Assembly: GCF_002105535.1 (NCBI RefSeq)
Contig: NZ_CP015848.1
Coordinates: 248,001 to 312,000 of the forward strand
Direction of reading: 5' to 3'
Length of the DNA stretch: 64,000 nt
Source of the DNA: Magnetospirillum sp. ME-1
GTDB taxonomy: Bacteria > Pseudomonadota > Alphaproteobacteria > Rhodospirillales > Magnetospirillaceae
Part shown: positions 1-64,000 of the stretch, piece after piece
Layout: every line of letters starts with the position of its first letter
Numbering within the stretch: position 1 is the first letter of the stretch
Notes under the pieces: model-generated
Databases searched by the model: none
Seen by the model: only the letters and a program-made list of their open reading frames with translations
Told to the model about the DNA's origin: nothing
Position numbers and translations under genes: made by a program

Positions 1-111
1 TCGCCCATCGACATGCGCTGCGGCGAGGTGGCCATGTTCCGCGGCCGCATGGGACGCAAGGGCCAGTACATCGCCATCCAGGTGGATGAATCCACCATCA
101 AGACCGGGTGA
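1..111 (+). CDS. fliM: Flagellar motor switch protein FliM, C-terminal fragment
   Basis: The window opens inside a reading frame whose last 36 residues are visible and which stops at TGA 109-111. The sequence (SPIDMRCGEVAMFRGRMGRK, then GQYIAIQVDES) matches the C-terminal SpoA/FliN-like end of FliM, the C-ring protein that contacts CheY-P and the rotor. The frame ends 6 bases before the next gene, and the neighbours (DUF6468, MotE-like, cheY, cheZ) fit a flagellar operon. Only the C-terminus is present, so CheY-binding and middle domains cannot be assessed. Confidence 0.85.
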   Translation, partial: SPIDMRCGEVAMFRGRMGRKGQYIAIQVDESTIKTG

Positions 112-117
112 AACGCC

Positions 118-654
118 GTGGATTGGAAAGTCGTCCTCGACCTCGTCGTCTCCGTGCTGCTGATCGCCACCATCGGCTATGCCTGGATGCTGAATCAGCG
201 CCTGTCCAGCTTGCGCAAGAACCGCGACGACCTGGCCAAGACCATCGCCGCCTTCAACGAGGCCACGCTGCGCGCCGAATCCTCCATCCCCAAGCTCAGG
301 AAGGCCGCCGAGGAATCCGGCCAGACCCTGCAGGAGCGGGTGGAAAAGGCGCAATCCCTGCGTGACGACCTGGCCTTCATGATCGAACGCGCCGACACCA
401 TGGCCAACCGCCTGGAGAACGCCGTGCGCGGCGCCCGCGCCGACGGCGTCAAGGCCGCGCCCGAGCCCCGCGCCATGGGAGCGGGTGGGGGCGCCCAGAT
501 CGGCACCGCCTCGGCTCCGACCATGCCGCCGCCCCGCATGGCCGGCAACCGGGCCGCCGCCATCGCCGCCGCCGCCGCCGCCTCGGAAGGCGAAAGCGAC
601 GACCGTTCCGAAGCCGAGCGCGAGCTTTTGCGCGCGCTCCAGTCCATGCGGTAG
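118..654 (+). CDS. DUF6468-type flagellar-cluster membrane protein
   Basis: 178 residues from a GTG start 6 bases after fliM. One N-terminal membrane segment (about residues 5-24, hydrophobic Leu/Val/Ile) is followed by a charged helical, coiled-coil-like stretch (about 25-100) and an Ala/Gly/Pro-rich C-terminal part ending in an acidic helix. Proteins of this layout (DUF6468) sit between fliM and the MotE-like gene in many alphaproteobacterial flagellar operons; their role is not established. Position suggests an inner-membrane protein associated with the motor. The family call is from architecture and context. Confidence 0.7.
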   Translation: MDWKVVLDLVVSVLLIATIGYAWMLNQRLSSLRKNRDDLAKTIAAFNEATLRAESSIPKLRKAAEESGQTLQERVEKAQSLRDDLAFMIERADTMANRLENAVRGARADGVKAAPEPRAMGAGGGAQIGTASAPTMPPPRMAGNRAAAIAAAAAASEGESDDRSEAERELLRALQSMR

Positions 655-663
655 GGAGGCATC

Positions 664-1425
664 ATGGCCGCCAAGACCCGCAAGCCCACTCCCGGCCCCA
701 TCAGGATGCAGCCTCCCGGCGCGTCCAAGGGCAAGTCCGAGGCCAAGGCCCCCATCGTCCGGGTGCTGCCCGTGCTGATCTTCGCCGGCGTGCTGATGCT
801 GTCGCTTCGGGTCGGCGACATCTTCAAGGGTATCTTCGGAATCGAATCCTTCTCCGTGGCCGAATTGCAGGCACAGCAGCCTCCCAAGGCGACGCCGCCG
901 ACCGCTCCCGCCACCCCGGCCCAGCCGCAGCCCGCCGCCGCCACCGCCGCCCAGACGCCCGCCGCCACCCCGGCCAGCACCGATCCCGGCGCCGGCATGA
1001 GCCAGACCGAACTGGACGTGCTGCAGAAGCTGCAGGAACGGCGCGGCACCCTCGACGTGCGCGAGAAGGACATCGAGAAGCGCGAGGCCCTGCTGAAGGC
1101 CGCCGAGGATCAGATCGACCGCAAGGTCGCCGAGATGAAGACGCTGCAGAACACCATCGAGGGGCTGCTGCGTCAGTACAACGACCAGGAAGACAACAAG
1201 ATGCGCTCCCTGGTCAAGATCTACGAAAATATGAAGCCGAAGGAAGCGGCGAAGATTTTCGAACAGCTGGATATGAATATCCTGCTGGAAGTGATCGAGC
1301 GCATGAAGGAACAGCGTGTTGCTCCGATCATGGCTGAAATGGACCCGTCCAAGGCCAAGGCAGTTACTGCCGAATTGGCACAAAGACGCCAGATACCGAT
1401 GCCAAGGGCGGCCTCGGGCGGGTGA
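664..1425 (+). CDS. MotE-like protein (MgtE intracellular N-domain family)
   Basis: 253 residues. A membrane segment lies at about residues 34-50, followed by a Pro/Ala-rich linker (72-107), a coiled coil (114-180) and a C-terminal helical domain (183-243) with the MgtE-N-like signature KPKEAAKIFEQLD and MDPSKAKAVTAELA. In Rhizobium-type bacteria MotE is a periplasmic chaperone for MotC; in this clade the same architecture is found beside fliM. It is 9 bases downstream of the DUF6468 gene and probably co-transcribed. A function in stator/motor assembly is inferred from the family and location. Confidence 0.75.
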   Translation: MAAKTRKPTPGPIRMQPPGASKGKSEAKAPIVRVLPVLIFAGVLMLSLRVGDIFKGIFGIESFSVAELQAQQPPKATPPTAPATPAQPQPAAATAAQTPAATPASTDPGAGMSQTELDVLQKLQERRGTLDVREKDIEKREALLKAAEDQIDRKVAEMKTLQNTIEGLLRQYNDQEDNKMRSLVKIYENMKPKEAAKIFEQLDMNILLEVIERMKEQRVAPIMAEMDPSKAKAVTAELAQRRQIPMPRAASGG

Positions 1426-1450
1426 TTGTCGGGGGATTGCATAAAAAATG

Positions 1451-1462
1451 ACTTGCGCAAGT
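1451..1462. promoter_or_regulatory. 12-bp perfect palindrome upstream of cheY
   Basis: ACTTGCGCAAGT is a perfect palindrome 85 bases before the cheY start codon, in the only sizeable gap (about 120 bases) of the fliM-cheZ block. It could be an operator or a short hairpin separating the MotE-like gene from cheY. No clear -10/-35 pair was identified, so the role is open. Confidence 0.3.
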
Positions 1463-1546
1463 GCGGTCCCCCATCTTAACTAGGAAAATTCGTAGGTTAC
1501 CGGGTTTTTCGGTTTCTGGCGGCTAGTGTCTCGAAGGAGCGGATGG

Positions 1547-1933
1547 ATGGCTGTCGATAAGAATATGAACGTCCTCATCGTCGATGATTACAAGACGATG
1601 TTGCGAATCATCAGAAACCTGCTGAAGCAGCTGGGTTTCAACAACGTTGATGAGGCCACCGATGGCGCCATGGCGTTGCAGATGCTTCGCGTGGGCAATT
1701 ACGGTCTGGTGATTTCCGACTGGAACATGGAGCCCATGACCGGTCTGCAGTTGCTGCGCGAAGTCCGCGCTGATGCCAAGCTGAAGCCGATTCCCTTCAT
1801 CATGGTGACCGCCGAGTCCAAGTCGGAGAACGTCATCGCTGCCAAGGAAGCGGGCGTGTCCAACTACATCGTCAAGCCCTTCAACGCCGAAACGTTGAAG
1901 ACCAAGATGGTGAGCGTGCTGGGCGAATTCTGA
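1547..1933 (+). CDS. cheY: Chemotaxis response regulator CheY
   Basis: 128-residue single receiver domain. Acidic pocket Asp13-Asp14, phosphoacceptor Asp58 (in VISDWNMEPM), Thr88 and Lys110 (YIVKPFNA) are all present, with no output domain. Phosphorylated CheY binds FliM to change flagellar rotation. The start is placed at ATG 1547 because a GAAGGAG Shine-Dalgarno lies 7 bases upstream; an in-frame GTG at 1526 would put that motif inside the gene. It is followed 23 bases later by cheZ, whose product dephosphorylates it. Confidence 0.92.
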   Translation: MAVDKNMNVLIVDDYKTMLRIIRNLLKQLGFNNVDEATDGAMALQMLRVGNYGLVISDWNMEPMTGLQLLREVRADAKLKPIPFIMVTAESKSENVIAAKEAGVSNYIVKPFNAETLKTKMVSVLGEF

Positions 1934-1956
1934 CGATCTTGGGGGGTTCTGCAGCC

Positions 1957-2595
1957 ATGTCGGCGAAGGGCGTTGACCGCGATTTAGAGCTTCGCTTGGA
2001 CGCCATTCGTGCCGAGCATGGCGAGACCATCCATGTGGATCAGATTGGGGAAGTGGTTCGGGCCATGCTCGAAACCATGACGGGGGATATCGGTGCCGGG
2101 GATTTGCGGCTCTATCGCGAGCTGGAATCCCTGGCCAGTTACATCCATGCCGCCAAGGAAGAAATCGCCGCGCTTCGGCCCGGCGAGATCAAGAACGAGT
2201 TCATCGCCTCGGCGACCGACGAGCTTGACGCCATCGTCGGCGCCACCGAGGCCGCGACCAACGAGATCATGGACGCGGCCGAAAGCCTGGGCTCGCTCTC
2301 TCCCATGCTCGACCAGGAGGTGGCCAACCGCCTGGACGAAATCACCACCCGCATCTTCGAGGCCTGCACGTTCCAGGATATCACCGGACAGCGCATCACC
2401 AAGGTGGTCAAGGCGCTGAAGGAAATCGAGGACCGGGTGGAAAGCCTGGTCAAGATGTTCGGCGGCACCTATGACGACGGCTCCCAGAAGGAAGCCAAGC
2501 CGCTGACCGACCAGGACCTCCTCAACGGCCCGCAGCTGCCCGGCAACGCGACCAACCAGGCCGAAATCGACGCGCTGCTGGCAAGTTTCGACTAG
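1957..2595 (+). CDS. cheZ: CheY-P phosphatase CheZ
   Basis: 212 mostly helical residues. The catalytic motif CTFQDITGQRI carries Asp141 and Gln145, equivalent to the Asp/Gln pair of enterobacterial CheZ that speeds hydrolysis of CheY-P. The extreme C-terminus (NQAEIDALLASFD) resembles the amphipathic CheY-binding tail. ATG 1957 is preferred over the in-frame TTG at 1939 because a GGGGGG run sits about 10 bases upstream of the ATG. It lies directly after cheY and 6 bases before the next gene, as expected for a motor/chemotaxis operon. Confidence 0.88.
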   Translation: MSAKGVDRDLELRLDAIRAEHGETIHVDQIGEVVRAMLETMTGDIGAGDLRLYRELESLASYIHAAKEEIAALRPGEIKNEFIASATDELDAIVGATEAATNEIMDAAESLGSLSPMLDQEVANRLDEITTRIFEACTFQDITGQRITKVVKALKEIEDRVESLVKMFGGTYDDGSQKEAKPLTDQDLLNGPQLPGNATNQAEIDALLASFD

Positions 2596-2601
2596 CCTTC
2601 C

Positions 2602-5600
2602 ATGAAGGCTGCCGAGCAAGCCCCAACCGGACGGCCAGTGAAAGCGCCCGTGAGCGCGAGCGATTCCCGCTGCCGCATCACCGGATGGCTCGCCACCCTT
2701 CTCCTGCTGGTTTCCCTCGCCTTCGGCCCGGTGGCTCCGGCCCTGGCCCAGACGTCTCCGCGCGCCGCCGAGCATGACGGCTTCGGCCGCATGGTGTTCG
2801 ACTGGGATTCCCCGGTGAAGTTCTCGGCCGAAACGGTCAACAGCCAGCTGATCGTCCGCTTCGACCGGCCCATCGCCGGCGACCCCAAGGTGGTGTTGAA
2901 GCCGCTGGCCCGCTATCTCAAGGGCGTCACCCTGTCGCCCGACCGCAAGATGGTCACCTTTCCCCTGGCCGTACCGGTCCAGGTGAAGAGCTTCCAGACC
3001 GGGACCAATTCCGTGGTGGTGGATCTGTCCGAGGACAAGAAGCCCGCCTCGTCCTCGGCCCCGCCGCCGCCGCCGGAACAGGCCATCCCGCCGGCCGAGA
3101 TCCCCGCCGGCCTTCCGCCCGCCGAGCTGCCCCCCGGCCAGAAGCCCCCCGCCAAGGCTGCGGACCCCGTCAAGACCGCCGAGCCGGCCAAGCCGGCTTC
3201 GCCCGCGCCCGCCCAGCCCCAGGGTCCGGCCACCGACCTGATGGTCCGGGGCGGCGAGCATACCGGCTTCAACCGCCTGGTCTTCGACTGGCCGAAGCCG
3301 GTGGGATATTCGGTGGACGAGGCCGGCGCCACAATCTCCATCAATTTCGACCGCCCGGCCAACGTCAACGTCACCTCCCTGAAGGCGTCGCTGCCGCCCG
3401 ACGTGGGCTTCCTGGAAGCCAAGCCCAACGGCAAGGGCACCTCGGTCATCCTCTCGCTGCCCGCCGGGATGCGGGTCCGCCACTTCACCAGCGGCCCCCG
3501 CGTCGCGGTGGACCTGGTCCGCCCGGCCGGCGCGCCGCCGCCGCCGCGCGCCAACGGCGCCGCCGCCCCGCCCCTGGCGCCCGCCCCCGGCACCGAGGAA
3601 CAGCCGCCGGCCTTGAAGCCCCTGGACGGCCTGCCGCCGGCCGAGGCCGCCGCTCCGGTCAAGCCTAACGGCAACGGCAAGGCCGCCGCACCCGCCGCCG
3701 CACCCGCCGCCGAGGGCGAGGCCATCGCCCGCCCCGGCGACGAAATCCGCCCCGTCCCCACCGGCAAGGCTGTCAGCCTGGGCTTCGCCTTCGACAAGCC
3801 CACCGGCGCCGCCGTGTTCCGCCGCTCGGGCTGGCTGTGGGCGGTGTTCGACCTCAAGGCGGAGATGGACACCAAGCTGTTGAAGCGCACCGGCGGCGAC
3901 GTGGTGCTGCATGTGGAGCAGGTGCAGGGCTTCAAGGGCACCGCCGTGCGCATGATCACCCGGCCGGGCTTCAACCCCTCGGTGCGCAAGGAAGGCCAGT
4001 TGTGGGTGCTGGACATCCACGAACAGCCCATCGCGCCAAAGGCGGGCTTCGACATCGCCACCCAGATGGATTTCCAGGAACGCGGCCGCGTGGTGATCAA
4101 GGCCTCCGACGGGTCCCAGAACATGATCCTGAGGGACCCGGAAGTGGGCGATTCCATCCATGTGGTGACCGTTCCGGCCATCGGCGCCGGCGTGCGCCAG
4201 GGGCGCGAATACCCGGGCGCCGAGCTGCTGCCTTCGGCCCAGGGCATCGCCATGATTCCCCGTGCCGACACCGTCCGTCTCGACACCAGCCGCGATCAGG
4301 TGGAAATCACCCAGCCGGGCGGCCTGTACCTGTCGCCCATGCTGGCGGCCGAAGGCCCCGCCGGCGGCGGCAAGGTGGCCACCGACGGCAACATGGGCGC
4401 CGACGTGATGACCACCGGCCCCTTGGATATTTCCAAGTGGCTGCGCGGCGGCAACGACAAGTTCGTGGACGACCACCGCAAGCTGATCAGCCGTCTGGCC
4501 CATGTGCGCCCCGACGAGAAGAACGCCCAGCGCATGGAGATCGCCCGGCACTACGTGGCCAACGGCTTCGGCGCCGAGGCCCTGGGCGAGTTGCGGGTGA
4601 TGGCGGCGGTGGATCCCTTGATCGTCGACACGCCCCCCTACCGGGCGGTGCGGGGCGCGGCCAGCTTCCTGATGGGGCGCGACGCCGACGCCATCGTCGA
4701 TCTGTCCACCCCGGCCTTGAAGGGCGACGCCAAGGTGCAGCTGTTCCTGGCCGCCGCCTCGGCCCGGTCGCTGCCCGAGCCCAACAAGCACGCTTTGGTG
4801 CTGCGCCTGGCGCCCGAGGACATCAAGACCTGGCCCCGCAATCTGCGTATCGGCATCGGCGAGGTGGCGGCGCGCACCGTGGCCCAGGCCGGCGATTCCA
4901 AGGGTGCGGCGCGCATCGTCGATGCCATGATGGGCCCCGGCCTGTCCAAGCGCGACATCGGCAAGCTGGCCTATCTGTCGGGCATGGCCGCCCAGGCGGG
5001 CAAGCAGTGGGACACCGCCATCTCGCGCTACCGCGATGCCGAGGCCAGCGAAAGCCGCCCCGACCGCGCCTATGCCGCCCGCGACCGCGTCGAGCTGATG
5101 CTGCGCCTCAACAAGATGACCCCCGCCGAGGCCATCCGCGACCTGGAGAAGCTGCGCTTCGCCTGGCGCGGCGAGGATTTCGAGTTCCAGTTGCTCAAGC
5201 GCCTGGGCCAACTGCAGATCGCCGCCGGCCGCTACGGCGAAGGCCTGCGCTCCATGCACTCGCTGGTGGCCAATTATCCAGACCATCCCGAGATCGCCAA
5301 GGTCCAGGAGGAGATGAGCGACACCTTCAACCGCCTGTTCCTGATGGGTGAGGCCGACAAGCTGTCGCCCGTGGTGGCCATCGGCCTGTATGACGAGTTC
5401 CAGGAACTGACGCCGTCGGGCACCAAGGGCGACGAGATGATCCGCCGCCTAGCCGACCGCCTGGCCGGGGTCGACCTGCTGGAGCGCGCCGGTGAATTGC
5501 TGCGCCATCAGGTGGAGTTCCGCCTGTCGGGGCTGGACAAGGTGCGGGTGGGCACCCGGCTGGCCTTCCTCAACCTGTCGGACCGCAAGCCCGGACTGGC

Positions 5601-6126
5601 GCTGGAAGCGCTCGAGGCCAGCGAGGCGCCGGAAATCCCCACCGATCTGGCGGCGCGGCGGCGCTATATCCGGGTGCAGGCGCTGACCGATCTGGGCCGC
5701 TCGGCCGAGGCGCTGGCGCTGATCATCAACGACCAGAGCGAAGAGGCCAACCGCCTCCGGGGCGACATCAACTGGAAGCTCAAGCGCTGGCCCGAGGCGG
5801 CGGCCGCCCTGGAATCCACCATCGTCAAGCCCATCGGCAACCGGCCGCTGGACCCGGCCACGGCGCGGCGCCTGCTCGACACCGCCACCGCCATGACGCT
5901 GGCCCGCGACGAGCGCGGCCTGACCCGGCTGCGGCGCGGCTATGGCGCCCTGATGGCCCAGACCGAGTGGAAGGAAGCCTTCGACCTGCTGACCAGCGAG
6001 CCCGAACGCGGCATCATCGACTACCGCCGCCTGGGTGATAAGATCAAGCAGGCCCAGGACTTCCAGACCTTCATGGGCGAATGGCAGAAGCGGGTGAAGG
6101 CCCAGGGCCTGTCGTCCATCAATTAG
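2602..6126 (+). CDS. Large secreted protein with repeated beta modules and helical (TPR-like) C-terminus
   Basis: 1174 residues. An N-terminal signal sequence (hydrophobic stretch near residues 29-45, ending ALAQ) indicates export. The first third contains at least two copies of a beta module (HDGFGRMVFDWDSPV near 53 and HTGFNRLVFDWPKPV near 219), each ending in a FDRP strand, and a more distant third copy (GKAVSLGFAFDKPTG), separated by long Pro/Ala linkers. The rest (about 600-1174) is helical with repeat units resembling TPR/SEL1 solenoids. It follows cheZ by 6 bases, so a role in the flagellar or envelope machinery is possible. No enzymatic motif was recognised. The modules resemble AMIN-type peptidoglycan-binding domains; this is an inference. 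Confidence 0.7.
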   Translation: MKAAEQAPTGRPVKAPVSASDSRCRITGWLATLLLLVSLAFGPVAPALAQTSPRAAEHDGFGRMVFDWDSPVKFSAETVNSQLIVRFDRPIAGDPKVVLKPLARYLKGVTLSPDRKMVTFPLAVPVQVKSFQTGTNSVVVDLSEDKKPASSSAPPPPPEQAIPPAEIPAGLPPAELPPGQKPPAKAADPVKTAEPAKPASPAPAQPQGPATDLMVRGGEHTGFNRLVFDWPKPVGYSVDEAGATISINFDRPANVNVTSLKASLPPDVGFLEAKPNGKGTSVILSLPAGMRVRHFTSGPRVAVDLVRPAGAPPPPRANGAAAPPLAPAPGTEEQPPALKPLDGLPPAEAAAPVKPNGNGKAAAPAAAPAAEGEAIARPGDEIRPVPTGKAVSLGFAFDKPTGAAVFRRSGWLWAVFDLKAEMDTKLLKRTGGDVVLHVEQVQGFKGTAVRMITRPGFNPSVRKEGQLWVLDIHEQPIAPKAGFDIATQMDFQERGRVVIKASDGSQNMILRDPEVGDSIHVVTVPAIGAGVRQGREYPGAELLPSAQGIAMIPRADTVRLDTSRDQVEITQPGGLYLSPMLAAEGPAGGGKVATDGNMGADVMTTGPLDISKWLRGGNDKFVDDHRKLISRLAHVRPDEKNAQRMEIARHYVANGFGAEALGELRVMAAVDPLIVDTPPYRAVRGAASFLMGRDADAIVDLSTPALKGDAKVQLFLAAASARSLPEPNKHALVLRLAPEDIKTWPRNLRIGIGEVAARTVAQAGDSKGAARIVDAMMGPGLSKRDIGKLAYLSGMAAQAGKQWDTAISRYRDAEASESRPDRAYAARDRVELMLRLNKMTPAEAIRDLEKLRFAWRGEDFEFQLLKRLGQLQIAAGRYGEGLRSMHSLVANYPDHPEIAKVQEEMSDTFNRLFLMGEADKLSPVVAIGLYDEFQELTPSGTKGDEMIRRLADRLAGVDLLERAGELLRHQVEFRLSGLDKVRVGTRLAFLNLSDRKPGLALEALEASEAPEIPTDLAARRRYIRVQALTDLGRSAEALALIINDQSEEANRLRGDINWKLKRWPEAAAALESTIVKPIGNRPLDPATARRLLDTATAMTLARDERGLTRLRRGYGALMAQTEWKEAFDLLTSEPERGIIDYRRLGDKIKQAQDFQTFMGEWQKRVKAQGLSSIN

Positions 6127-6135
6127 CAGAGGAAC

Positions 6136-6765
6136 ATGACCATGGCCGGACGCGGTTGGATCGGTGGCGCCCTGGCGGCGCTTTTGCTGGCGGGCTGTAC
6201 GTCGGGCCTGCCGCCCGCCGCCCAGGTCGATCCCGCCCCGGTGCCGGGCGTGGCGCTGCCCTTCAACGCCCGGGTGATGATCTTCATGGGCGAGAACGAC
6301 CTGAAGCGGAAACTCAGCATCCAGATCACCCGCTACCAGTCCGAGGAGACCAAGGTCCTGGACGGCCGCAGGCTGGCCGAGACCGCCCAGACCCTGCTGG
6401 CCAAGGGCTTCCGGCAGGTGGAGATCAACGATCCCGCCATCCGCCCCCACATCGTGGTGCGCCTGACCGGGCGGCCCGGCTGGAGCAAGCAGGACGGCAC
6501 CTTGAAGCTGGGCTGCGGCATCGACGCCTGGACCGCCGACGGCATTCCGCTGGGCAATTTCGTGGCGCGCTGGGATTCGCCCATGAAGACCGATTACGAT
6601 GCCGATCTGGGGCCGGGCTACGCCCAGTGCCTGAAGAAACCGCTGGACGAGCTGCTGTCCTCGCCCAATCTGGCCCGGCTGGCCGGCGCGGGTTTCCGCG
6701 ACCCCCACCCCAAGGCCACCGAGGAGTGGATGCGCGGCCTGGGGCCCATTCCCGCCTGGAAGTAA
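6136..6765 (+). CDS. Predicted lipoprotein of unknown function
   Basis: 209 residues. The N-terminus has a signal peptide ending in a lipobox (LLLAGC, Cys about 22), so the mature protein should be lipid-anchored, probably in the outer membrane. The body is a mixed alpha/beta domain with no recognised motif. It lies 9 bases after the large secreted repeat protein and 3 bases before the NnrS-like gene, so the three are probably co-transcribed. An in-frame ATG three codons in is an alternative start. Confidence 0.7.
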   Translation: MTMAGRGWIGGALAALLLAGCTSGLPPAAQVDPAPVPGVALPFNARVMIFMGENDLKRKLSIQITRYQSEETKVLDGRRLAETAQTLLAKGFRQVEINDPAIRPHIVVRLTGRPGWSKQDGTLKLGCGIDAWTADGIPLGNFVARWDSPMKTDYDADLGPGYAQCLKKPLDELLSSPNLARLAGAGFRDPHPKATEEWMRGLGPIPAWK

Positions 6766-6768
6766 TCC

Positions 6769-7908
6769 ATGACCGGGGAATCCGCCCCCCTGGCCCGCTC
6801 GGGCCGCTACCCCAAGGCCCACCGGCCGTTCTTCCTGGCCGCCAGTCTCTACGCCGCGCTGTCCGTGCCCCTGTGGGTGGCGGAATGGGCCGGATGGCTG
6901 CCCGGCTGCGGCCGGTGCGATCCGGTGGCCCGCCACGCCCATGAGATGCTGCTGGGCTTCGCTGCGGCCGTGCTGGGCGGCTATCTCTTCACCAAGGTCA
7001 GCCGTCCGCGCCTGATCGCCGCCCTGCTGGCCTGGGCGGCCGCGCGGGTCGCCGCGTGGAGCGGACTGGACGGCGAGGTCGGCCTGATCGCCTCGCTGGC
7101 CTATCCCGTGCTGCTGTTCGCCTTCGGCGGCTGGCCCTTCCTCAAGGCCGCCAAGCTGGGCCACAACATGGTGTTCGCGCCGACCATCGCCGCCTTCGCC
7201 GTGGCCGAGGCCCTGTATCAGGCCGGACGCATGGGACTGATCGACGGCGGCGAGCGCCGGGGCGTGATGACCGCCTTCTGCCTGGTGGCGCTGATGATCC
7301 TGGTCATGGGCGGCCGGGTCATTCCCGCCGGCATGGCCGGGCTGGTGCGCAAGGAAGAGGCGCGCGAGCTGTTCGACCGCAACCGGCCCTGGGCGGAATG
7401 GCTGTGCGTGATCGGCATGGGCGCCGAGGCCCTGGCCCAGTCCCTGGGGCTCGGCCCTTTCGGCGCCATGGCCCTGGCCGGCGCCGCCGGTCTGTGGCGC
7501 CAGAGGTGCTGGCGGCCGGTCCTGTCGCTGGGCGATGCCTCATTGGGGCCCATCCAGGTGGGGCATTTCCTGCTCTGCGTCGGACTGATGGCGGCGGCCG
7601 CCTCGGACTGGCTGGGCATCGGGCCGGCCACCGACGCCCTGCATCTGGCCACCATCGGCGGCATGGGGCTGGTGACGGCCGCCATGATGCTGCGCATCGA
7701 CGCCATCCGCGAGCGCCGGGTGGGCCAATGGCCGCGCGCCGCCGTCGCCGCCGCCGTCCTGCTGGTGATCGCCGCCGACCTGCGCGCCGCCGCCTCGCTG
7801 GCCCCCGATTTGCTGGTCCCGGTCTCCATGATCCTGTGGTCGGCGGCCTTCGGGATGGTGGCGTGGAGTATGGCGAGGGGATGGAGAAAGCCGCCGCCTG
7901 CGCTATAA
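6769..7908 (+). CDS. NnrS family haem-copper membrane protein
   Basis: 379 residues with about 10-12 hydrophobic segments. The N-terminus (HRPFFLAASLYA near 22, HAHEMLLGFAAAVLGG near 64-80) matches the NnrS family, polytopic inner-membrane proteins linked to resistance to nitrosative stress and often found beside denitrification genes. The conserved HxHE and GGRVIP motifs are present. No nitrogen-oxide genes are visible nearby, so the role is inferred from the family only. It begins 3 bases after the lipoprotein gene. Confidence 0.8.
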   Translation: MTGESAPLARSGRYPKAHRPFFLAASLYAALSVPLWVAEWAGWLPGCGRCDPVARHAHEMLLGFAAAVLGGYLFTKVSRPRLIAALLAWAAARVAAWSGLDGEVGLIASLAYPVLLFAFGGWPFLKAAKLGHNMVFAPTIAAFAVAEALYQAGRMGLIDGGERRGVMTAFCLVALMILVMGGRVIPAGMAGLVRKEEARELFDRNRPWAEWLCVIGMGAEALAQSLGLGPFGAMALAGAAGLWRQRCWRPVLSLGDASLGPIQVGHFLLCVGLMAAAASDWLGIGPATDALHLATIGGMGLVTAAMMLRIDAIRERRVGQWPRAAVAAAVLLVIAADLRAAASLAPDLLVPVSMILWSAAFGMVAWSMARGWRKPPPAL

Positions 7909-7924
7909 TCGGTGTCGGAGGAAC

Positions 7925-8221
7925 ATGATGGCATCGGCCCGCACCCTGCTGATCGAGAAGCGCGAAGAGATCCTGCGCCTCGCCGCCCTGCACGGGGCGG
8001 CGAATGTGCGGGTGTTCGGCTCGGTGGCGCGTGGCGAGGATCGCGAGGACAGCGACATCGACCTGCTGGTCCACATGGAGGACGGGAGGTCGCTGCTGGA
8101 TATGGTCCGCCTGTGGGATCAACTCGGCAGCCTGCTGGGGCGCAAGGTGGACGTGGTCGACGACGAAAGTCTTCATTACGTGATCCGCGACCAAGTCCTG
8201 AACGAGGCCAGGCCGCTGTGA
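7925..8221 (+). CDS. MNT-type nucleotidyltransferase, MntA-like antitoxin
   Basis: 98 residues, a minimal nucleotidyltransferase. The motif FGSVARGEDREDSDIDLLV contains GS, ten residues, then DID, the Mg-binding signature of MNT domains. In MNT/HEPN modules this protein modifies or neutralises a HEPN RNase partner. The following gene overlaps it by 4 bases (GTGA) and is the remnant of such a partner. Two adjacent ATG codons (7925 and 7928) are possible starts after GGAGGAAC. Confidence 0.85.
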   Translation: MMASARTLLIEKREEILRLAALHGAANVRVFGSVARGEDREDSDIDLLVHMEDGRSLLDMVRLWDQLGSLLGRKVDVVDDESLHYVIRDQVLNEARPL

Positions 8222-8397
8222 ACCCACGGGATCGCACCTATCTGATCCATATTCGCGATGCGGTCACGTTGATTCGGCAATACACCGCCATCGGCGAGCA
8301 AGCATTCATGGCGTCTTCCCTTCACCAAGACGCCGTCATGCGTAAGTTCGAGATCGTGGGCGAGGCCCATGTCCTGAGCCTGCTGTCCGAGTCATGA
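8218..8397 (+). pseudogene. Truncated HEPN (DUF86-like) toxin partner
   Basis: 59 residues starting at GTG 8218, overlapping the nucleotidyltransferase stop. The sequence (NPRDRTYLIHIRDAVTLIRQ and KFEIVGEA) matches the first half of HEPN/DUF86 proteins, which are normally near 110 residues. The frame ends at TGA 8395-8397, inside the miaA start (ATGA). The C-terminal helices, including the RNase motif R-x4-6-H and the following Tyr, are missing. The toxin is therefore probably inactive, perhaps after a deletion that joined it to miaA. The alternative is a functional short variant, which seems less likely. Confidence 0.65.
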
Positions 8398-9332
8398 CCC
8401 TGCGCCCAGCCCTCGTCGTCGCCGGTCCCACCGCGTCCGGCAAGTCGGGCCTCGCGCTTGCCGTCGCCCGTGAATTCGACGGCGTGGTGATCAATGCCGA
8501 TTCCATGCAGGTCTATGACGCGCTTCCCCTGCTCACCGCCCGGCCGTCGGTTGAGGACGTGGGAGCGGCGCCGCACCGGCTGTACGGCATCCTTCCGCCG
8601 GAAGAGATCTGTTCGGCGGCCCGCTGGGGCGCGCTGGCGGCGGTGGAGATGGAGGCCGCCTGGGCGGCGGGCAAGCTGCCTATCCTGACGGGGGGCACCG
8701 GGCTTTACCTGCGGGCGGTGATGGAAGGGCTGTCGCCCATTCCCGACATTCCCGAGGGTGTCCGCGCCGCCGCCCGCGCCCTGCTGGCCGAGAAAGGCAA
8801 CGCCACCTTCCACGCCCTGCTGGCCGGCCGCGACCCGGAAATGGCGGCGCGCCTCGATCCGGGCAATTCCCAGCGTCTGGCGCGGGCCTGGGAGGTGCTG
8901 GAGGCCACCGGGCGCTCGCTGGCTCAATGGCAGAACGAGCCCCGTGAAGGCGGCGTCGCGGCCCGCTGGTTCACCCTGGTCCTCGATCCCGAGCGGCCCC
9001 GCCTCTACGCCCAGTGCGAGTCCCGCTTTGCCGCCATGATGGCGGCAGGCGCGCTGGACGAGGTGCGCGAATTCGAATCCCTGCGCCTGGCCGCCGACCT
9101 GCCCATCACCAAGGCCCTGGGACGGCGCGAACTGGCCGCCCATCTGGCGGGCGAGATGGTTCTTGCCGCCGCCATCACCGCCGCGCAACAGGCCACCCGC
9201 AACTACGCCAAGCGCCAGGGGACCTGGTTCCGCCATCAATTGAATGCGTCCCTGACCGTCACAGAGCAATTTTCGGAAAGTTTAAAAGCCACAATCTTTC
9301 TGAAAATTCGCCAACACCTCTTGACCGCTTGA
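8394..9332 (+). CDS. miaA: tRNA dimethylallyltransferase MiaA
   Basis: 312 residues. The P-loop GPTASGKS (11-18) and the DSMQVY motif (36-41) are typical of MiaA, which transfers the dimethylallyl group to A37 of tRNAs reading UNN codons. The tail motif RNYAKRQGTWFR, with the conserved swinging-flap arginines, is also present. The start ATG overlaps the stop of the truncated HEPN gene. In many proteobacteria miaA sits near hfq; here it precedes the ilv genes. Confidence 0.95.
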   Translation: MTLRPALVVAGPTASGKSGLALAVAREFDGVVINADSMQVYDALPLLTARPSVEDVGAAPHRLYGILPPEEICSAARWGALAAVEMEAAWAAGKLPILTGGTGLYLRAVMEGLSPIPDIPEGVRAAARALLAEKGNATFHALLAGRDPEMAARLDPGNSQRLARAWEVLEATGRSLAQWQNEPREGGVAARWFTLVLDPERPRLYAQCESRFAAMMAAGALDEVREFESLRLAADLPITKALGRRELAAHLAGEMVLAAAITAAQQATRNYAKRQGTWFRHQLNASLTVTEQFSESLKATIFLKIRQHLLTA

Positions 9333-9336
9333 AGAC

Positions 9337-9405
9337 ATGCCGCTAGGTTGTCCGCCCGCGCCGCAGTGCAGCAGCGCGCTTGCCTGCCTGTTCGGTGGGC
9401 GATGA
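9337..9405 (+). other. Possible leader peptide ORF upstream of ilvB
   Basis: A 22-codon ORF (ATG CCG CTA GGT TGT..., stop TGA 9403-9405) lies in the 129-base leader between miaA and ilvB and carries four Leu and three Cys codons. It is followed by a GCCGGC-7-GCCGGC hairpin (9415-9433). The arrangement recalls an attenuator, but Ile and Val codons are absent and no U-run follows the hairpin, so this is tentative. Confidence 0.25.
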
Positions 9406-9414
9406 GAAGACCCT

Positions 9415-9433
9415 GCCGGCCTCTCGTGCCGGC
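9415..9433 (+). promoter_or_regulatory. Hairpin in the ilvB leader
   Basis: Two GCCGGC arms (9415-9420 and 9428-9433) with a 7-base loop form a stable hairpin 28 bases before the ilvB start. It could regulate ilvBN expression as part of an attenuator or processing site. No terminator-like T-run is present. Confidence 0.35.
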
Positions 9434-9461
9434 GATAACGACTTACAGACAAGGTGCTGAG

Positions 9462-11228
9462 ATGGTGCATCACGATACGTTGACCGGAGCGGAAATCCTC
9501 CTCAAGGCCCTGGTCGACCAGGGCGTAGAGGTCATTTTCGGGTATCCCGGCGGCGCCGTACTGCCCATCTATGACGAGCTGTTCAAGCAGAACCGCCTGC
9601 GCCACGTGCTGGTCCGCCACGAGCAGGCCGCCGTTCACGCCGCCGAGGGCTATGCGCGCTCCACCGGTAAGGTGGGCTGCGTGCTGGTGACCTCGGGGCC
9701 CGGCGCCACCAACGCGGTGACCGGTCTGGCCGACGCGCTGTGCGATTCGGTGCCGCTGGTCTGCCTGACGGGGCAGGTGCCCACCCACCTGATCGGCAAC
9801 GACGCCTTCCAGGAAGCCGACATCACCGGCATCACCCGGCCGTGCACCAAGCACAATTATCTGGTGAAGGACGTCAACGACCTGGCGCGTACCGTGCACG
9901 AGGCCTTCCACGTGGCGCGTTCCGGCCGCCCCGGCCCGGTGCTGGTCGACCTGCCCAAGGACGTGGTCCAGGCCAAGGGCGAGTACCAGACCCCGTCCAA
10001 GGTCAAGTCCAAGTACAAGCCCCAGGTCAAGGGCGACCTGAAGGCCATCGAAAAGGCCGTCGAGATGATCGCCCACGCCAAGAAGCCCATCTTCTACGTG
10101 GGCGGCGGCGTGGTGAATTCCGGCCCGGCCGCCTGTCAGCTGCTGACCCAGTTCGTGCGCATGACCGGCTATCCCTGCACGCTGACCCTGATGGGCCTGG
10201 GCGCCTTCCCCGGCTCGGATCCGCTGTTCTTAGGGATGCTGGGCATGCACGGCACGGTCGAGGCCAACATGGCCATGCACGATTGCGACCTGATGATCAA
10301 CATCGGCGCCCGCTTCGACGACCGCGTCACCGGCAAGCTGGACGGTTTTTCGCCCAAGTCCAAGAAGATCCACGTGGACATCGACCCCAGCTCCATCAAC
10401 AAGAACGTGGCGGTCGACCTGCCCATCGTCGGCGATTGCGCCCACGTGCTGGAAGACATGATCAAGGTGTGGAAGGCCAAGCAGGCCCGCGTCGATGAAA
10501 AGGCGCTGAAGGCCTGGTGGGCCAAGATCGACCAGTGGCGGGGCACCAACTGCCTGTCCTTCGAGAACTCCAACAAGATCATCAAGCCGCAATACGCCAT
10601 CCAGCGGCTGTACGAGATGACCCGCCACCGCAATCCCTATTTCTGCACCGAAGTGGGCCAGCATCAGATGTGGGCGGCGCAGCACCTGCGCTTCGACCTG
10701 CCGCTGCACTGGCTGACCTCGGGCGGTCTGGGCACCATGGGCTATGGCCTGCCTTCCGCCATGGGCGTGCAGATGGCCCACCCCGACGCGCTGGTCATCA
10801 ACATCGCCGGCGAAGCCTCGATCCAGATGAACATCCAGGAGATGGCCACCCTGGTGCAGCACCGCCTGCCGGTGAAGATCGTCATCCTCAACAACCAGTA
10901 TCTCGGCATGGTCCGCCAGTGGCAGGAACTGATCCACGGCGGCCGCTATTCCGAGAGCCACATGATCCACCACCCGGACTTCGTCAAGCTGGCCGAGGCG
11001 TTCGGCGCCGTGGGCCTGCGCGCCGAGAAGCCCTCCGAGGTGGACGGCGCCATCAAGGAGATGATCGCCGTCGATCGTCCCGTGATCCTGGAACTGCGGA
11101 CCGACGCGTCGGAAAACGTGTTCCCCATGATCATGCCCGGCATGGCCCATAACGAGATGGTGCTGGGGCCGGAGGACAAGGGCCGCGACAAGCCGGGCTC
11201 GGAACAAGACGGCATGGTTCTGGTGTAA
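9462..11228 (+). CDS. ilvB: Acetolactate synthase, large (catalytic) subunit
   Basis: 588 residues from ATG 9462 (LTGAEILLKALVDQGVEVIF, YPGGAVLPIYDEL). It is a ThDP/FAD enzyme that condenses two pyruvates, or pyruvate and 2-oxobutyrate, at the first common step of Val/Leu/Ile synthesis. The ThDP-activating Glu is in VRHEQAAVHAAEGYA. The metal-binding motif reads GEAS rather than the usual GD(G/A)S, followed by LNNQYLGMVRQW; I believe this Glu form is common in alphaproteobacterial enzymes. An upstream in-frame start at 9348 would add 38 unconserved residues. ilvN follows by 14 bases. Confidence 0.95.
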   Translation: MVHHDTLTGAEILLKALVDQGVEVIFGYPGGAVLPIYDELFKQNRLRHVLVRHEQAAVHAAEGYARSTGKVGCVLVTSGPGATNAVTGLADALCDSVPLVCLTGQVPTHLIGNDAFQEADITGITRPCTKHNYLVKDVNDLARTVHEAFHVARSGRPGPVLVDLPKDVVQAKGEYQTPSKVKSKYKPQVKGDLKAIEKAVEMIAHAKKPIFYVGGGVVNSGPAACQLLTQFVRMTGYPCTLTLMGLGAFPGSDPLFLGMLGMHGTVEANMAMHDCDLMINIGARFDDRVTGKLDGFSPKSKKIHVDIDPSSINKNVAVDLPIVGDCAHVLEDMIKVWKAKQARVDEKALKAWWAKIDQWRGTNCLSFENSNKIIKPQYAIQRLYEMTRHRNPYFCTEVGQHQMWAAQHLRFDLPLHWLTSGGLGTMGYGLPSAMGVQMAHPDALVINIAGEASIQMNIQEMATLVQHRLPVKIVILNNQYLGMVRQWQELIHGGRYSESHMIHHPDFVKLAEAFGAVGLRAEKPSEVDGAIKEMIAVDRPVILELRTDASENVFPMIMPGMAHNEMVLGPEDKGRDKPGSEQDGMVLV

Positions 11229-11242
11229 GGGGGATCTGAGAA

Positions 11243-12831
<1,589 letters not shown>

Positions 12832-12855
12832 GGCCGGCCTCCGGTCGGACGAAAA

Positions 12856-12885
12856 GGCCCCGGCGGGACACCGCCGGGGCTTTTT
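12856..12885 (+). terminator. Rho-independent terminator after ilvC
   Basis: A 10-bp GC stem (GCCCCGGCGG / CCGCCGGGGC, loop GACA) followed by TTTTT, 25 bases after the ilvC stop. It closes the ilvBNC transcript before the toxin-antitoxin pair. Confidence 0.9.
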
Positions 12886-12921
12886 GCGTCATCGCCGGAT
12901 TTGCGCAAGAGACCGGCCCCA

Positions 12922-12966
12922 TTGGACATTTGCGCCAAATGCACATATAATCAGTGCGTTTGGCGC
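12922..12966 (+). promoter_or_regulatory. Promoter with 13-bp inverted-repeat operator for the RES/Xre pair
   Basis: A -35 TTGGAC (12922-12927) and a -10 TATAAT (12946-12951) are spaced by 18 bases. The -10 lies exactly between two 13-base arms, GCGCCAAATGCAC (12932-12944) and GTGCGTTTGGCGC (12954-12966), inverted with one mismatch. The layout indicates autoregulation: the Xre-type antitoxin would bind the arms and block the -10. The Shine-Dalgarno GGAG and the ATG at 12978 follow directly. Confidence 0.8.
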
Positions 12967-12977
12967 GGAGCGATCTT

Positions 12978-13520
12978 ATGGATACCACAACCAAAGCCAC
13001 GGCATTGCTCGGCTTGAGATTGCGCCTCGGCGAAGACGTCGAGGTTCCCGACGCAACCAGTAAAATAATAATAACACGTTATAATATGGTGCCAGAGCAT
13101 ATCCCTGGCGCAGGTTATGATGGCCCATGGTCGTCCTACGCCAGCCACGCCCATGACAAACATTCACTTATTGATGTTATCAGAGTCGGCTTCCCGATCG
13201 GCACCATTCAGAACCTTATTGATAGCGGTCGCCTCAGCATGGTCGAGATCGACCGGGTCGTACTGCCGCGCAAGACGCTGGCCAACCGCAAGAAGATTGG
13301 CACCCTGACCGCCGAGCAGTCGGACCGCCTGCTGCGCGTGGCTCGCGTCATCGCGGCGGCGGAAGAGACATTCGGTTCGCCGCAGAAGGCGGATATATGG
13401 CTGCGGCGGCCGAGTGCGGCGCTCGATGATGAAGCACCACTTGATCTGCTTGACACCGAGGAGGGGGCGCGAGAGGTCGAAAGCCTGCTGACCCGGATTG
13501 CCCATGGAATCAGCGCCTGA
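12978..13520 (+). CDS. Xre/MbcA/ParS-type antitoxin of a RES system
   Basis: 180 residues. The C-terminal half (EQSDRLLRVARVIAAAEETF, then WLRRPSAALDDEAPLDLLD) matches the DUF2384/ParS toxin-binding domain of RES antitoxins. The middle part (HSLIDVIRVGFPIGTIQNL) fits the Xre-like DNA-binding region. It neutralises the RES toxin encoded by the overlapping next gene and should repress its own promoter. An AT-rich patch (13060-13090) in the N-terminal part contrasts with the flanks. The start at 12978 has GGAG 7 bases upstream. Confidence 0.88.
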   Translation: MDTTTKATALLGLRLRLGEDVEVPDATSKIIITRYNMVPEHIPGAGYDGPWSSYASHAHDKHSLIDVIRVGFPIGTIQNLIDSGRLSMVEIDRVVLPRKTLANRKKIGTLTAEQSDRLLRVARVIAAAEETFGSPQKADIWLRRPSAALDDEAPLDLLDTEEGAREVESLLTRIAHGISA

Positions 13521-13954
13521 TGCTCTCGGGATGGCGCATTTGCCGCCGCCCCTTCGCAGATCTATCCGGTGAGGGAGCGAGACAGGTCGGCGGCCGGTGG
13601 AACACGCCGGGCCAGCCCATGCTCTATACGGCCGCGACCCCGGAACTGGCGGCCCTGGAGGTCCGTGTCCATCTGGATCTGGCCCCTGATCTCATTCCCG
13701 ATGATTATGTGCTGATGCGCGTCGATCTTGGTGGCCTGGCCATCGAGACCGTGACCGCCATACCCGTCGATCCGGCTGCTTTTGGCGACCGATGGCTGGC
13801 CGAACGGCGGACGCCCGTGCTCCGGGTCCCGTCCGCCATCATCGCCGAATCCAGCAACCTCCTGATCAATCCCCTCCATCCAGATGGCCCTGGCCGCATG
13901 GGCCCCGTCCGAGACTTCACCTTTGATGCGCGGCTCTGGCTGCCGCTACGGTAA
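13520..13954 (+). CDS. RES-domain toxin (NAD+-degrading)
   Basis: 144 residues. The RES signature is visible: Arg and Trp in GGRWNTPG, Tyr in MLYTA, Glu in ALEVRVHL, and Asn in LLINPLHP. RES toxins of this family (MbcT, Res) degrade NAD+ by phosphorolysis or hydrolysis. The start ATG overlaps the antitoxin stop (TGATG), so the two are translationally coupled. The domain looks complete, so the toxin is probably active. Confidence 0.9.
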   Translation: MLSGWRICRRPFADLSGEGARQVGGRWNTPGQPMLYTAATPELAALEVRVHLDLAPDLIPDDYVLMRVDLGGLAIETVTAIPVDPAAFGDRWLAERRTPVLRVPSAIIAESSNLLINPLHPDGPGRMGPVRDFTFDARLWLPLR

Positions 13955-13961
13955 AGGAAAT

Positions 13962-15182
13962 CTACCGCCCGAACCGTCCGAACAGCTCCTCCATGAAGGC
14001 GGCGAAGGCGGCGGGCGAGGCGCTGGCATCCAGGCCGGCGGCCTTGGCGCGGCCGATGAGGGCCAGGATCAGCACCAGTTCGCCCTTGCGGCCGACCATC
14101 TTCTCGTAGACGGCCGGCGGCAGCAGCAGGGCGGATTTGGCCAGCATGGCGGTCATCTGTTCCGGCGGCAGGCCGTAATCCACCGCCAGGCGGCGCACGG
14201 TGCCCGATCCGGTCTGGGCCAGCGACCGGGCGGCGCGGCGCAGCTCCTCGCGTCCCGGCTGGCCCAGCGCCGCCTTCAGCTCAGGCGTGGTGAGCAGCGG
14301 CACCACCGTTTCCATGCGGATCAGGCGGCCGTCGTCGGACAGCACCCGACTGAGGCGCGAACGGCCGTCGCCCGCCAGTCCGGCGCCCGGCAAGGCGGCG
14401 GCGCCCTGAACCGGTCCGGCGGGGGAGACGGGTTCGACCACCACCTCCGTCTCCGGCTCAGGTTCGGGCGGCAGGGGGACGGGCTCGACCACCCATTGGG
14501 TGGGCATCTGCCGCTGGTCGGCGCCGCCATCCAGCCACGAGGCCAGTTCGGCGGCGTCGCGGAAGTCGAGGATGCGCGAGCCGAGCGCCCGCACTTCCGG
14601 CGGCGTCATGCGGGCGTATTGGGGAATGATCGGCACCTGCCAATCGTGCAGCAGATAGCGGCGGATGGCGTCGTAGAGCTGGTCGCCGGCCGAACGTCCG
14701 CGACGCGCGCCCCGGCGCTCCTCGGCCTGGGCGGTCATCCAGCCCAGCATGCCGCCCCATCCCACGCCTTCGGGACGCCGGAGGCGCTGGGCGCGACCGG
14801 GCGGAAAGCCGCCGTCCAGACGGGCGCGGAAGTGCCGCTTGGCGGCCGAGCGCACGATCATGGCGATGATCTGGTTGACGGTGCGGCCACAGGACAGCGG
14901 CGTGTTGTCGTTATCCACCGGCCGGTTGCGGCGGTCCAGCAGCAGCAGGCGGAAATCGGTGCGGTGGGTGCGGAAGGCGACGAAGCAGCGGTGGAGCAGA
15001 TCGCAATCGCGCAACGCCGTTTCCAACTCGCGCCCCCGCGGCACCCAGGCCAGATCGGGGACCAGATCCACCAGCTTGGCCATCACCGGTCCGGCCAGGG
15101 TCTGGTTGATGGTCTGCCGCGCCGTGTGGCCGACGGAGGACCGAGGAGAAGCGGTACGCATAGCGGTCGGGCTCCAACCCAT
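13962..15182 (-). CDS. Conserved hypothetical protein, ~406 residues
   Basis: Convergent with the RES gene (7 bases apart). The N-terminal half is basic and mixed alpha/beta (LRDCDLLHRCFVAFRTHRTD, LDRRNRPVDND). A Pro/acidic linker (about residues 240-270) leads to a helical C-terminal half. No signal peptide or membrane segment is visible. I do not recognise the family. An internal ATG at 15161 with GGAG about 12 bases upstream is an alternative start. Base usage matches the chromosome and length argues for a real gene, although no function can be proposed. Confidence 0.6.
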   Translation of the reverse strand: MGWSPTAMRTASPRSSVGHTARQTINQTLAGPVMAKLVDLVPDLAWVPRGRELETALRDCDLLHRCFVAFRTHRTDFRLLLLDRRNRPVDNDNTPLSCGRTVNQIIAMIVRSAAKRHFRARLDGGFPPGRAQRLRRPEGVGWGGMLGWMTAQAEERRGARRGRSAGDQLYDAIRRYLLHDWQVPIIPQYARMTPPEVRALGSRILDFRDAAELASWLDGGADQRQMPTQWVVEPVPLPPEPEPETEVVVEPVSPAGPVQGAAALPGAGLAGDGRSRLSRVLSDDGRLIRMETVVPLLTTPELKAALGQPGREELRRAARSLAQTGSGTVRRLAVDYGLPPEQMTAMLAKSALLLPPAVYEKMVGRKGELVLILALIGRAKAAGLDASASPAAFAAFMEELFGRFGR

Positions 15183-15540
15183 TGCTCAATCATCCATCCC
15201 GAAATCAGCTTAGCGATTTCGTCGGATATGGACTGTGAGCGTCCGCACATAATTTTCCGCTTTCGCACCAGGGGCCTAGGTCGCTGGTTGGAATGAATCC
15301 CGGGTGCGGCCCTCCTCCCTTCGCCGTGGGACGCGGGCGAAGGAAGCGGCGCGGTGAATCCTTGGGATTTCGCCCGATTTCGACACACGATCACTGTTGA
15401 CATTGCGCCGCGAAATAGCCTTCCTATAGGCGCGGTGAAACGGGTTTCACGACGGTGTTTCACTGGCCGCTTCCGGCGGGCCGTGCTCGCCTCTTTCCTG
15501 ACCGCGCGATCAATGCGCCAATACGATCAAGAGCGAGTGC
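15183..15540. other. Intergenic region between the hypothetical gene and leuA
   Basis: A 358-base stretch without a convincing gene. It holds an 8-bp inverted repeat CCTTCGCC / GGCGAAGG (15318-15343) and the leuA promoter candidate with a palindrome (15397-15450). Divergent promoters for the flanking genes are expected here. Confidence 0.6.
15397..15450 (+). promoter_or_regulatory. leuA promoter candidate with palindromic operator
   Basis: A consensus -35 TTGACA (15397-15402) is followed 19-22 bases later by a weak -10 (TCCTAT or TATAGG). Immediately downstream lies a 16-bp perfect palindrome GTGAAACGGGTTTCAC (15435-15450), with a further half-site-like GTGTTTCAC at 15455. The position just after the likely start of transcription suggests a repressor site or leader hairpin controlling leuA. 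Confidence 0.45.
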
Positions 15541-18184
<2,644 letters not shown>

Positions 18185-18193
18185 ACGCGGTGA

Positions 18194-18220
18194 ATCCTCC
18201 CGGCCCCCGGCCGGGAGGAT
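18194..18220 (+). terminator. Strong hairpin between mreB and mreC
   Basis: A 12-bp perfect stem (18194-18205 / 18209-18220, ATCCTCCCGGCC and its complement) with a CCC loop, 9 bases after the mreB stop. No T-run follows, so it may act as an attenuator or as a 3' end stabiliser giving more MreB than MreC/MreD rather than as a full terminator. Confidence 0.55.
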
Positions 18221-18351
18221 GGGCTTTGATTCCCTGGCTTTGTTGCGCCGCGACCACCTTAATTAGTGGTTTTACGCAAACTAGATATAGTAGTATCGAC
18301 CCGACGCTTTCCCCTTTGTGCCGGGGGCGTGCGGAGGAACGGAGGGGCTAG

Positions 18352-19239
18352 GTGAAGCAGTCGGGTGCGGCAGGTCGGCTCGCGACATTAAGGCTGCTGG
18401 TCCAGCGCTTCGCCTTCCTGTCCCTGATCGTGGCCTCGGTGGCCCTGATGATCCTGGGCAAGGCCGACATCGTCCTGATCGAGCGCACCCGCGCCCTGGT
18501 GGCCGACGCCATCGCCCCCATCCTGGACGCCATGGCGCGCCCCGCCGCCACCATCGCCCAGGTCACCGAGAATTTCCACGAACTGGCCAATCTTCGCACC
18601 GAGAACGCCCGGCTCAAGGAAGAGAACGCCAAGCTGATGCACTGGCAGACGGTGGCCCGGCGCCTGGAAGCCGAGAACACCGTGCTGCACGACCAGCTGA
18701 ACTTCATCCCCGATCCCGACCCCGCCTTCGTCACCGCAAGGGTGATCGGCGACATGGGTTCGGCCTTCGGCCAGAGCATGCTGCTGGGCGCCGGCGCCAA
18801 GGACGGGGTGCGCAAGGGCCAGGCGGTGCTGACCGGCGAATCCCTGGCCGGACACGTGGCCGAGGTGGGCGCCCGCTCGGCGCGCCTGCTGCTGATCACC
18901 GACATCAACGCCCGCACCCCGGTCATGCTGGAGGCCACCCGCACCCGGGCCATCCTCACCGGCGACAACAGCCAGCGCCCGCGCCTGAACTACATCACCG
19001 GCAGCCCGACCATCTCGGTGGGCGACCGGGTGGTCACCGCCGCCTCGGGCGGGGCCTTCCCGCCGGGCATCCCGGTGGGCGTGGTGTCGTCGGTGACCGA
19101 CGGCATCGTCCGGGTCGAGCCCTTCGTCCGCCGCCATCGCCTGGAATTCGTCTCGGTGGTGGATTTCGGCCTGGGCGGCATCCTGCCGTTCGAACGCCCG
19201 CCGCCGCCCGAACGCCGCCGCCGGGGGAAAGAGGAGTGA
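18352..19239 (+). CDS. mreC: Rod shape-determining protein MreC
   Basis: 295 residues from GTG 18352. One membrane segment (residues 22-40) is followed by a coiled coil (about 75-110, LRTENARLKEENAKL) and the two-domain periplasmic beta region with QSMLLGAGAKDGVRKGQAV and GDRVVTAASGG. MreC links cytoplasmic MreB to periplasmic PBP2. The mreD start overlaps its stop codon. A 167-base gap with a hairpin separates it from mreB. Confidence 0.94.
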   Translation: MKQSGAAGRLATLRLLVQRFAFLSLIVASVALMILGKADIVLIERTRALVADAIAPILDAMARPAATIAQVTENFHELANLRTENARLKEENAKLMHWQTVARRLEAENTVLHDQLNFIPDPDPAFVTARVIGDMGSAFGQSMLLGAGAKDGVRKGQAVLTGESLAGHVAEVGARSARLLLITDINARTPVMLEATRTRAILTGDNSQRPRLNYITGSPTISVGDRVVTAASGGAFPPGIPVGVVSSVTDGIVRVEPFVRRHRLEFVSVVDFGLGGILPFERPPPPERRRRGKEE

Positions 19240-19751
19240 AGCCCTCGGTCTGGGTGAAGATGGACACCTGGGTCCGCCACTCGGTCCCCTTCGGCATCAC
19301 CGTGTTCCTGCTCCTTCTCACCGCCATTCCCACCCATATCCCCGGCTTTTCCGGCATCGCGCCCATGCTGCCGCTGATGGGGGTCTATTACTGGGCCATC
19401 TACCGGCCCGACCTGCTGCCTGCCTGGCTGGCCTTCGTCATCGGCCTGCTCTACGACATCGTCGCCGGCACGCCGCTCGGGGTGAACGCCCTGGTGATGC
19501 TGCTGGTCCAGGGCACGGCGGCGTCCCAGCGCAAGTTCTTCCTGGGCAAATCCTTCGCCGTCACCTGGTGGGCCTTCAGCCTGCTGACCGCCGGCGCCAT
19601 CGGCATGGCCTGGCTGCTGCTGTCCTTCGTCAAGGGAAGGCCCCTGGACATCACCCCGGTGGTGTTCGAGTACCTGATGACGCTGGCCCTGTTTCCGCTG
19701 CTGACCTGGACCCTGGCCCGGACACAGCTCGCCTTCCTGCGCGACGTGTAG
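19236..19751 (+). CDS. mreD: Rod shape-determining protein MreD
   Basis: 171 residues from GTG 19236, overlapping the mreC stop (GTGA). Five to six hydrophobic segments and the motif GLLYDIVAGTPLGVNAL match MreD, the polytopic inner-membrane partner of MreC. It is followed 2 bases later by mrdA. The frame extends upstream without a stop, but the overlapping GTG fits the usual length and coupling. Confidence 0.92.
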   Translation: MKPSVWVKMDTWVRHSVPFGITVFLLLLTAIPTHIPGFSGIAPMLPLMGVYYWAIYRPDLLPAWLAFVIGLLYDIVAGTPLGVNALVMLLVQGTAASQRKFFLGKSFAVTWWAFSLLTAGAIGMAWLLLSFVKGRPLDITPVVFEYLMTLALFPLLTWTLARTQLAFLRDV

Positions 19752-19753
19752 CC

Positions 19754-21637
19754 ATGTACCACGACAACGACCGCTCCAAGCTGTTCACCCGCCGGGCCAT
19801 GATGCTGGCCGGGGGCAAGGCGACCCTGATGGGGGCCCTGGCGGCGCGCATGTACTACCTGCAGGTCATGGAGGCGGACAAATACGCCGTCCAGGCCGAG
19901 GACAACCGCATCAGCACCCGCCTGCTGGCTCCGCCGCGCGGCCTGATTCTCGACCGCAACGGCATCGCCATGGCGGTCAACCAGCACAATTACCGCGTCA
20001 TGGTGGTGGCCGAGCAGACGCCGTCGCTGGACTACACCCTGGACGCGCTTTCGAAGATCATCACCATCGGCGACGGCGACCGCGCCCGCATCCACAAGGA
20101 GGTGCGCCGCCGCCGCAGCTTCGTGCCCTTGAGCGTGCGCGAGAACCTGACCTGGGAGGAAGTGGCGCGCGTCGAAGTCAACGCCGCCGACCTGCCGGGC
20201 GTGGTGATCGACGTGGGCCAGAGCCGCTATTATCCGCTGGAAAGCTTGGGCGCCCATATCCTGGGCTATGTCTCGGCGGTGTCGGAGAACGAGCTTTCCG
20301 GCGATCCGCTGGAGGAGCTGCCGGGATTCCGCATCGGCAAGGGCGGCGTGGAGCGCATCTACGACATGGCGCTGCGCGGCCGGCACGGCACCTCGACGCT
20401 GGAGGTCAACTCGGTGGGCCGCGTCATCCGCGAGCTCGAGCGCAAGGAGGGCGAGCCCGGCATCGACCTCAACCTGACGCTGGACATGAAGCTGCAGGAA
20501 TACGCCGCCCAGCGCTTGGGCGATGAAAGCGCCGCCGTGGTGGTGATGGACATCCATACCGGCGACGTGCTGGTGATGGCGTCCACTCCCTCCTTCGACC
20601 CCAATTCCTTCAATCGCGGCCTGTCCAACGAGGAATGGAAGGATCTGTCCACCAATCCCCGCTCGCCGCTGACCAACAAGGCCATCGGCGGCACCTTCGC
20701 GCCGGGCTCCACCTTCAAGATGCTGACCGCCCTGGCCGCCCTGGAAGCCCGCGACATCACGCCGGAAATGCGGGTGTTCTGCTCGGGCCATACCCAGCTG
20801 GGCAGCATCAAGTTCCACTGCTGGAAGAAGGAAGGCCACGGGGCGCAGGATCTGGTCAACGGCATCAAGAATTCCTGCGACGTCTACTTCTATGAAGTGG
20901 CGCGCCGCGTCGGCTACGAGAAGATCGCCGAAATGGCCAAGAAATTCGGCCTGGGCGCGCCGACCGGCATCGACCTGCCCGGCGAGAAGGCGGGCATCAT
21001 CCCCAACAAGGCCTGGAAGAAGGCGGCGCTGAAGCAACCCTGGCACCCGGGCGAGACCCTGATCAACGCCATCGGCCAGGGTTACGTCACCGCCACCGCC
21101 ATGCAGTTGGCCACCATGACGGCGCGCATCGCCAATGGCGGCTTCGCCGTGGTGCCCCATGTGGCCCGCGACCAGATCAGCGAAAAGACGGCCAGAAGCC
21201 GTACCGCTCCCTCCTGGCCCAGCCTCGACGTGTCCCGCCAGTCCCTGGCCTGGGTGAGAAAGGGCATGTTCGCCGTGTCCAACGAACCGGGCGGCACCGC
21301 CTACAAGGCCCGCATCACCCAGGAAGGCATGTGGCTGTCGGGCAAGACCGGATCGGCCCAGGTGCGCCGCATCACCATGCGCGAGCGCGAGACCGGCGTG
21401 AAGAAGAACGACCAGTTGCCCTGGAAGGAGCGCGACCACGCCCTGTTCGTGGCCTATGCCCCCGAGGAGAACCCGCGCTATTCCATCGCCGTCATCGTCG
21501 AGCACGGCGGCGGCGGCTCGGCGGTGGCCGCCCCCATCGCCCGCGACATCATGATCGAGGTGCAAAAGCGCGACATGGCCCGCGTCGCCGCCGATACGGG
21601 AGGCGATTCCATCGCCCCCGATCTGAGGAGGTTTTAG
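19754..21637 (+). CDS. mrdA: Penicillin-binding protein 2 (elongasome transpeptidase)
   Basis: 627 residues. The N-terminal membrane anchor is followed by the pedestal domain (RLLAPPRGLILDRNG) and the transpeptidase domain. The active-site Ser319 in STFK (319-322), SCD at 374-376 in the SxN position, and KTG at 531-533 are visible. It cross-links lateral-wall peptidoglycan with RodA. Start ATG 19754 lies 2 bases after mreD; the stop directly abuts the rodA start. Asp in place of Asn in the second motif is known in PBP2-class enzymes. Confidence 0.95.
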   Translation: MYHDNDRSKLFTRRAMMLAGGKATLMGALAARMYYLQVMEADKYAVQAEDNRISTRLLAPPRGLILDRNGIAMAVNQHNYRVMVVAEQTPSLDYTLDALSKIITIGDGDRARIHKEVRRRRSFVPLSVRENLTWEEVARVEVNAADLPGVVIDVGQSRYYPLESLGAHILGYVSAVSENELSGDPLEELPGFRIGKGGVERIYDMALRGRHGTSTLEVNSVGRVIRELERKEGEPGIDLNLTLDMKLQEYAAQRLGDESAAVVVMDIHTGDVLVMASTPSFDPNSFNRGLSNEEWKDLSTNPRSPLTNKAIGGTFAPGSTFKMLTALAALEARDITPEMRVFCSGHTQLGSIKFHCWKKEGHGAQDLVNGIKNSCDVYFYEVARRVGYEKIAEMAKKFGLGAPTGIDLPGEKAGIIPNKAWKKAALKQPWHPGETLINAIGQGYVTATAMQLATMTARIANGGFAVVPHVARDQISEKTARSRTAPSWPSLDVSRQSLAWVRKGMFAVSNEPGGTAYKARITQEGMWLSGKTGSAQVRRITMRERETGVKKNDQLPWKERDHALFVAYAPEENPRYSIAVIVEHGGGGSAVAAPIARDIMIEVQKRDMARVAADTGGDSIAPDLRRF

Positions 21638-22801
21638 ATGCTGAGGCCGCTGCCGCGCACGCCGTCGCGCCTCAACCGCGCCGAAATGTCCATGCGCGAC
21701 AAGATCTGGCAGATCAACTGGTCGCTGATCACCGTACTGGCCGCCATCGCCTCGGTGGGGTTCGCCACCCTGTATTCCGCCGCCCAAGGATCCATGGAGC
21801 CTTGGGCCACCAAGCAGATGGTCCGTTTTGCCGTCGGCATCGGCCTGATGATCTCGGTGGCCATGATCGATCTGCGCTTCTGGATGCGCCACGCCTACAC
21901 CTTCTACGCCATCGCCTTCGTGCTGCTGGTGCTGGTGGAGTTGAAGGGCACCATCGGCATGGGCGCGCAGCGCTGGATCGATCTGGGCTTCATCCAGCTG
22001 CAGCCCTCGGAGATCATGAAGATCGCCCTGATCCTGTCGCTGGCCCGCTATTTCCACGGCGCCGGCCAGCAGGAGATCGGCCGCCCCCTGTTCCTCATTC
22101 CACCGATGATCATGGTCTTCGCCCCGGCCATCCTGGTGCTGAAGCAGCCCGATCTGGGCACCGCCATGATGCTGGTGATGAGTTCGGGCGCCCTGTTCTT
22201 CATGGCGGGCGTGCGCATCTGGAAGTTCGTGGTGGTGATCACCGGCGCCCTGGCCGCCATCCCGGTGGCCTGGCAGTTCCTGCGCGAATACCAGAAGAAG
22301 CGCGTCCTGATCTTCCTCAATCCCGAGGACGACCCCCTGGGCGCCGGCTATCACATCACCCAGTCCAAGATCGCGCTGGGATCGGGCGGCCTGTTCGGCA
22401 AGGGCTACATGATGGGGACGCAAAGCCGCCTCAACTTCCTGCCCGAAAAGCAGACCGACTTCATCTTCACCATGTTCGCCGAGGAATGGGGCATGATGGG
22501 CGGGTTGGTGCTGCTGGGCCTCTATGCCCTGCTGCTGGCCTACGGCTACGCCATCGCCATCCGCTGCCGCTCGCAGTTCGGCCGCCTGGTGGCCCACGGC
22601 ATCGCCACCACCTTCTTCCTGTACTTCTTCATCAACACCGCCATGGTGATGGGCCTAGTGCCGGTGGTGGGCGTGCCGCTGCCGCTGATTTCCTATGGCG
22701 GCACCGCCATGCTGTCGCTGCTGCTGGGCTGGGGGCTGGTGATGAGCGCCTATATCCACCGCGACATCCCCATCTCGCGGCGCGGCATGGGCGAGGATTG
22801 A
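21638..22801 (+). CDS. rodA: Peptidoglycan glycosyltransferase RodA
   Basis: 387 residues, SEDS family, about 10 membrane segments. The conserved signature LKQPDLGTAMMLV (with catalytic-site Asp) and the late motif VGVPLPLISYGGTAML are present. It polymerises lipid II in partnership with PBP2. It is the last gene of the mre operon; a terminator follows at 22821. Confidence 0.95.
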   Translation: MLRPLPRTPSRLNRAEMSMRDKIWQINWSLITVLAAIASVGFATLYSAAQGSMEPWATKQMVRFAVGIGLMISVAMIDLRFWMRHAYTFYAIAFVLLVLVELKGTIGMGAQRWIDLGFIQLQPSEIMKIALILSLARYFHGAGQQEIGRPLFLIPPMIMVFAPAILVLKQPDLGTAMMLVMSSGALFFMAGVRIWKFVVVITGALAAIPVAWQFLREYQKKRVLIFLNPEDDPLGAGYHITQSKIALGSGGLFGKGYMMGTQSRLNFLPEKQTDFIFTMFAEEWGMMGGLVLLGLYALLLAYGYAIAIRCRSQFGRLVAHGIATTFFLYFFINTAMVMGLVPVVGVPLPLISYGGTAMLSLLLGWGLVMSAYIHRDIPISRRGMGED

Positions 22802-22820
22802 GCCCCTCCCCTGGAATGCA

Positions 22821-22853
22821 AAAAGCCCCGGGCCGTGGCCGCGGGGCTTTTTC
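22821..22853 (+). terminator. Terminator after rodA
   Basis: AAAAGCCCC ... GGGGCTTTTT with an inner GGCC-GT-GGCC stem, 20 bases after the rodA stop. The symmetrical A- and T-tracts let it serve also the convergent minus-strand gene ending at 22869. Confidence 0.85.
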
Positions 22854-22868
22854 GTGGGGACCTTTCGG

Positions 22869-23099
22869 TCAGACGTCCCGTTCGGGGTCGATGTCGAAGC
22901 GGCGCTTGCCGTACTTGCCGGTGAAGGACGGGCCGTCGTCGATCTCCACGTGGTCGCGGCCAAAGGTGGCCTGGCGCATCAGGCGCTCCTGCAACTCGAT
23001 CAGATGCTGCCAGTACTGCATCATCTGATTGGCGGAGTTCATCCAGCCCTCCAGCATGGCCCGCTGCATCTCGACCATGTTCTTGTAGGGATCGCTCAT
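22869..23099 (-). CDS. Small helical protein of unknown function
   Basis: 76 residues from ATG 23099, which has GAGGAGGG 6-13 bases upstream; a longer frame from 23144 lacks such a site. The sequence is amphipathic and Met/Gln-rich (MVEMQRAMLEGWMNSANQMM), recalling phasin-like helices, then a charged C-terminus. Any link to polyhydroxybutyrate granules is only a guess. It is separate from the STAS operon just upstream (132 bases). Confidence 0.65.
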   Translation of the reverse strand: MSDPYKNMVEMQRAMLEGWMNSANQMMQYWQHLIELQERLMRQATFGRDHVEIDDGPSFTGKYGKRRFDIDPERDV

Positions 23100-23231
23100 T
23101 GTCTTGCCCTCCTCGTCCACCGGCCCGTGCCGATTCTTATCCATGCGAATCGGTTAGGGTCGCATCGGGCTATGGTAGCGCAGACCGGAAGGGCGCGCCA
23201 GCCACCCCGATGCAGGTCCGATATCGCCGGC

Positions 23232-23561
23232 TCACAGGGCGGCCAGCGCGGCGGCCCGGTCGGCGTAGATGGACAGGATCTTGGCGAAGCCGGAAACGTC
23301 GAACACTTCCCGGATATGGGGCTTCATGGAGCACAGCGCGAATTTCCGCGTGCCGCGCGTCATCTTGGCGCCGACCAGAACCACCCGCAGCCCGGCGCTC
23401 GAGATATAGTCCAACTCGCCGAAATCGATCAGAATCTTCGGTGCGCCGGCATTGACCACCGCCAGGACACGGGCTTCGAAGGCCTTGGCTGTCGAGCTGT
23501 CCACCCGGGCGAGGGGAACCAGCACGGTGGCGTCGCCAGCCTGTTCTTCACGAATTTCCAT
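23232..23561 (-). CDS. STAS-domain anti-anti-sigma factor
   Basis: 109 residues, a single STAS domain. The conserved loop LDYISSAGLRVVL carries the phosphorylatable serine (Ser54 or Ser55), as in SpoIIAA/RsbV. In partner switching it is phosphorylated by an RsbW-type kinase and dephosphorylated by a SpoIIE-type phosphatase, both of which are encoded as one protein by the gene 14 bases upstream. It is the last gene of the minus-strand operon. The downstream target is not in the window. Confidence 0.9.
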   Translation of the reverse strand: MEIREEQAGDATVLVPLARVDSSTAKAFEARVLAVVNAGAPKILIDFGELDYISSAGLRVVLVGAKMTRGTRKFALCSMKPHIREVFDVSGFAKILSIYADRAAALAAL

Positions 23562-23575
23562 CAGCCCATACTCTC

Positions 23576-26275
23576 CTATGCCGAAATGGTTTTGCGCAGG
23601 GTCGTGGTGTTGCGGCCGCCCTCGTGCGCGTACTCTGTCCCGTCCATGAACTCCTTCACCAGAAACACCCCCAAGCCGCCGATGGGGCGGTCCTCCACAT
23701 CCAGGTCGAGATCGGGGATGGGGGCCTCGGTGAAGGGATCGTACTCCTTGGCGTCGTCGAAAATCCGGGTCACGAATTCGCGGCCATCGTAGACGAACTC
23801 CACCTGGATTTCATGGGCATCCTCGTCATCGTACCCATAGGAAATAATATTGGTGATCAGTTCGTCCAGGCAGACGTTGAGATTGAAGGCCAGCTTTTCC
23901 GGCAGGCCGTGCTTTTCGATGAACATATCCACCAGTTCGGCCAGACGCTCCAGCTCGGCGACGTCGTTGGCGATGACCATGGCGACGCGGTCGGGGTCCA
24001 TGACGACGGGAGCGGGAGCGGGAGCGGGAGCGGGCGCCGCCGGCGCCGCCGCAGAATCCTGTCCGGGCTTGGCCGTGGCCCCGCCATCCATATCGTCGCC
24101 TCCCGTCGCCGGGAAACCGGTCAGCATCAGCTTGGGCCGGGCTTCCATGGGCGCATCCGAATCCATGGAAGCCTGATCGAAGCGCAAGGTCAACATGGTG
24201 ATGTCGTCGAATTGTGGCGCGTTACCGACGAAGGCCTCGACCGAGCGCAGCACTGCCGCGATCACCGCCTCGGGGGCGCTGTCCTCGATGCGGCCCAGCT
24301 CGGCGATCAGGCGCGGCTCGTCATAGAGGGCGTCGACGGAATCCTGGGCCTCGGTGACGCCGTCGGTATAAAGGTGCAGCACATCGCCGGGGGCGAGCCG
24401 GAAGCTTCCGGTCTCGTATTCCAAATCCTCGAGCACGCCGAGCGCCACGCCCGAGACGTCGCGGATGGCCTCCACCTCGCGGTCGCCGCGCACGATCATG
24501 GGCGGCGGATGGCCGGCATTGCAGAAGCCCACCTCGCCGGTGCGGGTGTCGAGCACGCCATAGAAGCAGGTGGCGAACAGAGTCTGCGGGTTGTCGCGGG
24601 CCAGCATGGTGTTGACGAAGGCCAGGCATTCGCCGGGGCTGCTGGAAAGCGGCGCCACCGCCTTGACCAGCGAGCGGGTGATGGCGATGAACATGGCCGC
24701 CGGCACGCCCTTGCCCGAGGCGTCGCCGATGACGAAGCCCAGATGGTGGCGGTCGATGAGGAAGAAGTCGTAGAAATCGCCTCCCACCTCCTTGGCGGGC
24801 ACCATGGAGGCGTGAATCTGGAACTCGCCCCGGTCGGGGAAGGGCGGAAACACCTGGGGCAGCGACGAGAGCTGCAGTTCCCGGGCGAAATCCAGCTCCT
24901 GGCGCAGCGCCGCCAGCTGGTCGCGGGTGCGCAGGGCCTCGCGCAATATCTCCACGTCGCGGGTGCGCTCGGCGATCAGGGATTCCAGGCGCTCGTGCTG
25001 TTCGCGGATGCGCGACGACATGGTCTGGAAGGCCACCGCCAGCACGTCCAACTCGCCCTTGGAGCCGTCGCCGCCCTCGTCGCCCGAGGCCGGGCGGTTG
25101 GACAGCGCCTCGATCTGGCGCAGATCGTCCAGCACCGCCTCGCGGGCGTCCTGCTCCAGCATCTCGGACAGGCGCAGCATCTGCAGGCGGATGAACAGCT
25201 CCTGGCGGCGGCGCTGGCGCTCGCGCCGCTCCTCCAGGAGGTCGATCTTGATGGCGTTCTCGCGGAAGACGCCCACGGTGCTGGCGATGCGGCCGATCTC
25301 GTCGTTTTCGTGACGCACGTCCAGCATCACCGAGGTGTCGCCCCGCGACAGGGCGTTCAGCACCGCGATGGCCTGATCGAGGGGGTCGAAGGAGCGGCGC
25401 AGATAGACCGAGAACACCGCCAGGACGAAGACCAGGAACAGCCCCACCGCCCCGATGGCGATCAGGCGGATTTCATGCTGCCGGGCCTGGGTGCTGGTGG
25501 AATCGCGCACGCTGACCAGGGCGCCGATCACCCGGCCCTCGCCGTCGGCCAGGGGGAACACCACCACGGAATAGAAGCGCGAGCCGTCCCGCCAGCTTTC
25601 CAGCCGGCTCTTGCGCACCGAGATCTTGGACTCGAACACCTTCCACAGCAGGTCGTTGGTTCCGTCGGTCATGGCTCCGGCGCGGTCGACCAGGAAGACG
25701 TCGGAACCGGTGGAGGCCTTGAACTCCTCCAGCGGCGGCCTCAAGTCGGACACGATGGTCGCCACGCCCACCACCGCCCCGTCCAGCCCCAGCAGCGGCA
25801 GGGTGATGGCGGCGATGAACTGCTTGTCGCTGTTCTGGGTGATGCCGGTGCGCGCCTTGCCGCTGTCGGCGATCAGCCGCACGGTTCCGGCGTCCACCAG
25901 GGGCGTTTCCAGCAGCGACCCCTTGGAGGTATAGAGCAGGTCGCCGTCCAGGCCGACGATCTCCACCCGTCCCACGCCCCGTCGAGTCAGGCCGGCAAGG
26001 GTGGGCGCCATGAGCTCGCGGGCCTCGCTCGGGCTCTTGCGGGCGATGGCGGCGATCATGTCCTGGTTGGCGGCCAGCAGCGGCGCCGCCGCCTCCAGCC
26101 GCTGGACGGTGTTCTCCACCAGCTTGTCCCAGAAGATCTGCTGGCCGTTCAGCGTGGCCTGGACATAGCGCTCGTCGGCCAGTTCCTCGTTCTTCACGCC
26201 GGCGAAGAACAGCCCCGCCACCAGCAGGGAATAGGTGACGGTGACGATCAGCGTTACGCGGGTACGGAGCAGCAT
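23576..26275 (-). CDS. Sensor-HAMP-SpoIIE phosphatase fused to an RsbW-type kinase
   Basis: 899 residues. In order: membrane segment (8-27), extracytoplasmic sensor domain (about 28-275), second membrane segment (about 277-297), HAMP (300-350), coiled coil (350-475), PP2C/SpoIIE phosphatase (about 490-700; metal motif GGDFYDFF near 497 and GDASGKGVPAAMF), a Pro/Ala linker (about 725-745), and an HATPase/RsbW domain (about 750-899; N-box CLDELITNIISYGY). Phosphatase and opposing kinase in one chain would set the phosphorylation state of the adjacent STAS protein in response to an outside signal. The start overlaps the formyltransferase by 22 bases. The linker is encoded by a GGGAGC hexanucleotide repeat. 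Confidence 0.88.
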   Translation of the reverse strand: MLLRTRVTLIVTVTYSLLVAGLFFAGVKNEELADERYVQATLNGQQIFWDKLVENTVQRLEAAAPLLAANQDMIAAIARKSPSEARELMAPTLAGLTRRGVGRVEIVGLDGDLLYTSKGSLLETPLVDAGTVRLIADSGKARTGITQNSDKQFIAAITLPLLGLDGAVVGVATIVSDLRPPLEEFKASTGSDVFLVDRAGAMTDGTNDLLWKVFESKISVRKSRLESWRDGSRFYSVVVFPLADGEGRVIGALVSVRDSTSTQARQHEIRLIAIGAVGLFLVFVLAVFSVYLRRSFDPLDQAIAVLNALSRGDTSVMLDVRHENDEIGRIASTVGVFRENAIKIDLLEERRERQRRRQELFIRLQMLRLSEMLEQDAREAVLDDLRQIEALSNRPASGDEGGDGSKGELDVLAVAFQTMSSRIREQHERLESLIAERTRDVEILREALRTRDQLAALRQELDFARELQLSSLPQVFPPFPDRGEFQIHASMVPAKEVGGDFYDFFLIDRHHLGFVIGDASGKGVPAAMFIAITRSLVKAVAPLSSSPGECLAFVNTMLARDNPQTLFATCFYGVLDTRTGEVGFCNAGHPPPMIVRGDREVEAIRDVSGVALGVLEDLEYETGSFRLAPGDVLHLYTDGVTEAQDSVDALYDEPRLIAELGRIEDSAPEAVIAAVLRSVEAFVGNAPQFDDITMLTLRFDQASMDSDAPMEARPKLMLTGFPATGGDDMDGGATAKPGQDSAAAPAAPAPAPAPAPVVMDPDRVAMVIANDVAELERLAELVDMFIEKHGLPEKLAFNLNVCLDELITNIISYGYDDEDAHEIQVEFVYDGREFVTRIFDDAKEYDPFTEAPIPDLDLDVEDRPIGGLGVFLVKEFMDGTEYAHEGGRNTTTLRKTISA
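24008..24036. repeat. Hexanucleotide tandem repeat in the phosphatase-kinase linker
   Basis: Four or more consecutive GGGAGC-type units encode an Ala-Pro repeat joining the phosphatase and kinase domains. In-frame slippage would change linker length without breaking the frame. Confidence 0.6.
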
Positions 26276-27153
26276 GCATCCCCCCGCCCGTTGGCCACCG
26301 CCTTGGCCACCGCACTGGGCATGGCCATGTCCGGCGGCAGGAAGCCCGACAGAATCTCAAGATATTCCGCCGGCTCGAACAGCTTCAGCCCCTTGGCCTT
26401 GAAGTCGGCGAAGGGCTCGGGACCGGGCAGCGAGCCGTACTGGCGCAGGCTGAAATCCTGCTTCTCGTACTGGGGCTCCAATCCCTGGCGCAGCCGCGCC
26501 AGCATGGCGAGGAACAGGTCCAGGCCCGGACGGTAGGTGTTGACCACGTGCCAGAGCAGCGAGCGGTTCCGATCGACGGGCAGATAGCCGATCCCGACGA
26601 TGGGGCCGGTGTCGATGCCCTTGTCCACCCGGTGCAGCGTGCAGCCGATGGAGTCCGAACCATCGAGCATGCAGCGGAACGGCGCGAACAGCCCGGCATA
26701 GCGTGGCAGGGCGCCGGGATGGACGTTGTAGGTGCCCAGCCTCGGAATTTCGTAGGTATTGGGCTTGAAGATCAGCGAGAAGCGCGCCGAGATGGTCAGG
26801 TCGGGGGCGAAGGCGCGGATACGGGCCTCGCCCTCGGGGCCGTTGAGGTCGGAGATGCTCTCGATGGTGATGCCGTAGCGGGCCGCCAGACCGGCGAAGG
26901 TGAGAAGCGGCGCCCCTTTCGCCTCGGCCCGGTCGATGAGCGGGAACAGGATGTCCATGGGCAGGTCGCGCTCGTGGAACTTGATCTCCGCCAGTTCGGG
27001 GACGGTGTTCTCCACCGGCCGCGTCTTCTCGCTCATCAGCACCGTCACCGTGTCGCCGGCCAGATGAGGCAGCAAGGTGTTGAGAATCAGGGCCCCGGCC
27101 AGATCCATCTTGGTGCAGACGAGAATGCGGAGCGGCGGCTGGGCGGGGTTCAA
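26254..27153 (-). CDS. Formyltransferase-family protein
   Basis: 299 residues from TTG 27153, which overlaps the upstream stop (TTGA) and has AAGGAG 8 bases before it. The GART/formyltransferase catalytic triad is visible: Asn143 and His145 in YNVHPGALPRY, and Asp181 in DKGIDTGPIVG. The family moves formyl from 10-formyl-tetrahydrofolate to an amine (Fmt, amino-sugar enzymes such as PseJ or WbkC). The acceptor is unknown and no sugar-nucleotide genes are nearby. Its presence in a signalling operon is unusual. Confidence 0.85.
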   Translation of the reverse strand: MNPAQPPLRILVCTKMDLAGALILNTLLPHLAGDTVTVLMSEKTRPVENTVPELAEIKFHERDLPMDILFPLIDRAEAKGAPLLTFAGLAARYGITIESISDLNGPEGEARIRAFAPDLTISARFSLIFKPNTYEIPRLGTYNVHPGALPRYAGLFAPFRCMLDGSDSIGCTLHRVDKGIDTGPIVGIGYLPVDRNRSLLWHVVNTYRPGLDLFLAMLARLRQGLEPQYEKQDFSLRQYGSLPGPEPFADFKAKGLKLFEPAEYLEILSGFLPPDMAMPSAVAKAVANGRGDACCSVPA

Positions 27154-28175
27154 GGCTTGTTCTCCTTGGCCTCGGTGCGCTCGATGATCTCGGCCAGCCC
27201 CATCAGCTTCATGGGGGGAAAGAGACCGATCTGGCGCACCACCGGCATGTTGATCAGCACCGACAGCCGCTTGGGCGCATCGATGGGAATGTCCTTGGGG
27301 GCGATCTTGCGGACCAGGATCTGCTCCGCCTTGTAGGCGGTCAGCTGGCCCACCGTGTAATAGCGGTAGACGCCGCCGATCATGGCCTTGGAGGTCACCA
27401 CCGGGTTCTCCGCCGCGGCGAAGGTGGGGATGGCATGGTCCAGCGCCGCCTGGGTCAGGATGTCGCGGTTGATGTTGAGGAAGGTGTCCGGCGGGATATA
27501 GAGGAAATCCACCCGCGCCGCCTTGATCTCCGCCACCTTGGCCGGGATGCTGGACGGCTGGGGCTTGCCCCCCTCCACCTCCACGGGCAGCGCCACCACG
27601 TCGAAGCCGGTGGCCTTGCCGATGCCGTCGAGCTGATCGGCCGCCACCTGGGAATTGCGCTCCAGCGGATTGTAGACCATCCCCAGCCGCTTGATGGGCC
27701 GGTAGGACTGGATCAGGTTGACCTGGGTCTCCATGGGCACCAGGTAGAGCGTGCCGGTGATGTTGCGCTCCGACGAGCCCAGGCTGGGGACCACGCCGCC
27801 CACCGGCTGCGACACCACGGCGAACACCGCCGGAATGTCGGTGATGTGGCGCGCCGGATCGACGGCGTCGAAACGGCCCAGCATCTCCTCGCTGACCGTG
27901 GTGCCCCAGGTGAACACCAGATCCACCTTCAGCGCCTTGGCCTCGGCGACGAATTCCGCCAGCCTGGCCTTGTCCTGGCCGGCGTCGCGGATGATCAGCT
28001 CCACCGGGATGCCCTGGTTGGCGAAGTAGTCCTTGAAGCCCTGGGCGGCATCCTCCCAGCCTCGCCACAACGCCATGTAGATGCGGAACGGCTTGGCCGC
28101 CGGCTCGGCCGCCATGGCCGCCCCGGACACGAGCAGAGTTGCGAACGTCAGGATCAGGGCGAAAATCCGTCTCAT
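27150..28175 (-). CDS. ABC-type substrate-binding protein (ABC_sub_bind family)
   Basis: 341 residues with a signal peptide (ALILTFATLLVSGAAMAAE). The periplasmic type-1 fold and signatures (LVFTWGTTVSEEM, RLGMVYNPLERNS, AKALK) fit the ABC_sub_bind/TrpX-like family. No permease or ATPase gene lies in the operon, so it may act as a ligand sensor for the neighbouring membrane receptors or feed the MFS protein. Its start overlaps the upstream stop (ATGA), its stop overlaps the formyltransferase start. Confidence 0.85.
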   Translation of the reverse strand: MRRIFALILTFATLLVSGAAMAAEPAAKPFRIYMALWRGWEDAAQGFKDYFANQGIPVELIIRDAGQDKARLAEFVAEAKALKVDLVFTWGTTVSEEMLGRFDAVDPARHITDIPAVFAVVSQPVGGVVPSLGSSERNITGTLYLVPMETQVNLIQSYRPIKRLGMVYNPLERNSQVAADQLDGIGKATGFDVVALPVEVEGGKPQPSSIPAKVAEIKAARVDFLYIPPDTFLNINRDILTQAALDHAIPTFAAAENPVVTSKAMIGGVYRYYTVGQLTAYKAEQILVRKIAPKDIPIDAPKRLSVLINMPVVRQIGLFPPMKLMGLAEIIERTEAKENKP

Positions 28176-30265
28176 TCGTCCCACTCCGCCTCGATGTGGG
28201 GGCCGGCGTGATAGGCGAAGGACATCAGGGCGAACACCACAGCCATGGCCAGAACCACCCAGCCCAGCGCCACCACGGCGCCCTCGTAGCCGCAGACCGG
28301 AATCAGGGCCGCCGCCAGCAAAGGCCCGGCGAAGCTGCCGATACGCTCGGCCAGACGCAGGAAGGCCAGCACGTTGGTCTGGCCGATGGCGCGGCACTCG
28401 GTCCAGCACAGATCGGGGATCATGGCCAGCTGCGGCGAGGCCGACAGCCCGTGCGAGATGCCCAGCAGCAGAATCGCCACCTGCATGGCCATCACCGGCT
28501 CGCCCCAGAAGGACGGAAGAATCAGGCCGGCCCCGCCGATCAGGCCGCCCACCGCCACCAGACCGGCCCGCCAGCCCACCCGGTCGGCAAAGCGCGCCAC
28601 CAGCGGCGACAACAGCACCACCGACACCGGATAGGCCATCATCATCCGCGCCATGTCGCCCAGATCGAGGGAGGTGTTCCGCGACAGGGTCAGCGGCACC
28701 AGGAAGAACAGGAAGCCGGTCAGCGCGATCTTGGACGGAATGGCCGCGAAGGCCACCAGCGCCGAAAAGCGCCAGTTGCGCAGCAGGCGCAGGAAGTCCC
28801 GCTTGCGGGGGCTGGGCCCCTCGGCCACGGGCTGGGCGCTGTCCAGCAGGCGCCAGATCAGCACGGCGGTCACCACGGTCAGCGCAGCCGCCACCAGGAA
28901 GGTGACGCGGTATCCCATCCGCTCGGCCAGCACGCCGCCGATGCCGGTGCCGCACACGCTGGCGGTCAGCACGGCGCCCACATAGACTCCCAGTCCCTGG
29001 GTGCGGCTCTGCTGCTTGGACACCTGGGCGATATAGCCCTGGCAGGCCATGGTGATGAAGGCGTAGCCCAGCGCCGTGGACAGACGCCAGAGGATCAGAT
29101 CGTAGACCGACACCGCCAGCCCCGACATGACGAAGCCGATGGTGGCCGGCACCAGGCCGATCAGGAACACCCGGCGCGCCCCCAGCCGGTTGGCCATCAG
29201 CGAGGCCGACGGCGAGGCCAGCGCTATCACCAGCATGAACACCGCGATGGGCAGCCCCATGACCATTTCGGGCGAAAGGCCGGGAATGGGGGCGTACAGG
29301 TCGCGGATGTAGAGCGGCATGAACGAGCGCGAGATTTCCTCGGCGAACACGAACAGGAACAGCGGCAGGCGGATGTCGGTGGCCTGATGCTCGTTGATGA
29401 TCTCGGGCTGGCCGTTGCGGGAGAAGCGGAACAGGAACCGCACCCGGGATTCGATGTCCCTCACCTTCTCGACCACGCCCTGGTCGAAATGGGCGGCCTT
29501 GACCTCGTCGATATAGGCCTCGAGCCGGCGGAACAGCTGGTCGGCGAGCCGGATGGCGCTGTTGAAGCCGTGAACGAAGCGCCCCACTTCGTCGTCCGAG
29601 GTGATTCCGGCCGAGCAGCTGAAGTCGCCCCGCCTCACCCGGTCCATCACCACACCCACCACCCGCATGGGGCCGGTGATGTTGAAGGTCACCACGAACA
29701 GCAGGATTTCCACCGCCACCAGCAGCGCCACCAGGGTGACCACGCCCAGGTCGATGAGAATCTCCTGCAGCCTTCCCCGCACATAATCCTGGTCCATGCC
29801 CACGTGGACATGGCCGATGCGGCTGCCCTTGATGGTCAGGGGCTGGGCCATGTCGATGAAGGCGCCCAGGGTGAATTTGCGCGGATGATCCATGTCGGCG
29901 GTGAAATCCGCCCCGCCATAGACGGATTCCAGGGCCGCAGGTTCGGCGCCCTCGGCGAAGAGGACCTTGCCGCTGCGATCGGTGATGGCCAGATAGCGCA
30001 GTTCCGGGTTGGCGGCCAGGACGGGGGCGAAGAACTGATCCACCCCCTGCAACTGGTCGAGCGGAATGCCGTAGCCCACCGCCCGCTCCACCGAGGCCTC
30101 CAGGTCGCGGCCGATGGCCTCGGCCTTCTTGTCCATCTCGGGAACCAGGCCTCGGCTGAACTCGTCGGTGGCCTCGTGGGCGATCCAGCCCACCGGCGGC
30201 ACCAGAACCAGGATCACCAGCAGCAGCAGGCGGAGGAACAGCGGGCGGGTGCGGTCGAGGGTCAT
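28172..30265 (-). CDS. Sensor-HAMP-MFS transporter fusion
   Basis: 697 residues. A membrane segment (8-28), an extracytoplasmic domain (30-165) with a PAS/PDC-like core (LRYLAITDRSGKVLFAEG), a second membrane segment (171-193) and a HAMP region (194-250) are joined to a complete 12-helix MFS transporter (about 298-690). A HAMP-linked sensor fused to a permease is uncommon and suggests transport gated by, or reporting on, the outside signal. Substrate unknown. It is preceded 10 bases upstream by another membrane sensor and followed by the binding protein. Confidence 0.85.
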   Translation of the reverse strand: MTLDRTRPLFLRLLLLVILVLVPPVGWIAHEATDEFSRGLVPEMDKKAEAIGRDLEASVERAVGYGIPLDQLQGVDQFFAPVLAANPELRYLAITDRSGKVLFAEGAEPAALESVYGGADFTADMDHPRKFTLGAFIDMAQPLTIKGSRIGHVHVGMDQDYVRGRLQEILIDLGVVTLVALLVAVEILLFVVTFNITGPMRVVGVVMDRVRRGDFSCSAGITSDDEVGRFVHGFNSAIRLADQLFRRLEAYIDEVKAAHFDQGVVEKVRDIESRVRFLFRFSRNGQPEIINEHQATDIRLPLFLFVFAEEISRSFMPLYIRDLYAPIPGLSPEMVMGLPIAVFMLVIALASPSASLMANRLGARRVFLIGLVPATIGFVMSGLAVSVYDLILWRLSTALGYAFITMACQGYIAQVSKQQSRTQGLGVYVGAVLTASVCGTGIGGVLAERMGYRVTFLVAAALTVVTAVLIWRLLDSAQPVAEGPSPRKRDFLRLLRNWRFSALVAFAAIPSKIALTGFLFFLVPLTLSRNTSLDLGDMARMMMAYPVSVVLLSPLVARFADRVGWRAGLVAVGGLIGGAGLILPSFWGEPVMAMQVAILLLGISHGLSASPQLAMIPDLCWTECRAIGQTNVLAFLRLAERIGSFAGPLLAAALIPVCGYEGAVVALGWVVLAMAVVFALMSFAYHAGPHIEAEWDE

Positions 30266-30275
30266 GGCCCGGCCC

Positions 30276-31121
30276 TCACATCAGCCGGTCGAGACGGCCG
30301 ACTTCGTCGGTGGCGTCCTTGACGTGGTCGATGGTCTCGCGGGTCTTGCCCACGAACTCGGCGAAGCGCTCCTCGAAGGAATCGCCGCCCGCGTCGGGAA
30401 CGGCGAGCCCCCCCACGGACAGCACATCCCCCATGGCCTTTTCCATGCTGCCCAGCTTGCGCCCCACTCCGGCGAACAGGACGTAAAGCCCCACCACCGC
30501 CACGGCCGAGGCCGCCAGCAACGCGACGGCGATGCTTTTCAGCAACTGGGTCAGCAGGCCGGCAACGCCCCGTTCCACATAGGCGATGGGATAGCGCAGC
30601 ACGACGCCGCCTTCCACCTTGCCCAGATTGTTGACCAGGGGCAGGCCGACGATCAGGTTGTCCTCGTCCACCACGCTGAACGATTGCTGCATGCCGCTGC
30701 GGATGGCCTCGGCCAGGGGCTCGGACACCCGGGTGCCGATGGCGCCGCGATCGGTGTCGAACAGCACCTCGCCCCGGTAGTCGTAAACCTCGACCGCCAG
30801 GATCTGGGGGTCGCGGGATTTCTCGCGCTCGATGATCTCCTGCACCTGGCGGAGCTGGCGCAACGCAAACCCCAGGTTGAGACTGTCCTCCACCCTCTTC
30901 TTGATGGTGAACACCACGAAGGAGTAACGGGACTGCACCTGGGCGGAATAGACGCTTTCGAACTTGTAGTAGGCGAAGAAGGCGGTTACCAGCAAGGTGG
31001 CGGTCAGGATGGAAACCAGCGCCAGCGAGACCTTGCGGGCCAGCGACCAGCGCACGGGGCGAGCCGGTGGAAGGCAGGCGCCGGTGCCGCCCGCGATGCT
31101 GGATTGCCCCATTAATTCCAA
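30276..31121 (-). CDS. Membrane sensor protein without output domain
   Basis: 281 residues. A membrane segment (about 26-50), an extracytoplasmic domain (52-185) with ILAVEVYDYRGEVLFDTDRG (PDC/CHASE-like), a second membrane segment (about 190-215) and a short HAMP-like/helical tail; no kinase, cyclase or MCP domain. It could heterodimerise with the other HAMP sensors in the operon. Start TTG 31121 has GGAAGGA 9 bases upstream; the ATG at 31112 would be 18 bases from it. It is the first gene of the six-gene operon. Confidence 0.75.
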   Translation of the reverse strand: MELMGQSSIAGGTGACLPPARPVRWSLARKVSLALVSILTATLLVTAFFAYYKFESVYSAQVQSRYSFVVFTIKKRVEDSLNLGFALRQLRQVQEIIEREKSRDPQILAVEVYDYRGEVLFDTDRGAIGTRVSEPLAEAIRSGMQQSFSVVDEDNLIVGLPLVNNLGKVEGGVVLRYPIAYVERGVAGLLTQLLKSIAVALLAASAVAVVGLYVLFAGVGRKLGSMEKAMGDVLSVGGLAVPDAGGDSFEERFAEFVGKTRETIDHVKDATDEVGRLDRLM

Positions 31122-31301
31122 GACCCGTTATCCTTCCCACCGGGCGACGGTTGAACCAAGCGGCCGAAGCGATTAGAAGCAGGTTCTGTTTATAAGATAT
31201 TTACCCAAGCCGTCCAAGTGCGTGGAGGCCTGAATTCCCAGGTATATCGGAGAATCTTCATTCCCCGTCCAATCATGTGGACCCTCGAGTAAAAGATTCC
31301 A

Positions 31302-32171
31302 ATGACTTCACAACACGGACATACAGTGTTCACCTCATTCGATGCTATACCAGCGACATATCCAATCGGAATCTTCGACTCCGGGGTGGGGGGGCTGACC
31401 ATTGCCGCAGCCATTCGGCGCACCATGCCCGATGAAAAGCTGCTCTATCTGGGCGACGTGGCCCGCCAGCCCTACGGCACCAAATCTCCGCGCACCGTGA
31501 CCCGCTATGCGGTCCAGGCTTCTGAATTTCTGGTTGAGAAGGGCATCAAGGCATTGGTGGTGGCCTGCAACACCGCCTCGGCGGTGGCGCTGGACGCCAT
31601 TTCGGAGCGCTTTCCCGGCCTGCCGGTCCTCGGCGTGGTGGAAGCGGGCGCCGATGGCGCGGCGCGCGCCTCGGCCCGAGGGCGCATCGTGGTCGCCGCC
31701 ACGGAAGGCACCTGCCGCTCCGAAGCCTACGAGCGCGCCATCGCGCTGCGCCGCCAGGACGCCACAGTGCGTTGCATCCCCTGTCCGCTGTTCGTCGCCC
31801 TGGCCGAGGAGGGGCTGACCGACGGCCCCATCGTCGAGAGCGTGGCGCGCCACTACCTGGGCTCGCTGTTCGATAGGGACAAGGGAGCGGACGGCGAGGC
31901 TGGCGACTGCCTGGTCCTGGGCTGCACCCATTTCCCGCTGCTGGCCCCCGCCTTGGCGCGCCTGGCCGGGCCCGGCGTCACCCTGGTGGATTGCGCCGAG
32001 GCGACCGCGTCCATGCTGGTCCGATTGCTGGAAGGGCGCGAAGCCCCACGGGGAAGCGGCGGCGGCCTTCAGCTGATCTCCACCGACGCGCCGGAGCGCT
32101 TCTCCCGCATGGCGGGCAAGCTGTTTCCCGCCATGGGGCCGTCGCCGGCGGTGGAACTGGCGGACCTCTGA
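31302..32171 (+). CDS. murI: Glutamate racemase
   Basis: 289 residues. The motifs GIFDSGVGGLTI, VACNTASAVAL (first catalytic Cys) and LVLGCTHFPLL (second catalytic Cys) are complete. It makes D-glutamate for peptidoglycan. It is divergent from the sensor operon with about 180 bases between. The N-terminal 20 residues before the first motif are slightly long, so a later start is possible. Confidence 0.94.
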   Translation: MTSQHGHTVFTSFDAIPATYPIGIFDSGVGGLTIAAAIRRTMPDEKLLYLGDVARQPYGTKSPRTVTRYAVQASEFLVEKGIKALVVACNTASAVALDAISERFPGLPVLGVVEAGADGAARASARGRIVVAATEGTCRSEAYERAIALRRQDATVRCIPCPLFVALAEEGLTDGPIVESVARHYLGSLFDRDKGADGEAGDCLVLGCTHFPLLAPALARLAGPGVTLVDCAEATASMLVRLLEGREAPRGSGGGLQLISTDAPERFSRMAGKLFPAMGPSPAVELADL

Positions 32172-32180
32172 AGCTTCGGG

Positions 32181-32378
32181 CTATTCCACCGGAACCAGAT
32201 CGTCGATCATGGGACCGGCCAGACGCAGCGCCATGGCGCAGACCGATTGCTCGCCGCATTGGGAAGAGCACGACCGGACGCTGTCGATGAGCCGAAGGCA
32301 TTCCGAATACTTGCCCTCGCCGTAAAGGCGCCGGGCCTCGGACAACATGGCGATGCAGCGGTAGGATTGTCCGGTCAC
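32181..32378 (-). CDS. Small Cys-rich hypothetical protein
   Basis: 65 residues from GTG 32378, with GGGGAG a few bases upstream. It has five cysteines in the second half or near the start (YRCIAML, SECLRLI, RSCSSQCGEQSVCAMAL), two of them as CSSQC, which could bind metal or form disulfides. Convergent with murI (9 bases). It follows the next minus-strand ORF closely, so the two are probably coupled. Function unknown; start uncertain. Confidence 0.5.
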   Translation of the reverse strand: MTGQSYRCIAMLSEARRLYGEGKYSECLRLIDSVRSCSSQCGEQSVCAMALRLAGPMIDDLVPVE

Positions 32379-32395
32379 CGTCTCTCCCCACCGGA

Positions 32396-32584
32396 TCAGG
32401 CGGCGCAGGCCGCCGCCTGGGAATAAAGCTCGTCCACCAGGATTCGGGCGACACCCGGGGTCAGGCTGGAGTCCCGCGCCAGCAGCACCGCCCGCGCCGC
32501 GTCGCGTTCCTCGGCATGATCCAGGCCCAACCGCCGAGCGGCGGCGATGGCGCTGCCGATGATCTCGATGAGTGAACCGTTCAT
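32396..32584 (-). CDS. Small hypothetical protein
   Basis: 62 residues from ATG 32584 (MNGSLIEIIGSAIAAARRLG), a helical Ala/Leu-rich protein with no signal or known motif. A frame upstream (ATG 32626) is an alternative. It lies 17 bases before the Cys-rich ORF on the same strand. Evidence is coding bias and order only. Confidence 0.45.
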   Translation of the reverse strand: MNGSLIEIIGSAIAAARRLGLDHAEERDAARAVLLARDSSLTPGVARILVDELYSQAAACAA

Positions 32585-32888
32585 GTCCTGCCCCGAATGC
32601 CGACCGTTGGAATTTGTCCACTTCATGATGGAACCCGTTGATGTCCCAGGCCAGACACGAAGCGAGAGGATTTGTGAGTCCATGTAGCGAAGCCAAACGT
32701 TTTCCCGCGCATCCGGCACGGAACGACGAAAATTGACGATGGTCAATTACGGTTATTGAATATTAAGCCGCCTTAATTATTCACCCCTGGAAATTCGCTC
32801 CATTGGAGGGAATCTCCGTTGACTCTGGAGTAGGTGACGCCTTAAACCCGTGTCGTCGTCTTGACATTCATTTGGAGCGGCCGGACGA
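32585..32888. other. Intergenic region upstream of the TonB-dependent locus
   Basis: A 304-base divergent gap, AT-rich around 32750-32780. It must contain the promoter of the DUF2946-receptor operon. A TTGACT (32819) and a TTGACA-like TTGACATT (32862) are seen, with an 11-base palindrome CTCCATTGGAG (32808-32818), but no convincing -10 partner could be fixed. No gene is seen apart from the alternative upstream start of the minus-strand ORF. Confidence 0.4.
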
Positions 32889-33317
32889 ATGAGCGGCGGC
32901 ATCTTGAGTCGAAGCGGTTGGTTGCGGGGGATACGGGTCCGGTGGACCGGTATCGCGCGGCTGCTGCTGTTGGCTTTTGCCCTGCAACTGGCCGTGCCGC
33001 TGTTCAACGCGGGCGGCATCGCCGCCCTGGCCGGCGAGGCGGCCTTCCAGGCCGACCTGCAATCGTCGCTCTGCCACGACGGCAAGGTCGACGCGGCGCC
33101 GGACAGTGTTCCGGCCTCCTCGCCGCAGATTCGGCACTGTGTCTTCTGCCTGCCCATGGCCGGCGATCCGGCCATGGCGGGATTCGCCGTACAGCCCCCC
33201 ATTCCCACCGCCACCGAGACCATCGCGCCCCACCTGGCCGACGATCAGGTGCCTTTGTCCGCGCGCCCGGCCTTCGCCCGCTCCCGCGCGCCCCCGTCCA
33301 CGCCTCGCACCGTCTGA
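32889..33317 (+). CDS. DUF2946-like membrane/secreted protein
   Basis: 142 residues. A hydrophobic N-terminal segment (about 23-45) is followed by SSLCHDGK and HCVFCLP, the Cys/His motifs of DUF2946-type proteins. Such genes often precede TonB-dependent receptors in metal (notably copper) responsive loci. It is 48 bases upstream of the receptor. A metal-handling role is an inference from these motifs and the context. Confidence 0.7.
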   Translation: MSGGILSRSGWLRGIRVRWTGIARLLLLAFALQLAVPLFNAGGIAALAGEAAFQADLQSSLCHDGKVDAAPDSVPASSPQIRHCVFCLPMAGDPAMAGFAVQPPIPTATETIAPHLADDQVPLSARPAFARSRAPPSTPRTV

Positions 33318-33365
33318 ACCTTTCCTGCCCCATCGGGGGCATTTCACGGTTTTCGAGGATCGACC

Positions 33366-35657
33366 ATGCCCGCCCTGATCTCCCGCCGCGCCATGCTGTG
33401 CGCCGGCACCGCCCTTTGCTCCATTCTGGCCGTGGCGTCCGGCCCGGCTTATTGCGCCGACGCCGCCGCCGACATGCCGGAAGTGGTGATTCAGGAAAAG
33501 CCGAGCGTGATGGAAAAGTACAAGCTTCCCAATACCTCGGAATCCATCACCGCCGAAAAGATGGCCGACACCATCAACGTGGTCGATCCCGAGGACGCGG
33601 TGAAGTACATGCCTAGCCTTTCGGTCCGCAAACGCAACAACGGCGACACCCAGGCGGTTCTGATGACGCGGACCTGGGGCTATAGTTCCAGCGCCCGTTC
33701 CCTGGTCTATGTGGACGACATTCCGATCTCGGCCCTGATCGCCAACGACAATACCAAGGGCGGACCACGCTGGGGCATGGTGGCCCCCGAGGAGATCGAG
33801 CGGGTCGACATGATGTACGGCCCCTTCTCCGCCCAGCATGCCGGCAATTCCATGGGCGGCGTGCTGCAGATCACCACCCGCATGCCGGAGAAACTGGAAG
33901 CCAGCGCCAAGCAGACCGAGACGCTGCAATATTTCGATCTTTACCAGACCAAGGACACCTATCGCACCGACAAGAGCAGCGCCACTCTCGGCCACAAGCT
34001 CGGCGATTTCTCGTTCTTCCTCGCCGGGTCGAGTACCTACAGCGAATCCCAACCGGTCAGCGTCCTGACCCGCGGCAACACCACCGGCCTGACCAGCACC
34101 ACCGGCACCATCGCCGCCGTGAACAAGTCCGGCGCCACCGCCAACGTGGTGGGTGTGGGCGGATTGCTGCGCACCGAAATGCAGAATTTCAAGGCCAAAT
34201 TCGCCTACGACCTCACCCCCGAGATCAAGGCCACCTATACCCTTGGTTTCTGGCAGAATCATGGGCGCTCGCGGGTCGAGAGCTATCTGAAGGATACCAG
34301 TGGCGCCACCACCTTCGGCGCGGCCGACACGTCGGGCAGCAACAATGGCGGCACCTTCGCCGCCGCCAATTACATCCTCGAGCAGGTGCAGACCTCGCAC
34401 GCCCTGTCGCTGAAATCCGACACCAAGGGCAAGTGGGACTTCGAGGGCAACCTTACCCACGTGCACTACGACCGCGATATCCAGAAGCAGCCCCTGGGCA
34501 CCACCGGCGGCACCACCTTCACCACCAACGGCAAGTATACCCAGATGGACGGCACCAACTGGACGACGTCCGACGTGAAGGGCATCTTCCGCCCCAACGG
34601 TCCCGGCGGCGCCCACGAGGCCAGTTTCGGTGCTCATTACGACCGCTACATCCTGTTCGCCCCCACCTACACCACCTCCAACTGGCGGACCGAGGCCCCG
34701 GTGACCGGGACGATCGCGGATTCACGCGGCAACACCCAGACCTATGCCGCCTGGGCCCAGGATGTCTGGAAGCTGACCAATACCGTCAAGGCCACCTTTG
34801 GCGGGCGCTACGAATACTGGGAGACCTTCAAGGGCTTCGTCCAGAGCTCGGCAAGCAGCAGCGCCGCCGCCAAGGACAGTGACCGCACCGCGTTCTCCCC
34901 CAAGGGCTCGCTGGCCTGGGATTTCGCTCCCCAATGGACGGTCTCCGGCTCGGCGGCCAAGTCCACCCGCTTCCCCACCGTGTCCGAACTGTATCTGAGC
35001 ACCGGCACCGGCACCAACACCACCATCGCCAATCCCGACCTCAAGCCCGAGCGGGTCAACAGCTATGAACTGGCGCTGGAGACCACCCTGGGCGACGGCA
35101 AAAGCCGGATCTCGCTGTTCCAGGAGAACGTCACCAACGCCCTGATCAGCCAGTCCACCGCCAGCGCCACCGGCACCTCCACCTACGTCACCAACGTGCG
35201 TGAGATCCGCAATCGCGGCGTCGAACTCGCCTCGCAGCAGAACAACGTGGTGATCCCCGGCCTGGAACTGGCCGGCAGCCTCACCTACGTGGATGCGGAA
35301 ATCCTCGAGAACCCCACCTGGGGCAGCGGCACCCAGACGGTGGGCAAGCGGGTTCCCAACATCCCCATGCTGCGCGGCACGGTGGCTGCCACCTACCGGC
35401 CGAATGACGAATGGGCCTTCACCACGGCGGCCCGCTACCAGGACCGCATGGCCACCACCATGGACAATACCGACTACGTCAACAAGGTGTACGGCTCCTT
35501 TGACTCGTTCTTCGTGATCGACGTGCGCACCCGCTACAAGCACAGCGAGAACCTCGAGGCCGCCATCGGCATCGACAACGTCAACGACTGCAAGTTCTAC
35601 GAGTTCCACCCCTTCCCCCAGCGCACCTTCATCGCCGAAATGAAGCTGAAGCTGTAG
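33366..35657 (+). CDS. TonB-dependent outer-membrane receptor
   Basis: 763 residues. A signal peptide (ends near AYCADAA) is followed by a plug domain (residues 40-165; LVYVDDIPIS, EEIERVDMMYGPFSAQHAG, SMGGVLQITTR) and a beta barrel ending in FIAEMKLKL, with the late motifs NPDLKPERVNSYELA and RNRGVELA. It imports a ligand energised by TonB-ExbB-ExbD, all encoded downstream. The substrate is unknown; Cys/His-rich neighbours hint at a metal. Confidence 0.9.
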   Translation: MPALISRRAMLCAGTALCSILAVASGPAYCADAAADMPEVVIQEKPSVMEKYKLPNTSESITAEKMADTINVVDPEDAVKYMPSLSVRKRNNGDTQAVLMTRTWGYSSSARSLVYVDDIPISALIANDNTKGGPRWGMVAPEEIERVDMMYGPFSAQHAGNSMGGVLQITTRMPEKLEASAKQTETLQYFDLYQTKDTYRTDKSSATLGHKLGDFSFFLAGSSTYSESQPVSVLTRGNTTGLTSTTGTIAAVNKSGATANVVGVGGLLRTEMQNFKAKFAYDLTPEIKATYTLGFWQNHGRSRVESYLKDTSGATTFGAADTSGSNNGGTFAAANYILEQVQTSHALSLKSDTKGKWDFEGNLTHVHYDRDIQKQPLGTTGGTTFTTNGKYTQMDGTNWTTSDVKGIFRPNGPGGAHEASFGAHYDRYILFAPTYTTSNWRTEAPVTGTIADSRGNTQTYAAWAQDVWKLTNTVKATFGGRYEYWETFKGFVQSSASSSAAAKDSDRTAFSPKGSLAWDFAPQWTVSGSAAKSTRFPTVSELYLSTGTGTNTTIANPDLKPERVNSYELALETTLGDGKSRISLFQENVTNALISQSTASATGTSTYVTNVREIRNRGVELASQQNNVVIPGLELAGSLTYVDAEILENPTWGSGTQTVGKRVPNIPMLRGTVAATYRPNDEWAFTTAARYQDRMATTMDNTDYVNKVYGSFDSFFVIDVRTRYKHSENLEAAIGIDNVNDCKFYEFHPFPQRTFIAEMKLKL

Positions 35658-35668
35658 GAGCGCCATCC

Positions 35669-36892
35669 ATGTCGAGCAAGATCCTTTCCCTGCTCTTCGC
35701 CGGACTGACGGTTCTGTCGGCTCCGGCGGCCGGGGCGGCGGAAGCCGGCCACAAGGGGCACGGCCCCGCCCTGCCCCCCGGTTGCTCGGCCGAAGACACC
35801 CGGCTGGCCTGCGCCACCCAGGCCACCCCCCTCCTCCTGGCCGACGGCACCCTGATCCTCGGCTGGGCGGCGGGCGGGCGGGTGATGGCGGCGCGCTCGA
35901 CCGATCTGGGGGCGTCGTTCGCCCCTCCTCGGCCGCTCAATGCGGAACGCCAGACCATCGACGCCAACGCCGATGCCCGCATCGCCCTGGCCGCCGATTC
36001 CAAGGGCAGGATCTTCGCCGCCTGGGCCAGCCGCGACAAATCCTATAACGGCGCCATGGTGCTTGCCCGCTCCCTGGACGGCGGCACGACCTTCCTGCCT
36101 CCCAAATCCGTGGCTTCCGATCCCGCCAGCCAGCGCTTTCCCGCCCTCAAGGTGGACGGGCACGACCGCCTGTATCTCGGCTGGATCGACAAACGGGGCG
36201 CCGCCGCCGCCAAGGCCGCCGGCCATCCGCACAAGGGCGGCGGCCTGGGGCTGGCCTGGTCCGATGACGGCGGCGAGACCTTCGCCCATGAAGGAATCGC
36301 CCTGCCCGATGTCTGCGAGTGCTGCCGCATCGGGCTGGACCTCACCCCCGACGGTCGCCCGGTGGCCCTGTGGCGTCACATCTTCGAGCCCAATATCCGC
36401 GACCATGCCGTGATGGTTTTCGCCGACCGCGACCATCCCGGCCCCCTTCGCAAGATCGCCGAAGACAACTGGCGCATCGACGCCTGCCCCCATGTGGGGC
36501 CGTCCCTGGCGGTGGCGGCCGATGGGGCCATGCACGCGGCCTGGTACAGCGGCGGCGGCAACCGCAAGGGAGTGTTCATCGCCCAGGCCCCCGGACCGGA
36601 TGCGGCCTTCTCCGCGCCGCGCCCCCTGGGCAATGCCGCACATACCGTCACCCAGCCCCACCTCCTGGCGCTCAAAGGGCGGGTGTGGCTGGCCTGGAAG
36701 GAGTTCGACGGAGAGAACACCACGGTCCAGGTCCAGTCCTCGGACGATTCCGGCCGCACATGGTCGCAGCCCCGTGGCCTGGCCCAAACGCGGGATGGTT
36801 CGGACCGGCCGATTCTGCTCGGCAACGGGACGCAAGCCTTCCTGTCCTGGATCACCGCCGCCGAAGGCTGGCGGCTGATCGCGGTGGAGTAG
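35669..36892 (+). CDS. Secreted BNR/Asp-box repeat protein (sialidase-like propeller)
   Basis: 407 residues with a signal peptide (ends near AGAAEA). Four Asp-boxes are visible: STDLGASF (77-84), SLDGGTTF (135-142), SDDGGETF (198-205) and SDDSGRTW (near 370), which mark a beta propeller. A CECC cluster (216-219) and N-terminal His residues (HKGHG) could bind metal. Annotated as exo-alpha-sialidase by family, but the catalytic residues were not confirmed. It lies between the receptor and tonB, 11 bases after the receptor, and may be a periplasmic partner. Confidence 0.75.
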   Translation: MSSKILSLLFAGLTVLSAPAAGAAEAGHKGHGPALPPGCSAEDTRLACATQATPLLLADGTLILGWAAGGRVMAARSTDLGASFAPPRPLNAERQTIDANADARIALAADSKGRIFAAWASRDKSYNGAMVLARSLDGGTTFLPPKSVASDPASQRFPALKVDGHDRLYLGWIDKRGAAAAKAAGHPHKGGGLGLAWSDDGGETFAHEGIALPDVCECCRIGLDLTPDGRPVALWRHIFEPNIRDHAVMVFADRDHPGPLRKIAEDNWRIDACPHVGPSLAVAADGAMHAAWYSGGGNRKGVFIAQAPGPDAAFSAPRPLGNAAHTVTQPHLLALKGRVWLAWKEFDGENTTVQVQSSDDSGRTWSQPRGLAQTRDGSDRPILLGNGTQAFLSWITAAEGWRLIAVE

Positions 36893-36894
36893 CC

Positions 36895-37548
36895 ATGTAC
36901 GCGGCACGCCAACGGCCGTCTTCCCAAAGGCGTCTGGCCGGTCTGGCCGGGGTGGTGGCGTTGCACGCCGCCGCCATTTACGCCCTGGCCAATGGGCTGG
37001 GGCATTGCGCCGTCGAAATCCTGAAGGCGCCGCTGGAGGCCAAGGTCGTCGCCGAACTGATCAAGCCGCCGCCGCCCAAGGTCGAACCGCCGCCGCCCCA
37101 GCCCAAAGCGGTGAAGCCGCCGCCGCCCGCCTATGTTCCGCCGCCCAAGGTTCGGGTTCAGGCGCCGCCGCCCGCCGCCATCACCGCCACCACCGACATT
37201 GCCCCCACCGCGCCCACGCCGCCCGCCGCCATCGTGGCACCGACGCCCGAGCCGGTGCACGAGGTGGTCAAGGTGCCGCCGACCCTCGACCAGAACCGCC
37301 CCTGCAAGCCGCCGCAATATCCCCTGGCGTCCCGCCGGGCCGAGGAAAGCGGGGCGGTGGTGTTGAAATTCCTGATCGAGGCCGACGGTTCGGTGATGGA
37401 AAGCGTCGTCGAGGCCTCCAGCGGCTTCGAACGCCTGGACGAGGCGGCGCGTCAGGCCCTGGCTCTGTGCCGCTTCAAGCCCGGCACCGTCGACGGCCGC
37501 CCCGAACGCTCGTGGGCCCGCATCCGCTATGTCTGGAAACTGCAATGA
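36895..37548 (+). CDS. tonB: TonB energy-transducing protein
   Basis: 217 residues. An N-terminal membrane helix (about 14-34), a Pro/Lys-rich periplasmic spacer (50-120; PPPPKVEPPPPQP) and a C-terminal TonB domain (about 130-217; YPLASRRAEESGAVVLKFLI, ending RIRYVWKL). It starts 2 bases after the BNR protein and its stop overlaps exbB (ATGA). It should transmit proton-motive energy to the adjacent receptor. Confidence 0.92.
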   Translation: MYAARQRPSSQRRLAGLAGVVALHAAAIYALANGLGHCAVEILKAPLEAKVVAELIKPPPPKVEPPPPQPKAVKPPPPAYVPPPKVRVQAPPPAAITATTDIAPTAPTPPAAIVAPTPEPVHEVVKVPPTLDQNRPCKPPQYPLASRRAEESGAVVLKFLIEADGSVMESVVEASSGFERLDEAARQALALCRFKPGTVDGRPERSWARIRYVWKLQ

Positions 37549-38345
37549 CCGGAAACAAGACCATGCTCCGTATCGCCTTCGCCGCCCTGCCGCTGCTGCT
37601 GCTGGCCGACCCGGCCCTCGCCGGCCACGTGGAGGACGGGCACGCCGTCGCCAAGCAGGTGGTGGACAATCCTTATGGCCTGGACGCCCTGTGGGCCCAG
37701 GGTGATTTCGTCTCCAAGGGGACCCTGATCATCCTGGCCCTGATGTCCATGGCGTCGTGGTACATCCTGGTGGTCAAGCTGGTGGAGCAGGCCCGCATGA
37801 TGCGCCACGCCAAGGCCGCCGCCGCCGGGTTCTGGAAGGCGGCTTCCGTGGCCGAGGGCGCCCGCGCCCTGGCCGAGGACAGCCCCTTCCGCTTCGTGGC
37901 CGCCGCCGGCATCGAGGCCGCCCAGCACCACGAGGGCTCGCTGACCGAGAAGATCGACCTGCACACCTGGGTGACCATGTCCATCCAGCGTTCGGTGAGC
38001 GAGATCGTCTCCGACCTGCAGGGCGGGCTGGCCATCCTGGCCACCGTGGGCTCCACCGCCCCCTTCGTCGGGCTGTTCGGCACCGTCTGGGGTATCTACC
38101 ACGCGCTCACCGCCATCGGCATCGCCGGACAGGCGGCCATCGACAAGGTGGCCGGACCGGTGGGCGAGGCGCTGATCATGACCGCCTTCGGCCTGGCCGT
38201 GGCCGTGCCCGCCGTGCTGGGCTACAACCTGCTGGTGCGGCGCAACAAGCTGGTGGCCGAGAAGGTCAGGGCCTTCGCCGCCGACCTGCACGCGGTGCTG
38301 CTGGCCGGCTCCAACGGCGGGGCCAGCCTGCGGGTGGTGCGCTGA
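37545..38345 (+). CDS. exbB: Biopolymer transport protein ExbB
   Basis: 266 residues. A signal-like N-terminus, a membrane segment (about 58-78), a cytoplasmic domain (HHEGSLTEKIDLHTWV) and two late membrane segments with LAILATVGSTAPFVGLFGTV and GEALIMTAFGLAVAVPAV, the conserved pore helices of the MotA/TolQ/ExbB family. The start overlaps the tonB stop, and its own stop overlaps exbD (TGATG). Confidence 0.93.
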   Translation: MTGNKTMLRIAFAALPLLLLADPALAGHVEDGHAVAKQVVDNPYGLDALWAQGDFVSKGTLIILALMSMASWYILVVKLVEQARMMRHAKAAAAGFWKAASVAEGARALAEDSPFRFVAAAGIEAAQHHEGSLTEKIDLHTWVTMSIQRSVSEIVSDLQGGLAILATVGSTAPFVGLFGTVWGIYHALTAIGIAGQAAIDKVAGPVGEALIMTAFGLAVAVPAVLGYNLLVRRNKLVAEKVRAFAADLHAVLLAGSNGGASLRVVR

Positions 38346-38776
38346 TGGCCATCTCCTTCGGCCCGGCCGGCGAAGACGGCGACGAGGACGGCGTGATGGC
38401 GTCCATCAACACCACGCCCCTGGTGGATGTGATGCTGGTGCTGCTGATCATCTTCCTCATCACCATCCCGGTGGTGACCCATACCGTGCCGCTGCAATTG
38501 CCCAAGGAAGCCAACCAGCCCACCATCACCCAGCCCGGCAACGTCACCATCGCCGTGGATCATCACGGCACGGTCTGGTGGAACGAGGAAGGCCTCGGCA
38601 GCCGTGCCGACCTCGCCGCCCGCCTGGATGCGGCGGCGGCCAGGGCGCCCCAGCCGGAAATCCACATCCGGGGCGACAAGGACGTGGCCTACGAGCATGT
38701 GGGCCGCGTGCTGGCCGCCGCGCAACGGGCCGGCATCACCAAGGTCAGCTTCATCACCGAACCGCCGCCGCGCTGA
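38345..38776 (+). CDS. exbD: Biopolymer transport protein ExbD (first copy)
   Basis: 143 residues. A short cytoplasmic start, then INTTPLVDVMLVLLIIFLIT, the membrane helix with the essential Asp (in PLVDVML), and a periplasmic alpha/beta domain ending VSFITEPPP. It forms the proton-channel dimer with ExbB. A second ExbD gene follows by 7 bases. Confidence 0.92.
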   Translation: MAISFGPAGEDGDEDGVMASINTTPLVDVMLVLLIIFLITIPVVTHTVPLQLPKEANQPTITQPGNVTIAVDHHGTVWWNEEGLGSRADLAARLDAAAARAPQPEIHIRGDKDVAYEHVGRVLAAAQRAGITKVSFITEPPPR

Positions 38777-38783
38777 GGTCTCC

Positions 38784-39200
38784 ATGTTCGAAGAGCAATC
38801 AGACGACCCCGACGTGATGATCGACATCAACACCACGCCGCTGATCGACGTGATGCTGGTGCTGCTGATCATGCTGATCATCACCATTCCGCTGCAGACC
38901 CATTCGGTGAAGCTCGACATGCCCCAGGGGCCGCCGCCGCCCGCCGCCATCCTGCCCGAGGTGGTGCGCATCGACATCGACGCCCAGGGCCGGATCGGCT
39001 GGAACGGCGAACCGGTCGCCGATCGCGCCGAGCTGGACGCCAGACTGCGCCAGGCGGCCACCGCCGCCAACCCGCCGGAAGTCCACGTCCGCCCCGACAA
39101 GGCCGTCGCCTACGCCCACGTGGCCGGCGTGATGGCGAGCGCCCAGCACCAGGGCGTCACCAGGCTGGGCGTGGTGGGCGCGGAGCAGTTCCTGGATTAA
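38784..39200 (+). CDS. exbD: Biopolymer transport protein ExbD (second copy)
   Basis: 138 residues, paralogous to the preceding ExbD: INTTPLIDVMLVLLIMLIIT with the essential Asp, then a Pro-rich segment and the periplasmic domain. Tandem ExbD genes could form a heterodimer in the channel. The stop codon shares bases with the convergent TauE/SafE gene (TTAA). Confidence 0.92.
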   Translation: MFEEQSDDPDVMIDINTTPLIDVMLVLLIMLIITIPLQTHSVKLDMPQGPPPPAAILPEVVRIDIDAQGRIGWNGEPVADRAELDARLRQAATAANPPEVHVRPDKAVAYAHVAGVMASAQHQGVTRLGVVGAEQFLD

Positions 39201-40102
39201 TCCAGCGAAAACGGGTCGTCGGGCGCCACGACCAGGGTGCCGGTCATCTCGGCGCAGACCGCCAGCACGATCAGGGCCAGCAGCAGGCGCAGTTTCTCGC
39301 CGCCCAGCTTCGCCCCCAGCCGCGAGCCGAACTGCGCCCCCACCGCGCCGCCCACCAGCAGGATCAGGGCGAGCGGCAGGTCCACCGAATGGGTGGTCAA
39401 GGCCTGCAGCAGAGTGACGTTGGCGGTGACGAAGATCATCTGGAACAGCGAAGTCCCCACCACCACGGCGGTGGGCATGCCCAGGATGTAGATCATCATG
39501 GGCACCAGGATGAAGCCGCCGCCCACCCCCATCAGGGCGGCCAGCAGGCCGCCGAAGGCGCCCACCCCCAGGGGCAGCAGGGCGCTGATGTAAAGGCCCG
39601 ACCGGGGAAAGCGCGTCCGCCAGGGCAAGCCGTGCCACACATGATGGACATGGCGCTTGCCGGCGGGGCGTCCCGCCGCACCGGCCCGCATGGCCAGCAG
39701 GGTCTCCACCAGCATCAGCAGGCCCACCGATCCCAGGAAGCCCACATAGGACAGGCTGATCACCAGATCGATCTGTCCCAGGCGCTTCAACAGGGCGAAC
39801 AGCCAGACGCCCGCCGCCGAACCGGCAAAGCCGCCGGCCAGCAGGAACAGCGCCATCTTGACGTCCACGTTGCGCCGACGCCAATGGGCGAACACCCCCG
39901 ACACCGACGAGCCCAGGACCTGATTGGCCCCCGACGCCACCGCCACCGCCGGCGGAATGCCCAGCATGATCAGCAGCGGGGTCAGCAGGAAGCCGCCGCC
40001 CACCCCGAAGATGCCGGACAGAACCCCGATTCCCCCGCCCACCGCCAGCAGGCTGAAGACGCCCACCGATTGCTCGGCGATTGGCAGGTAGATACTGGGC
40101 AC
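39197..40102 (-). CDS. TauE/SafE family sulfite/anion exporter
   Basis: 301 residues, 8 or so hydrophobic helices. Two glycine-rich repeat motifs, GIGVLSGIFGVGGGFLLTPLL and FGGLLAALMGVGGGFILVP, mark the inverted repeat of the TauE/SafE family, which exports sulfite, sulfoacetate or related anions. Convergent with exbD2, sharing TTAA. Substrate not evident. Confidence 0.88.
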   Translation of the reverse strand: MPSIYLPIAEQSVGVFSLLAVGGGIGVLSGIFGVGGGFLLTPLLIMLGIPPAVAVASGANQVLGSSVSGVFAHWRRRNVDVKMALFLLAGGFAGSAAGVWLFALLKRLGQIDLVISLSYVGFLGSVGLLMLVETLLAMRAGAAGRPAGKRHVHHVWHGLPWRTRFPRSGLYISALLPLGVGAFGGLLAALMGVGGGFILVPMMIYILGMPTAVVVGTSLFQMIFVTANVTLLQALTTHSVDLPLALILLVGGAVGAQFGSRLGAKLGGEKLRLLLALIVLAVCAEMTGTLVVAPDDPFSLD

Positions 40103-40293
40103 CGTTCCATCTCCTCGATCCGGTGGCCCATCCTAGCCGGCGAAGATGACGTGGAGATGACGGCGGCGCCCCGATGCCATGTTATTTCCGCATGAAAGCC
40201 TTGCCGCCATTTCTAGCCAAACGGTTAGCTAGACAGCTGTCCCTCTCGGGGCATATATACCCTCGGTATAAGACGGACGGGGAGAGGGTGCAT
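40103..40293 (+). promoter_or_regulatory. Upstream region of the chemoreceptor
   Basis: A 191-base divergent gap. It includes a 20-base imperfect palindrome around CTAGC...GCTAG (40213-40232) and AT-rich CATATATA/GGTATAAG stretches (40251-40270) that could hold a -10. The receptor's Shine-Dalgarno GGGGAGAGG lies just before ATG 40294. Confidence 0.35.
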
Positions 40294-43254
40294 ATGCGTA
40301 TCAACGAGCCGATCACCAATACCGAGATCGAACTCCCCGAAGGCACCATCCTGGTGTCCAAGACCGATCTGGGGGGCCGCATCACCTTCGTGAACCAGGC
40401 CTTCGTCGAGATCAGTGGCTTTTCCGAAGAAGAGCTGATGGGCGCGCCGCATAACATCGTCCGCCATCCCCACATGCCCGAAGTGGCCTTCGCCGATCTG
40501 TGGACCACCATCAAGGCCGGCAAGCCGTGGGAAGGCATCGTCAAGAACCGCGCCAAGAACGGCGACCATTACTGGGTCCGCGCCAACGCCACCCCGGAGA
40601 TGGAAGACGGCCAGATCACCGGCTACATCTCCATCCGGACCGCCCCCTCCCGCGCCCAGATCGACGCCGCCGAGCATCTTTACGAACAGGTCCGCACCGG
40701 CAAGGCCCGCAACGTCAAGGTCGAGGAAGGCCAGGTGGTCAGCACCACCCTGGCCGCCCGCCTGGGCCGCACCTTCAACTCCATCTCCGGCCGGCTTGCC
40801 GTGATCGTCACGGTAATGGTGATGGTGATGGGCATCGTCGCCTGGTTCACCCTGGACGGAATGAACGATACCAACGAGGCGCTGAAGAGCGTCTACGAGC
40901 AACGGACCGTTCCGGCGGGCCAGTTCGTCGATATCGTCGACCGCATGCGCGAGAACATGCTGCTGGCCCAGCAGATGCAGATCGACCTGAATGGCGGCCA
41001 ACCGGATTCCGTGGCCCGGCGGGTGCTCCGCATCCGCGCCAATGCCGAGCACATCGCCTCGGTGTGGAAGGCCTACCGCGCCAACCCGCTGACCGGTGAA
41101 GAGGCCGAACTGGCCGGCGATTTCGAAGCAAGGCGGGCCGACTTCGTCCAGCAGGGGCTGATGGCGGCCATCGATCTGGCGGAAAAAGGCGATGCGGCCG
41201 CGCTCAGCCGCCACAACGCCACCACGCTGTTTCCGCTGTTCGAGCAGGCCCATGAGGTTCTGAAGGATCTCCTGACCCTGCAATTGCGTCAGGCGGCGGA
41301 GCTTTACGAAGGGGCGCGCAGCGATTTCACCCACCACATGCGCCTGGGCCTGTCGACGCTGATCGCGGGAACACTGCTGGCCACCTTCATGGCCGTGGTC
41401 CTGATCCGCTATCTCCGCCGGCCCATCGCCACCCTGGAACACCATTTCGACGCCATCGCGCGGGGCGACTTCACCCACGAGATCAAGGCCGAGGAGGTCC
41501 GCGAGTTCCAGCGGTCCAGCGCCCTGCTCCGCGCCATGGAGGCCAAGCTGGCCTACAGCGTCCAGGAACGCGGCGAGAATGCCCGCAAGGCCCAGGAAAA
41601 ACTGCGCACCGAGATGCTCAATCTCACCGAGCTGCTGGAAGCCGAGGTGGAGACCACGGTGGCGGAGATCTCCACCCAGGCGGAACGCCTGAAGGAAGGC
41701 GCCGCCCACCTGCTCTCCACCGCCGAGGAAGTGCGCGGCAAGTCGGAAACCGTGGCCCACGCCATCGAGATCACCAGCGGCAACGTCCAGACCGTGGCCG
41801 GCGCCACCGAGGAGCTGGAGGCCTCGTCGCGCGAGATCACCTCGCGCATCCAGCGCAGTGCCGAGCACAGCGCGGCGGCCCGCCAGCGGGTGGACGACGC
41901 CAGTTCCAGCGTCGGAACCCTGACCGAGGCCACGGCCCGCATCGGCGACGTGGTCAGCCTGATCCAGACCATCGCCGGGCAGACCCGCATGCTGGCCCTG
42001 AACGCCACCATCGAGGCGGCCAGGGCCGGCGACGCGGGCAAGGGCTTCGCCGTGGTGGCCTCCGAGGTCAAGGGGCTGGCCGAGCAGACCGAGGACGCCA
42101 TCGGCCGCGTCAACGCCCAGGCCCGCGACATCGAAACCACCACCCAGGCGGCGGTCGCCACCGTTCAGGCCGTGGCCGACACCATCTCCGACATGGAGCA
42201 GATCGCCACCCAGATCGCCGCCTCCACCGACGAGCAGCGCGCCGCCACCGGCGAAATCATGTCCAGCGCCGTGCAGGCCGCCGACCATACCCGCGACGTG
42301 GCCCAGGCCGCCGCCGACGTGCTGAAGGCGTCCCAGCAGACCGGCCTGACGGCCCGCAAGGTCAGCGAGCTGTCCATGCTGGTCAACCACGACATCGGCG
42401 CCCTGCAGCGCCGCCTCAACGTCATCCTGCGCACCTCGTACGGCGGCAACCGCCGCGCCGTCGATCGCATCCCCGCCTCGCTGGAATTCACCGCCGATTT
42501 CGCCGGCCATACCTTCAGCGGCCATACGGGCGACATCTCGGTGATGGGCGCCCTGCTGGTGGTGGGCAACGCCCCCAGGCTGGAAGGCGAAGTGGGCACC
42601 ATCACCTTCCCCGGCATCGGCGAAATCCCCACCAAGGCCATCCTGGGCAGCAAGCTGGGCATCCAGTGCCAGTACCTGAAGGTGGGCTCGGAGACCAGAC
42701 GAAAGCTGAGCGAAGCCATCGAAGCCGCCCAGGCCAAGGACACCCCCTTCATCGACGCGGCCCGCAAGGCCGCCGCCGATGTGGCCCAGGCCTTCGAGCA
42801 GGCGGTCAACGCCGGCCGCATCAGTCTGGCCGACCTGTTCGAAAGCGAATACACCCCCATTCCCGACACTGATCCCCAGCAGATGCTGGCCCGGCACAGC
42901 GACCTTACCGATCTGGTGGTGCCCGGCATCATCGAGCCGGTGCTGGCCTCCGACCCGCGCGGGGTGTTCTGCTGCGTCGCCGATCGCAACGGCTACATCG
43001 CCACCCACAACAAGATCTATTCCCAGCCCCAGCGCCCCGGCGACACGGTGTGGAACACCGCCAACAGCCGCAACCGCCGGATGTTCGACGACCGCACCGG
43101 CATCCTGGCGGCCCGCAACACCCGGGAATACCTGGCGCAGACCTATGCCCGCGACATGGGCGGCGGCAATTTCGTGGTGCTGAAGGAAGTCGACTGTCCG
43201 ATCTTCGTGGGAAAGCGCCACTGGGGCGCCATCCGCTACGGCATCAAGCTCTGA
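40294..43254 (+). CDS. PAS-containing chemoreceptor with PilZ domain and C-terminal sensory-type domain
   Basis: 986 residues from ATG 40294. In order: N-terminal PAS (about 10-115; ITFVNQAFVEISGF, GYISIRTAPSRAQ), membrane helix (167-187), periplasmic helical region (190-350), membrane helix (351-371), HAMP (372-425), MCP signalling hairpin (about 480-710; tip RMLALNATIEAARAG near 565), a PilZ domain (about 717-805; RRAVDR near 720 and DISVMGA, the c-di-GMP-binding pair) and a C-terminal alpha/beta region (about 830-986; GVFCCVADRNGYIATHNK). This could couple c-di-GMP level and an Aer-like PAS signal to chemotaxis. Its 3' end overlaps the next gene by 11 bases, tail to tail. Confidence 0.9.
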   Translation: MRINEPITNTEIELPEGTILVSKTDLGGRITFVNQAFVEISGFSEEELMGAPHNIVRHPHMPEVAFADLWTTIKAGKPWEGIVKNRAKNGDHYWVRANATPEMEDGQITGYISIRTAPSRAQIDAAEHLYEQVRTGKARNVKVEEGQVVSTTLAARLGRTFNSISGRLAVIVTVMVMVMGIVAWFTLDGMNDTNEALKSVYEQRTVPAGQFVDIVDRMRENMLLAQQMQIDLNGGQPDSVARRVLRIRANAEHIASVWKAYRANPLTGEEAELAGDFEARRADFVQQGLMAAIDLAEKGDAAALSRHNATTLFPLFEQAHEVLKDLLTLQLRQAAELYEGARSDFTHHMRLGLSTLIAGTLLATFMAVVLIRYLRRPIATLEHHFDAIARGDFTHEIKAEEVREFQRSSALLRAMEAKLAYSVQERGENARKAQEKLRTEMLNLTELLEAEVETTVAEISTQAERLKEGAAHLLSTAEEVRGKSETVAHAIEITSGNVQTVAGATEELEASSREITSRIQRSAEHSAAARQRVDDASSSVGTLTEATARIGDVVSLIQTIAGQTRMLALNATIEAARAGDAGKGFAVVASEVKGLAEQTEDAIGRVNAQARDIETTTQAAVATVQAVADTISDMEQIATQIAASTDEQRAATGEIMSSAVQAADHTRDVAQAAADVLKASQQTGLTARKVSELSMLVNHDIGALQRRLNVILRTSYGGNRRAVDRIPASLEFTADFAGHTFSGHTGDISVMGALLVVGNAPRLEGEVGTITFPGIGEIPTKAILGSKLGIQCQYLKVGSETRRKLSEAIEAAQAKDTPFIDAARKAAADVAQAFEQAVNAGRISLADLFESEYTPIPDTDPQQMLARHSDLTDLVVPGIIEPVLASDPRGVFCCVADRNGYIATHNKIYSQPQRPGDTVWNTANSRNRRMFDDRTGILAARNTREYLAQTYARDMGGGNFVVLKEVDCPIFVGKRHWGAIRYGIKL

Positions 43255-45178
43255 GCGGAACCACCACCGCGAATTCGGCGCCCCCGCCCGCGCGGGGGCG
43301 GCAGGATGCGCTGCCGCCGTGCATCTCGGCGATGGCCTTGACCAGATGCAGGCCGATGCCGGTGCCGGGAATCCCCCTGGCGGCCGAGCCGCGGTAGTAC
43401 TTTTCGAAGACCCGCTCGGCTTCGGCGTCGGGAACGCCCGGCCCCCGGTCCGCCACCAGCAGTTCCAGCCGCTCGTCGCGCCCCCGGGCCTGAATCTCCA
43501 GCGTCTGGCCGGCGGGCCCGTAGCGCCTGGCGTTGTCGATCAGGGCGTCGAGGGCGATTCCCAGCAATTCGGCATCGGCGACGCAGTATTCGGGCAGATC
43601 GGAGACGGTGACGACGATGTCGCTGTGACCGGGCTCGCGGTTGCGTTCCACCACCCGCTCCAGCAGGTCGGCGGGCGCCATGGGCTGCAATCGCAGGGCC
43701 AGCACCGTGTCGCGCTCCCCCGCCAGGCAGGTCTCGATCAGCTTGACCAGCCGGCGCACCGCCCGGCGGATGGCGGCGAAGCGCTCGGACACCTCGGGGC
43801 GCACCCGTCCCAAATCCAGTTCCACCACCTGGACCGCGCTGTCGATGATGGCCAGCGGCGTCTTGAACTCGTGGGCCACCATGTCGAAGAAGGTGCGCAG
43901 CCGCTGGCGCGAGACCTGTTCGCCGACCAGCGCCGCCTCGGCCTGAAGGCGGGCCTGCTGGATCAGGCGAAGCCGATAGGCCAGGGCGGCACTCAGCAGG
44001 GCGACGTGAAGAATGCTGGCCCCGATATCCATGCTGCGCCCAAGATCGGCGGGGACCAGGGGGGTGATCCGGGCGGCGACCTCCATGGCCCAGGCCAGCA
44101 CCACGGGCAGGAAGGCCAGCATGTAGATGCGGATCACCACATCGTCGTGCTGGCGCAGGGCCTGGCGGACGCCAAGGATCATGCCGGCCACCCCACCCGC
44201 CGCGACCAGCGCCTGGGTCGGCAGCACCACCAGATTGAAGGCCGGTTGCAGCACCAGCAGCATTCCCGCAAGGATCAGCCCCGCCCCGCCCATGAACAGC
44301 CGGTGCATGAGGGGAAAGACCCGGCCGAGATCGAGAACGCGGTCCCACAGCATCAGCAGGGCAGCCCCGCCCCCCAGCAATCCGATGCCGCTCAGCACAT
44401 AGTTGGAATCGCCACCGGCGGCGGGAAAGATCAGGGGGGCGAGGCCGGTATGGACCATGCCCCGGCAGAAGATGGTGGCCACGTAGGCGGCATAGGCCAG
44501 GATCGGCCCGTCCCGCAGCCAGGCGCCGAACAGGGCCGACACCACCGCCACCACGAGAAGCGCCCCCATGTGCAGGCCATAGATGGCCGAACGCCGGGCT
44601 TCCTCCTGGATCAGGGCCGCCGGCCGCCACAGGGCCGCCTGCTCCACCCGGATCTTGTGATGGGAGGCAAGACGCAGATGAATGGTCACCGGCCGGCCTT
44701 CCGGCAGGGTCAGGCGGGCGGCATGCAGTCCGGTGGCCAGGTCCAGCTCGCCATTGGGAATGCGACGGCCCAGCCGCGTCTCACTCACTCCGCCGCCGGC
44801 ATCGGCATCCGGGGCGTAGACCCGCACGTCGTCCATGTCCGGCTCGCCAAAGGCCAGAATCCACTCCGCCGGCTGCCCCGTATCGCGCATGGCCTGGAAG
44901 CGCAGCCACAGAACGCCGGTGGTGATGGGGGGAACATGGGGCGAAAACGCCTTTGCCGCCATGTCGACGAGCGTGGCGGAGCCGTCATCCTGGGCATAAG
45001 CCGTCATCCGGCCGTCCAGGGAATAGGACGGAGCGGCACCGGTCAGCGCCACCACCGGCGACGCGGTATCGGCGAGGCCCGCGCCGGGAATCGACAGCCA
45101 CAGTGTCGCCAGGGCGGCGAACAGCCACCCCCGTCCCCGCTGCCCCGCCTGCCGACCGGTCATCCCGCTCCGCTCCAT
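43244..45178 (-). CDS. Sensor histidine kinase with 7TM-DISM sensory module
   Basis: 644 residues. A signal peptide, a periplasmic beta domain of the DISM type (about 45-190), seven hydrophobic helices (about 200-395), then a kinase core: H-box DMVAHEFKTPLAI, N-box ALIDNARRYGP, G1 VADRGPGVPDAE and G2 GTGIGLHLVKAI. It should autophosphorylate and pass phosphate to an unlinked regulator; no response regulator is adjacent. The 3' end overlaps the chemoreceptor. Confidence 0.88.
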   Translation of the reverse strand: MERSGMTGRQAGQRGRGWLFAALATLWLSIPGAGLADTASPVVALTGAAPSYSLDGRMTAYAQDDGSATLVDMAAKAFSPHVPPITTGVLWLRFQAMRDTGQPAEWILAFGEPDMDDVRVYAPDADAGGGVSETRLGRRIPNGELDLATGLHAARLTLPEGRPVTIHLRLASHHKIRVEQAALWRPAALIQEEARRSAIYGLHMGALLVVAVVSALFGAWLRDGPILAYAAYVATIFCRGMVHTGLAPLIFPAAGGDSNYVLSGIGLLGGGAALLMLWDRVLDLGRVFPLMHRLFMGGAGLILAGMLLVLQPAFNLVVLPTQALVAAGGVAGMILGVRQALRQHDDVVIRIYMLAFLPVVLAWAMEVAARITPLVPADLGRSMDIGASILHVALLSAALAYRLRLIQQARLQAEAALVGEQVSRQRLRTFFDMVAHEFKTPLAIIDSAVQVVELDLGRVRPEVSERFAAIRRAVRRLVKLIETCLAGERDTVLALRLQPMAPADLLERVVERNREPGHSDIVVTVSDLPEYCVADAELLGIALDALIDNARRYGPAGQTLEIQARGRDERLELLVADRGPGVPDAEAERVFEKYYRGSAARGIPGTGIGLHLVKAIAEMHGGSASCRPRAGGGAEFAVVVPLRA

Positions 45179-45253
45179 GCCCTAAAGGGGACGAACCTTA
45201 ACATTTGCACTTCCGCCGCCACAATCCGCTGAAGGTAAGGATTGCCGGACAGG

Positions 45254-45283
45254 AAAAAGGGCCCGGAGGAAACCTCCGGACCC
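45254..45283 (-). terminator. Native rplM-rpsI terminator, separated by the island
   Basis: Read on the minus strand, an 11-bp stem (GGGTCCGGAGG / CCTCCGGGCCC) with loop TTT is followed by TTTTT. It sits 31 bases beyond the rpsI-like end at 45314, the spacing expected for the original rplM-rpsI operon terminator before insertion of the island. Confidence 0.8.
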
Positions 45284-45313
45284 TTGATCTTTTCGGCTTT
45301 CGCCAAACCCAGA

Positions 45314-45330
45314 TTAACGCTTGGAGAACT
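45314..45330 (-). repeat. att site, left copy
   Basis: TTAACGCTTGGAGAACT; minus strand reads ...FSKR-stop, as in the rpsI C-terminus. It differs from the right copy at one base, the third position of the last sense codon (Arg), so it is the old chromosomal end of rpsI or a slightly diverged element copy. Confidence 0.85.
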
Positions 45331-45594
45331 TACTAGTCGAAGCATATCTTATAGAATCAATATGTTATATTAGGATTTTTTTCCTTGTGTCGAAAATGTA
45401 AAATTTTCCAAAATCGATGCATCACCTAAATAATAAGCCGATTTTCCGCTCATACAGGAGCGTTGTCGATTTTAAGCTTAAACGGTGCGGGCACGCGCTA
45501 AATCACGCTGCATGAGCTTTAAAACGCGATGCCGGGCGAAAAAAGTAAAGGAGGGACAAAGCCCTCCTTTTGAAAAAGCTAACGATGTAGCGGT
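45331..45594. other. AT-rich left end of the island
   Basis: No gene seen. The stretch is strongly AT-rich (45340-45480) and ends in a terminator for the DUF6641-like gene at 45547-45570. Integrase arm-type sites could lie here, but no clear repeat was found. Confidence 0.5.
45547..45570 (-). terminator. Terminator after the DUF6641-like gene
   Basis: AAAGGAGGG / CCCTCCTTT stem with a 6-base loop, followed on the minus strand by a T-rich run. It lies 24 bases past the stop codon at 45595. Confidence 0.85.
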
Positions 45595-46050
45595 CTACTT
45601 CACGGTCATGCGCTTCCGCGCTTCCGTGGCGGCGGCTTCCAGCACCTTGTCCAGTTCACCGGCGATCACCGCTTCACGGACCTGGTTCAACACGGTGCGG
45701 ACAGCTTCCAGCGACTTCCCAGCCGCAATGGACGGCTTGCCCTTCGCCAGTTCCAGCGGCTTGTTGGCATACCGGATGGTGACGAAGAACTCGCCGTTCT
45801 GTTCAAACCACCACGGACGGACGTCGATTTCCTTGGACAAGCGGTTGCGCTGGCCGCTCTCGTCCTTCACATAGGTCTTCTTGCCGATGGTGTAGTGGGT
45901 GGTTCCCTGGATATGGGCATCCACGGCGGCGATCTGGTGGTTGAGGTTGACCACGAACTTGCCGCGAGCACGGTCAATGGTGCTCACCGTATTCCGGGTG
46001 TTCTTCGGGGCCTCGACATTGGACAGGGCCAGGGTCTTGAGAATGGACAT
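45595..46050 (-). CDS. DUF6641-like phage/island protein
   Basis: 151 residues. The N-terminus (MSILKTLALSNVE), the central VRPWWFEQNGEFFVTIRYA and the LELAKGKPSIAAGKSLEA segment agree with DUF6641 proteins, small proteins of phages and genomic islands with no assigned function. No catalytic motif. ATG 46050 has GGAG 7 bases upstream. The gene is the leftmost of the island. The family call is from memory of the motif pattern. Confidence 0.65.
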   Translation of the reverse strand: MSILKTLALSNVEAPKNTRNTVSTIDRARGKFVVNLNHQIAAVDAHIQGTTHYTIGKKTYVKDESGQRNRLSKEIDVRPWWFEQNGEFFVTIRYANKPLELAKGKPSIAAGKSLEAVRTVLNQVREAVIAGELDKVLEAAATEARKRMTVK

Positions 46051-46153
46051 GATGTTGCTCCGACAGCGTTGAATAATGCTGTTGGCAACGTCACCCCTTT
46101 TTCAGCGCAGGTCTCCCCGGTTCGTCCTAAATATGTTGAAAGGGGGAACGACC

Positions 46154-46345
46154 ATGACCGACGACGCTTGCTTTGAATTTTTGAACGACACGCCAATTCC
46201 AACCATCCTGGACAACGACCAGTTCGTTGGGGATTTGGTTGGGATGCGGATCAAGGTGATGCTTAAGCATCCAATCGACGGCGCGGTAAACGGTCCAATG
46301 ACTGTCTGTAGACAGCGGCCCATAACGTGTCCGACAACCGACTGA
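46154..46345 (+). CDS. Small hypothetical island protein
   Basis: 63 residues from ATG 46154 after an AAGGGGG ribosome site (MTDDACFEFLNDTPIPTILD). No recognised motif. Its 3' part overlaps the end of the convergent DUF6626-like gene by 83 bases, so one of the two may end earlier or this one may be spurious. Confidence 0.4.
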   Translation: MTDDACFEFLNDTPIPTILDNDQFVGDLVGMRIKVMLKHPIDGAVNGPMTVCRQRPITCPTTD

Positions 46346-46580
46346 TCTCGTCCGCCGCGCCCAGCAGATTTCCATGCTTCTTTGCGTGCAGAGCTTGTCC
46401 GGTTTGATGCAGGCGGGATGCTAATGAAGCCAAAGCCTCCAAGCTGATCTCACGTCCCATTGCACGTTGGGTCCTGGCATAGCTGGGGCTCTTCAACAGG
46501 TATCGGGTGGATAGGTCGTCCCAACTGGTTATCAAATTTGCACGTTTCAACGTGTCGTAGGCTTCTTGCAGGTAATTCAT
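46263..46580 (-). CDS. DUF6626-like small protein
   Basis: 105 residues from ATG 46580, with GAGGA 6 bases upstream. The sequence (NYLQEAYDTLKRANLITSWDDLSTRYL, SLEALASLASRLHQTGQ) matches the helical DUF6626-type proteins found in alphaproteobacterial islands. It resembles a short regulator but lacks a clear helix-turn-helix. A leader motif, ATAAATACCC, lies upstream and is shared with the gene at 47272. Confidence 0.6.
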   Translation of the reverse strand: MNYLQEAYDTLKRANLITSWDDLSTRYLLKSPSYARTQRAMGREISLEALASLASRLHQTGQALHAKKHGNLLGAADEISRLSDTLWAAVYRQSLDRLPRRRLDA

Positions 46581-46615
46581 GCGGTTTCCTCGATGTTCAA
46601 CGGTGGCCTTGTTGC

Positions 46616-46648
46616 CACCCTTCAAGGGTATTTATCGAAAAAATGTTC
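46616..46648 (-). promoter_or_regulatory. Leader motif ATAAATACCC/AGGG upstream of DUF6626-like gene
   Basis: On the minus strand ATAAATACCCTTGAAGGGTG; the same ATAAATACCCT...AGGG occurs before the gene at 47272 (around 47651-47671). It could form a small hairpin or be a shared operator. Confidence 0.35.
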
Positions 46649-46789
46649 AATTGGTGTTCATTTTGAGCGGGTTTGCTCTGGTGCGGGCTAAATACATTTA
46701 CGGGTGAATGCATCCGTTATAACCATCCAGTAGATCAAGCTTGCCAACTACGCAGGCCCAATGGCGACAGCAACAACCGGACAACAGAC

Positions 46790-47131
46790 GGGCGCTATAA
46801 GTGAGGGTGGCACGAAGGAACATCGGTTGAAGTTCGTCATTTAACGCTCGTCACAGAGCTCTTCATCCGGTCGCCACCTAAACCGGCACACCACAGTGAT
46901 GCTGTGTTGAAGATGACAAGGGGTGCGCTGTCACGAACGACAACACCCAAGGCTGTTGATGCTTAGAGCGTCCGGTATCATCAGCCCTCCGCGTGACCGT
47001 CGATGCGACGGTGAAGGAACGGGATCACAGGACTGGTAAAGCACGTCACCAGTTTAACGCCCGTGCGATTGCTCCAACTCAAGCTCATTTCATGTGTTGC
47101 CGTCCTTCTCCCCAAAATGGGGGGGAAGGAT
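46790..47131. ncRNA. Candidate structured RNA
   Basis: A chain of hairpins, including one long-range pairing near the start and a GC-rich terminal hairpin. It matches no RNA class I could recognise (no tRNA, tmRNA or RNase P core). Strand unknown; the order of the hairpins and lack of ORFs is the only evidence. Confidence 0.3.
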
Positions 47132-47271
47132 TTCAATCTTAGCTATTTCATGGATACGGAAGCATTCGCTTCCTTGAAAATATTATTAGAAAATAAGGTG
47201 ATGAAAATGACACGGAAGCTGTTTGCTGGCGGCGTAAGCCCGACACGAAACAGCGACGTGAGCTAACCGCA

Positions 47272-47646
47272 TCAGCGGTTGGCTATAGAACGTTTCACAT
47301 AACGAATAGCCATGTCGTCCAGCTTGGCCTGTAGCTTTTCACGTCGAGATATACGGGATTGCATGTCACCGATATCACGTTGCTCGGCTTGTGCATGCCC
47401 CCCATACATCAACCCACGAAATGCTGTCAGTTTTTGCTGTGCTTCCAGGTAACGCTGACGCAACAGCTTCATTCTGTGGACGTGTTTCAATGTCAGCTTT
47501 GGTGGCTGGTTGGGTATAGTCACGACACGTCCAGTTTCGTGATCGACAGACCGGATCGGTTTCTTACGGACTTTCAGCCTGTTGAATTTCACGTCATAGG
47601 ACAGATCGGCGGACAGTGGTGTTTGGATGATTTCATAAAGACGCAT
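47272..47646 (-). CDS. Small basic hypothetical island protein
   Basis: 125 residues from ATG 47646 (MRLYEIIQTPLSADLSYDVK), rich in Arg and Lys (KVRKKPIRSVDHETGR, ISRREKLQAKLDD) with a likely coiled-coil tail. No motif identified. A longer frame from 47835 would overlap the lipoprotein gene and lacks support. A GAGGG ribosome site and the shared ATAAATACCCT motif precede the chosen start. Confidence 0.55.
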   Translation of the reverse strand: MRLYEIIQTPLSADLSYDVKFNRLKVRKKPIRSVDHETGRVVTIPNQPPKLTLKHVHRMKLLRQRYLEAQQKLTAFRGLMYGGHAQAEQRDIGDMQSRISRREKLQAKLDDMAIRYVKRSIANR

Positions 47647-47650
47647 GTTG

Positions 47651-47671
47651 ATGCCCTCGGTTTGAGGGTAT
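47651..47671 (-). promoter_or_regulatory. Leader motif ATAAATACCC/AGGG upstream of the basic protein
   Basis: ATAAATACCCTCAAACCGAGGG on the minus strand, with a CCCTC-GAGGG stem next to the ribosome-binding region. It is the second copy of the motif seen before the DUF6626-like gene. Confidence 0.35.
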
Positions 47672-47776
47672 TTATTCAACTTGAAAGGTGAGAGTGTGTG
47701 AGCATACCTGATCCTACCCGCGCCCCTACATGCTCTACAAGTAAATGCTTCCGTAAATACGCCAAAATTCCATAAG

Positions 47777-48013
47777 TCATCGACTAATTGTGTAGCCGTA
47801 TTTCCTCGCCATGCAATCTCTGGTGTTGTCTCCAACTATAATTGGGTTATTTCCAAAGCCCTGCGCTCTCGTTTTCTGTAATGCGAGAGTCTCGCAGTCG
47901 TACTGGTCGGCTGCTTGCTCAGCAGCTGTCTTATTTGGGTGAGAAATTTTATACGGCGCGCATGCAGCAACTAGAAGCAGGATTACACAGGTTGTCATCA
48001 ATGGCATTTTCAT
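47777..48013 (-). CDS. Small predicted lipoprotein
   Basis: 78 residues from ATG 48013. A signal peptide with a lipobox (VAAC, Cys 18) is followed by about 60 residues with two more Cys (DCETLAL, DCMARKYGY). GGAG lies 8 bases upstream of the start. It belongs to the island and is followed by the basic protein. Function unknown; such small lipoproteins are common island cargo. Confidence 0.6.
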   Translation of the reverse strand: MKMPLMTTCVILLLVAACAPYKISHPNKTAAEQAADQYDCETLALQKTRAQGFGNNPIIVGDNTRDCMARKYGYTISR

Positions 48014-48110
48014 TTACTTGACTCCATATGGGACCGGAAAATTTTTAAGGAAAGTAACTTGGCGCAGCCTTGGTAAAATCCTCTAATCCTGGAAAGCAAG
48101 TGTGTGTCGC

Positions 48111-48599
48111 TTACTTAAATAGGCCATCGCACTGCGGATAAAATTTGAAAAATATATCTACATACTTTAAGTCGGCGATGGTAGCGGTGGCATAATATGA
48201 CTTCTTGCCGTTATTGCTCTCGATATGTATTTCAGAAGAATATGGAACACTGCCGACGTAGCCACCATAGCTATTCTTTGCGTTAACCTCGCCGCAGGCG
48301 GAAAATACATTTTCCACACCAGTTTCTCCGACAAAGTAATGTTTGAACCTTGCGGACTCAGGGTCTTTAAGCTTGCCTCGTAAAGAATCCTCAATTGCTT
48401 TCTGAATTTCCATCGACATCTGCATTTTATGGGAGACAACATACCGTGCAGTACTTTCTCGTGCAGCCTGCTTTTCCGCCTCCTCTGCCTGTCTTCTGGC
48501 AGCAGCCTGTTGAGCATACACATCCGATTGATTGCGGTGTGCGCAGGATGTTAAGGCTATGCACGCAATTGACAGAAGGACGATTTGACGGATCAACAT
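48111..48599 (-). CDS. Predicted lipoprotein with a conserved CGEVNAKN motif
   Basis: 162 residues from ATG 48599. Signal peptide with lipobox (LTSC), a charged helical stretch (about 30-60) and a globular domain with KLKDPESARFKHYFVG and CGEVNAKNSYGGYVG, a motif repeatedly seen in small hypothetical proteins of proteobacteria. The GGAGG site sits very close to this ATG, so a start at 48608 or at the next TTG is possible. Confidence 0.6.
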   Translation of the reverse strand: MLIRQIVLLSIACIALTSCAHRNQSDVYAQQAAARRQAEEAEKQAARESTARYVVSHKMQMSMEIQKAIEDSLRGKLKDPESARFKHYFVGETGVENVFSACGEVNAKNSYGGYVGSVPYSSEIHIESNNGKKSYYATATIADLKYVDIFFKFYPQCDGLFK

Positions 48600-48802
48600 C
48601 ACCTCCATTAAACCCGGATATCGCTAATTGGCAATCTATCCGCCCCATAGTTACGGAAGATTGTCCCAATTTCAACCGCGAAAGTTGAGATGGTATGGCG
48701 GCAGAGATTGTTACTGCAAAGCCACGGATTGAATAGGGCTACTGCCTTTAGTCACGGCCTGATCAGCCCTCACGTTTTCCTTAGTGCCCTTAAGCTTCTT
48801 CA

Positions 48803-49486
48803 TTAGTAGTTACCATCATTGGGAGCGCCATGGATCAGGAAATCTCGATCTTTGATTTCCCAGCAATGCTTGCGAGTGTGTCGATTCATAATTTTGCTCA
48901 GGATGAAAGCAGAATCTCGAATACTAAAATACTTGCCAGGTATCGGAGATTTCATGCTGTCTGGAACATCCCTGACACTGTCCATGTAGCTTTCGATTGC
49001 ATTGAAGCTGCGGGTAATAGAACAAATCTCTTGAATTGCTTCGGGTGGAAAATCGGATAGATTTTCCCATAGTTCATTCAACTGTGGTGGTCTGGTAATG
49101 GAAATCTCTGAGGCGGACACCTTTCCGGGGATGGAGCTTCCTTCAACCACCACCGAGAATATAAGGCGGGGCGCTAGCTGATTCAGCGGATGGTGTTCAA
49201 GCAGGTTGTAGGCCATATGCTCGGCCTTCAAATAAAGATTCAGTCGGCGGCGCTGGTCATCGTTGCGCGCCCGCTCCCAAGCTTGTTCTACCGATGCCAT
49301 AGCTCCCCGGTAAGCCAAGGCTCCGGCAATGAGCGCCAGTATCCCGGCGAACAAAGTCGCCAATCCTTGGTCAAGTGGTAGTTGCATCCATTTTGGCAAC
49401 CATCTAGCCAAGCCGTCGGATGTTAACATAACGCCAATGGCAAGGGTCAAAGCAGATAGAATATATGGTATTCGGCTCGTGCTCAT
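48803..49486 (-). CDS. Hypothetical membrane protein
   Basis: 227 residues from ATG 49486, with GGAGGG upstream. Two hydrophobic segments near the N-terminus (IPYILSALTLAIGVMLTS and LATLFAGILALIAGALAY) are followed by a charged cytoplasmic domain. No family recognised. Island cargo with AT-rich codons. Confidence 0.6.
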   Translation of the reverse strand: MSTSRIPYILSALTLAIGVMLTSDGLARWLPKWMQLPLDQGLATLFAGILALIAGALAYRGAMASVEQAWERARNDDQRRRLNLYLKAEHMAYNLLEHHPLNQLAPRLIFSVVVEGSSIPGKVSASEISITRPPQLNELWENLSDFPPEAIQEICSITRSFNAIESYMDSVRDVPDSMKSPIPGKYFSIRDSAFILSKIMNRHTRKHCWEIKDRDFLIHGAPNDGNY

Positions 49487-49695
49487 TAGCCCTCCCTGGC
49501 ATGGTAGGGATTTCAAGAAAGCTATTCTTCAGGGTTGCTGCCGCGATAATAAAATTTATTTGGCAGCCTCATCTCCAAGCCAAAGTGCCTGGGCTTTGTA
49601 AGGTTATCTAATTCCAAAACCATAACCAAGCGCGGATTTCCGCCATTTTCAAAGCCCGATATCGGGGAGACCTCGGCAAAAGGTTATGTGACACT

Positions 49696-49726
49696 ACCCA
49701 TAGAATGAAAACATAACATTATGGGT
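49696..49726. repeat. 7-bp inverted repeat beside the short recombinase
   Basis: ACCCATA (49696-49702) and TATGGGT (49720-49726), perfectly inverted with 17 bases between. It lies immediately before the recombinase start (49734) and may be its operator or a recombination half-site pair. Confidence 0.5.
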
Positions 49727-49733
49727 GTTCGTC

Positions 49734-50303
49734 ATGTCGCAAGCCAAAGTCCTGTCCGAAGCCGAGATGAAGCGCGTGCTGGCTGTGGTCGCCCAGCACG
49801 GCGTTCTTTCCACCCGTAATCGCCTTGCTGTGTTGCTGTCGCACTGGGCGGGCATGCGGGCCGGTGAAATCGCGGCCTTAAAAATTATGGACGTCGTTAA
49901 TGAAGGCGGTGCGGTTCGTGATCGCATCCATCTCGCTGCCAACCAAACCAAGGGCAAGCGTGGCCGCACGGTGTTCATCAACAGCAAGCTCCAGCGCGAG
50001 ATCGCTCGTAACCTTGAACAACGTGAATGGACGGACGAACGCAAGCCGCTGATCCGCAGCCAAAAGGGCGGACACTTCACGCCGACCACGATGGTGATGC
50101 TGTTCCGCCGCATCTACGATGAAGCGGGTTTGACGGATGCACGCTCACACAGCGGGCGTCGGTCCTATTTGACGACGCTGGCGAACAAGGGTGTGTCCGT
50201 GTTCGTCCTTCAACAACTGGCGGGACACCGGAGCATTCAAACCACCCAGCGTTACGTCACGGTCAACGAAGAGATGATGGTAAAAGCCGCTGAATTGGCA
50301 TGA
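49734..50303 (+). CDS. Short tyrosine recombinase (catalytic domain only)
   Basis: 189 residues. The catalytic set is visible: Arg in WAGMRAGEIAAL, Lys in NQTKGKRGR, His-x-x-Arg as HSGRRSYLTTLA, His in LAGHRSIQTTQ and Tyr in RYVTVNEE. The N-terminal arm/core-binding domain is missing, so its length is that of FimB/FimE-type invertases. It may act on the small inverted repeat upstream or on another local site. It is convergent with the DpdA-like gene (3 bases apart). Confidence 0.85.
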   Translation: MSQAKVLSEAEMKRVLAVVAQHGVLSTRNRLAVLLSHWAGMRAGEIAALKIMDVVNEGGAVRDRIHLAANQTKGKRGRTVFINSKLQREIARNLEQREWTDERKPLIRSQKGGHFTPTTMVMLFRRIYDEAGLTDARSHSGRRSYLTTLANKGVSVFVLQQLAGHRSIQTTQRYVTVNEEMMVKAAELA

Positions 50304-50306
50304 TAG

Positions 50307-51761
50307 CTACTCCCGGAACGGATAGAAAATAACTTCCAGTTCATTCGCACTGTAACGCGCCAGTTCACGGCTTCTGTTTCGTGGTCCCAACGCAATGCAC
50401 GTTGAAAATAGCTGTGCCGCCTTAGCGACGTGATCGAGGTAGTCCTTACGTTTCAATCCGACGAGGTGCTCGCTGTCCTGTATTCCTTCCGCCAACTTTA
50501 TCAGCCGCCCTAGATTTCTCACGTCGTCTTTTACCGTGTGCCTGTAAACGCCTTCGGCCTCGTCCAAGGCACTCAGCAAGTGCTCTCGGAATCTAGCTTG
50601 ATGGATAGCTCCCGCACGATCTGCACGAAGATTTGCATCCTTCATGGCTTCCGTCATCGCCCATATGTTTTGGGCCATAACCATGCACTGGGCCAAATAG
50701 TCCCCAGGTCGCAAGTCATCCCAGCAAACTCCTTCTTTTCCATACCCCATGATCGGACTTTCAGCCGGGACACGGGCATTGTAAGGGGGCATGCCTTTAC
50801 CCGCGTTGACCGACACCATGCGGAACAAGTTTTCATCATGCAATTGCTCGTGGCCCGTAAACATCGTCCAATTCGTCATACCCGAGAATGCGTTGGACGC
50901 ATCGAAGGTGATGGTGATGTTCGGGTTTACATGGTGTCGGAGCAACTTCTGTATGTGGCTGAACAACACAGCGTGATGGCCTGTGCCGACTTTAAAAAAG
51001 TGTAGGATCTTCTCACCCTTCGCCAACTGTCCGTCGTCAATCATTTGAGCAAGTATATAAAGCAACAAGTCGATTCGCTTGGACATGCCGCCGCCAAAGC
51101 CCCAGCCAGCATGGGGGTAGTCCTTCATGGCGCCGTAGTATTTCAACACCGTCTCTTCGTCGGTGCCCTGTAGAATCACGATGAGTTTTGTGCTCGGTTG
51201 CTTTCGCTTGAATTGCTCATCCACATTGAACATTTGCTGTTGAAAGCACTTGTCGATGTTCTGTGTGGTGTATCCGGTCCCAAAGTAGGGATGGCCGGGA
51301 TTCTTTTTTCCAGGGTCCAGGGCATAGAGCGGAATGTCGAGAATGGTTGCCCAGTCAGCAATCCCCTCTTGCCATTCCAAGTTTCGCCGGATCATGTCCC
51401 TCGTCTTGTCACCGCGCTCGGACCAGTCGAAGTCCTTAAACACGCCGCTGTTCGTGGCGATTTGAAAGGCTCCGCTGTCAGCTACGATTCGTGCAAAGGA
51501 CGGACGGTCATACAATGCACGGAATGTCTTGCGGCTCTTGGCTTCATCCCAGATTCCATGCCCCGCGCTAAACAAGAAGAACGGGTAAAAGAACTCGCCG
51601 TTGTCGGCATCAAACGGATTCAGTTCACCGATGTTGTTCAGCCAATTGGGCATAGTGCCCCGTTGACGGAGAGCACTTAGGCTTTCCTTGCTGATGAATT
51701 TTGCAAATCCATCGTTCATGCTCGGTAGAAAAACGGCGTGTTCGTTGCCAGTGGGTATCAT
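50307..51761 (-). CDS. TGT-like protein, possible DpdA-type 7-deazaguanine transglycosylase
   Basis: 484 residues. It reads as a tRNA-guanine transglycosylase fold: DSGAFQ (95-100) matches the DSGGFQ loop with the catalytic Asp95; GFGGGMSK (221-228) matches the glycine loop; KVGTG (257-261) matches the MGVG strand; and TFDASN (285-290) matches the FDCV strand with the nucleophile Asp287. No Cys-x-Cys-x-x-Cys zinc site of classical TGT is seen. Because it lies in a mobile island, DpdA-like DNA modification is likelier than tRNA modification, but this is an inference. It is preceded by an unknown protein 9 bases upstream, and the two are probably one transcription unit. Confidence 0.6.
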   Translation of the reverse strand: MIPTGNEHAVFLPSMNDGFAKFISKESLSALRQRGTMPNWLNNIGELNPFDADNGEFFYPFFLFSAGHGIWDEAKSRKTFRALYDRPSFARIVADSGAFQIATNSGVFKDFDWSERGDKTRDMIRRNLEWQEGIADWATILDIPLYALDPGKKNPGHPYFGTGYTTQNIDKCFQQQMFNVDEQFKRKQPSTKLIVILQGTDEETVLKYYGAMKDYPHAGWGFGGGMSKRIDLLLYILAQMIDDGQLAKGEKILHFFKVGTGHHAVLFSHIQKLLRHHVNPNITITFDASNAFSGMTNWTMFTGHEQLHDENLFRMVSVNAGKGMPPYNARVPAESPIMGYGKEGVCWDDLRPGDYLAQCMVMAQNIWAMTEAMKDANLRADRAGAIHQARFREHLLSALDEAEGVYRHTVKDDVRNLGRLIKLAEGIQDSEHLVGLKRKDYLDHVAKAAQLFSTCIALGPRNRSRELARYSANELEVIFYPFRE

Positions 51762-51770
51762 CCCGGCACA

Positions 51771-53264
51771 CTATTCCCCAATCTTGAACAATGTGGAGGG
51801 CTTCTTGCCTTCCTTAACAGCCAATTGCGCTGTCCAAGCTACATAATCGGATACAGCAACAAACTCGGCACCTGCTGGACAGCTTCGTTGTTTCAGCGTG
51901 TTCGCCCCCTTCACCAACTTGCTCAACAGCGTGCTTCCAACACCTTTCCGAATGGGTGCCTTGTGGCTGGCGTCCGTGGAGAAATCTGTTTCGGTATCCT
52001 TGTTCCGTTCCGCCACCTTCTTTGCGTCATCAACGGTAATGTCGATCTCAGCCGACCATTTTGTGCTTTCATTGAATTCAGCAATAGGACCGGCAGGAAC
52101 AACGGCCAGTGGCAACGTAATCTCACCATCAGTCTTTGTTGCCGCAGCTGGCACCCGGAATTCCCCACTTTGAGCTTTGCCCTTGTTTTGCACCGTCAAG
52201 GTGCCCTCAACGCTACCGTCAACAGGCTTCACGACGATACCGTTTGCACTAGCCTCCCAGGTCCACAGCTTCTTGCTCTTCAACCCCTTCAATGCGGCGG
52301 CAAGTGTGACACGGGTGGCCTTGTCGATGGCAGACTGGCCCATTGGCAAGTACGGGATAGGGCCGAACGATCCGACAATGACAACGGATGCTGTTGTTCC
52401 AGGCTCAACAATTTTCACCCGGCAACCGCTCGCGTCATTGGTGATGATCGCAACAGCCTTGGTGCCTTTAATGCCGCCCATCATGCTCAAGATGCGGTCC
52501 AACTCCGGCGCATTCGTTCCGGTTGGGGTTGGCAACAAGCGGACAAGCCTTTGAGAAACAGCTTCGGATTGATCATTGGCCAAACCGATCGGTATCACGG
52601 TCCCGTTCTCGTCAATTTCCACATACATGGTGTGCTTACCGGGCTTGATTCCGTGCCGCCCCATGTCTTGGATGGATATTGTTTGGTCCCCAAATCCAAA
52701 TTGTTGGCGTAGCTGGCTCACCGCCGTTTGAAGCTGTTCCTCAAACCGAGCTTTCAGTGCCTTCTCTTGCTCGGGTGTAAGGTCGCTTTCGGAGGTGGAT
52801 GGATGACGATTGCGGTATGCGTCAACGGCCTTGTCCACACCACCCAGCTTGTCCAGCCAACCAACAAAATCTTTGGCCGCGACATTGTCCTCCTTGGCCA
52901 AAGCAAACATTGTCGCGTATTTGTTGACGCGAGAATCGTCCACAACCCAGTGGGATTTTCCATCCTCAGTCGCCATAACCCCAGTAGCCAGTTTTACCGG
53001 CAATATGAATGGATTGATCGGCTGGCCTTTGTAGGTTTCACGGACGATGATTCCGTTGTTCGCACAAAACTTTGTTAGGCCACTACCCTTTTCCAGCGCG
53101 GTCAAACAAAGATCGTAGATCGCGGCATAGGCCGCTCGGGATGCGGCATGACTGGTGCGGATAGCATCACAAGCCGCTATCAGCTTGTCCTTCAGCGAGA
53201 TCGGTATGTCTTTGAGATCAACCGGCGACGCAACCGTCTTCTCCGCAACATTCGTGCTGGTCAT
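51771..53264 (-). CDS. Unknown 497-residue protein paired with the TGT-like gene
   Basis: 497 residues from ATG 53264 (MTSTNVAEKTVAS). The N-terminal region (about 20-110) is helical; about 170-200 is a charged coiled coil (SDLTPEQEKALKARFEEQLQ); the middle and C-terminal regions are beta-rich (HGIKPGKHTMYVEIDENGTV, DGEITLPLAVVPAGP). No nuclease, ATPase or ParB motif was recognised and no transmembrane segment is seen. It ends 9 bases before the TGT-like gene, so a shared function is likely. An in-frame ATG at 53285 is possible. Confidence 0.6.
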   Translation of the reverse strand: MTSTNVAEKTVASPVDLKDIPISLKDKLIAACDAIRTSHAASRAAYAAIYDLCLTALEKGSGLTKFCANNGIIVRETYKGQPINPFILPVKLATGVMATEDGKSHWVVDDSRVNKYATMFALAKEDNVAAKDFVGWLDKLGGVDKAVDAYRNRHPSTSESDLTPEQEKALKARFEEQLQTAVSQLRQQFGFGDQTISIQDMGRHGIKPGKHTMYVEIDENGTVIPIGLANDQSEAVSQRLVRLLPTPTGTNAPELDRILSMMGGIKGTKAVAIITNDASGCRVKIVEPGTTASVVIVGSFGPIPYLPMGQSAIDKATRVTLAAALKGLKSKKLWTWEASANGIVVKPVDGSVEGTLTVQNKGKAQSGEFRVPAAATKTDGEITLPLAVVPAGPIAEFNESTKWSAEIDITVDDAKKVAERNKDTETDFSTDASHKAPIRKGVGSTLLSKLVKGANTLKQRSCPAGAEFVAVSDYVAWTAQLAVKEGKKPSTLFKIGE

Positions 53265-53362
53265 GCTATTCCCCGCAAGCTGCATTTTGGGCTCACGGGA
53301 TTATGCCAGGGTAATGACCGACGGAACAGCACCCTCAAACTTCAATCTCGCTTAAGTGAGAT

Positions 53363-54691
53363 TCAAGCTTCATTCTCCGTCGGGGCCGTCAACAGCCTCT
53401 CAAGGGTTTGGGTCAAAGCAACCGAAGCATCTTGATCGGATGAGGCCCAGACGTTTTCGAAATGATTGTCCGGCACAAAAGATAGCTCATCCTCTTTGTG
53501 TTCGTTTGCAATGTGGTCGTAGTGCTCTTGAATTTGTTTAACGCTCGATCCGGTATTGCGTGCAACGTCTTCAATACTCATGCCTGCCAGCAGGCGATAG
53601 GTTATGAAGCTGTGACGAAGGCTGTAGAGAGTTCGATTGCGGCCATGAGGGTCTTTCAACAAGCCTGCTTCTTCTAAAACTTGGCAAAATAGCTTGTGCG
53701 ACTGGGCCATCGGTTCGCCGTTGTATCCGGCAAATACATATTCGGTCTTTCTATCGACGGGTTTGTCCGGGTGTCGCTGGTGGCGAAGAATGGCCGCATC
53801 CGAACTATACTGAATCGCGGTTTCAAGGGGCACGCGATCACGGTCTTTGTATCCGGTTTTGGTGGCTTTTGGGATTATGACCTTTAGTCGGCCCTTCTCT
53901 GTGACGCCCAGGTTTATCCAGCGCAAATTAAAGACTTCATTTGGCCGCAAACCGCTGCTCATCAAAAAGCCGACCAAGCAATAAAGCATTTTTCGTTGAT
54001 GTTGATGGAATGCGTTGTATCCGCCCTCTTTCCACTTTTGCATGTGGGCGCGGAGTTTCTCCCATTCATACATCTCGAAATGTGGACGGCGTTCAGGCAG
54101 CGGATCGGAATCGTCCTTATTTATAGTGATCAGCGGCATGTGGGGAATGTAGCTGTTCACCTTCATGTATTTGAACATTTGAGTGAGCAACGACTTTTCC
54201 ATATCCAGCGTCTTCTTGCTTGGATGAATGGCCGCATTTGCAGGAAGTTTACGCGTTGATCCCGGCCCTTCGGTGTAGTAGGTCCGTCTAAAAAGCCAAT
54301 ATGCCGCTATCTTGCGTTCGTCGATGTCTTCAATGAAAGAATCACCAAAATGCGAGAGAAAATAACGCTCTCCCGTACCCTTATGAAGTTTATGGCGGTG
54401 GATGCTTAGTGTTTTCTGGACGTGCGGCAACCACTCGCTTTGCCAAAATGTTCGGAACGTCCGACGTTGCAGTGGTAGCTTTTGCCGCACCCTGAAGCTG
54501 AGGTCGTCATAGAGGTCGCGGGCAAAGATCAGTGCGTCTTCATAGTCCGTCGTTCCACAGGAGCGGACCACATAGCCCTTGTAGCCACGAATATTGAGAC
54601 GGCATTGCCATATGGGCTTTTTGACGCCGCCACGGCGGTAGAGCTTGCCGCGTCCGCCCAGTATGTCTTTTTCGTCGCTGTAGAACGACAT
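53363..54691 (-). CDS. Full-length tyrosine integrase of the island
   Basis: 442 residues. The N-terminal part (about 1-210) carries the arm/core-binding domains; the catalytic domain has SSGLRPNEVFNLRW (Arg), ATKTGYKDRDRVP (Lys region), LYSLRHSFITYRLLAG (His-x-x-Arg region) and QIQEHYDH (nucleophile Tyr). It should integrate at the rpsI end next to it (142 bases). It starts at ATG 54691 directly downstream of a terminator hairpin, on the same strand as rpsI. Confidence 0.9.
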   Translation of the reverse strand: MSFYSDEKDILGGRGKLYRRGGVKKPIWQCRLNIRGYKGYVVRSCGTTDYEDALIFARDLYDDLSFRVRQKLPLQRRTFRTFWQSEWLPHVQKTLSIHRHKLHKGTGERYFLSHFGDSFIEDIDERKIAAYWLFRRTYYTEGPGSTRKLPANAAIHPSKKTLDMEKSLLTQMFKYMKVNSYIPHMPLITINKDDSDPLPERRPHFEMYEWEKLRAHMQKWKEGGYNAFHQHQRKMLYCLVGFLMSSGLRPNEVFNLRWINLGVTEKGRLKVIIPKATKTGYKDRDRVPLETAIQYSSDAAILRHQRHPDKPVDRKTEYVFAGYNGEPMAQSHKLFCQVLEEAGLLKDPHGRNRTLYSLRHSFITYRLLAGMSIEDVARNTGSSVKQIQEHYDHIANEHKEDELSFVPDNHFENVWASSDQDASVALTQTLERLLTAPTENEA

Positions 54692-54693
54692 GC

Positions 54694-54744
54694 AAAAAGC
54701 CCTCGGGTGTGAAGCATTTGTAAAAAATGCTAACCCGAGGGCTT
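54694..54744 (-). terminator. Terminator between rpsI and the integrase
   Basis: A 12-bp stem AAGCCCTCGGGT / ACCCGAGGGCTT (54697-54708 and 54733-54744) with a nested 7-bp AGCATTT/AAATGCT stem. On the minus strand it ends in a T-tract. It replaces the native rpsI terminator now lost beyond the island and shields the integrase from ribosomal transcription. Confidence 0.8.
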
Positions 54745-54753
54745 AATGTTTTC

Positions 54754-54788
54754 AACCGCTTGTGAAGAATCCGTGAAGCGGTTTTTTT
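54754..54788 (+). terminator. Opposite-direction hairpin near the right att
   Basis: AACCGCTT / AAGCGGTT stem (54754-54761 and 54776-54783), followed by a T-tract on the plus strand. It would stop transcripts heading out of the island into rpsI. The AACCGnTT arms also recur at 54805 and 54826. Confidence 0.6.
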
Positions 54789-54833
54789 AGCCAATTTCAA
54801 GCGTAACCGTTTGAAAAATATGAATAACCGGTT
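54754..54833. repeat. AACCGnTT repeats beside the right att
   Basis: AACCGCTT (54754-54761), AACCGTTT (54805-54812) and AACCGGTT (54826-54833), plus an inverted AAGCGGTT (54776-54783). These may be arm-type or accessory binding sites of the integrase. No equivalents were found at the left end. Confidence 0.4.
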
Positions 54834-54849
54834 TAGCGCTTGGAGAACT
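54833..54849 (-). repeat. att site, right copy (end of rpsI)
   Basis: TTAGCGCTTGGAGAACT, the last codons of rpsI on the minus strand (FSKR-stop). Pairs with 45314-45330 with one mismatch. Confidence 0.85.
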
Positions 54850-55303
54850 GGGTCGAACGACGGGCCTTGTGCTTGCCGTACTTCTTGCGCTCGACCACGC
54901 GGGGATCGCGGGTGAGGAAGCCGCCGGCCTTCAGCGCCGGGCGCAGGCCCGGATCGAAGAAGGTCAGCGCGCGGCTGATGCCGTGGCGCAGGGCGCCGGC
55001 CTGACCGGACAGACCGCCGCCGTTGACGGTGCAGTGCACGTCGAACTGGTTCTCGACGCGGGCGGCCTCGAACGGCTGGTTGATGATCATGCGCAGCACC
55101 GGACGGGCGAAGTACACGGGCAGTTCGCGACCGTTGACGATGATCTTGCCGGAGCCGGGCTTCACCCAGACGCGGGCGACGGCGTTCTTGCGCTTGCCGG
55201 TGGCGTAGGCGCGGCCCTGGGCGTCAACCTTGCGCTCGTGCACAGGCTGGGCCTGGACCGGCGAGGCGGCCTTCAGGTCGGCCAAGCTGGAGAGATCGGC
55301 CAT
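54833..55303 (-). CDS. rpsI: 30S ribosomal protein S9
   Basis: 156 residues. The conserved core ([29 protein letters not shown]) and the C-terminal arginine-lysine tail [11 protein letters not shown] are complete. S9 contacts tRNA in the P site through this tail. The reading frame survives island integration because the att copy supplies the same ending. It follows rplM by 4 bases. Confidence 0.97.
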
Positions 55304-55307
55304 GGGA

Positions 55308-55766
55308 CTACCTCTTGTTCTTCGGGTTCATGGACGCAACGTCCACCACCTCGGGCGCCTGGGCCTCGTGCGGGTGGGCGGGGCCGGCATAGACGCGCAG
55401 GTTCTTCATCTGCTGACGGCCGAGCGGACCACGGGTGATCATGCGCTCCACGGCCTTCTCGATGACCCGCTCGGGGAAGCGGCCGGACAGCAGCTGACCC
55501 ATGGTACGGTCCTTGATGCCGCCGGGATGGCCGGTGTGCCAGTAGAAGCGCTTGTCGGCGAGCTTGTTGCCGGTCAGCTTGACCTTCTCGGCATTGACGA
55601 TAATCACGTTATCGCCCATGTCCACGTGCGGGGTGTAGGTCGGCAGATGCTTGCCGCGCAGGCGCATCGAAACGATGCTGGCCAGGCGGCCGAGCACGAC
55701 GCCGTCCGCGTCGATCACGACCCACTTCTTCTCAACTTCGGACGGTTTGGCGTTAAAGGTCTTCAT
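55308..55766 (-). CDS. rplM: 50S ribosomal protein L13
   Basis: 152 residues from ATG 55766. Conserved segments [33 protein letters not shown] and [19 protein letters not shown] mark L13. It forms the standard rplM-rpsI operon with rpsI downstream. A good promoter lies 60 bases upstream. Confidence 0.97.
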
Positions 55767-55825
55767 GGCACCCACGGCAAAACCAGTTGGCGATGCCCCG
55801 AAAAGCCGGGGCGTCGAGGGCGCGG

Positions 55826-55853
55826 AGTATGCCACAGCGGACGCATGAGTCAA
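55826..55853 (-). promoter_or_regulatory. rplM-rpsI promoter
   Basis: On the minus strand TTGACT (-35) and CATACT (-10) are spaced by 16 bases, about 60 bases upstream of the rplM start. The match to sigma-70 consensus is good for this genome. Confidence 0.7.
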
Positions 55854-55891
55854 CAGCATTTAAATCGTTGTAAATCAACAACTTAGTGAAA

Positions 55892-55907
55892 CGGTATTAT
55901 AATACCG
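55892..55907 (-). terminator. Palindromic hairpin downstream of the sensor kinase
   Basis: CGGTATTATAATACCG is a 16-base perfect palindrome 16 bases after the histidine kinase stop, followed on the minus strand by TTT. It is a possible terminator, or an operator in front of rplM. Confidence 0.5.
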
Positions 55908-55922
55908 CGCTGGAGACCCGCT

Positions 55923-57653
55923 CTAGGCCTTGGGAACCACCACCCCGAAGCACGAGCCTTTTCCGGGAATGGAGCGCAGTTCGAGGGGATGGTCCAACAG
56001 GGTGGCCATGCGCCGCACCACGCCGAGTCCCAGGCCCAGTCCGCGGCTGCCGCCCCGTTCGGCCGGGCTGTCCAGGCGGACGAAATCCTCGAACACCGCC
56101 TGCATCTTGTCGGCGGGGATGCCGATGCCGGTATCGAGAACCTGGATCACCACCCGCCCGCCCCGCCGGCGGCAGCCGATCAGCACGCGCCCGCTTTCGG
56201 TATAGCGGACGGCGTTGACCAGCAGGTTGCGCAGCAGGCGTTCCAGCAGCACCGGGTCGCTTTCCACCTGAGCCGAGGTGGGAACCGCCCCGATGGCCAG
56301 GCCCTTGCGGCTCGCCTCGGGCTCGATCTGATCCACCAGCCCGGCCAGCAGGGGCATCAGGCGGAAACCGCTGACATTGGGCTTGATCTTGCCGGCCTCC
56401 AGGGCCGAAACGTCCAGCAGGGTGGCCAGCAGGGAATTGGTCGCCTCGATGCTCTGGCGCAGGCGGTCGACCACCTTCAGCTTGCGCGGGTCATCCTCCA
56501 CCTGCCCGGCCAGCACTTCGGCGAACATGCCGGCGGCCTGCAGCGGCTGGCGCAGGTCATGGGAGGCGGCGGCCAGGAAGCGGGTCTTGCTTTCGTTGGC
56601 GAGGCGGGCCTCGTCGGCGCGCTGCTCCGCCTCGGCGGTGCGGACCCGCACCTTCTGCTCCAGCGAGGCGATGGCCTCCTCCTCGCGGTTGAGCGCCCGG
56701 AAGGTGGTGGCGGCCATGCCCCCCAGGCCGAGCAGCACCACCGCCATGGCGGTCGCGATGACCAGCGCGGTCTGCTTCCACGGGGCAAGGATGTCGTCCA
56801 CCGCCATGCCGGCGCTGACCATGACGTCGAACTCGGTGAGCTTGCGGTACGAAACCACCCGCTCCACCCGATCCACCGGCGAATGGATGCGGATGGTTCC
56901 CACCCTCTGTTCGGCCGCCGCCGCCAGGATGGGGTTGTTGGGAGTGGGCCGGCCCACGTAGTTCTCGGGGTTGGGCTGGCGCAACATGATCCGCCCGCCG
57001 GTATTGGCCCCGATATAGGCGGACGGCCCCAGCCCCAGGGTGTTGTAGAAATCGGTGAAGAAGTTGGCGTAGACCCCGACGATCACCAGGCCGCCGAAAC
57101 TTCCGTCCGGGGCGTTGATCCGCCGGCTGACGGTGAACACCGGCACCAGGCTGTAGGACCCCATGACCATGGGTCCGATCACCCGTTCGGCCCCGTCGCG
57201 GTGGGCGGAAAAGTAGTCGCGGCCGGCATAATTGACGTGCCCGCCGGCCCGGGGCGGCCGCGACGCGGCGGTCACGTCGCCCTTGGCATCCACCACCAGC
57301 ATGGCGCCCCGCTGGACCAGCCCCGATTCCAGGCTGGCCAGCTCCCGCTCGATCTCGGCCTTGGACATCCTACCGGCCATAAAGGCCTCGGCGGACGGCA
57401 CCAGCCGGGCCAGGGTGGCATCGGTGCTGCCGAGCATCCGGGTCAGATTGTCGTCCAGCAGCCGCGCGGCGCCGGAGGTGGACGATACCGCCTTCTCGAA
57501 AGCGGCTTCGCGCAACTCCACCAGCAGGGAGACGGCTCCGCCCATCAGCAACACCACCATGACCGCCATCAGCAGGCGCAGACGGCGGCGGAGCTCTCCC
57601 GGCGTGCGCCGGTCGGCGGCAGGAATGGCGGCACAGACGGGCCCGGAGTTCAC
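55923..57653 (-). CDS. Membrane sensor histidine kinase
   Basis: 576 residues. A membrane segment (about 26-46), a periplasmic PDC/Cache domain (about 50-280; MLVVDAKGDVTAASRPP, YAGRDYFSAHRDG), a second membrane segment (about 290-310), a coiled coil, the H-box ASHDLRQPLQAAGMFAEVL and the ATPase domain with LLVNAVRYTESG and DTGIGIPADKM. The HDLRQPL H-box is typical of the NahK/ErcS-like hybrid kinases, but no receiver domain follows here. No response regulator is adjacent. Confidence 0.87.
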   Translation of the reverse strand: MNSGPVCAAIPAADRRTPGELRRRLRLLMAVMVVLLMGGAVSLLVELREAAFEKAVSSTSGAARLLDDNLTRMLGSTDATLARLVPSAEAFMAGRMSKAEIERELASLESGLVQRGAMLVVDAKGDVTAASRPPRAGGHVNYAGRDYFSAHRDGAERVIGPMVMGSYSLVPVFTVSRRINAPDGSFGGLVIVGVYANFFTDFYNTLGLGPSAYIGANTGGRIMLRQPNPENYVGRPTPNNPILAAAAEQRVGTIRIHSPVDRVERVVSYRKLTEFDVMVSAGMAVDDILAPWKQTALVIATAMAVVLLGLGGMAATTFRALNREEEAIASLEQKVRVRTAEAEQRADEARLANESKTRFLAAASHDLRQPLQAAGMFAEVLAGQVEDDPRKLKVVDRLRQSIEATNSLLATLLDVSALEAGKIKPNVSGFRLMPLLAGLVDQIEPEASRKGLAIGAVPTSAQVESDPVLLERLLRNLLVNAVRYTESGRVLIGCRRRGGRVVIQVLDTGIGIPADKMQAVFEDFVRLDSPAERGGSRGLGLGLGVVRRMATLLDHPLELRSIPGKGSCFGVVVPKA

Positions 57654-57728
57654 CGAGACGTTTCCTTGACGAAATGTAACGCCAGAGAGCTTATACCGAA
57701 AGACCAGGGGTCGGAAGCGGCATAATGT

Positions 57729-59609
57729 CTACGCCTGGGCGGCCTCCAACTCCTCCTGGGCGGCGAGCCACGCCATCTCGGCATCCTCCACCTTGCGGGC
57801 AAGGTCGGCTTCCTGGCGGCGCAGTTCGGTGACCTTGGCCGGCGGCCCCTGGTAGAGCTTGGGGTCGGCCAGCCTGTCGGCCAGGGCCTTCTGCTCGGCA
57901 TGCAGATTTTCCAGCGCCTTTTCCGCCGCCTGGGCCGCCTTGCGCAACGGCGCCAGTTGGGCGCGCAGGTCGGCGGCGGCCTTGCGGTCGGCCTTGCGCT
58001 GGTTGCCCTCGCCCCCCTTGTCGGGCCTGGCGCCGCGGCGGTCCTCGCGCGCCTGGTCCAGCAGCAGCTTGCGATAGGCGGCCAGATCGCCGTCGAAGGG
58101 CCGCACCCGGCCCTCGCCCACCAGCCACAGGGTGTCGGCGGCCAGCTCGATCAGGTGGGGATCGTGGCTGATCAGGATCACCGCCCCGTCATAGGCGTTG
58201 AGCGCCGCCACCAGTGCCTCGCGGGCGTCGATGTCCAGATGGTTGGTGGGCTCGTCCAGGATCATCAGGTGGGGGGCCTCGCGGCTCATCAGGGCGAAGA
58301 GCAGCCGCGACTTCTCGCCGCCCGACAGGGACGCCACCTTGACGTCGGCCCTGTCCTGCTCGAAGCCGAAGCGGCCCAACTGGGCGCGCACCTTGGCCTC
58401 GGGGGCGTCCTTCATCACCACGGCCATGTGCTCGAAGGGCGTCTCGTCCAGGCGCAGTTCCTCGGTCTGGTGCTGGGCGAAATAGCCGATCTTCAGCTTC
58501 TGCGGCTTGGCGAGCTTGCCCTCCAGCAGGTCGAGGCGGCCCGACAGGATCTTGGCCAAGGTCGACTTGCCGTTGCCGTTGGCGCCGAGCAGCGCAATGC
58601 GGTCGTCCATGTCGATGCGGATGTCGAGGCCGCGCAAAATCACCTTGTCGCCATAGCCGGCGATTCCCTTGTCGATGGCGATGATGGGAGGCGACAGCGG
58701 CTCGGGGTCGGGGAAGTCGAAGGACATGGCCCGGTCCTCGACCACCGGCACCACCATCTCCATGCGTTCGAGCATCTTGACGCGGCTTTGCGCCTGGGCC
58801 GCCTTGGTGGCCTTGGCCTTGAAGCGGTCGATGAACGACTGGATCTTGCGGCGCTGCTCCATCTGCTTGGTGTAGGCCTTGGCCTGCAACTCCATGCGGG
58901 CGCGGCGCGTCGCCTCGAAGCGGTCGTAATTGCCGCCATAGACGTTCAGCTTCTCACCTTCCAGGTGGACGATGCGGTTGGCCACCTCGTTCAGCAGCTC
59001 GCGGTCGTGGCTGATCACCACCAGGGTGCCGGGATAGGCGGCCAGATGGCTTTGCAGCCACAAGGTCGCCTCCAGATCCAGGTGGTTGGTGGGCTCGTCC
59101 AGCAGCAGAAGGTCGGGAACGGTGAACAGCGACGCGGCCAGCGCCACGCGCATGCGCCAGCCGCCCGAGAAATCCGAGACCGGCCTTTGCTGCGCCTCTG
59201 AGTCGAAGCCCAGACCCGACAGGATGGCGGCCGCCCGCGCCGGCGCGGAATGGGCGTCGATGGCCACCAGACGTTCATGAATCTCGGCGATGCGGTGACC
59301 GTCATGGCAGGTCTCCGCCTCCTCGAACAGGGCGGTGCGCTCGGTGTCGGCGGCCAGCACGCAATCGATCAGGCTGATGTCGCCTTCCGGCGCTTCCTGG
59401 GCGAGGCGGCCGAGGCGGGCGCGCGGGCGAAGATTGATTTCCCCCGCATCGGGGTGCAGGTCGCCGGCGATCAGCTTGAACAAGGTGGTCTTGCCGGTGC
59501 CGTTGCGCCCGACCAGACCCACCCGCGCCCCGGCCGGAATATGAACCGTGGCGGTCTCGAAGATGGTCCGGCCGCCGTAGCGGAAGGTGAGGTCGTTGAT
59601 GTGCAGCAT
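57729..59609 (-). CDS. ABC-F family ATPase (Uup/EttA-like)
   Basis: 626 residues from ATG 59609. Two ABC domains with P-loops GRNGTGKTT and GANGNGKST and signatures SGGWRMR and SGGEKSR are joined by the interdomain linker (RFEATRRARMELQAKAYTKQ); a C-terminal coiled coil follows (about 540-626). No membrane segments. ABC-F proteins act on the ribosome. Divergent from ndk with 185 bases between. Confidence 0.92.
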   Translation of the reverse strand: MLHINDLTFRYGGRTIFETATVHIPAGARVGLVGRNGTGKTTLFKLIAGDLHPDAGEINLRPRARLGRLAQEAPEGDISLIDCVLAADTERTALFEEAETCHDGHRIAEIHERLVAIDAHSAPARAAAILSGLGFDSEAQQRPVSDFSGGWRMRVALAASLFTVPDLLLLDEPTNHLDLEATLWLQSHLAAYPGTLVVISHDRELLNEVANRIVHLEGEKLNVYGGNYDRFEATRRARMELQAKAYTKQMEQRRKIQSFIDRFKAKATKAAQAQSRVKMLERMEMVVPVVEDRAMSFDFPDPEPLSPPIIAIDKGIAGYGDKVILRGLDIRIDMDDRIALLGANGNGKSTLAKILSGRLDLLEGKLAKPQKLKIGYFAQHQTEELRLDETPFEHMAVVMKDAPEAKVRAQLGRFGFEQDRADVKVASLSGGEKSRLLFALMSREAPHLMILDEPTNHLDIDAREALVAALNAYDGAVILISHDPHLIELAADTLWLVGEGRVRPFDGDLAAYRKLLLDQAREDRRGARPDKGGEGNQRKADRKAAADLRAQLAPLRKAAQAAEKALENLHAEQKALADRLADPKLYQGPPAKVTELRRQEADLARKVEDAEMAWLAAQEELEAAQA

Positions 59610-59794
59610 GGGTGCGTGAAATAGCACGCCCGCGTGCACGCGGCAAAGGCGCGCTTTCTTGAGACCGTTGCTCTCCTCATTCTTTGAGGTTATAACCCGC
59701 CGTCCCCGGATGCGCCCGGCCGCCCGGGGACGTGCGCGGCCGCCCAAATCCCGTCCCCGGCGCGGCGCGAGCAACCGCCGAAAGGAATTCACCA

Positions 59795-60217
59795 ATGGCC
59801 ATCGAACGTACCCTGTCGATCATCAAGCCCGACGCCACCCGCCGCAACCTCACCGGCAAGATCAACGCCCGGTTCGAGGAAGCCGGCCTGCGCATCGTCG
59901 CCCAGAAGCGCGTGCAGCTGACCAAGGCCCAGGCCGGTCAGTTCTACTCGGTTCACGCCGAGCGCTCGTTCTTCGGCGAACTGGTCGACTTCATGATCTC
60001 CGGCCCCGTCGTGGTCCAGGTCCTGGAAGGTGAAGGCGCCGTCGCCCGCAACCGCGAGATCATGGGCGCCACCAACCCGGCCAACGCCGCGCCCGGCACC
60101 ATCCGCGCCGACTTCGCCGAATCGGTGGAAGCCAATTCGGTGCACGGCTCCGATTCGGCCGAGAACGCCGCCATCGAGATCGCCTTCTTCTTCTCCGGCT
60201 GCGAGATCGTCGGCTGA
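59795..60217 (+). CDS. ndk: Nucleoside diphosphate kinase
   Basis: 140 residues. The N-terminus [14 protein letters not shown] and the phospho-histidine motif NSVHGSDS (His about 117) are present. It equilibrates NTP pools. Shine-Dalgarno AAAGGA precedes ATG 59795 and a terminator follows. Confidence 0.97.
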
Positions 60218-60250
60218 TCCCTTCAGCCTGACGCGCCGATCCGGCACGAA

Positions 60251-60284
60251 AAGCCCCCGGAAGGATGCTTCCGGGGGCTTATTT
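60251..60284 (+). terminator. Terminator after ndk
   Basis: AAGCCCCCGGAAG / CTTCCGGGGGCTT stem with a short loop, followed by ATTTTAT, 33 bases past the ndk stop. Confidence 0.88.
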
Positions 60285-60304
60285 TATCCATATGGCCGCA
60301 AGAA

Positions 60305-60432
60305 TGTATACAATTGCGGGAACAACATTATTTCGCAATATGTTTTATGGATGTACTTTCTGATTTTGCTACTTGCGCGATTTGTATGCACACCCCCAAA
60401 TAGAGGAATTACAACCTCAACGGATGTATACA
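60305..60432. promoter_or_regulatory. TGTATACA palindromes upstream of the XRE regulator
   Basis: TGTATACA occurs at 60305-60312 and 60425-60432, with TGTATGCA at 60383-60390. The eight-base palindrome overlaps the start of the XRE gene, so it looks like an autoregulatory operator. Confidence 0.5.
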
Positions 60433-60897
60433 ATGCAAGCCACACGTCAATCAAGCCGGGGACGGACGCCGGGCGGACGCCCCAACCCCATCGATGTGCA
60501 TGTGGGCGGCCGCCTGCGCCTGCGCCGCACCCTGCTCGGCCTCAGCCAGGAGGCACTGGGCGAGGCCCTGGGCCTGACCTTCCAGCAGATTCAGAAATAC
60601 GAACGGGGCGTCAACCGTATCGGAGCCTCGCGCCTGTACGATCTGGCCCGGGCCCTGGACGTGCCGGTGGAGTATTTCTACGACGAGATGCCCTGCGAGG
60701 TGATGGCCGCCAGCCCGCGGCACATGGCCCACGCCACCGAGGAACCGCCGGAGCAGCACATCGACCCCATGAGCAAGCGCGAGACCCTCGATCTGGTCCG
60801 CACCTATTACCGCATCGGCGACCCCAATGTCCGCAAGCGGGTCTACGAACTGGCCCGCGCCCTGGCCGTCCACACCGGAAGCCGGCGCGAGGATTGA
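60433..60897 (+). CDS. XRE-family transcriptional regulator
   Basis: 154 residues. The helix-turn-helix (about 25-80; RLRLRRTLLGLSQEALGEAL, FQQIQKYERGVNRIGASRLY) is followed by a C-terminal helical extension. An in-frame ATG at 60424 (ATGTATACAATG) or one at 60373 could also start it; the palindromes cover this region. Targets unknown; autoregulation is likely. Confidence 0.85.
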   Translation: MQATRQSSRGRTPGGRPNPIDVHVGGRLRLRRTLLGLSQEALGEALGLTFQQIQKYERGVNRIGASRLYDLARALDVPVEYFYDEMPCEVMAASPRHMAHATEEPPEQHIDPMSKRETLDLVRTYYRIGDPNVRKRVYELARALAVHTGSRRED

Positions 60898-60915
60898 TAT
60901 GCGTACCGTTCCCGG

Positions 60916-62586
60916 TCAGGTTCCGTAATACCGATAGCCGCCCCGTCCTGCCGCCTTGGCCCCGTACATGGCCATGTCGGCATGCCGCAGCAGCAGGGAC
61001 GGGGTTTCCCCGTGTTCGGGATAGGACGCGATGCCGATGCTGGCGGACAGGTGCTGGGGCTGATCGGTGATGGTGTAGGGCCGGTTCAGGGCGGCGAGAA
61101 TCTTTCCGGCCACGTTGCCGGCATCGTCGGGCTGCGGCAGGTCGAACAGCAGGACGATGAATTCGTCGCCCCCCTGGCGGATGACGATGTCGGCGCCTCG
61201 AACGGCGTTGCGCAGGCGCCGCGCCGCCTCCTTCAGGATCATGTCGCCCACTTCGTGGCCCAGGGTGTCGTTGATCTCCTTGAACTGGTCGAGATCGATG
61301 AACAGCACCGCCAGTCCCCGTCCCGACCGCTTGGCCCCGGCGATGCCGTGGGCGAGGAACTGATCCAGCACGCTGCGGCTGAACAGGCCGGTGAGAACGT
61401 CGTGGGTGGCCATGTACTCGATCCGCTCGCGGGCGATGCGGTTGCGCCGGCTCCGTTCGCGGTTGAGCCAATGATAGGTGGCCGCCCCGGCCAGGAGGAT
61501 GACCAGCGCCCCCAGCGATCCCGACAGCCCGAACAGCGCCAGACGGTCGGCGGCGACGGTGGCCACCAGCGGCACCGGAGCCAGGATGGTCAGCGCCAGG
61601 TCGTGCTCGGCCAGGATGGTGGAACTCCTTAAGTACGGCACGCCGTCGCGCCCCCAGCGGTGCAGCGCCGGATGCTCGGCCGAGCCCCAGGGGACGAGGG
61701 GAAGTTCCGAAAACTCCGACCGCTTGTAGCGCCCCATGCGCTCGGCCGGGGAAAGCCCCACCACCGCCGCCCCGGGCAGGGTCCGCATTTCCAGCGACTT
61801 GTCCTGGGCCAGGATCACCACGCCGTAATTGTCGCTGAGAAGAGCATTGGCCTGATTGACCCAGGACGACAGGTAGGAAATGTCGATCTTGATGGCCATC
61901 ACCCCCAGCACGCGATCGCCATCGCGAACCGGGGCGGAGAAGAACAGGCCGGGGATATTGGTGACGCGGCCCAGGGCGAACTGATGGCCCAGACGCCCGG
62001 CGATCGCCTCGGTGAAGTAGGTCCGGTCGCGGTAATTGGTGCCGACGAAACTGTCCTCCCGACCGCCGTTGCTGGCGGCGATGGCGTCACCCGCCGGGTT
62101 GATCAGCCAGATGACGCTGACTGCCCCGATGTCCTCCACCGACCCGGCCAGGGAGCGGTTGAGTTCCGCAAGGCGCCGGTCGGCGGTCAGGATCTCCTGG
62201 CGCCGCGCCATGGGCAGCGACGCCAGGTCGGGGCGGTCGCCATACCGTCTCAGGGCGTCGAGAACCGCGCGATCGCGGCCCAATGCCGCCGGAATGCCGT
62301 GGAACACGGACAGAGTCCGCTGAAGCCCCTGCGTCATATCCTCGCTGCTCTGACGCAGGTTGGCCTGCACATGCCTAAGGGAGTCCGAAGCCCGCCAGGC
62401 GACGTACTCCCCGGAAACCAGCCAGCAGACACCGAGCCAGAACACGATCGCCGCGGAGCAAAGGGCGAAGAACTGCCGGGAAAGACCCGGCTCGGCGGTG
62501 ATGCCGATCAAATCCCCAGCGCTCGCGGCGACGCCTCGGCCGGCCTGGCTGTTCTGGCACTCGGTGAACGGGACTTGGGATTCCAT
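60916..62586 (-). CDS. Membrane-bound diguanylate cyclase
   Basis: 556 residues. A membrane segment (about 38-58), a periplasmic Cache-type domain (about 65-340), a second membrane segment (about 350-372) and a GGDEF domain (about 390-550) with an intact GGDEF (472-476) and an RGAD inhibitory site five residues before it. It should make c-di-GMP. The link to the PilZ chemoreceptor in this window is speculative. Divergent from the PAS protein by 184 bases. Confidence 0.92.
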   Translation of the reverse strand: MESQVPFTECQNSQAGRGVAASAGDLIGITAEPGLSRQFFALCSAAIVFWLGVCWLVSGEYVAWRASDSLRHVQANLRQSSEDMTQGLQRTLSVFHGIPAALGRDRAVLDALRRYGDRPDLASLPMARRQEILTADRRLAELNRSLAGSVEDIGAVSVIWLINPAGDAIAASNGGREDSFVGTNYRDRTYFTEAIAGRLGHQFALGRVTNIPGLFFSAPVRDGDRVLGVMAIKIDISYLSSWVNQANALLSDNYGVVILAQDKSLEMRTLPGAAVVGLSPAERMGRYKRSEFSELPLVPWGSAEHPALHRWGRDGVPYLRSSTILAEHDLALTILAPVPLVATVAADRLALFGLSGSLGALVILLAGAATYHWLNRERSRRNRIARERIEYMATHDVLTGLFSRSVLDQFLAHGIAGAKRSGRGLAVLFIDLDQFKEINDTLGHEVGDMILKEAARRLRNAVRGADIVIRQGGDEFIVLLFDLPQPDDAGNVAGKILAALNRPYTITDQPQHLSASIGIASYPEHGETPSLLLRHADMAMYGAKAAGRGGYRYYGT

Positions 62587-62770
62587 GATCTGTCGCCCGC
62601 ATATGGCCGAAAGCGCCGGACAAAAAGGTTACTCCATGGCGCATCTTTCGATGCTACGCATTTTGCCGGACCCTGAAAACGGGAAAGAATGCCTTAGTCT
62701 GGGTTGGTTTGCATAGGCCAGCCACTCCACCTGAGGTACACTGTCCGGCTGTAACGCCTTGGGGGAAGGA

Positions 62771-64000
62771 ATGAGGAAAGCTCCGCGACCATCGCGTCTC
62801 GCCGGAATCTCGCCCTTGGGAATGTGGAGCATATCCATCGGGCTGGTGCTGATCCTGGTCGGGCTGATGGGGTTCCAGGTCCAGGCCAGTTACCGCCGGA
62901 CCATCGATGTGGCCCGCGACAACATCGCCGATACCGCCCGCATCACCGAAGAGCAGGTGCGTGGCAGCCTGCGCGTGGTCCGCCTGATGCTGCGCGCCAT
63001 CGCCGAAGCCCCCCGCAACGACCCCAACCTGCTGCGGCGCTTCATGGCGACCCGTGCCAGGGTGGTCCCCGAGATCCGACAGGCCTTCATCGTCAACGCC
63101 GCCGGAATCGTCACGATCTCCACCCTGCCCCAGGTCGAGGGCCGCGACACCTCGCAGCGCCCATTCTTCACAGGGGCGCGCGATATCCCCACGGGGCAGG
63201 ACATCTATGTGTCCCCCCCCCTGCCCATCGGACAGGACGGCAACATGGTGATCATGGTGTCCATGCCGCTCGGCGGGGCGGATGGGCAATTTGACGGAAT
63301 TGCCGTCGTGTCGCTGGAACTGGGGTATTTTCAAGGTCTGCTGAAGTCCGTGCATACGGGCGAGGAGGGGGCCGGCGCGTTGCTGGTCACGCCCGAAGGC
63401 GACATCATCGGCCGCGACCCCGACCCCGAGCTCTATGTGGGCAAGAACATCGCCAAGGGCGGCGCCTTCGCCATGCACCGCCAGTCCGGCGGGACCGAAA
63501 ACACCTTCGTCCACGTCACGGTCACCGACGGCAAGGAGAAGCTTTCCGCCGTCCGCACCCTGCGGGAACCGGCATTGCCCCATCTGGTGGTGATCGTCGG
63601 CCGCCCGCTCGACGGGGTCCTGGCCCCCTGGCGGAGCGAAGCGCTGACCATCGCGGCGGTGATCGGTGCGCTGGTCGTCGTCATTTTCGGCCTGACCGCC
63701 CTGGCCGGGCGACATCTGGTCGCGCTGAAGGCCAGCGAGGAACGTTACCGCGGCCTGATCGAAACTCAGAACGATCTGGTGGTCCGCTTCGCCCTGGACG
63801 AGCGCCTGGTGTTCGCCAACGAGGCCTTTGCCGTCGCCCACGGCCAGGACCTGGGGACCGTCATCGGCCAGTCCTGGCGGAATTTCGTCGACGAGCAGGA
63901 CCACGCCGTCACCGCCCAGGCCATCAACGACGTCCTCCAGCCTCCCGGCTTCCGCGCCACGGTGGAGAACCGCATGAAGATGGCGGGCGGCGGGCGCTGG
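62771..64000 (+). CDS. Membrane sensor with PDC and PAS domains, truncated at the window edge
   Basis: The frame is open from ATG 62771 to the end of the window (410 codons). A membrane segment (about 20-38), a periplasmic PDC/Cache domain (about 45-285; QAFIVNAAGIVTISTLPQ, SQRPFFTGARD), a second membrane segment (about 293-315) and the start of a PAS domain (SEERYRGLIETQNDLVVRF, about 323-410). The output domain lies outside the window and might be a kinase, GGDEF or EAL. Shine-Dalgarno GGGGGAAGGA precedes the start. Confidence 0.85.
   Translation, partial: MRKAPRPSRLAGISPLGMWSISIGLVLILVGLMGFQVQASYRRTIDVARDNIADTARITEEQVRGSLRVVRLMLRAIAEAPRNDPNLLRRFMATRARVVPEIRQAFIVNAAGIVTISTLPQVEGRDTSQRPFFTGARDIPTGQDIYVSPPLPIGQDGNMVIMVSMPLGGADGQFDGIAVVSLELGYFQGLLKSVHTGEEGAGALLVTPEGDIIGRDPDPELYVGKNIAKGGAFAMHRQSGGTENTFVHVTVTDGKEKLSAVRTLREPALPHLVVIVGRPLDGVLAPWRSEALTIAAVIGALVVVIFGLTALAGRHLVALKASEERYRGLIETQNDLVVRFALDERLVFANEAFAVAHGQDLGTVIGQSWRNFVDEQDHAVTAQAINDVLQPPGFRATVENRMKMAGGGRW

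Follow-up and report, generated by a model that had tools for sequence, protein, structure and literature searches.

Bacterial dpd islands as published carry dpdA-C and often dpdD-K, and some of them occur without dpdC and the restriction operon (PMC11888242). DpdB, an ATPase, has been reported to be dispensable in some clusters (PMC12839542). Among phages, both DpdA and DpdA2 have been described, and the DNA of Vibrio phage nt-1 contains dPreQ0 (PMC6884629). Here we compare these systems with a pair of genes from Magnetospirillum sp. ME-1, located in a stretch of 64,000 nucleotides (NZ_CP015848.1, positions 248,001 to 312,000) that we refer to as the window. We propose that the pair encodes a diverged DpdA-like base-exchange enzyme which, supplied with host preQ0 and assisted by a partner in a DpdB-like role, probably inserts preQ0 or a close 7-deazaguanine into DNA, and we put the probability of this reading at roughly 0.7. 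In window coordinates, the features are:

45309..54849: genomic island, about 9.5 kb, integrated at the 3' end of rpsI (uS9), marked by a drop in GC, repeats and an empty site
45309..45330: attL repeat CCAGATTAACGCTTGGAGAACT (direct repeat D1), where the left-flank alignment to the empty site ends
45595..49516, minus strand: five small island ORFs
49725..50303, plus strand: short tyrosine recombinase, 192 aa, its gene converging with that of the DpdA-like protein (phrog_216 integrase, 5e-42)
50307..51761, minus strand: DpdA-like protein with a TGT-type fold, 484 aa, with profile and fold matches to TGT and relatives beside preQ0 genes
51771..53264, minus strand: partner protein, 497 aa, an orphan in direct searches, with an hhalign match to a family of 540-640 aa
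53363..54691, minus strand: tyrosine integrase, 442 aa, next to attR (Pfam Phage_integrase, 4e-10; phrog_1 integrase, 1e-32)
54828..54849: attR repeat CCGGTTTAGCGCTTGGAGAACT (direct repeat D1), overlapping the rpsI stop codon

Like the canonical bacterial dpd islands (dpdA-C with dpdD-K), this locus is a chromosomal mobile island in which a TGT-fold protein has an adjacent companion. Unlike them, it belongs to a host in whose genome we found no protein of the DndB/DpdB family, the island holds no recognisable DpdB, DpdC or restriction gene of the dpdD-K kind, the DpdA is of a different subfamily, and the partner matches no known family. The DpdA2 group of phage nt-1 (YP_008125322) shares with our protein the TGT-like fold and motifs of the DSGG(L/F)Q and SYDSS types in the same order, and its genes have preQ0-synthesis neighbours; however, the similarity is remote only (against nt-1 DpdA2: hhalign probability 91, E 1.2e-6; Foldseek E 3e-8), and the window gene differs in its setting, a bacterial island that lacks que genes, and in having a large partner. 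The uncharacterised proteins of PA5oct-like Pseudomonas jumbo phages, of Phosso and of 2.275.O belong to the same family by tblastn and carry the same motifs, but their genes are phage genes, which in PA5oct and 2.275.O lie near que genes and in PA5oct and many viral contigs near a GT-B-like protein.

A mobile island at rpsI

The island has a GC content of about 0.5, compared with about 0.68 outside, and the site that it occupies is empty in a relative (locus L248 of genome G016), where both flanks are joined, overlapping each other by 17 bp, and nothing is inserted between them; the alignment of the right flank to this empty site begins at 54833. The direct repeats at both ends, which have the 3' end of rpsI in common, and the empty site confirm the mobile island that had been described from the sequence, and the 442-aa integrase probably inserted it. 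The 192-aa recombinase has counterparts at 95-96% identity next to DpdA-like clusters in two other genomes (loci L017 in G009 and L018 in G003). Short recombinases of this kind, consisting of the catalytic domain only, recur in Magnetospirillum genomes, often, though not in every case, near DpdA-like genes.

The five small ORFs encode proteins of 151, 120, 187, 165 and 237 aa, one matching DUF6626 above the cut-off, one DUF6641 below the cut-off and one phrog_2320; the remaining two gave no useful match in Pfam or PHROGs. With the same libraries, no restriction or modification enzyme, nuclease or helicase was recognised among the island ORFs other than the pair, and PADLOC gave no hit for either gene of the pair. 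Both genes of the pair were found again as full-length, open frames on the minus strand with the 9-base gap reported earlier, and they are probably co-transcribed; an alternative start of the partner at 53285 would lengthen it to 504 aa. Rfam gave no match, and neither promoter nor terminator signals rose above chance.

The DpdA-like protein and its viral relatives

As a single query, the 484-aa protein finds nothing in Pfam, NCBIfam or PADLOC and only chance-level rows in PHROGs and the PDB, and single-sequence scans of viral sequences and of genome contigs returned no relatives. Homologues of the ORF at E 1e-24 to 1e-46 do occur in phages, viral contigs and related bacteria, and the relatives obtained by tblastn include PA5oct-like jumbo phages (E 2e-24), Sinorhizobium phage Phosso (2e-15), Vibrio phage 2.275.O (2e-15), one Azospirillum plasmid and 7 of 59 related genomes. 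The best identity to any relative in the tblastn search of these 59 genomes is about 32%, and the protein has no close relative. When a profile of 15 relatives (A1) was searched against the PDB, only TGTs appeared at E < 0.05 (best 1.9e-4); no part of A1 was sufficiently conserved to serve for a scan. The Pfam TGT family (PF01702) does not match the 484-aa protein and matches 3 of the 15 relatives weakly.

The AlphaFold model, built from a 64-sequence alignment (pLDDT 79.8, pTM 0.82), is a predicted (beta/alpha)8 barrel of the TGT type. Its best 50 Foldseek matches in the PDB are all TGTs, and VIA-align superposes it on RNA-bound human TGT with Z 21.8 and on Zymomonas TGT with preQ0 at a Z of about 21, as expected if the earlier assignment to the TGT family is right. 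The motifs stand at the positions and in the order first read from the letters, DSGAFQ with Asp95, GWGFGGGMSK at 219-228, KVGTG at 257-261 and TFDAS with Asp287, and Asp95, Asp142, Gly199, Gly219 and Asp287 are invariant among the 64 sequences of the DpdA-like family. In TGT, the catalytic roles of Asp102 and Asp280 and the base-binding role of Asp156 (Zymomonas numbers) are well established. The PDB profile alignment pairs Asp95 with TGT Asp102 and Asp142 with TGT Asp156, and Asp287 aligns with the nucleophile of the tRNA TGT of the host, the equivalent of TGT Asp280; Asp95 and Asp287 are thus in the active-site columns, as predicted.

The protein thus resembles tRNA TGTs (PF01702) of bacteria and eukaryotes in its barrel (Z about 21) and in the equivalents of Asp102, Asp156 and Asp280, but differs from them in matching no Pfam TGT model, in its longer helical C-terminus, in an identity of about 14% and in the zinc site. 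The classical zinc cysteines, whose absence had been pointed out before, are indeed missing: cysteines occur only at 172, 346, 359 and 455, with no CxCxxC and no CxCxxC...H after the nucleophile. In one Magnetospirillum subgroup of the family (L019 9430-10887 and relatives), a cysteine cluster of the form CGxDCxxxC...CxxC follows the nucleophile and is perhaps a different metal site. Of 67 columns that are otherwise nearly invariant, the 484-aa protein also deviates at 28, with Ala for Gly98 and Lys for Gly257 among the changes; it retains every catalytic aspartate and the GG loop. Given these deviations and the lack of a close relative, the protein may be weakly active or act on a changed substrate, and the long branch makes the placement of the protein in a tree unsure. 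Judging from the profiles and the predicted model, the protein is most likely a TGT-superfamily member of a diverged, DpdA2-related DpdA-like family common in large phages; the barrel match, the active-site aspartates and the relatives beside preQ0-synthesis genes all support the DpdA/TGT-like identity first suggested.

This family is large and mostly viral, with at least 483 stretches in a pattern scan of viral sequences and 123 in a second scan. Genes for preQ0 synthesis are neighbours of family members elsewhere, but not of the gene in the window island. In a set of 61 non-redundant viral loci, folE lies within reach in 33, a QueE-type gene in 10 and a gene for a GT-B-like protein in 31, and folE or queE is present in 26 of the 35 long non-redundant loci (>= 15 kb). 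In Vibrio phage 2.275.O, genes for QueF, YhhQ, QueC and FolE follow the DpdA-like gene, and in PA5oct the DpdA-like gene is close to DNA polymerase genes. A short contig, L195, bears the label Verrucomicrobia but may be mis-binned; the DpdA-like gene that it carries is close to the Magnetospirillum group.

The partner protein and related bacterial loci

The 497-aa protein had been said to belong to no recognised family, and direct searches agree: single-protein searches of Pfam, NCBIfam, PADLOC, PHROGs and the PDB returned nothing useful, and no direct homologue turned up among phages, plasmids and viral contigs or in the 385 genomes searched from its class. Folded alone, it reached a pLDDT of 36.6, and the model was not used. 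At the DpdA-like loci of other Magnetospirillum-group genomes, however, a family of proteins of 540-640 aa is encoded (alignment A6), and hhalign aligned the partner with the nine-member A6 profile at E 5e-5 over 229 co-linear columns and with a three-member profile at E 6e-4; the best of 98 unrelated proteins run as controls against the nine-member profile reached 0.0098. Scores of the partner against A6 in hmmsearch are weak, and the genome search with A6 did not recover the window partner. The profile comparison is suggestive, not proof, and marks the partner as a plausible remote member of the A6 family. Strong matches to A6 occur in 5 of 60 genomes, all 5 among the 8 with a DpdA-like gene (Fisher p 1e-5, a value that overstates independence because the genomes are mutually related), and the co-occurrence check proposed at the outset accordingly found the family only where a DpdA-like gene occurs. 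The partner is fast-evolving and appears to travel with the DpdA-like gene; in the viral loci, no member of the A6 family was found. Two other candidate relations were discarded: a sliding-clamp-like C-terminal domain common to A6 and to a phage gene upstream of dpdA, for which profile searches and comparison came back empty, and a 579-aa neighbour in Azospirillum B510, which has no detectable relation to A6.

Larger clusters around a DpdA-like gene are found in the two loci that share the recombinase:

L017 (in G009), 6152-13547: larger DpdA-like cluster
L018 (in G003), 5823-13592: larger DpdA-like cluster

Both begin with a radical SAM gene on the opposite strand, a D12 methyltransferase, a 475-aa protein and the DpdA-like gene, and directly downstream of the latter lie genes for PTPS/QueD, a radical SAM protein of the QueE type and FolE; QueC fragments come after FolE in L018 only, and the 192-aa recombinase then follows in both. 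The 475-aa protein has no direct match to the window partner. In other loci of the Magnetospirillum group, the DpdA-like gene is accompanied by a GT-like protein, a histidine kinase with a response regulator, and a phosphoesterase. The claim that a two-gene version would be new survives these comparisons in part. The partner seems to be a real companion, given its plausible place in a family that tracks the DpdA-like gene; on the other hand, related islands carry more (queD, queE, folE, the D12 methyltransferase, the GT-like protein), and reduced dpd islands, those lacking dpdC and the restriction operon, have been published (PMC11888242). In G009 itself, three DpdA-like genes of different subgroups lie within about 115 kb (contig C1, 4.02-4.16 Mb).

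Proposed function and its alternatives

Under the reading that we prefer, the 484-aa enzyme would form a covalent enzyme-nucleotide intermediate at selected guanines in DNA, with Asp287 as the nucleophile, Asp95 as the general acid/base and Asp142 binding the base, and would replace the guanine by preQ0 or a close 7-deazaguanine. The precursor would be supplied by the queuosine pathway of the host, because que genes are absent from the window island; the host genome encodes QueC and QueD, and preQ0 should therefore be available to the enzyme. The 497-aa partner would most likely work with the enzyme, targeting it to DNA or licensing it, much as DpdB is placed in the canonical bacterial dpd islands, and the resulting mark would protect the island or the host from restriction. 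The evidence suggests that a Magnetospirillum-type island and large phages have in common a form of DNA modification about which little is known. More tentatively, and at somewhat less than even odds, this may be a distinct 7-deazaguanine DNA-modification system, in which a phage-type DpdA-like enzyme is combined with a new, fast-evolving partner family replacing DpdB, and which small integrative islands have spread among Magnetospirillum-type Alphaproteobacteria, its smallest, two-gene form living on host preQ0.

TGTs act on tRNA in all kingdoms, and the pair could instead represent a second, diverged guanine transglycosylase for tRNA or another RNA that is carried by a mobile element, as the fold and the best single structural match, an RNA-bound TGT, would allow. 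We regard this as unlikely, since a full tRNA TGT is already present in the host (E 1e-158), the 484-aa protein lacks the cysteines with which TGT binds zinc, the nearest characterised relation is the DpdA2 of a phage with dPreQ0 in its DNA, and the viral relatives come from large DNA phages, with the DNA polymerase genes close by in PA5oct. Just as improbable, in our view, is that the two genes remain from a larger phage or island cluster such as L017 or L018, have decayed or been neo-functionalised, and no longer make a modified base. The queD, queE, folE and GT-like genes of the other loci have been lost from the window island or were never in it, and the changes at nearly invariant columns described above would fit decay; yet the two frames are open over their full length and separated by just 9 bases, the catalytic aspartates and the GG loop have been retained, and supply of preQ0 by the host is probable.

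The island may also be a phage satellite or defence element in which the pair marks the island's own DNA so that it survives restriction, while another cargo gene, or the host, attacks unmarked DNA. The integrase and att repeats at rpsI, the small phage-type ORFs, the D12 adenine methyltransferase beside the pair in the two related islands and the precedent of canonical dpd islands, which are restriction-modification systems (PMC12839542, PMC11888242), are all in line with such an element, but the window island holds no recognised nuclease, helicase or restriction component and the pair drew a blank in PADLOC; we consider this explanation less likely than not.

If the pair modifies DNA, as we propose, bacteria would have a further, non-canonical way of placing 7-deazaguanine in DNA, one whose partner protein lies outside the known Dpd set, and a large family of phage enzymes that lacks annotation would be connected to bacterial islands. 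The many viral contigs with a DpdA-like gene would thereby gain a likely function where family libraries give no match or weak ones. In PA5oct (L012 7596-10359) and many other viral loci, a GT-B-like protein with a weak Glycos_transf_1 match is often encoded near the DpdA-like gene, and PA5oct additionally has a phosphoribosyltransferase and an epimerase-like protein nearby; further sugar decoration of the base by these neighbours is possible.
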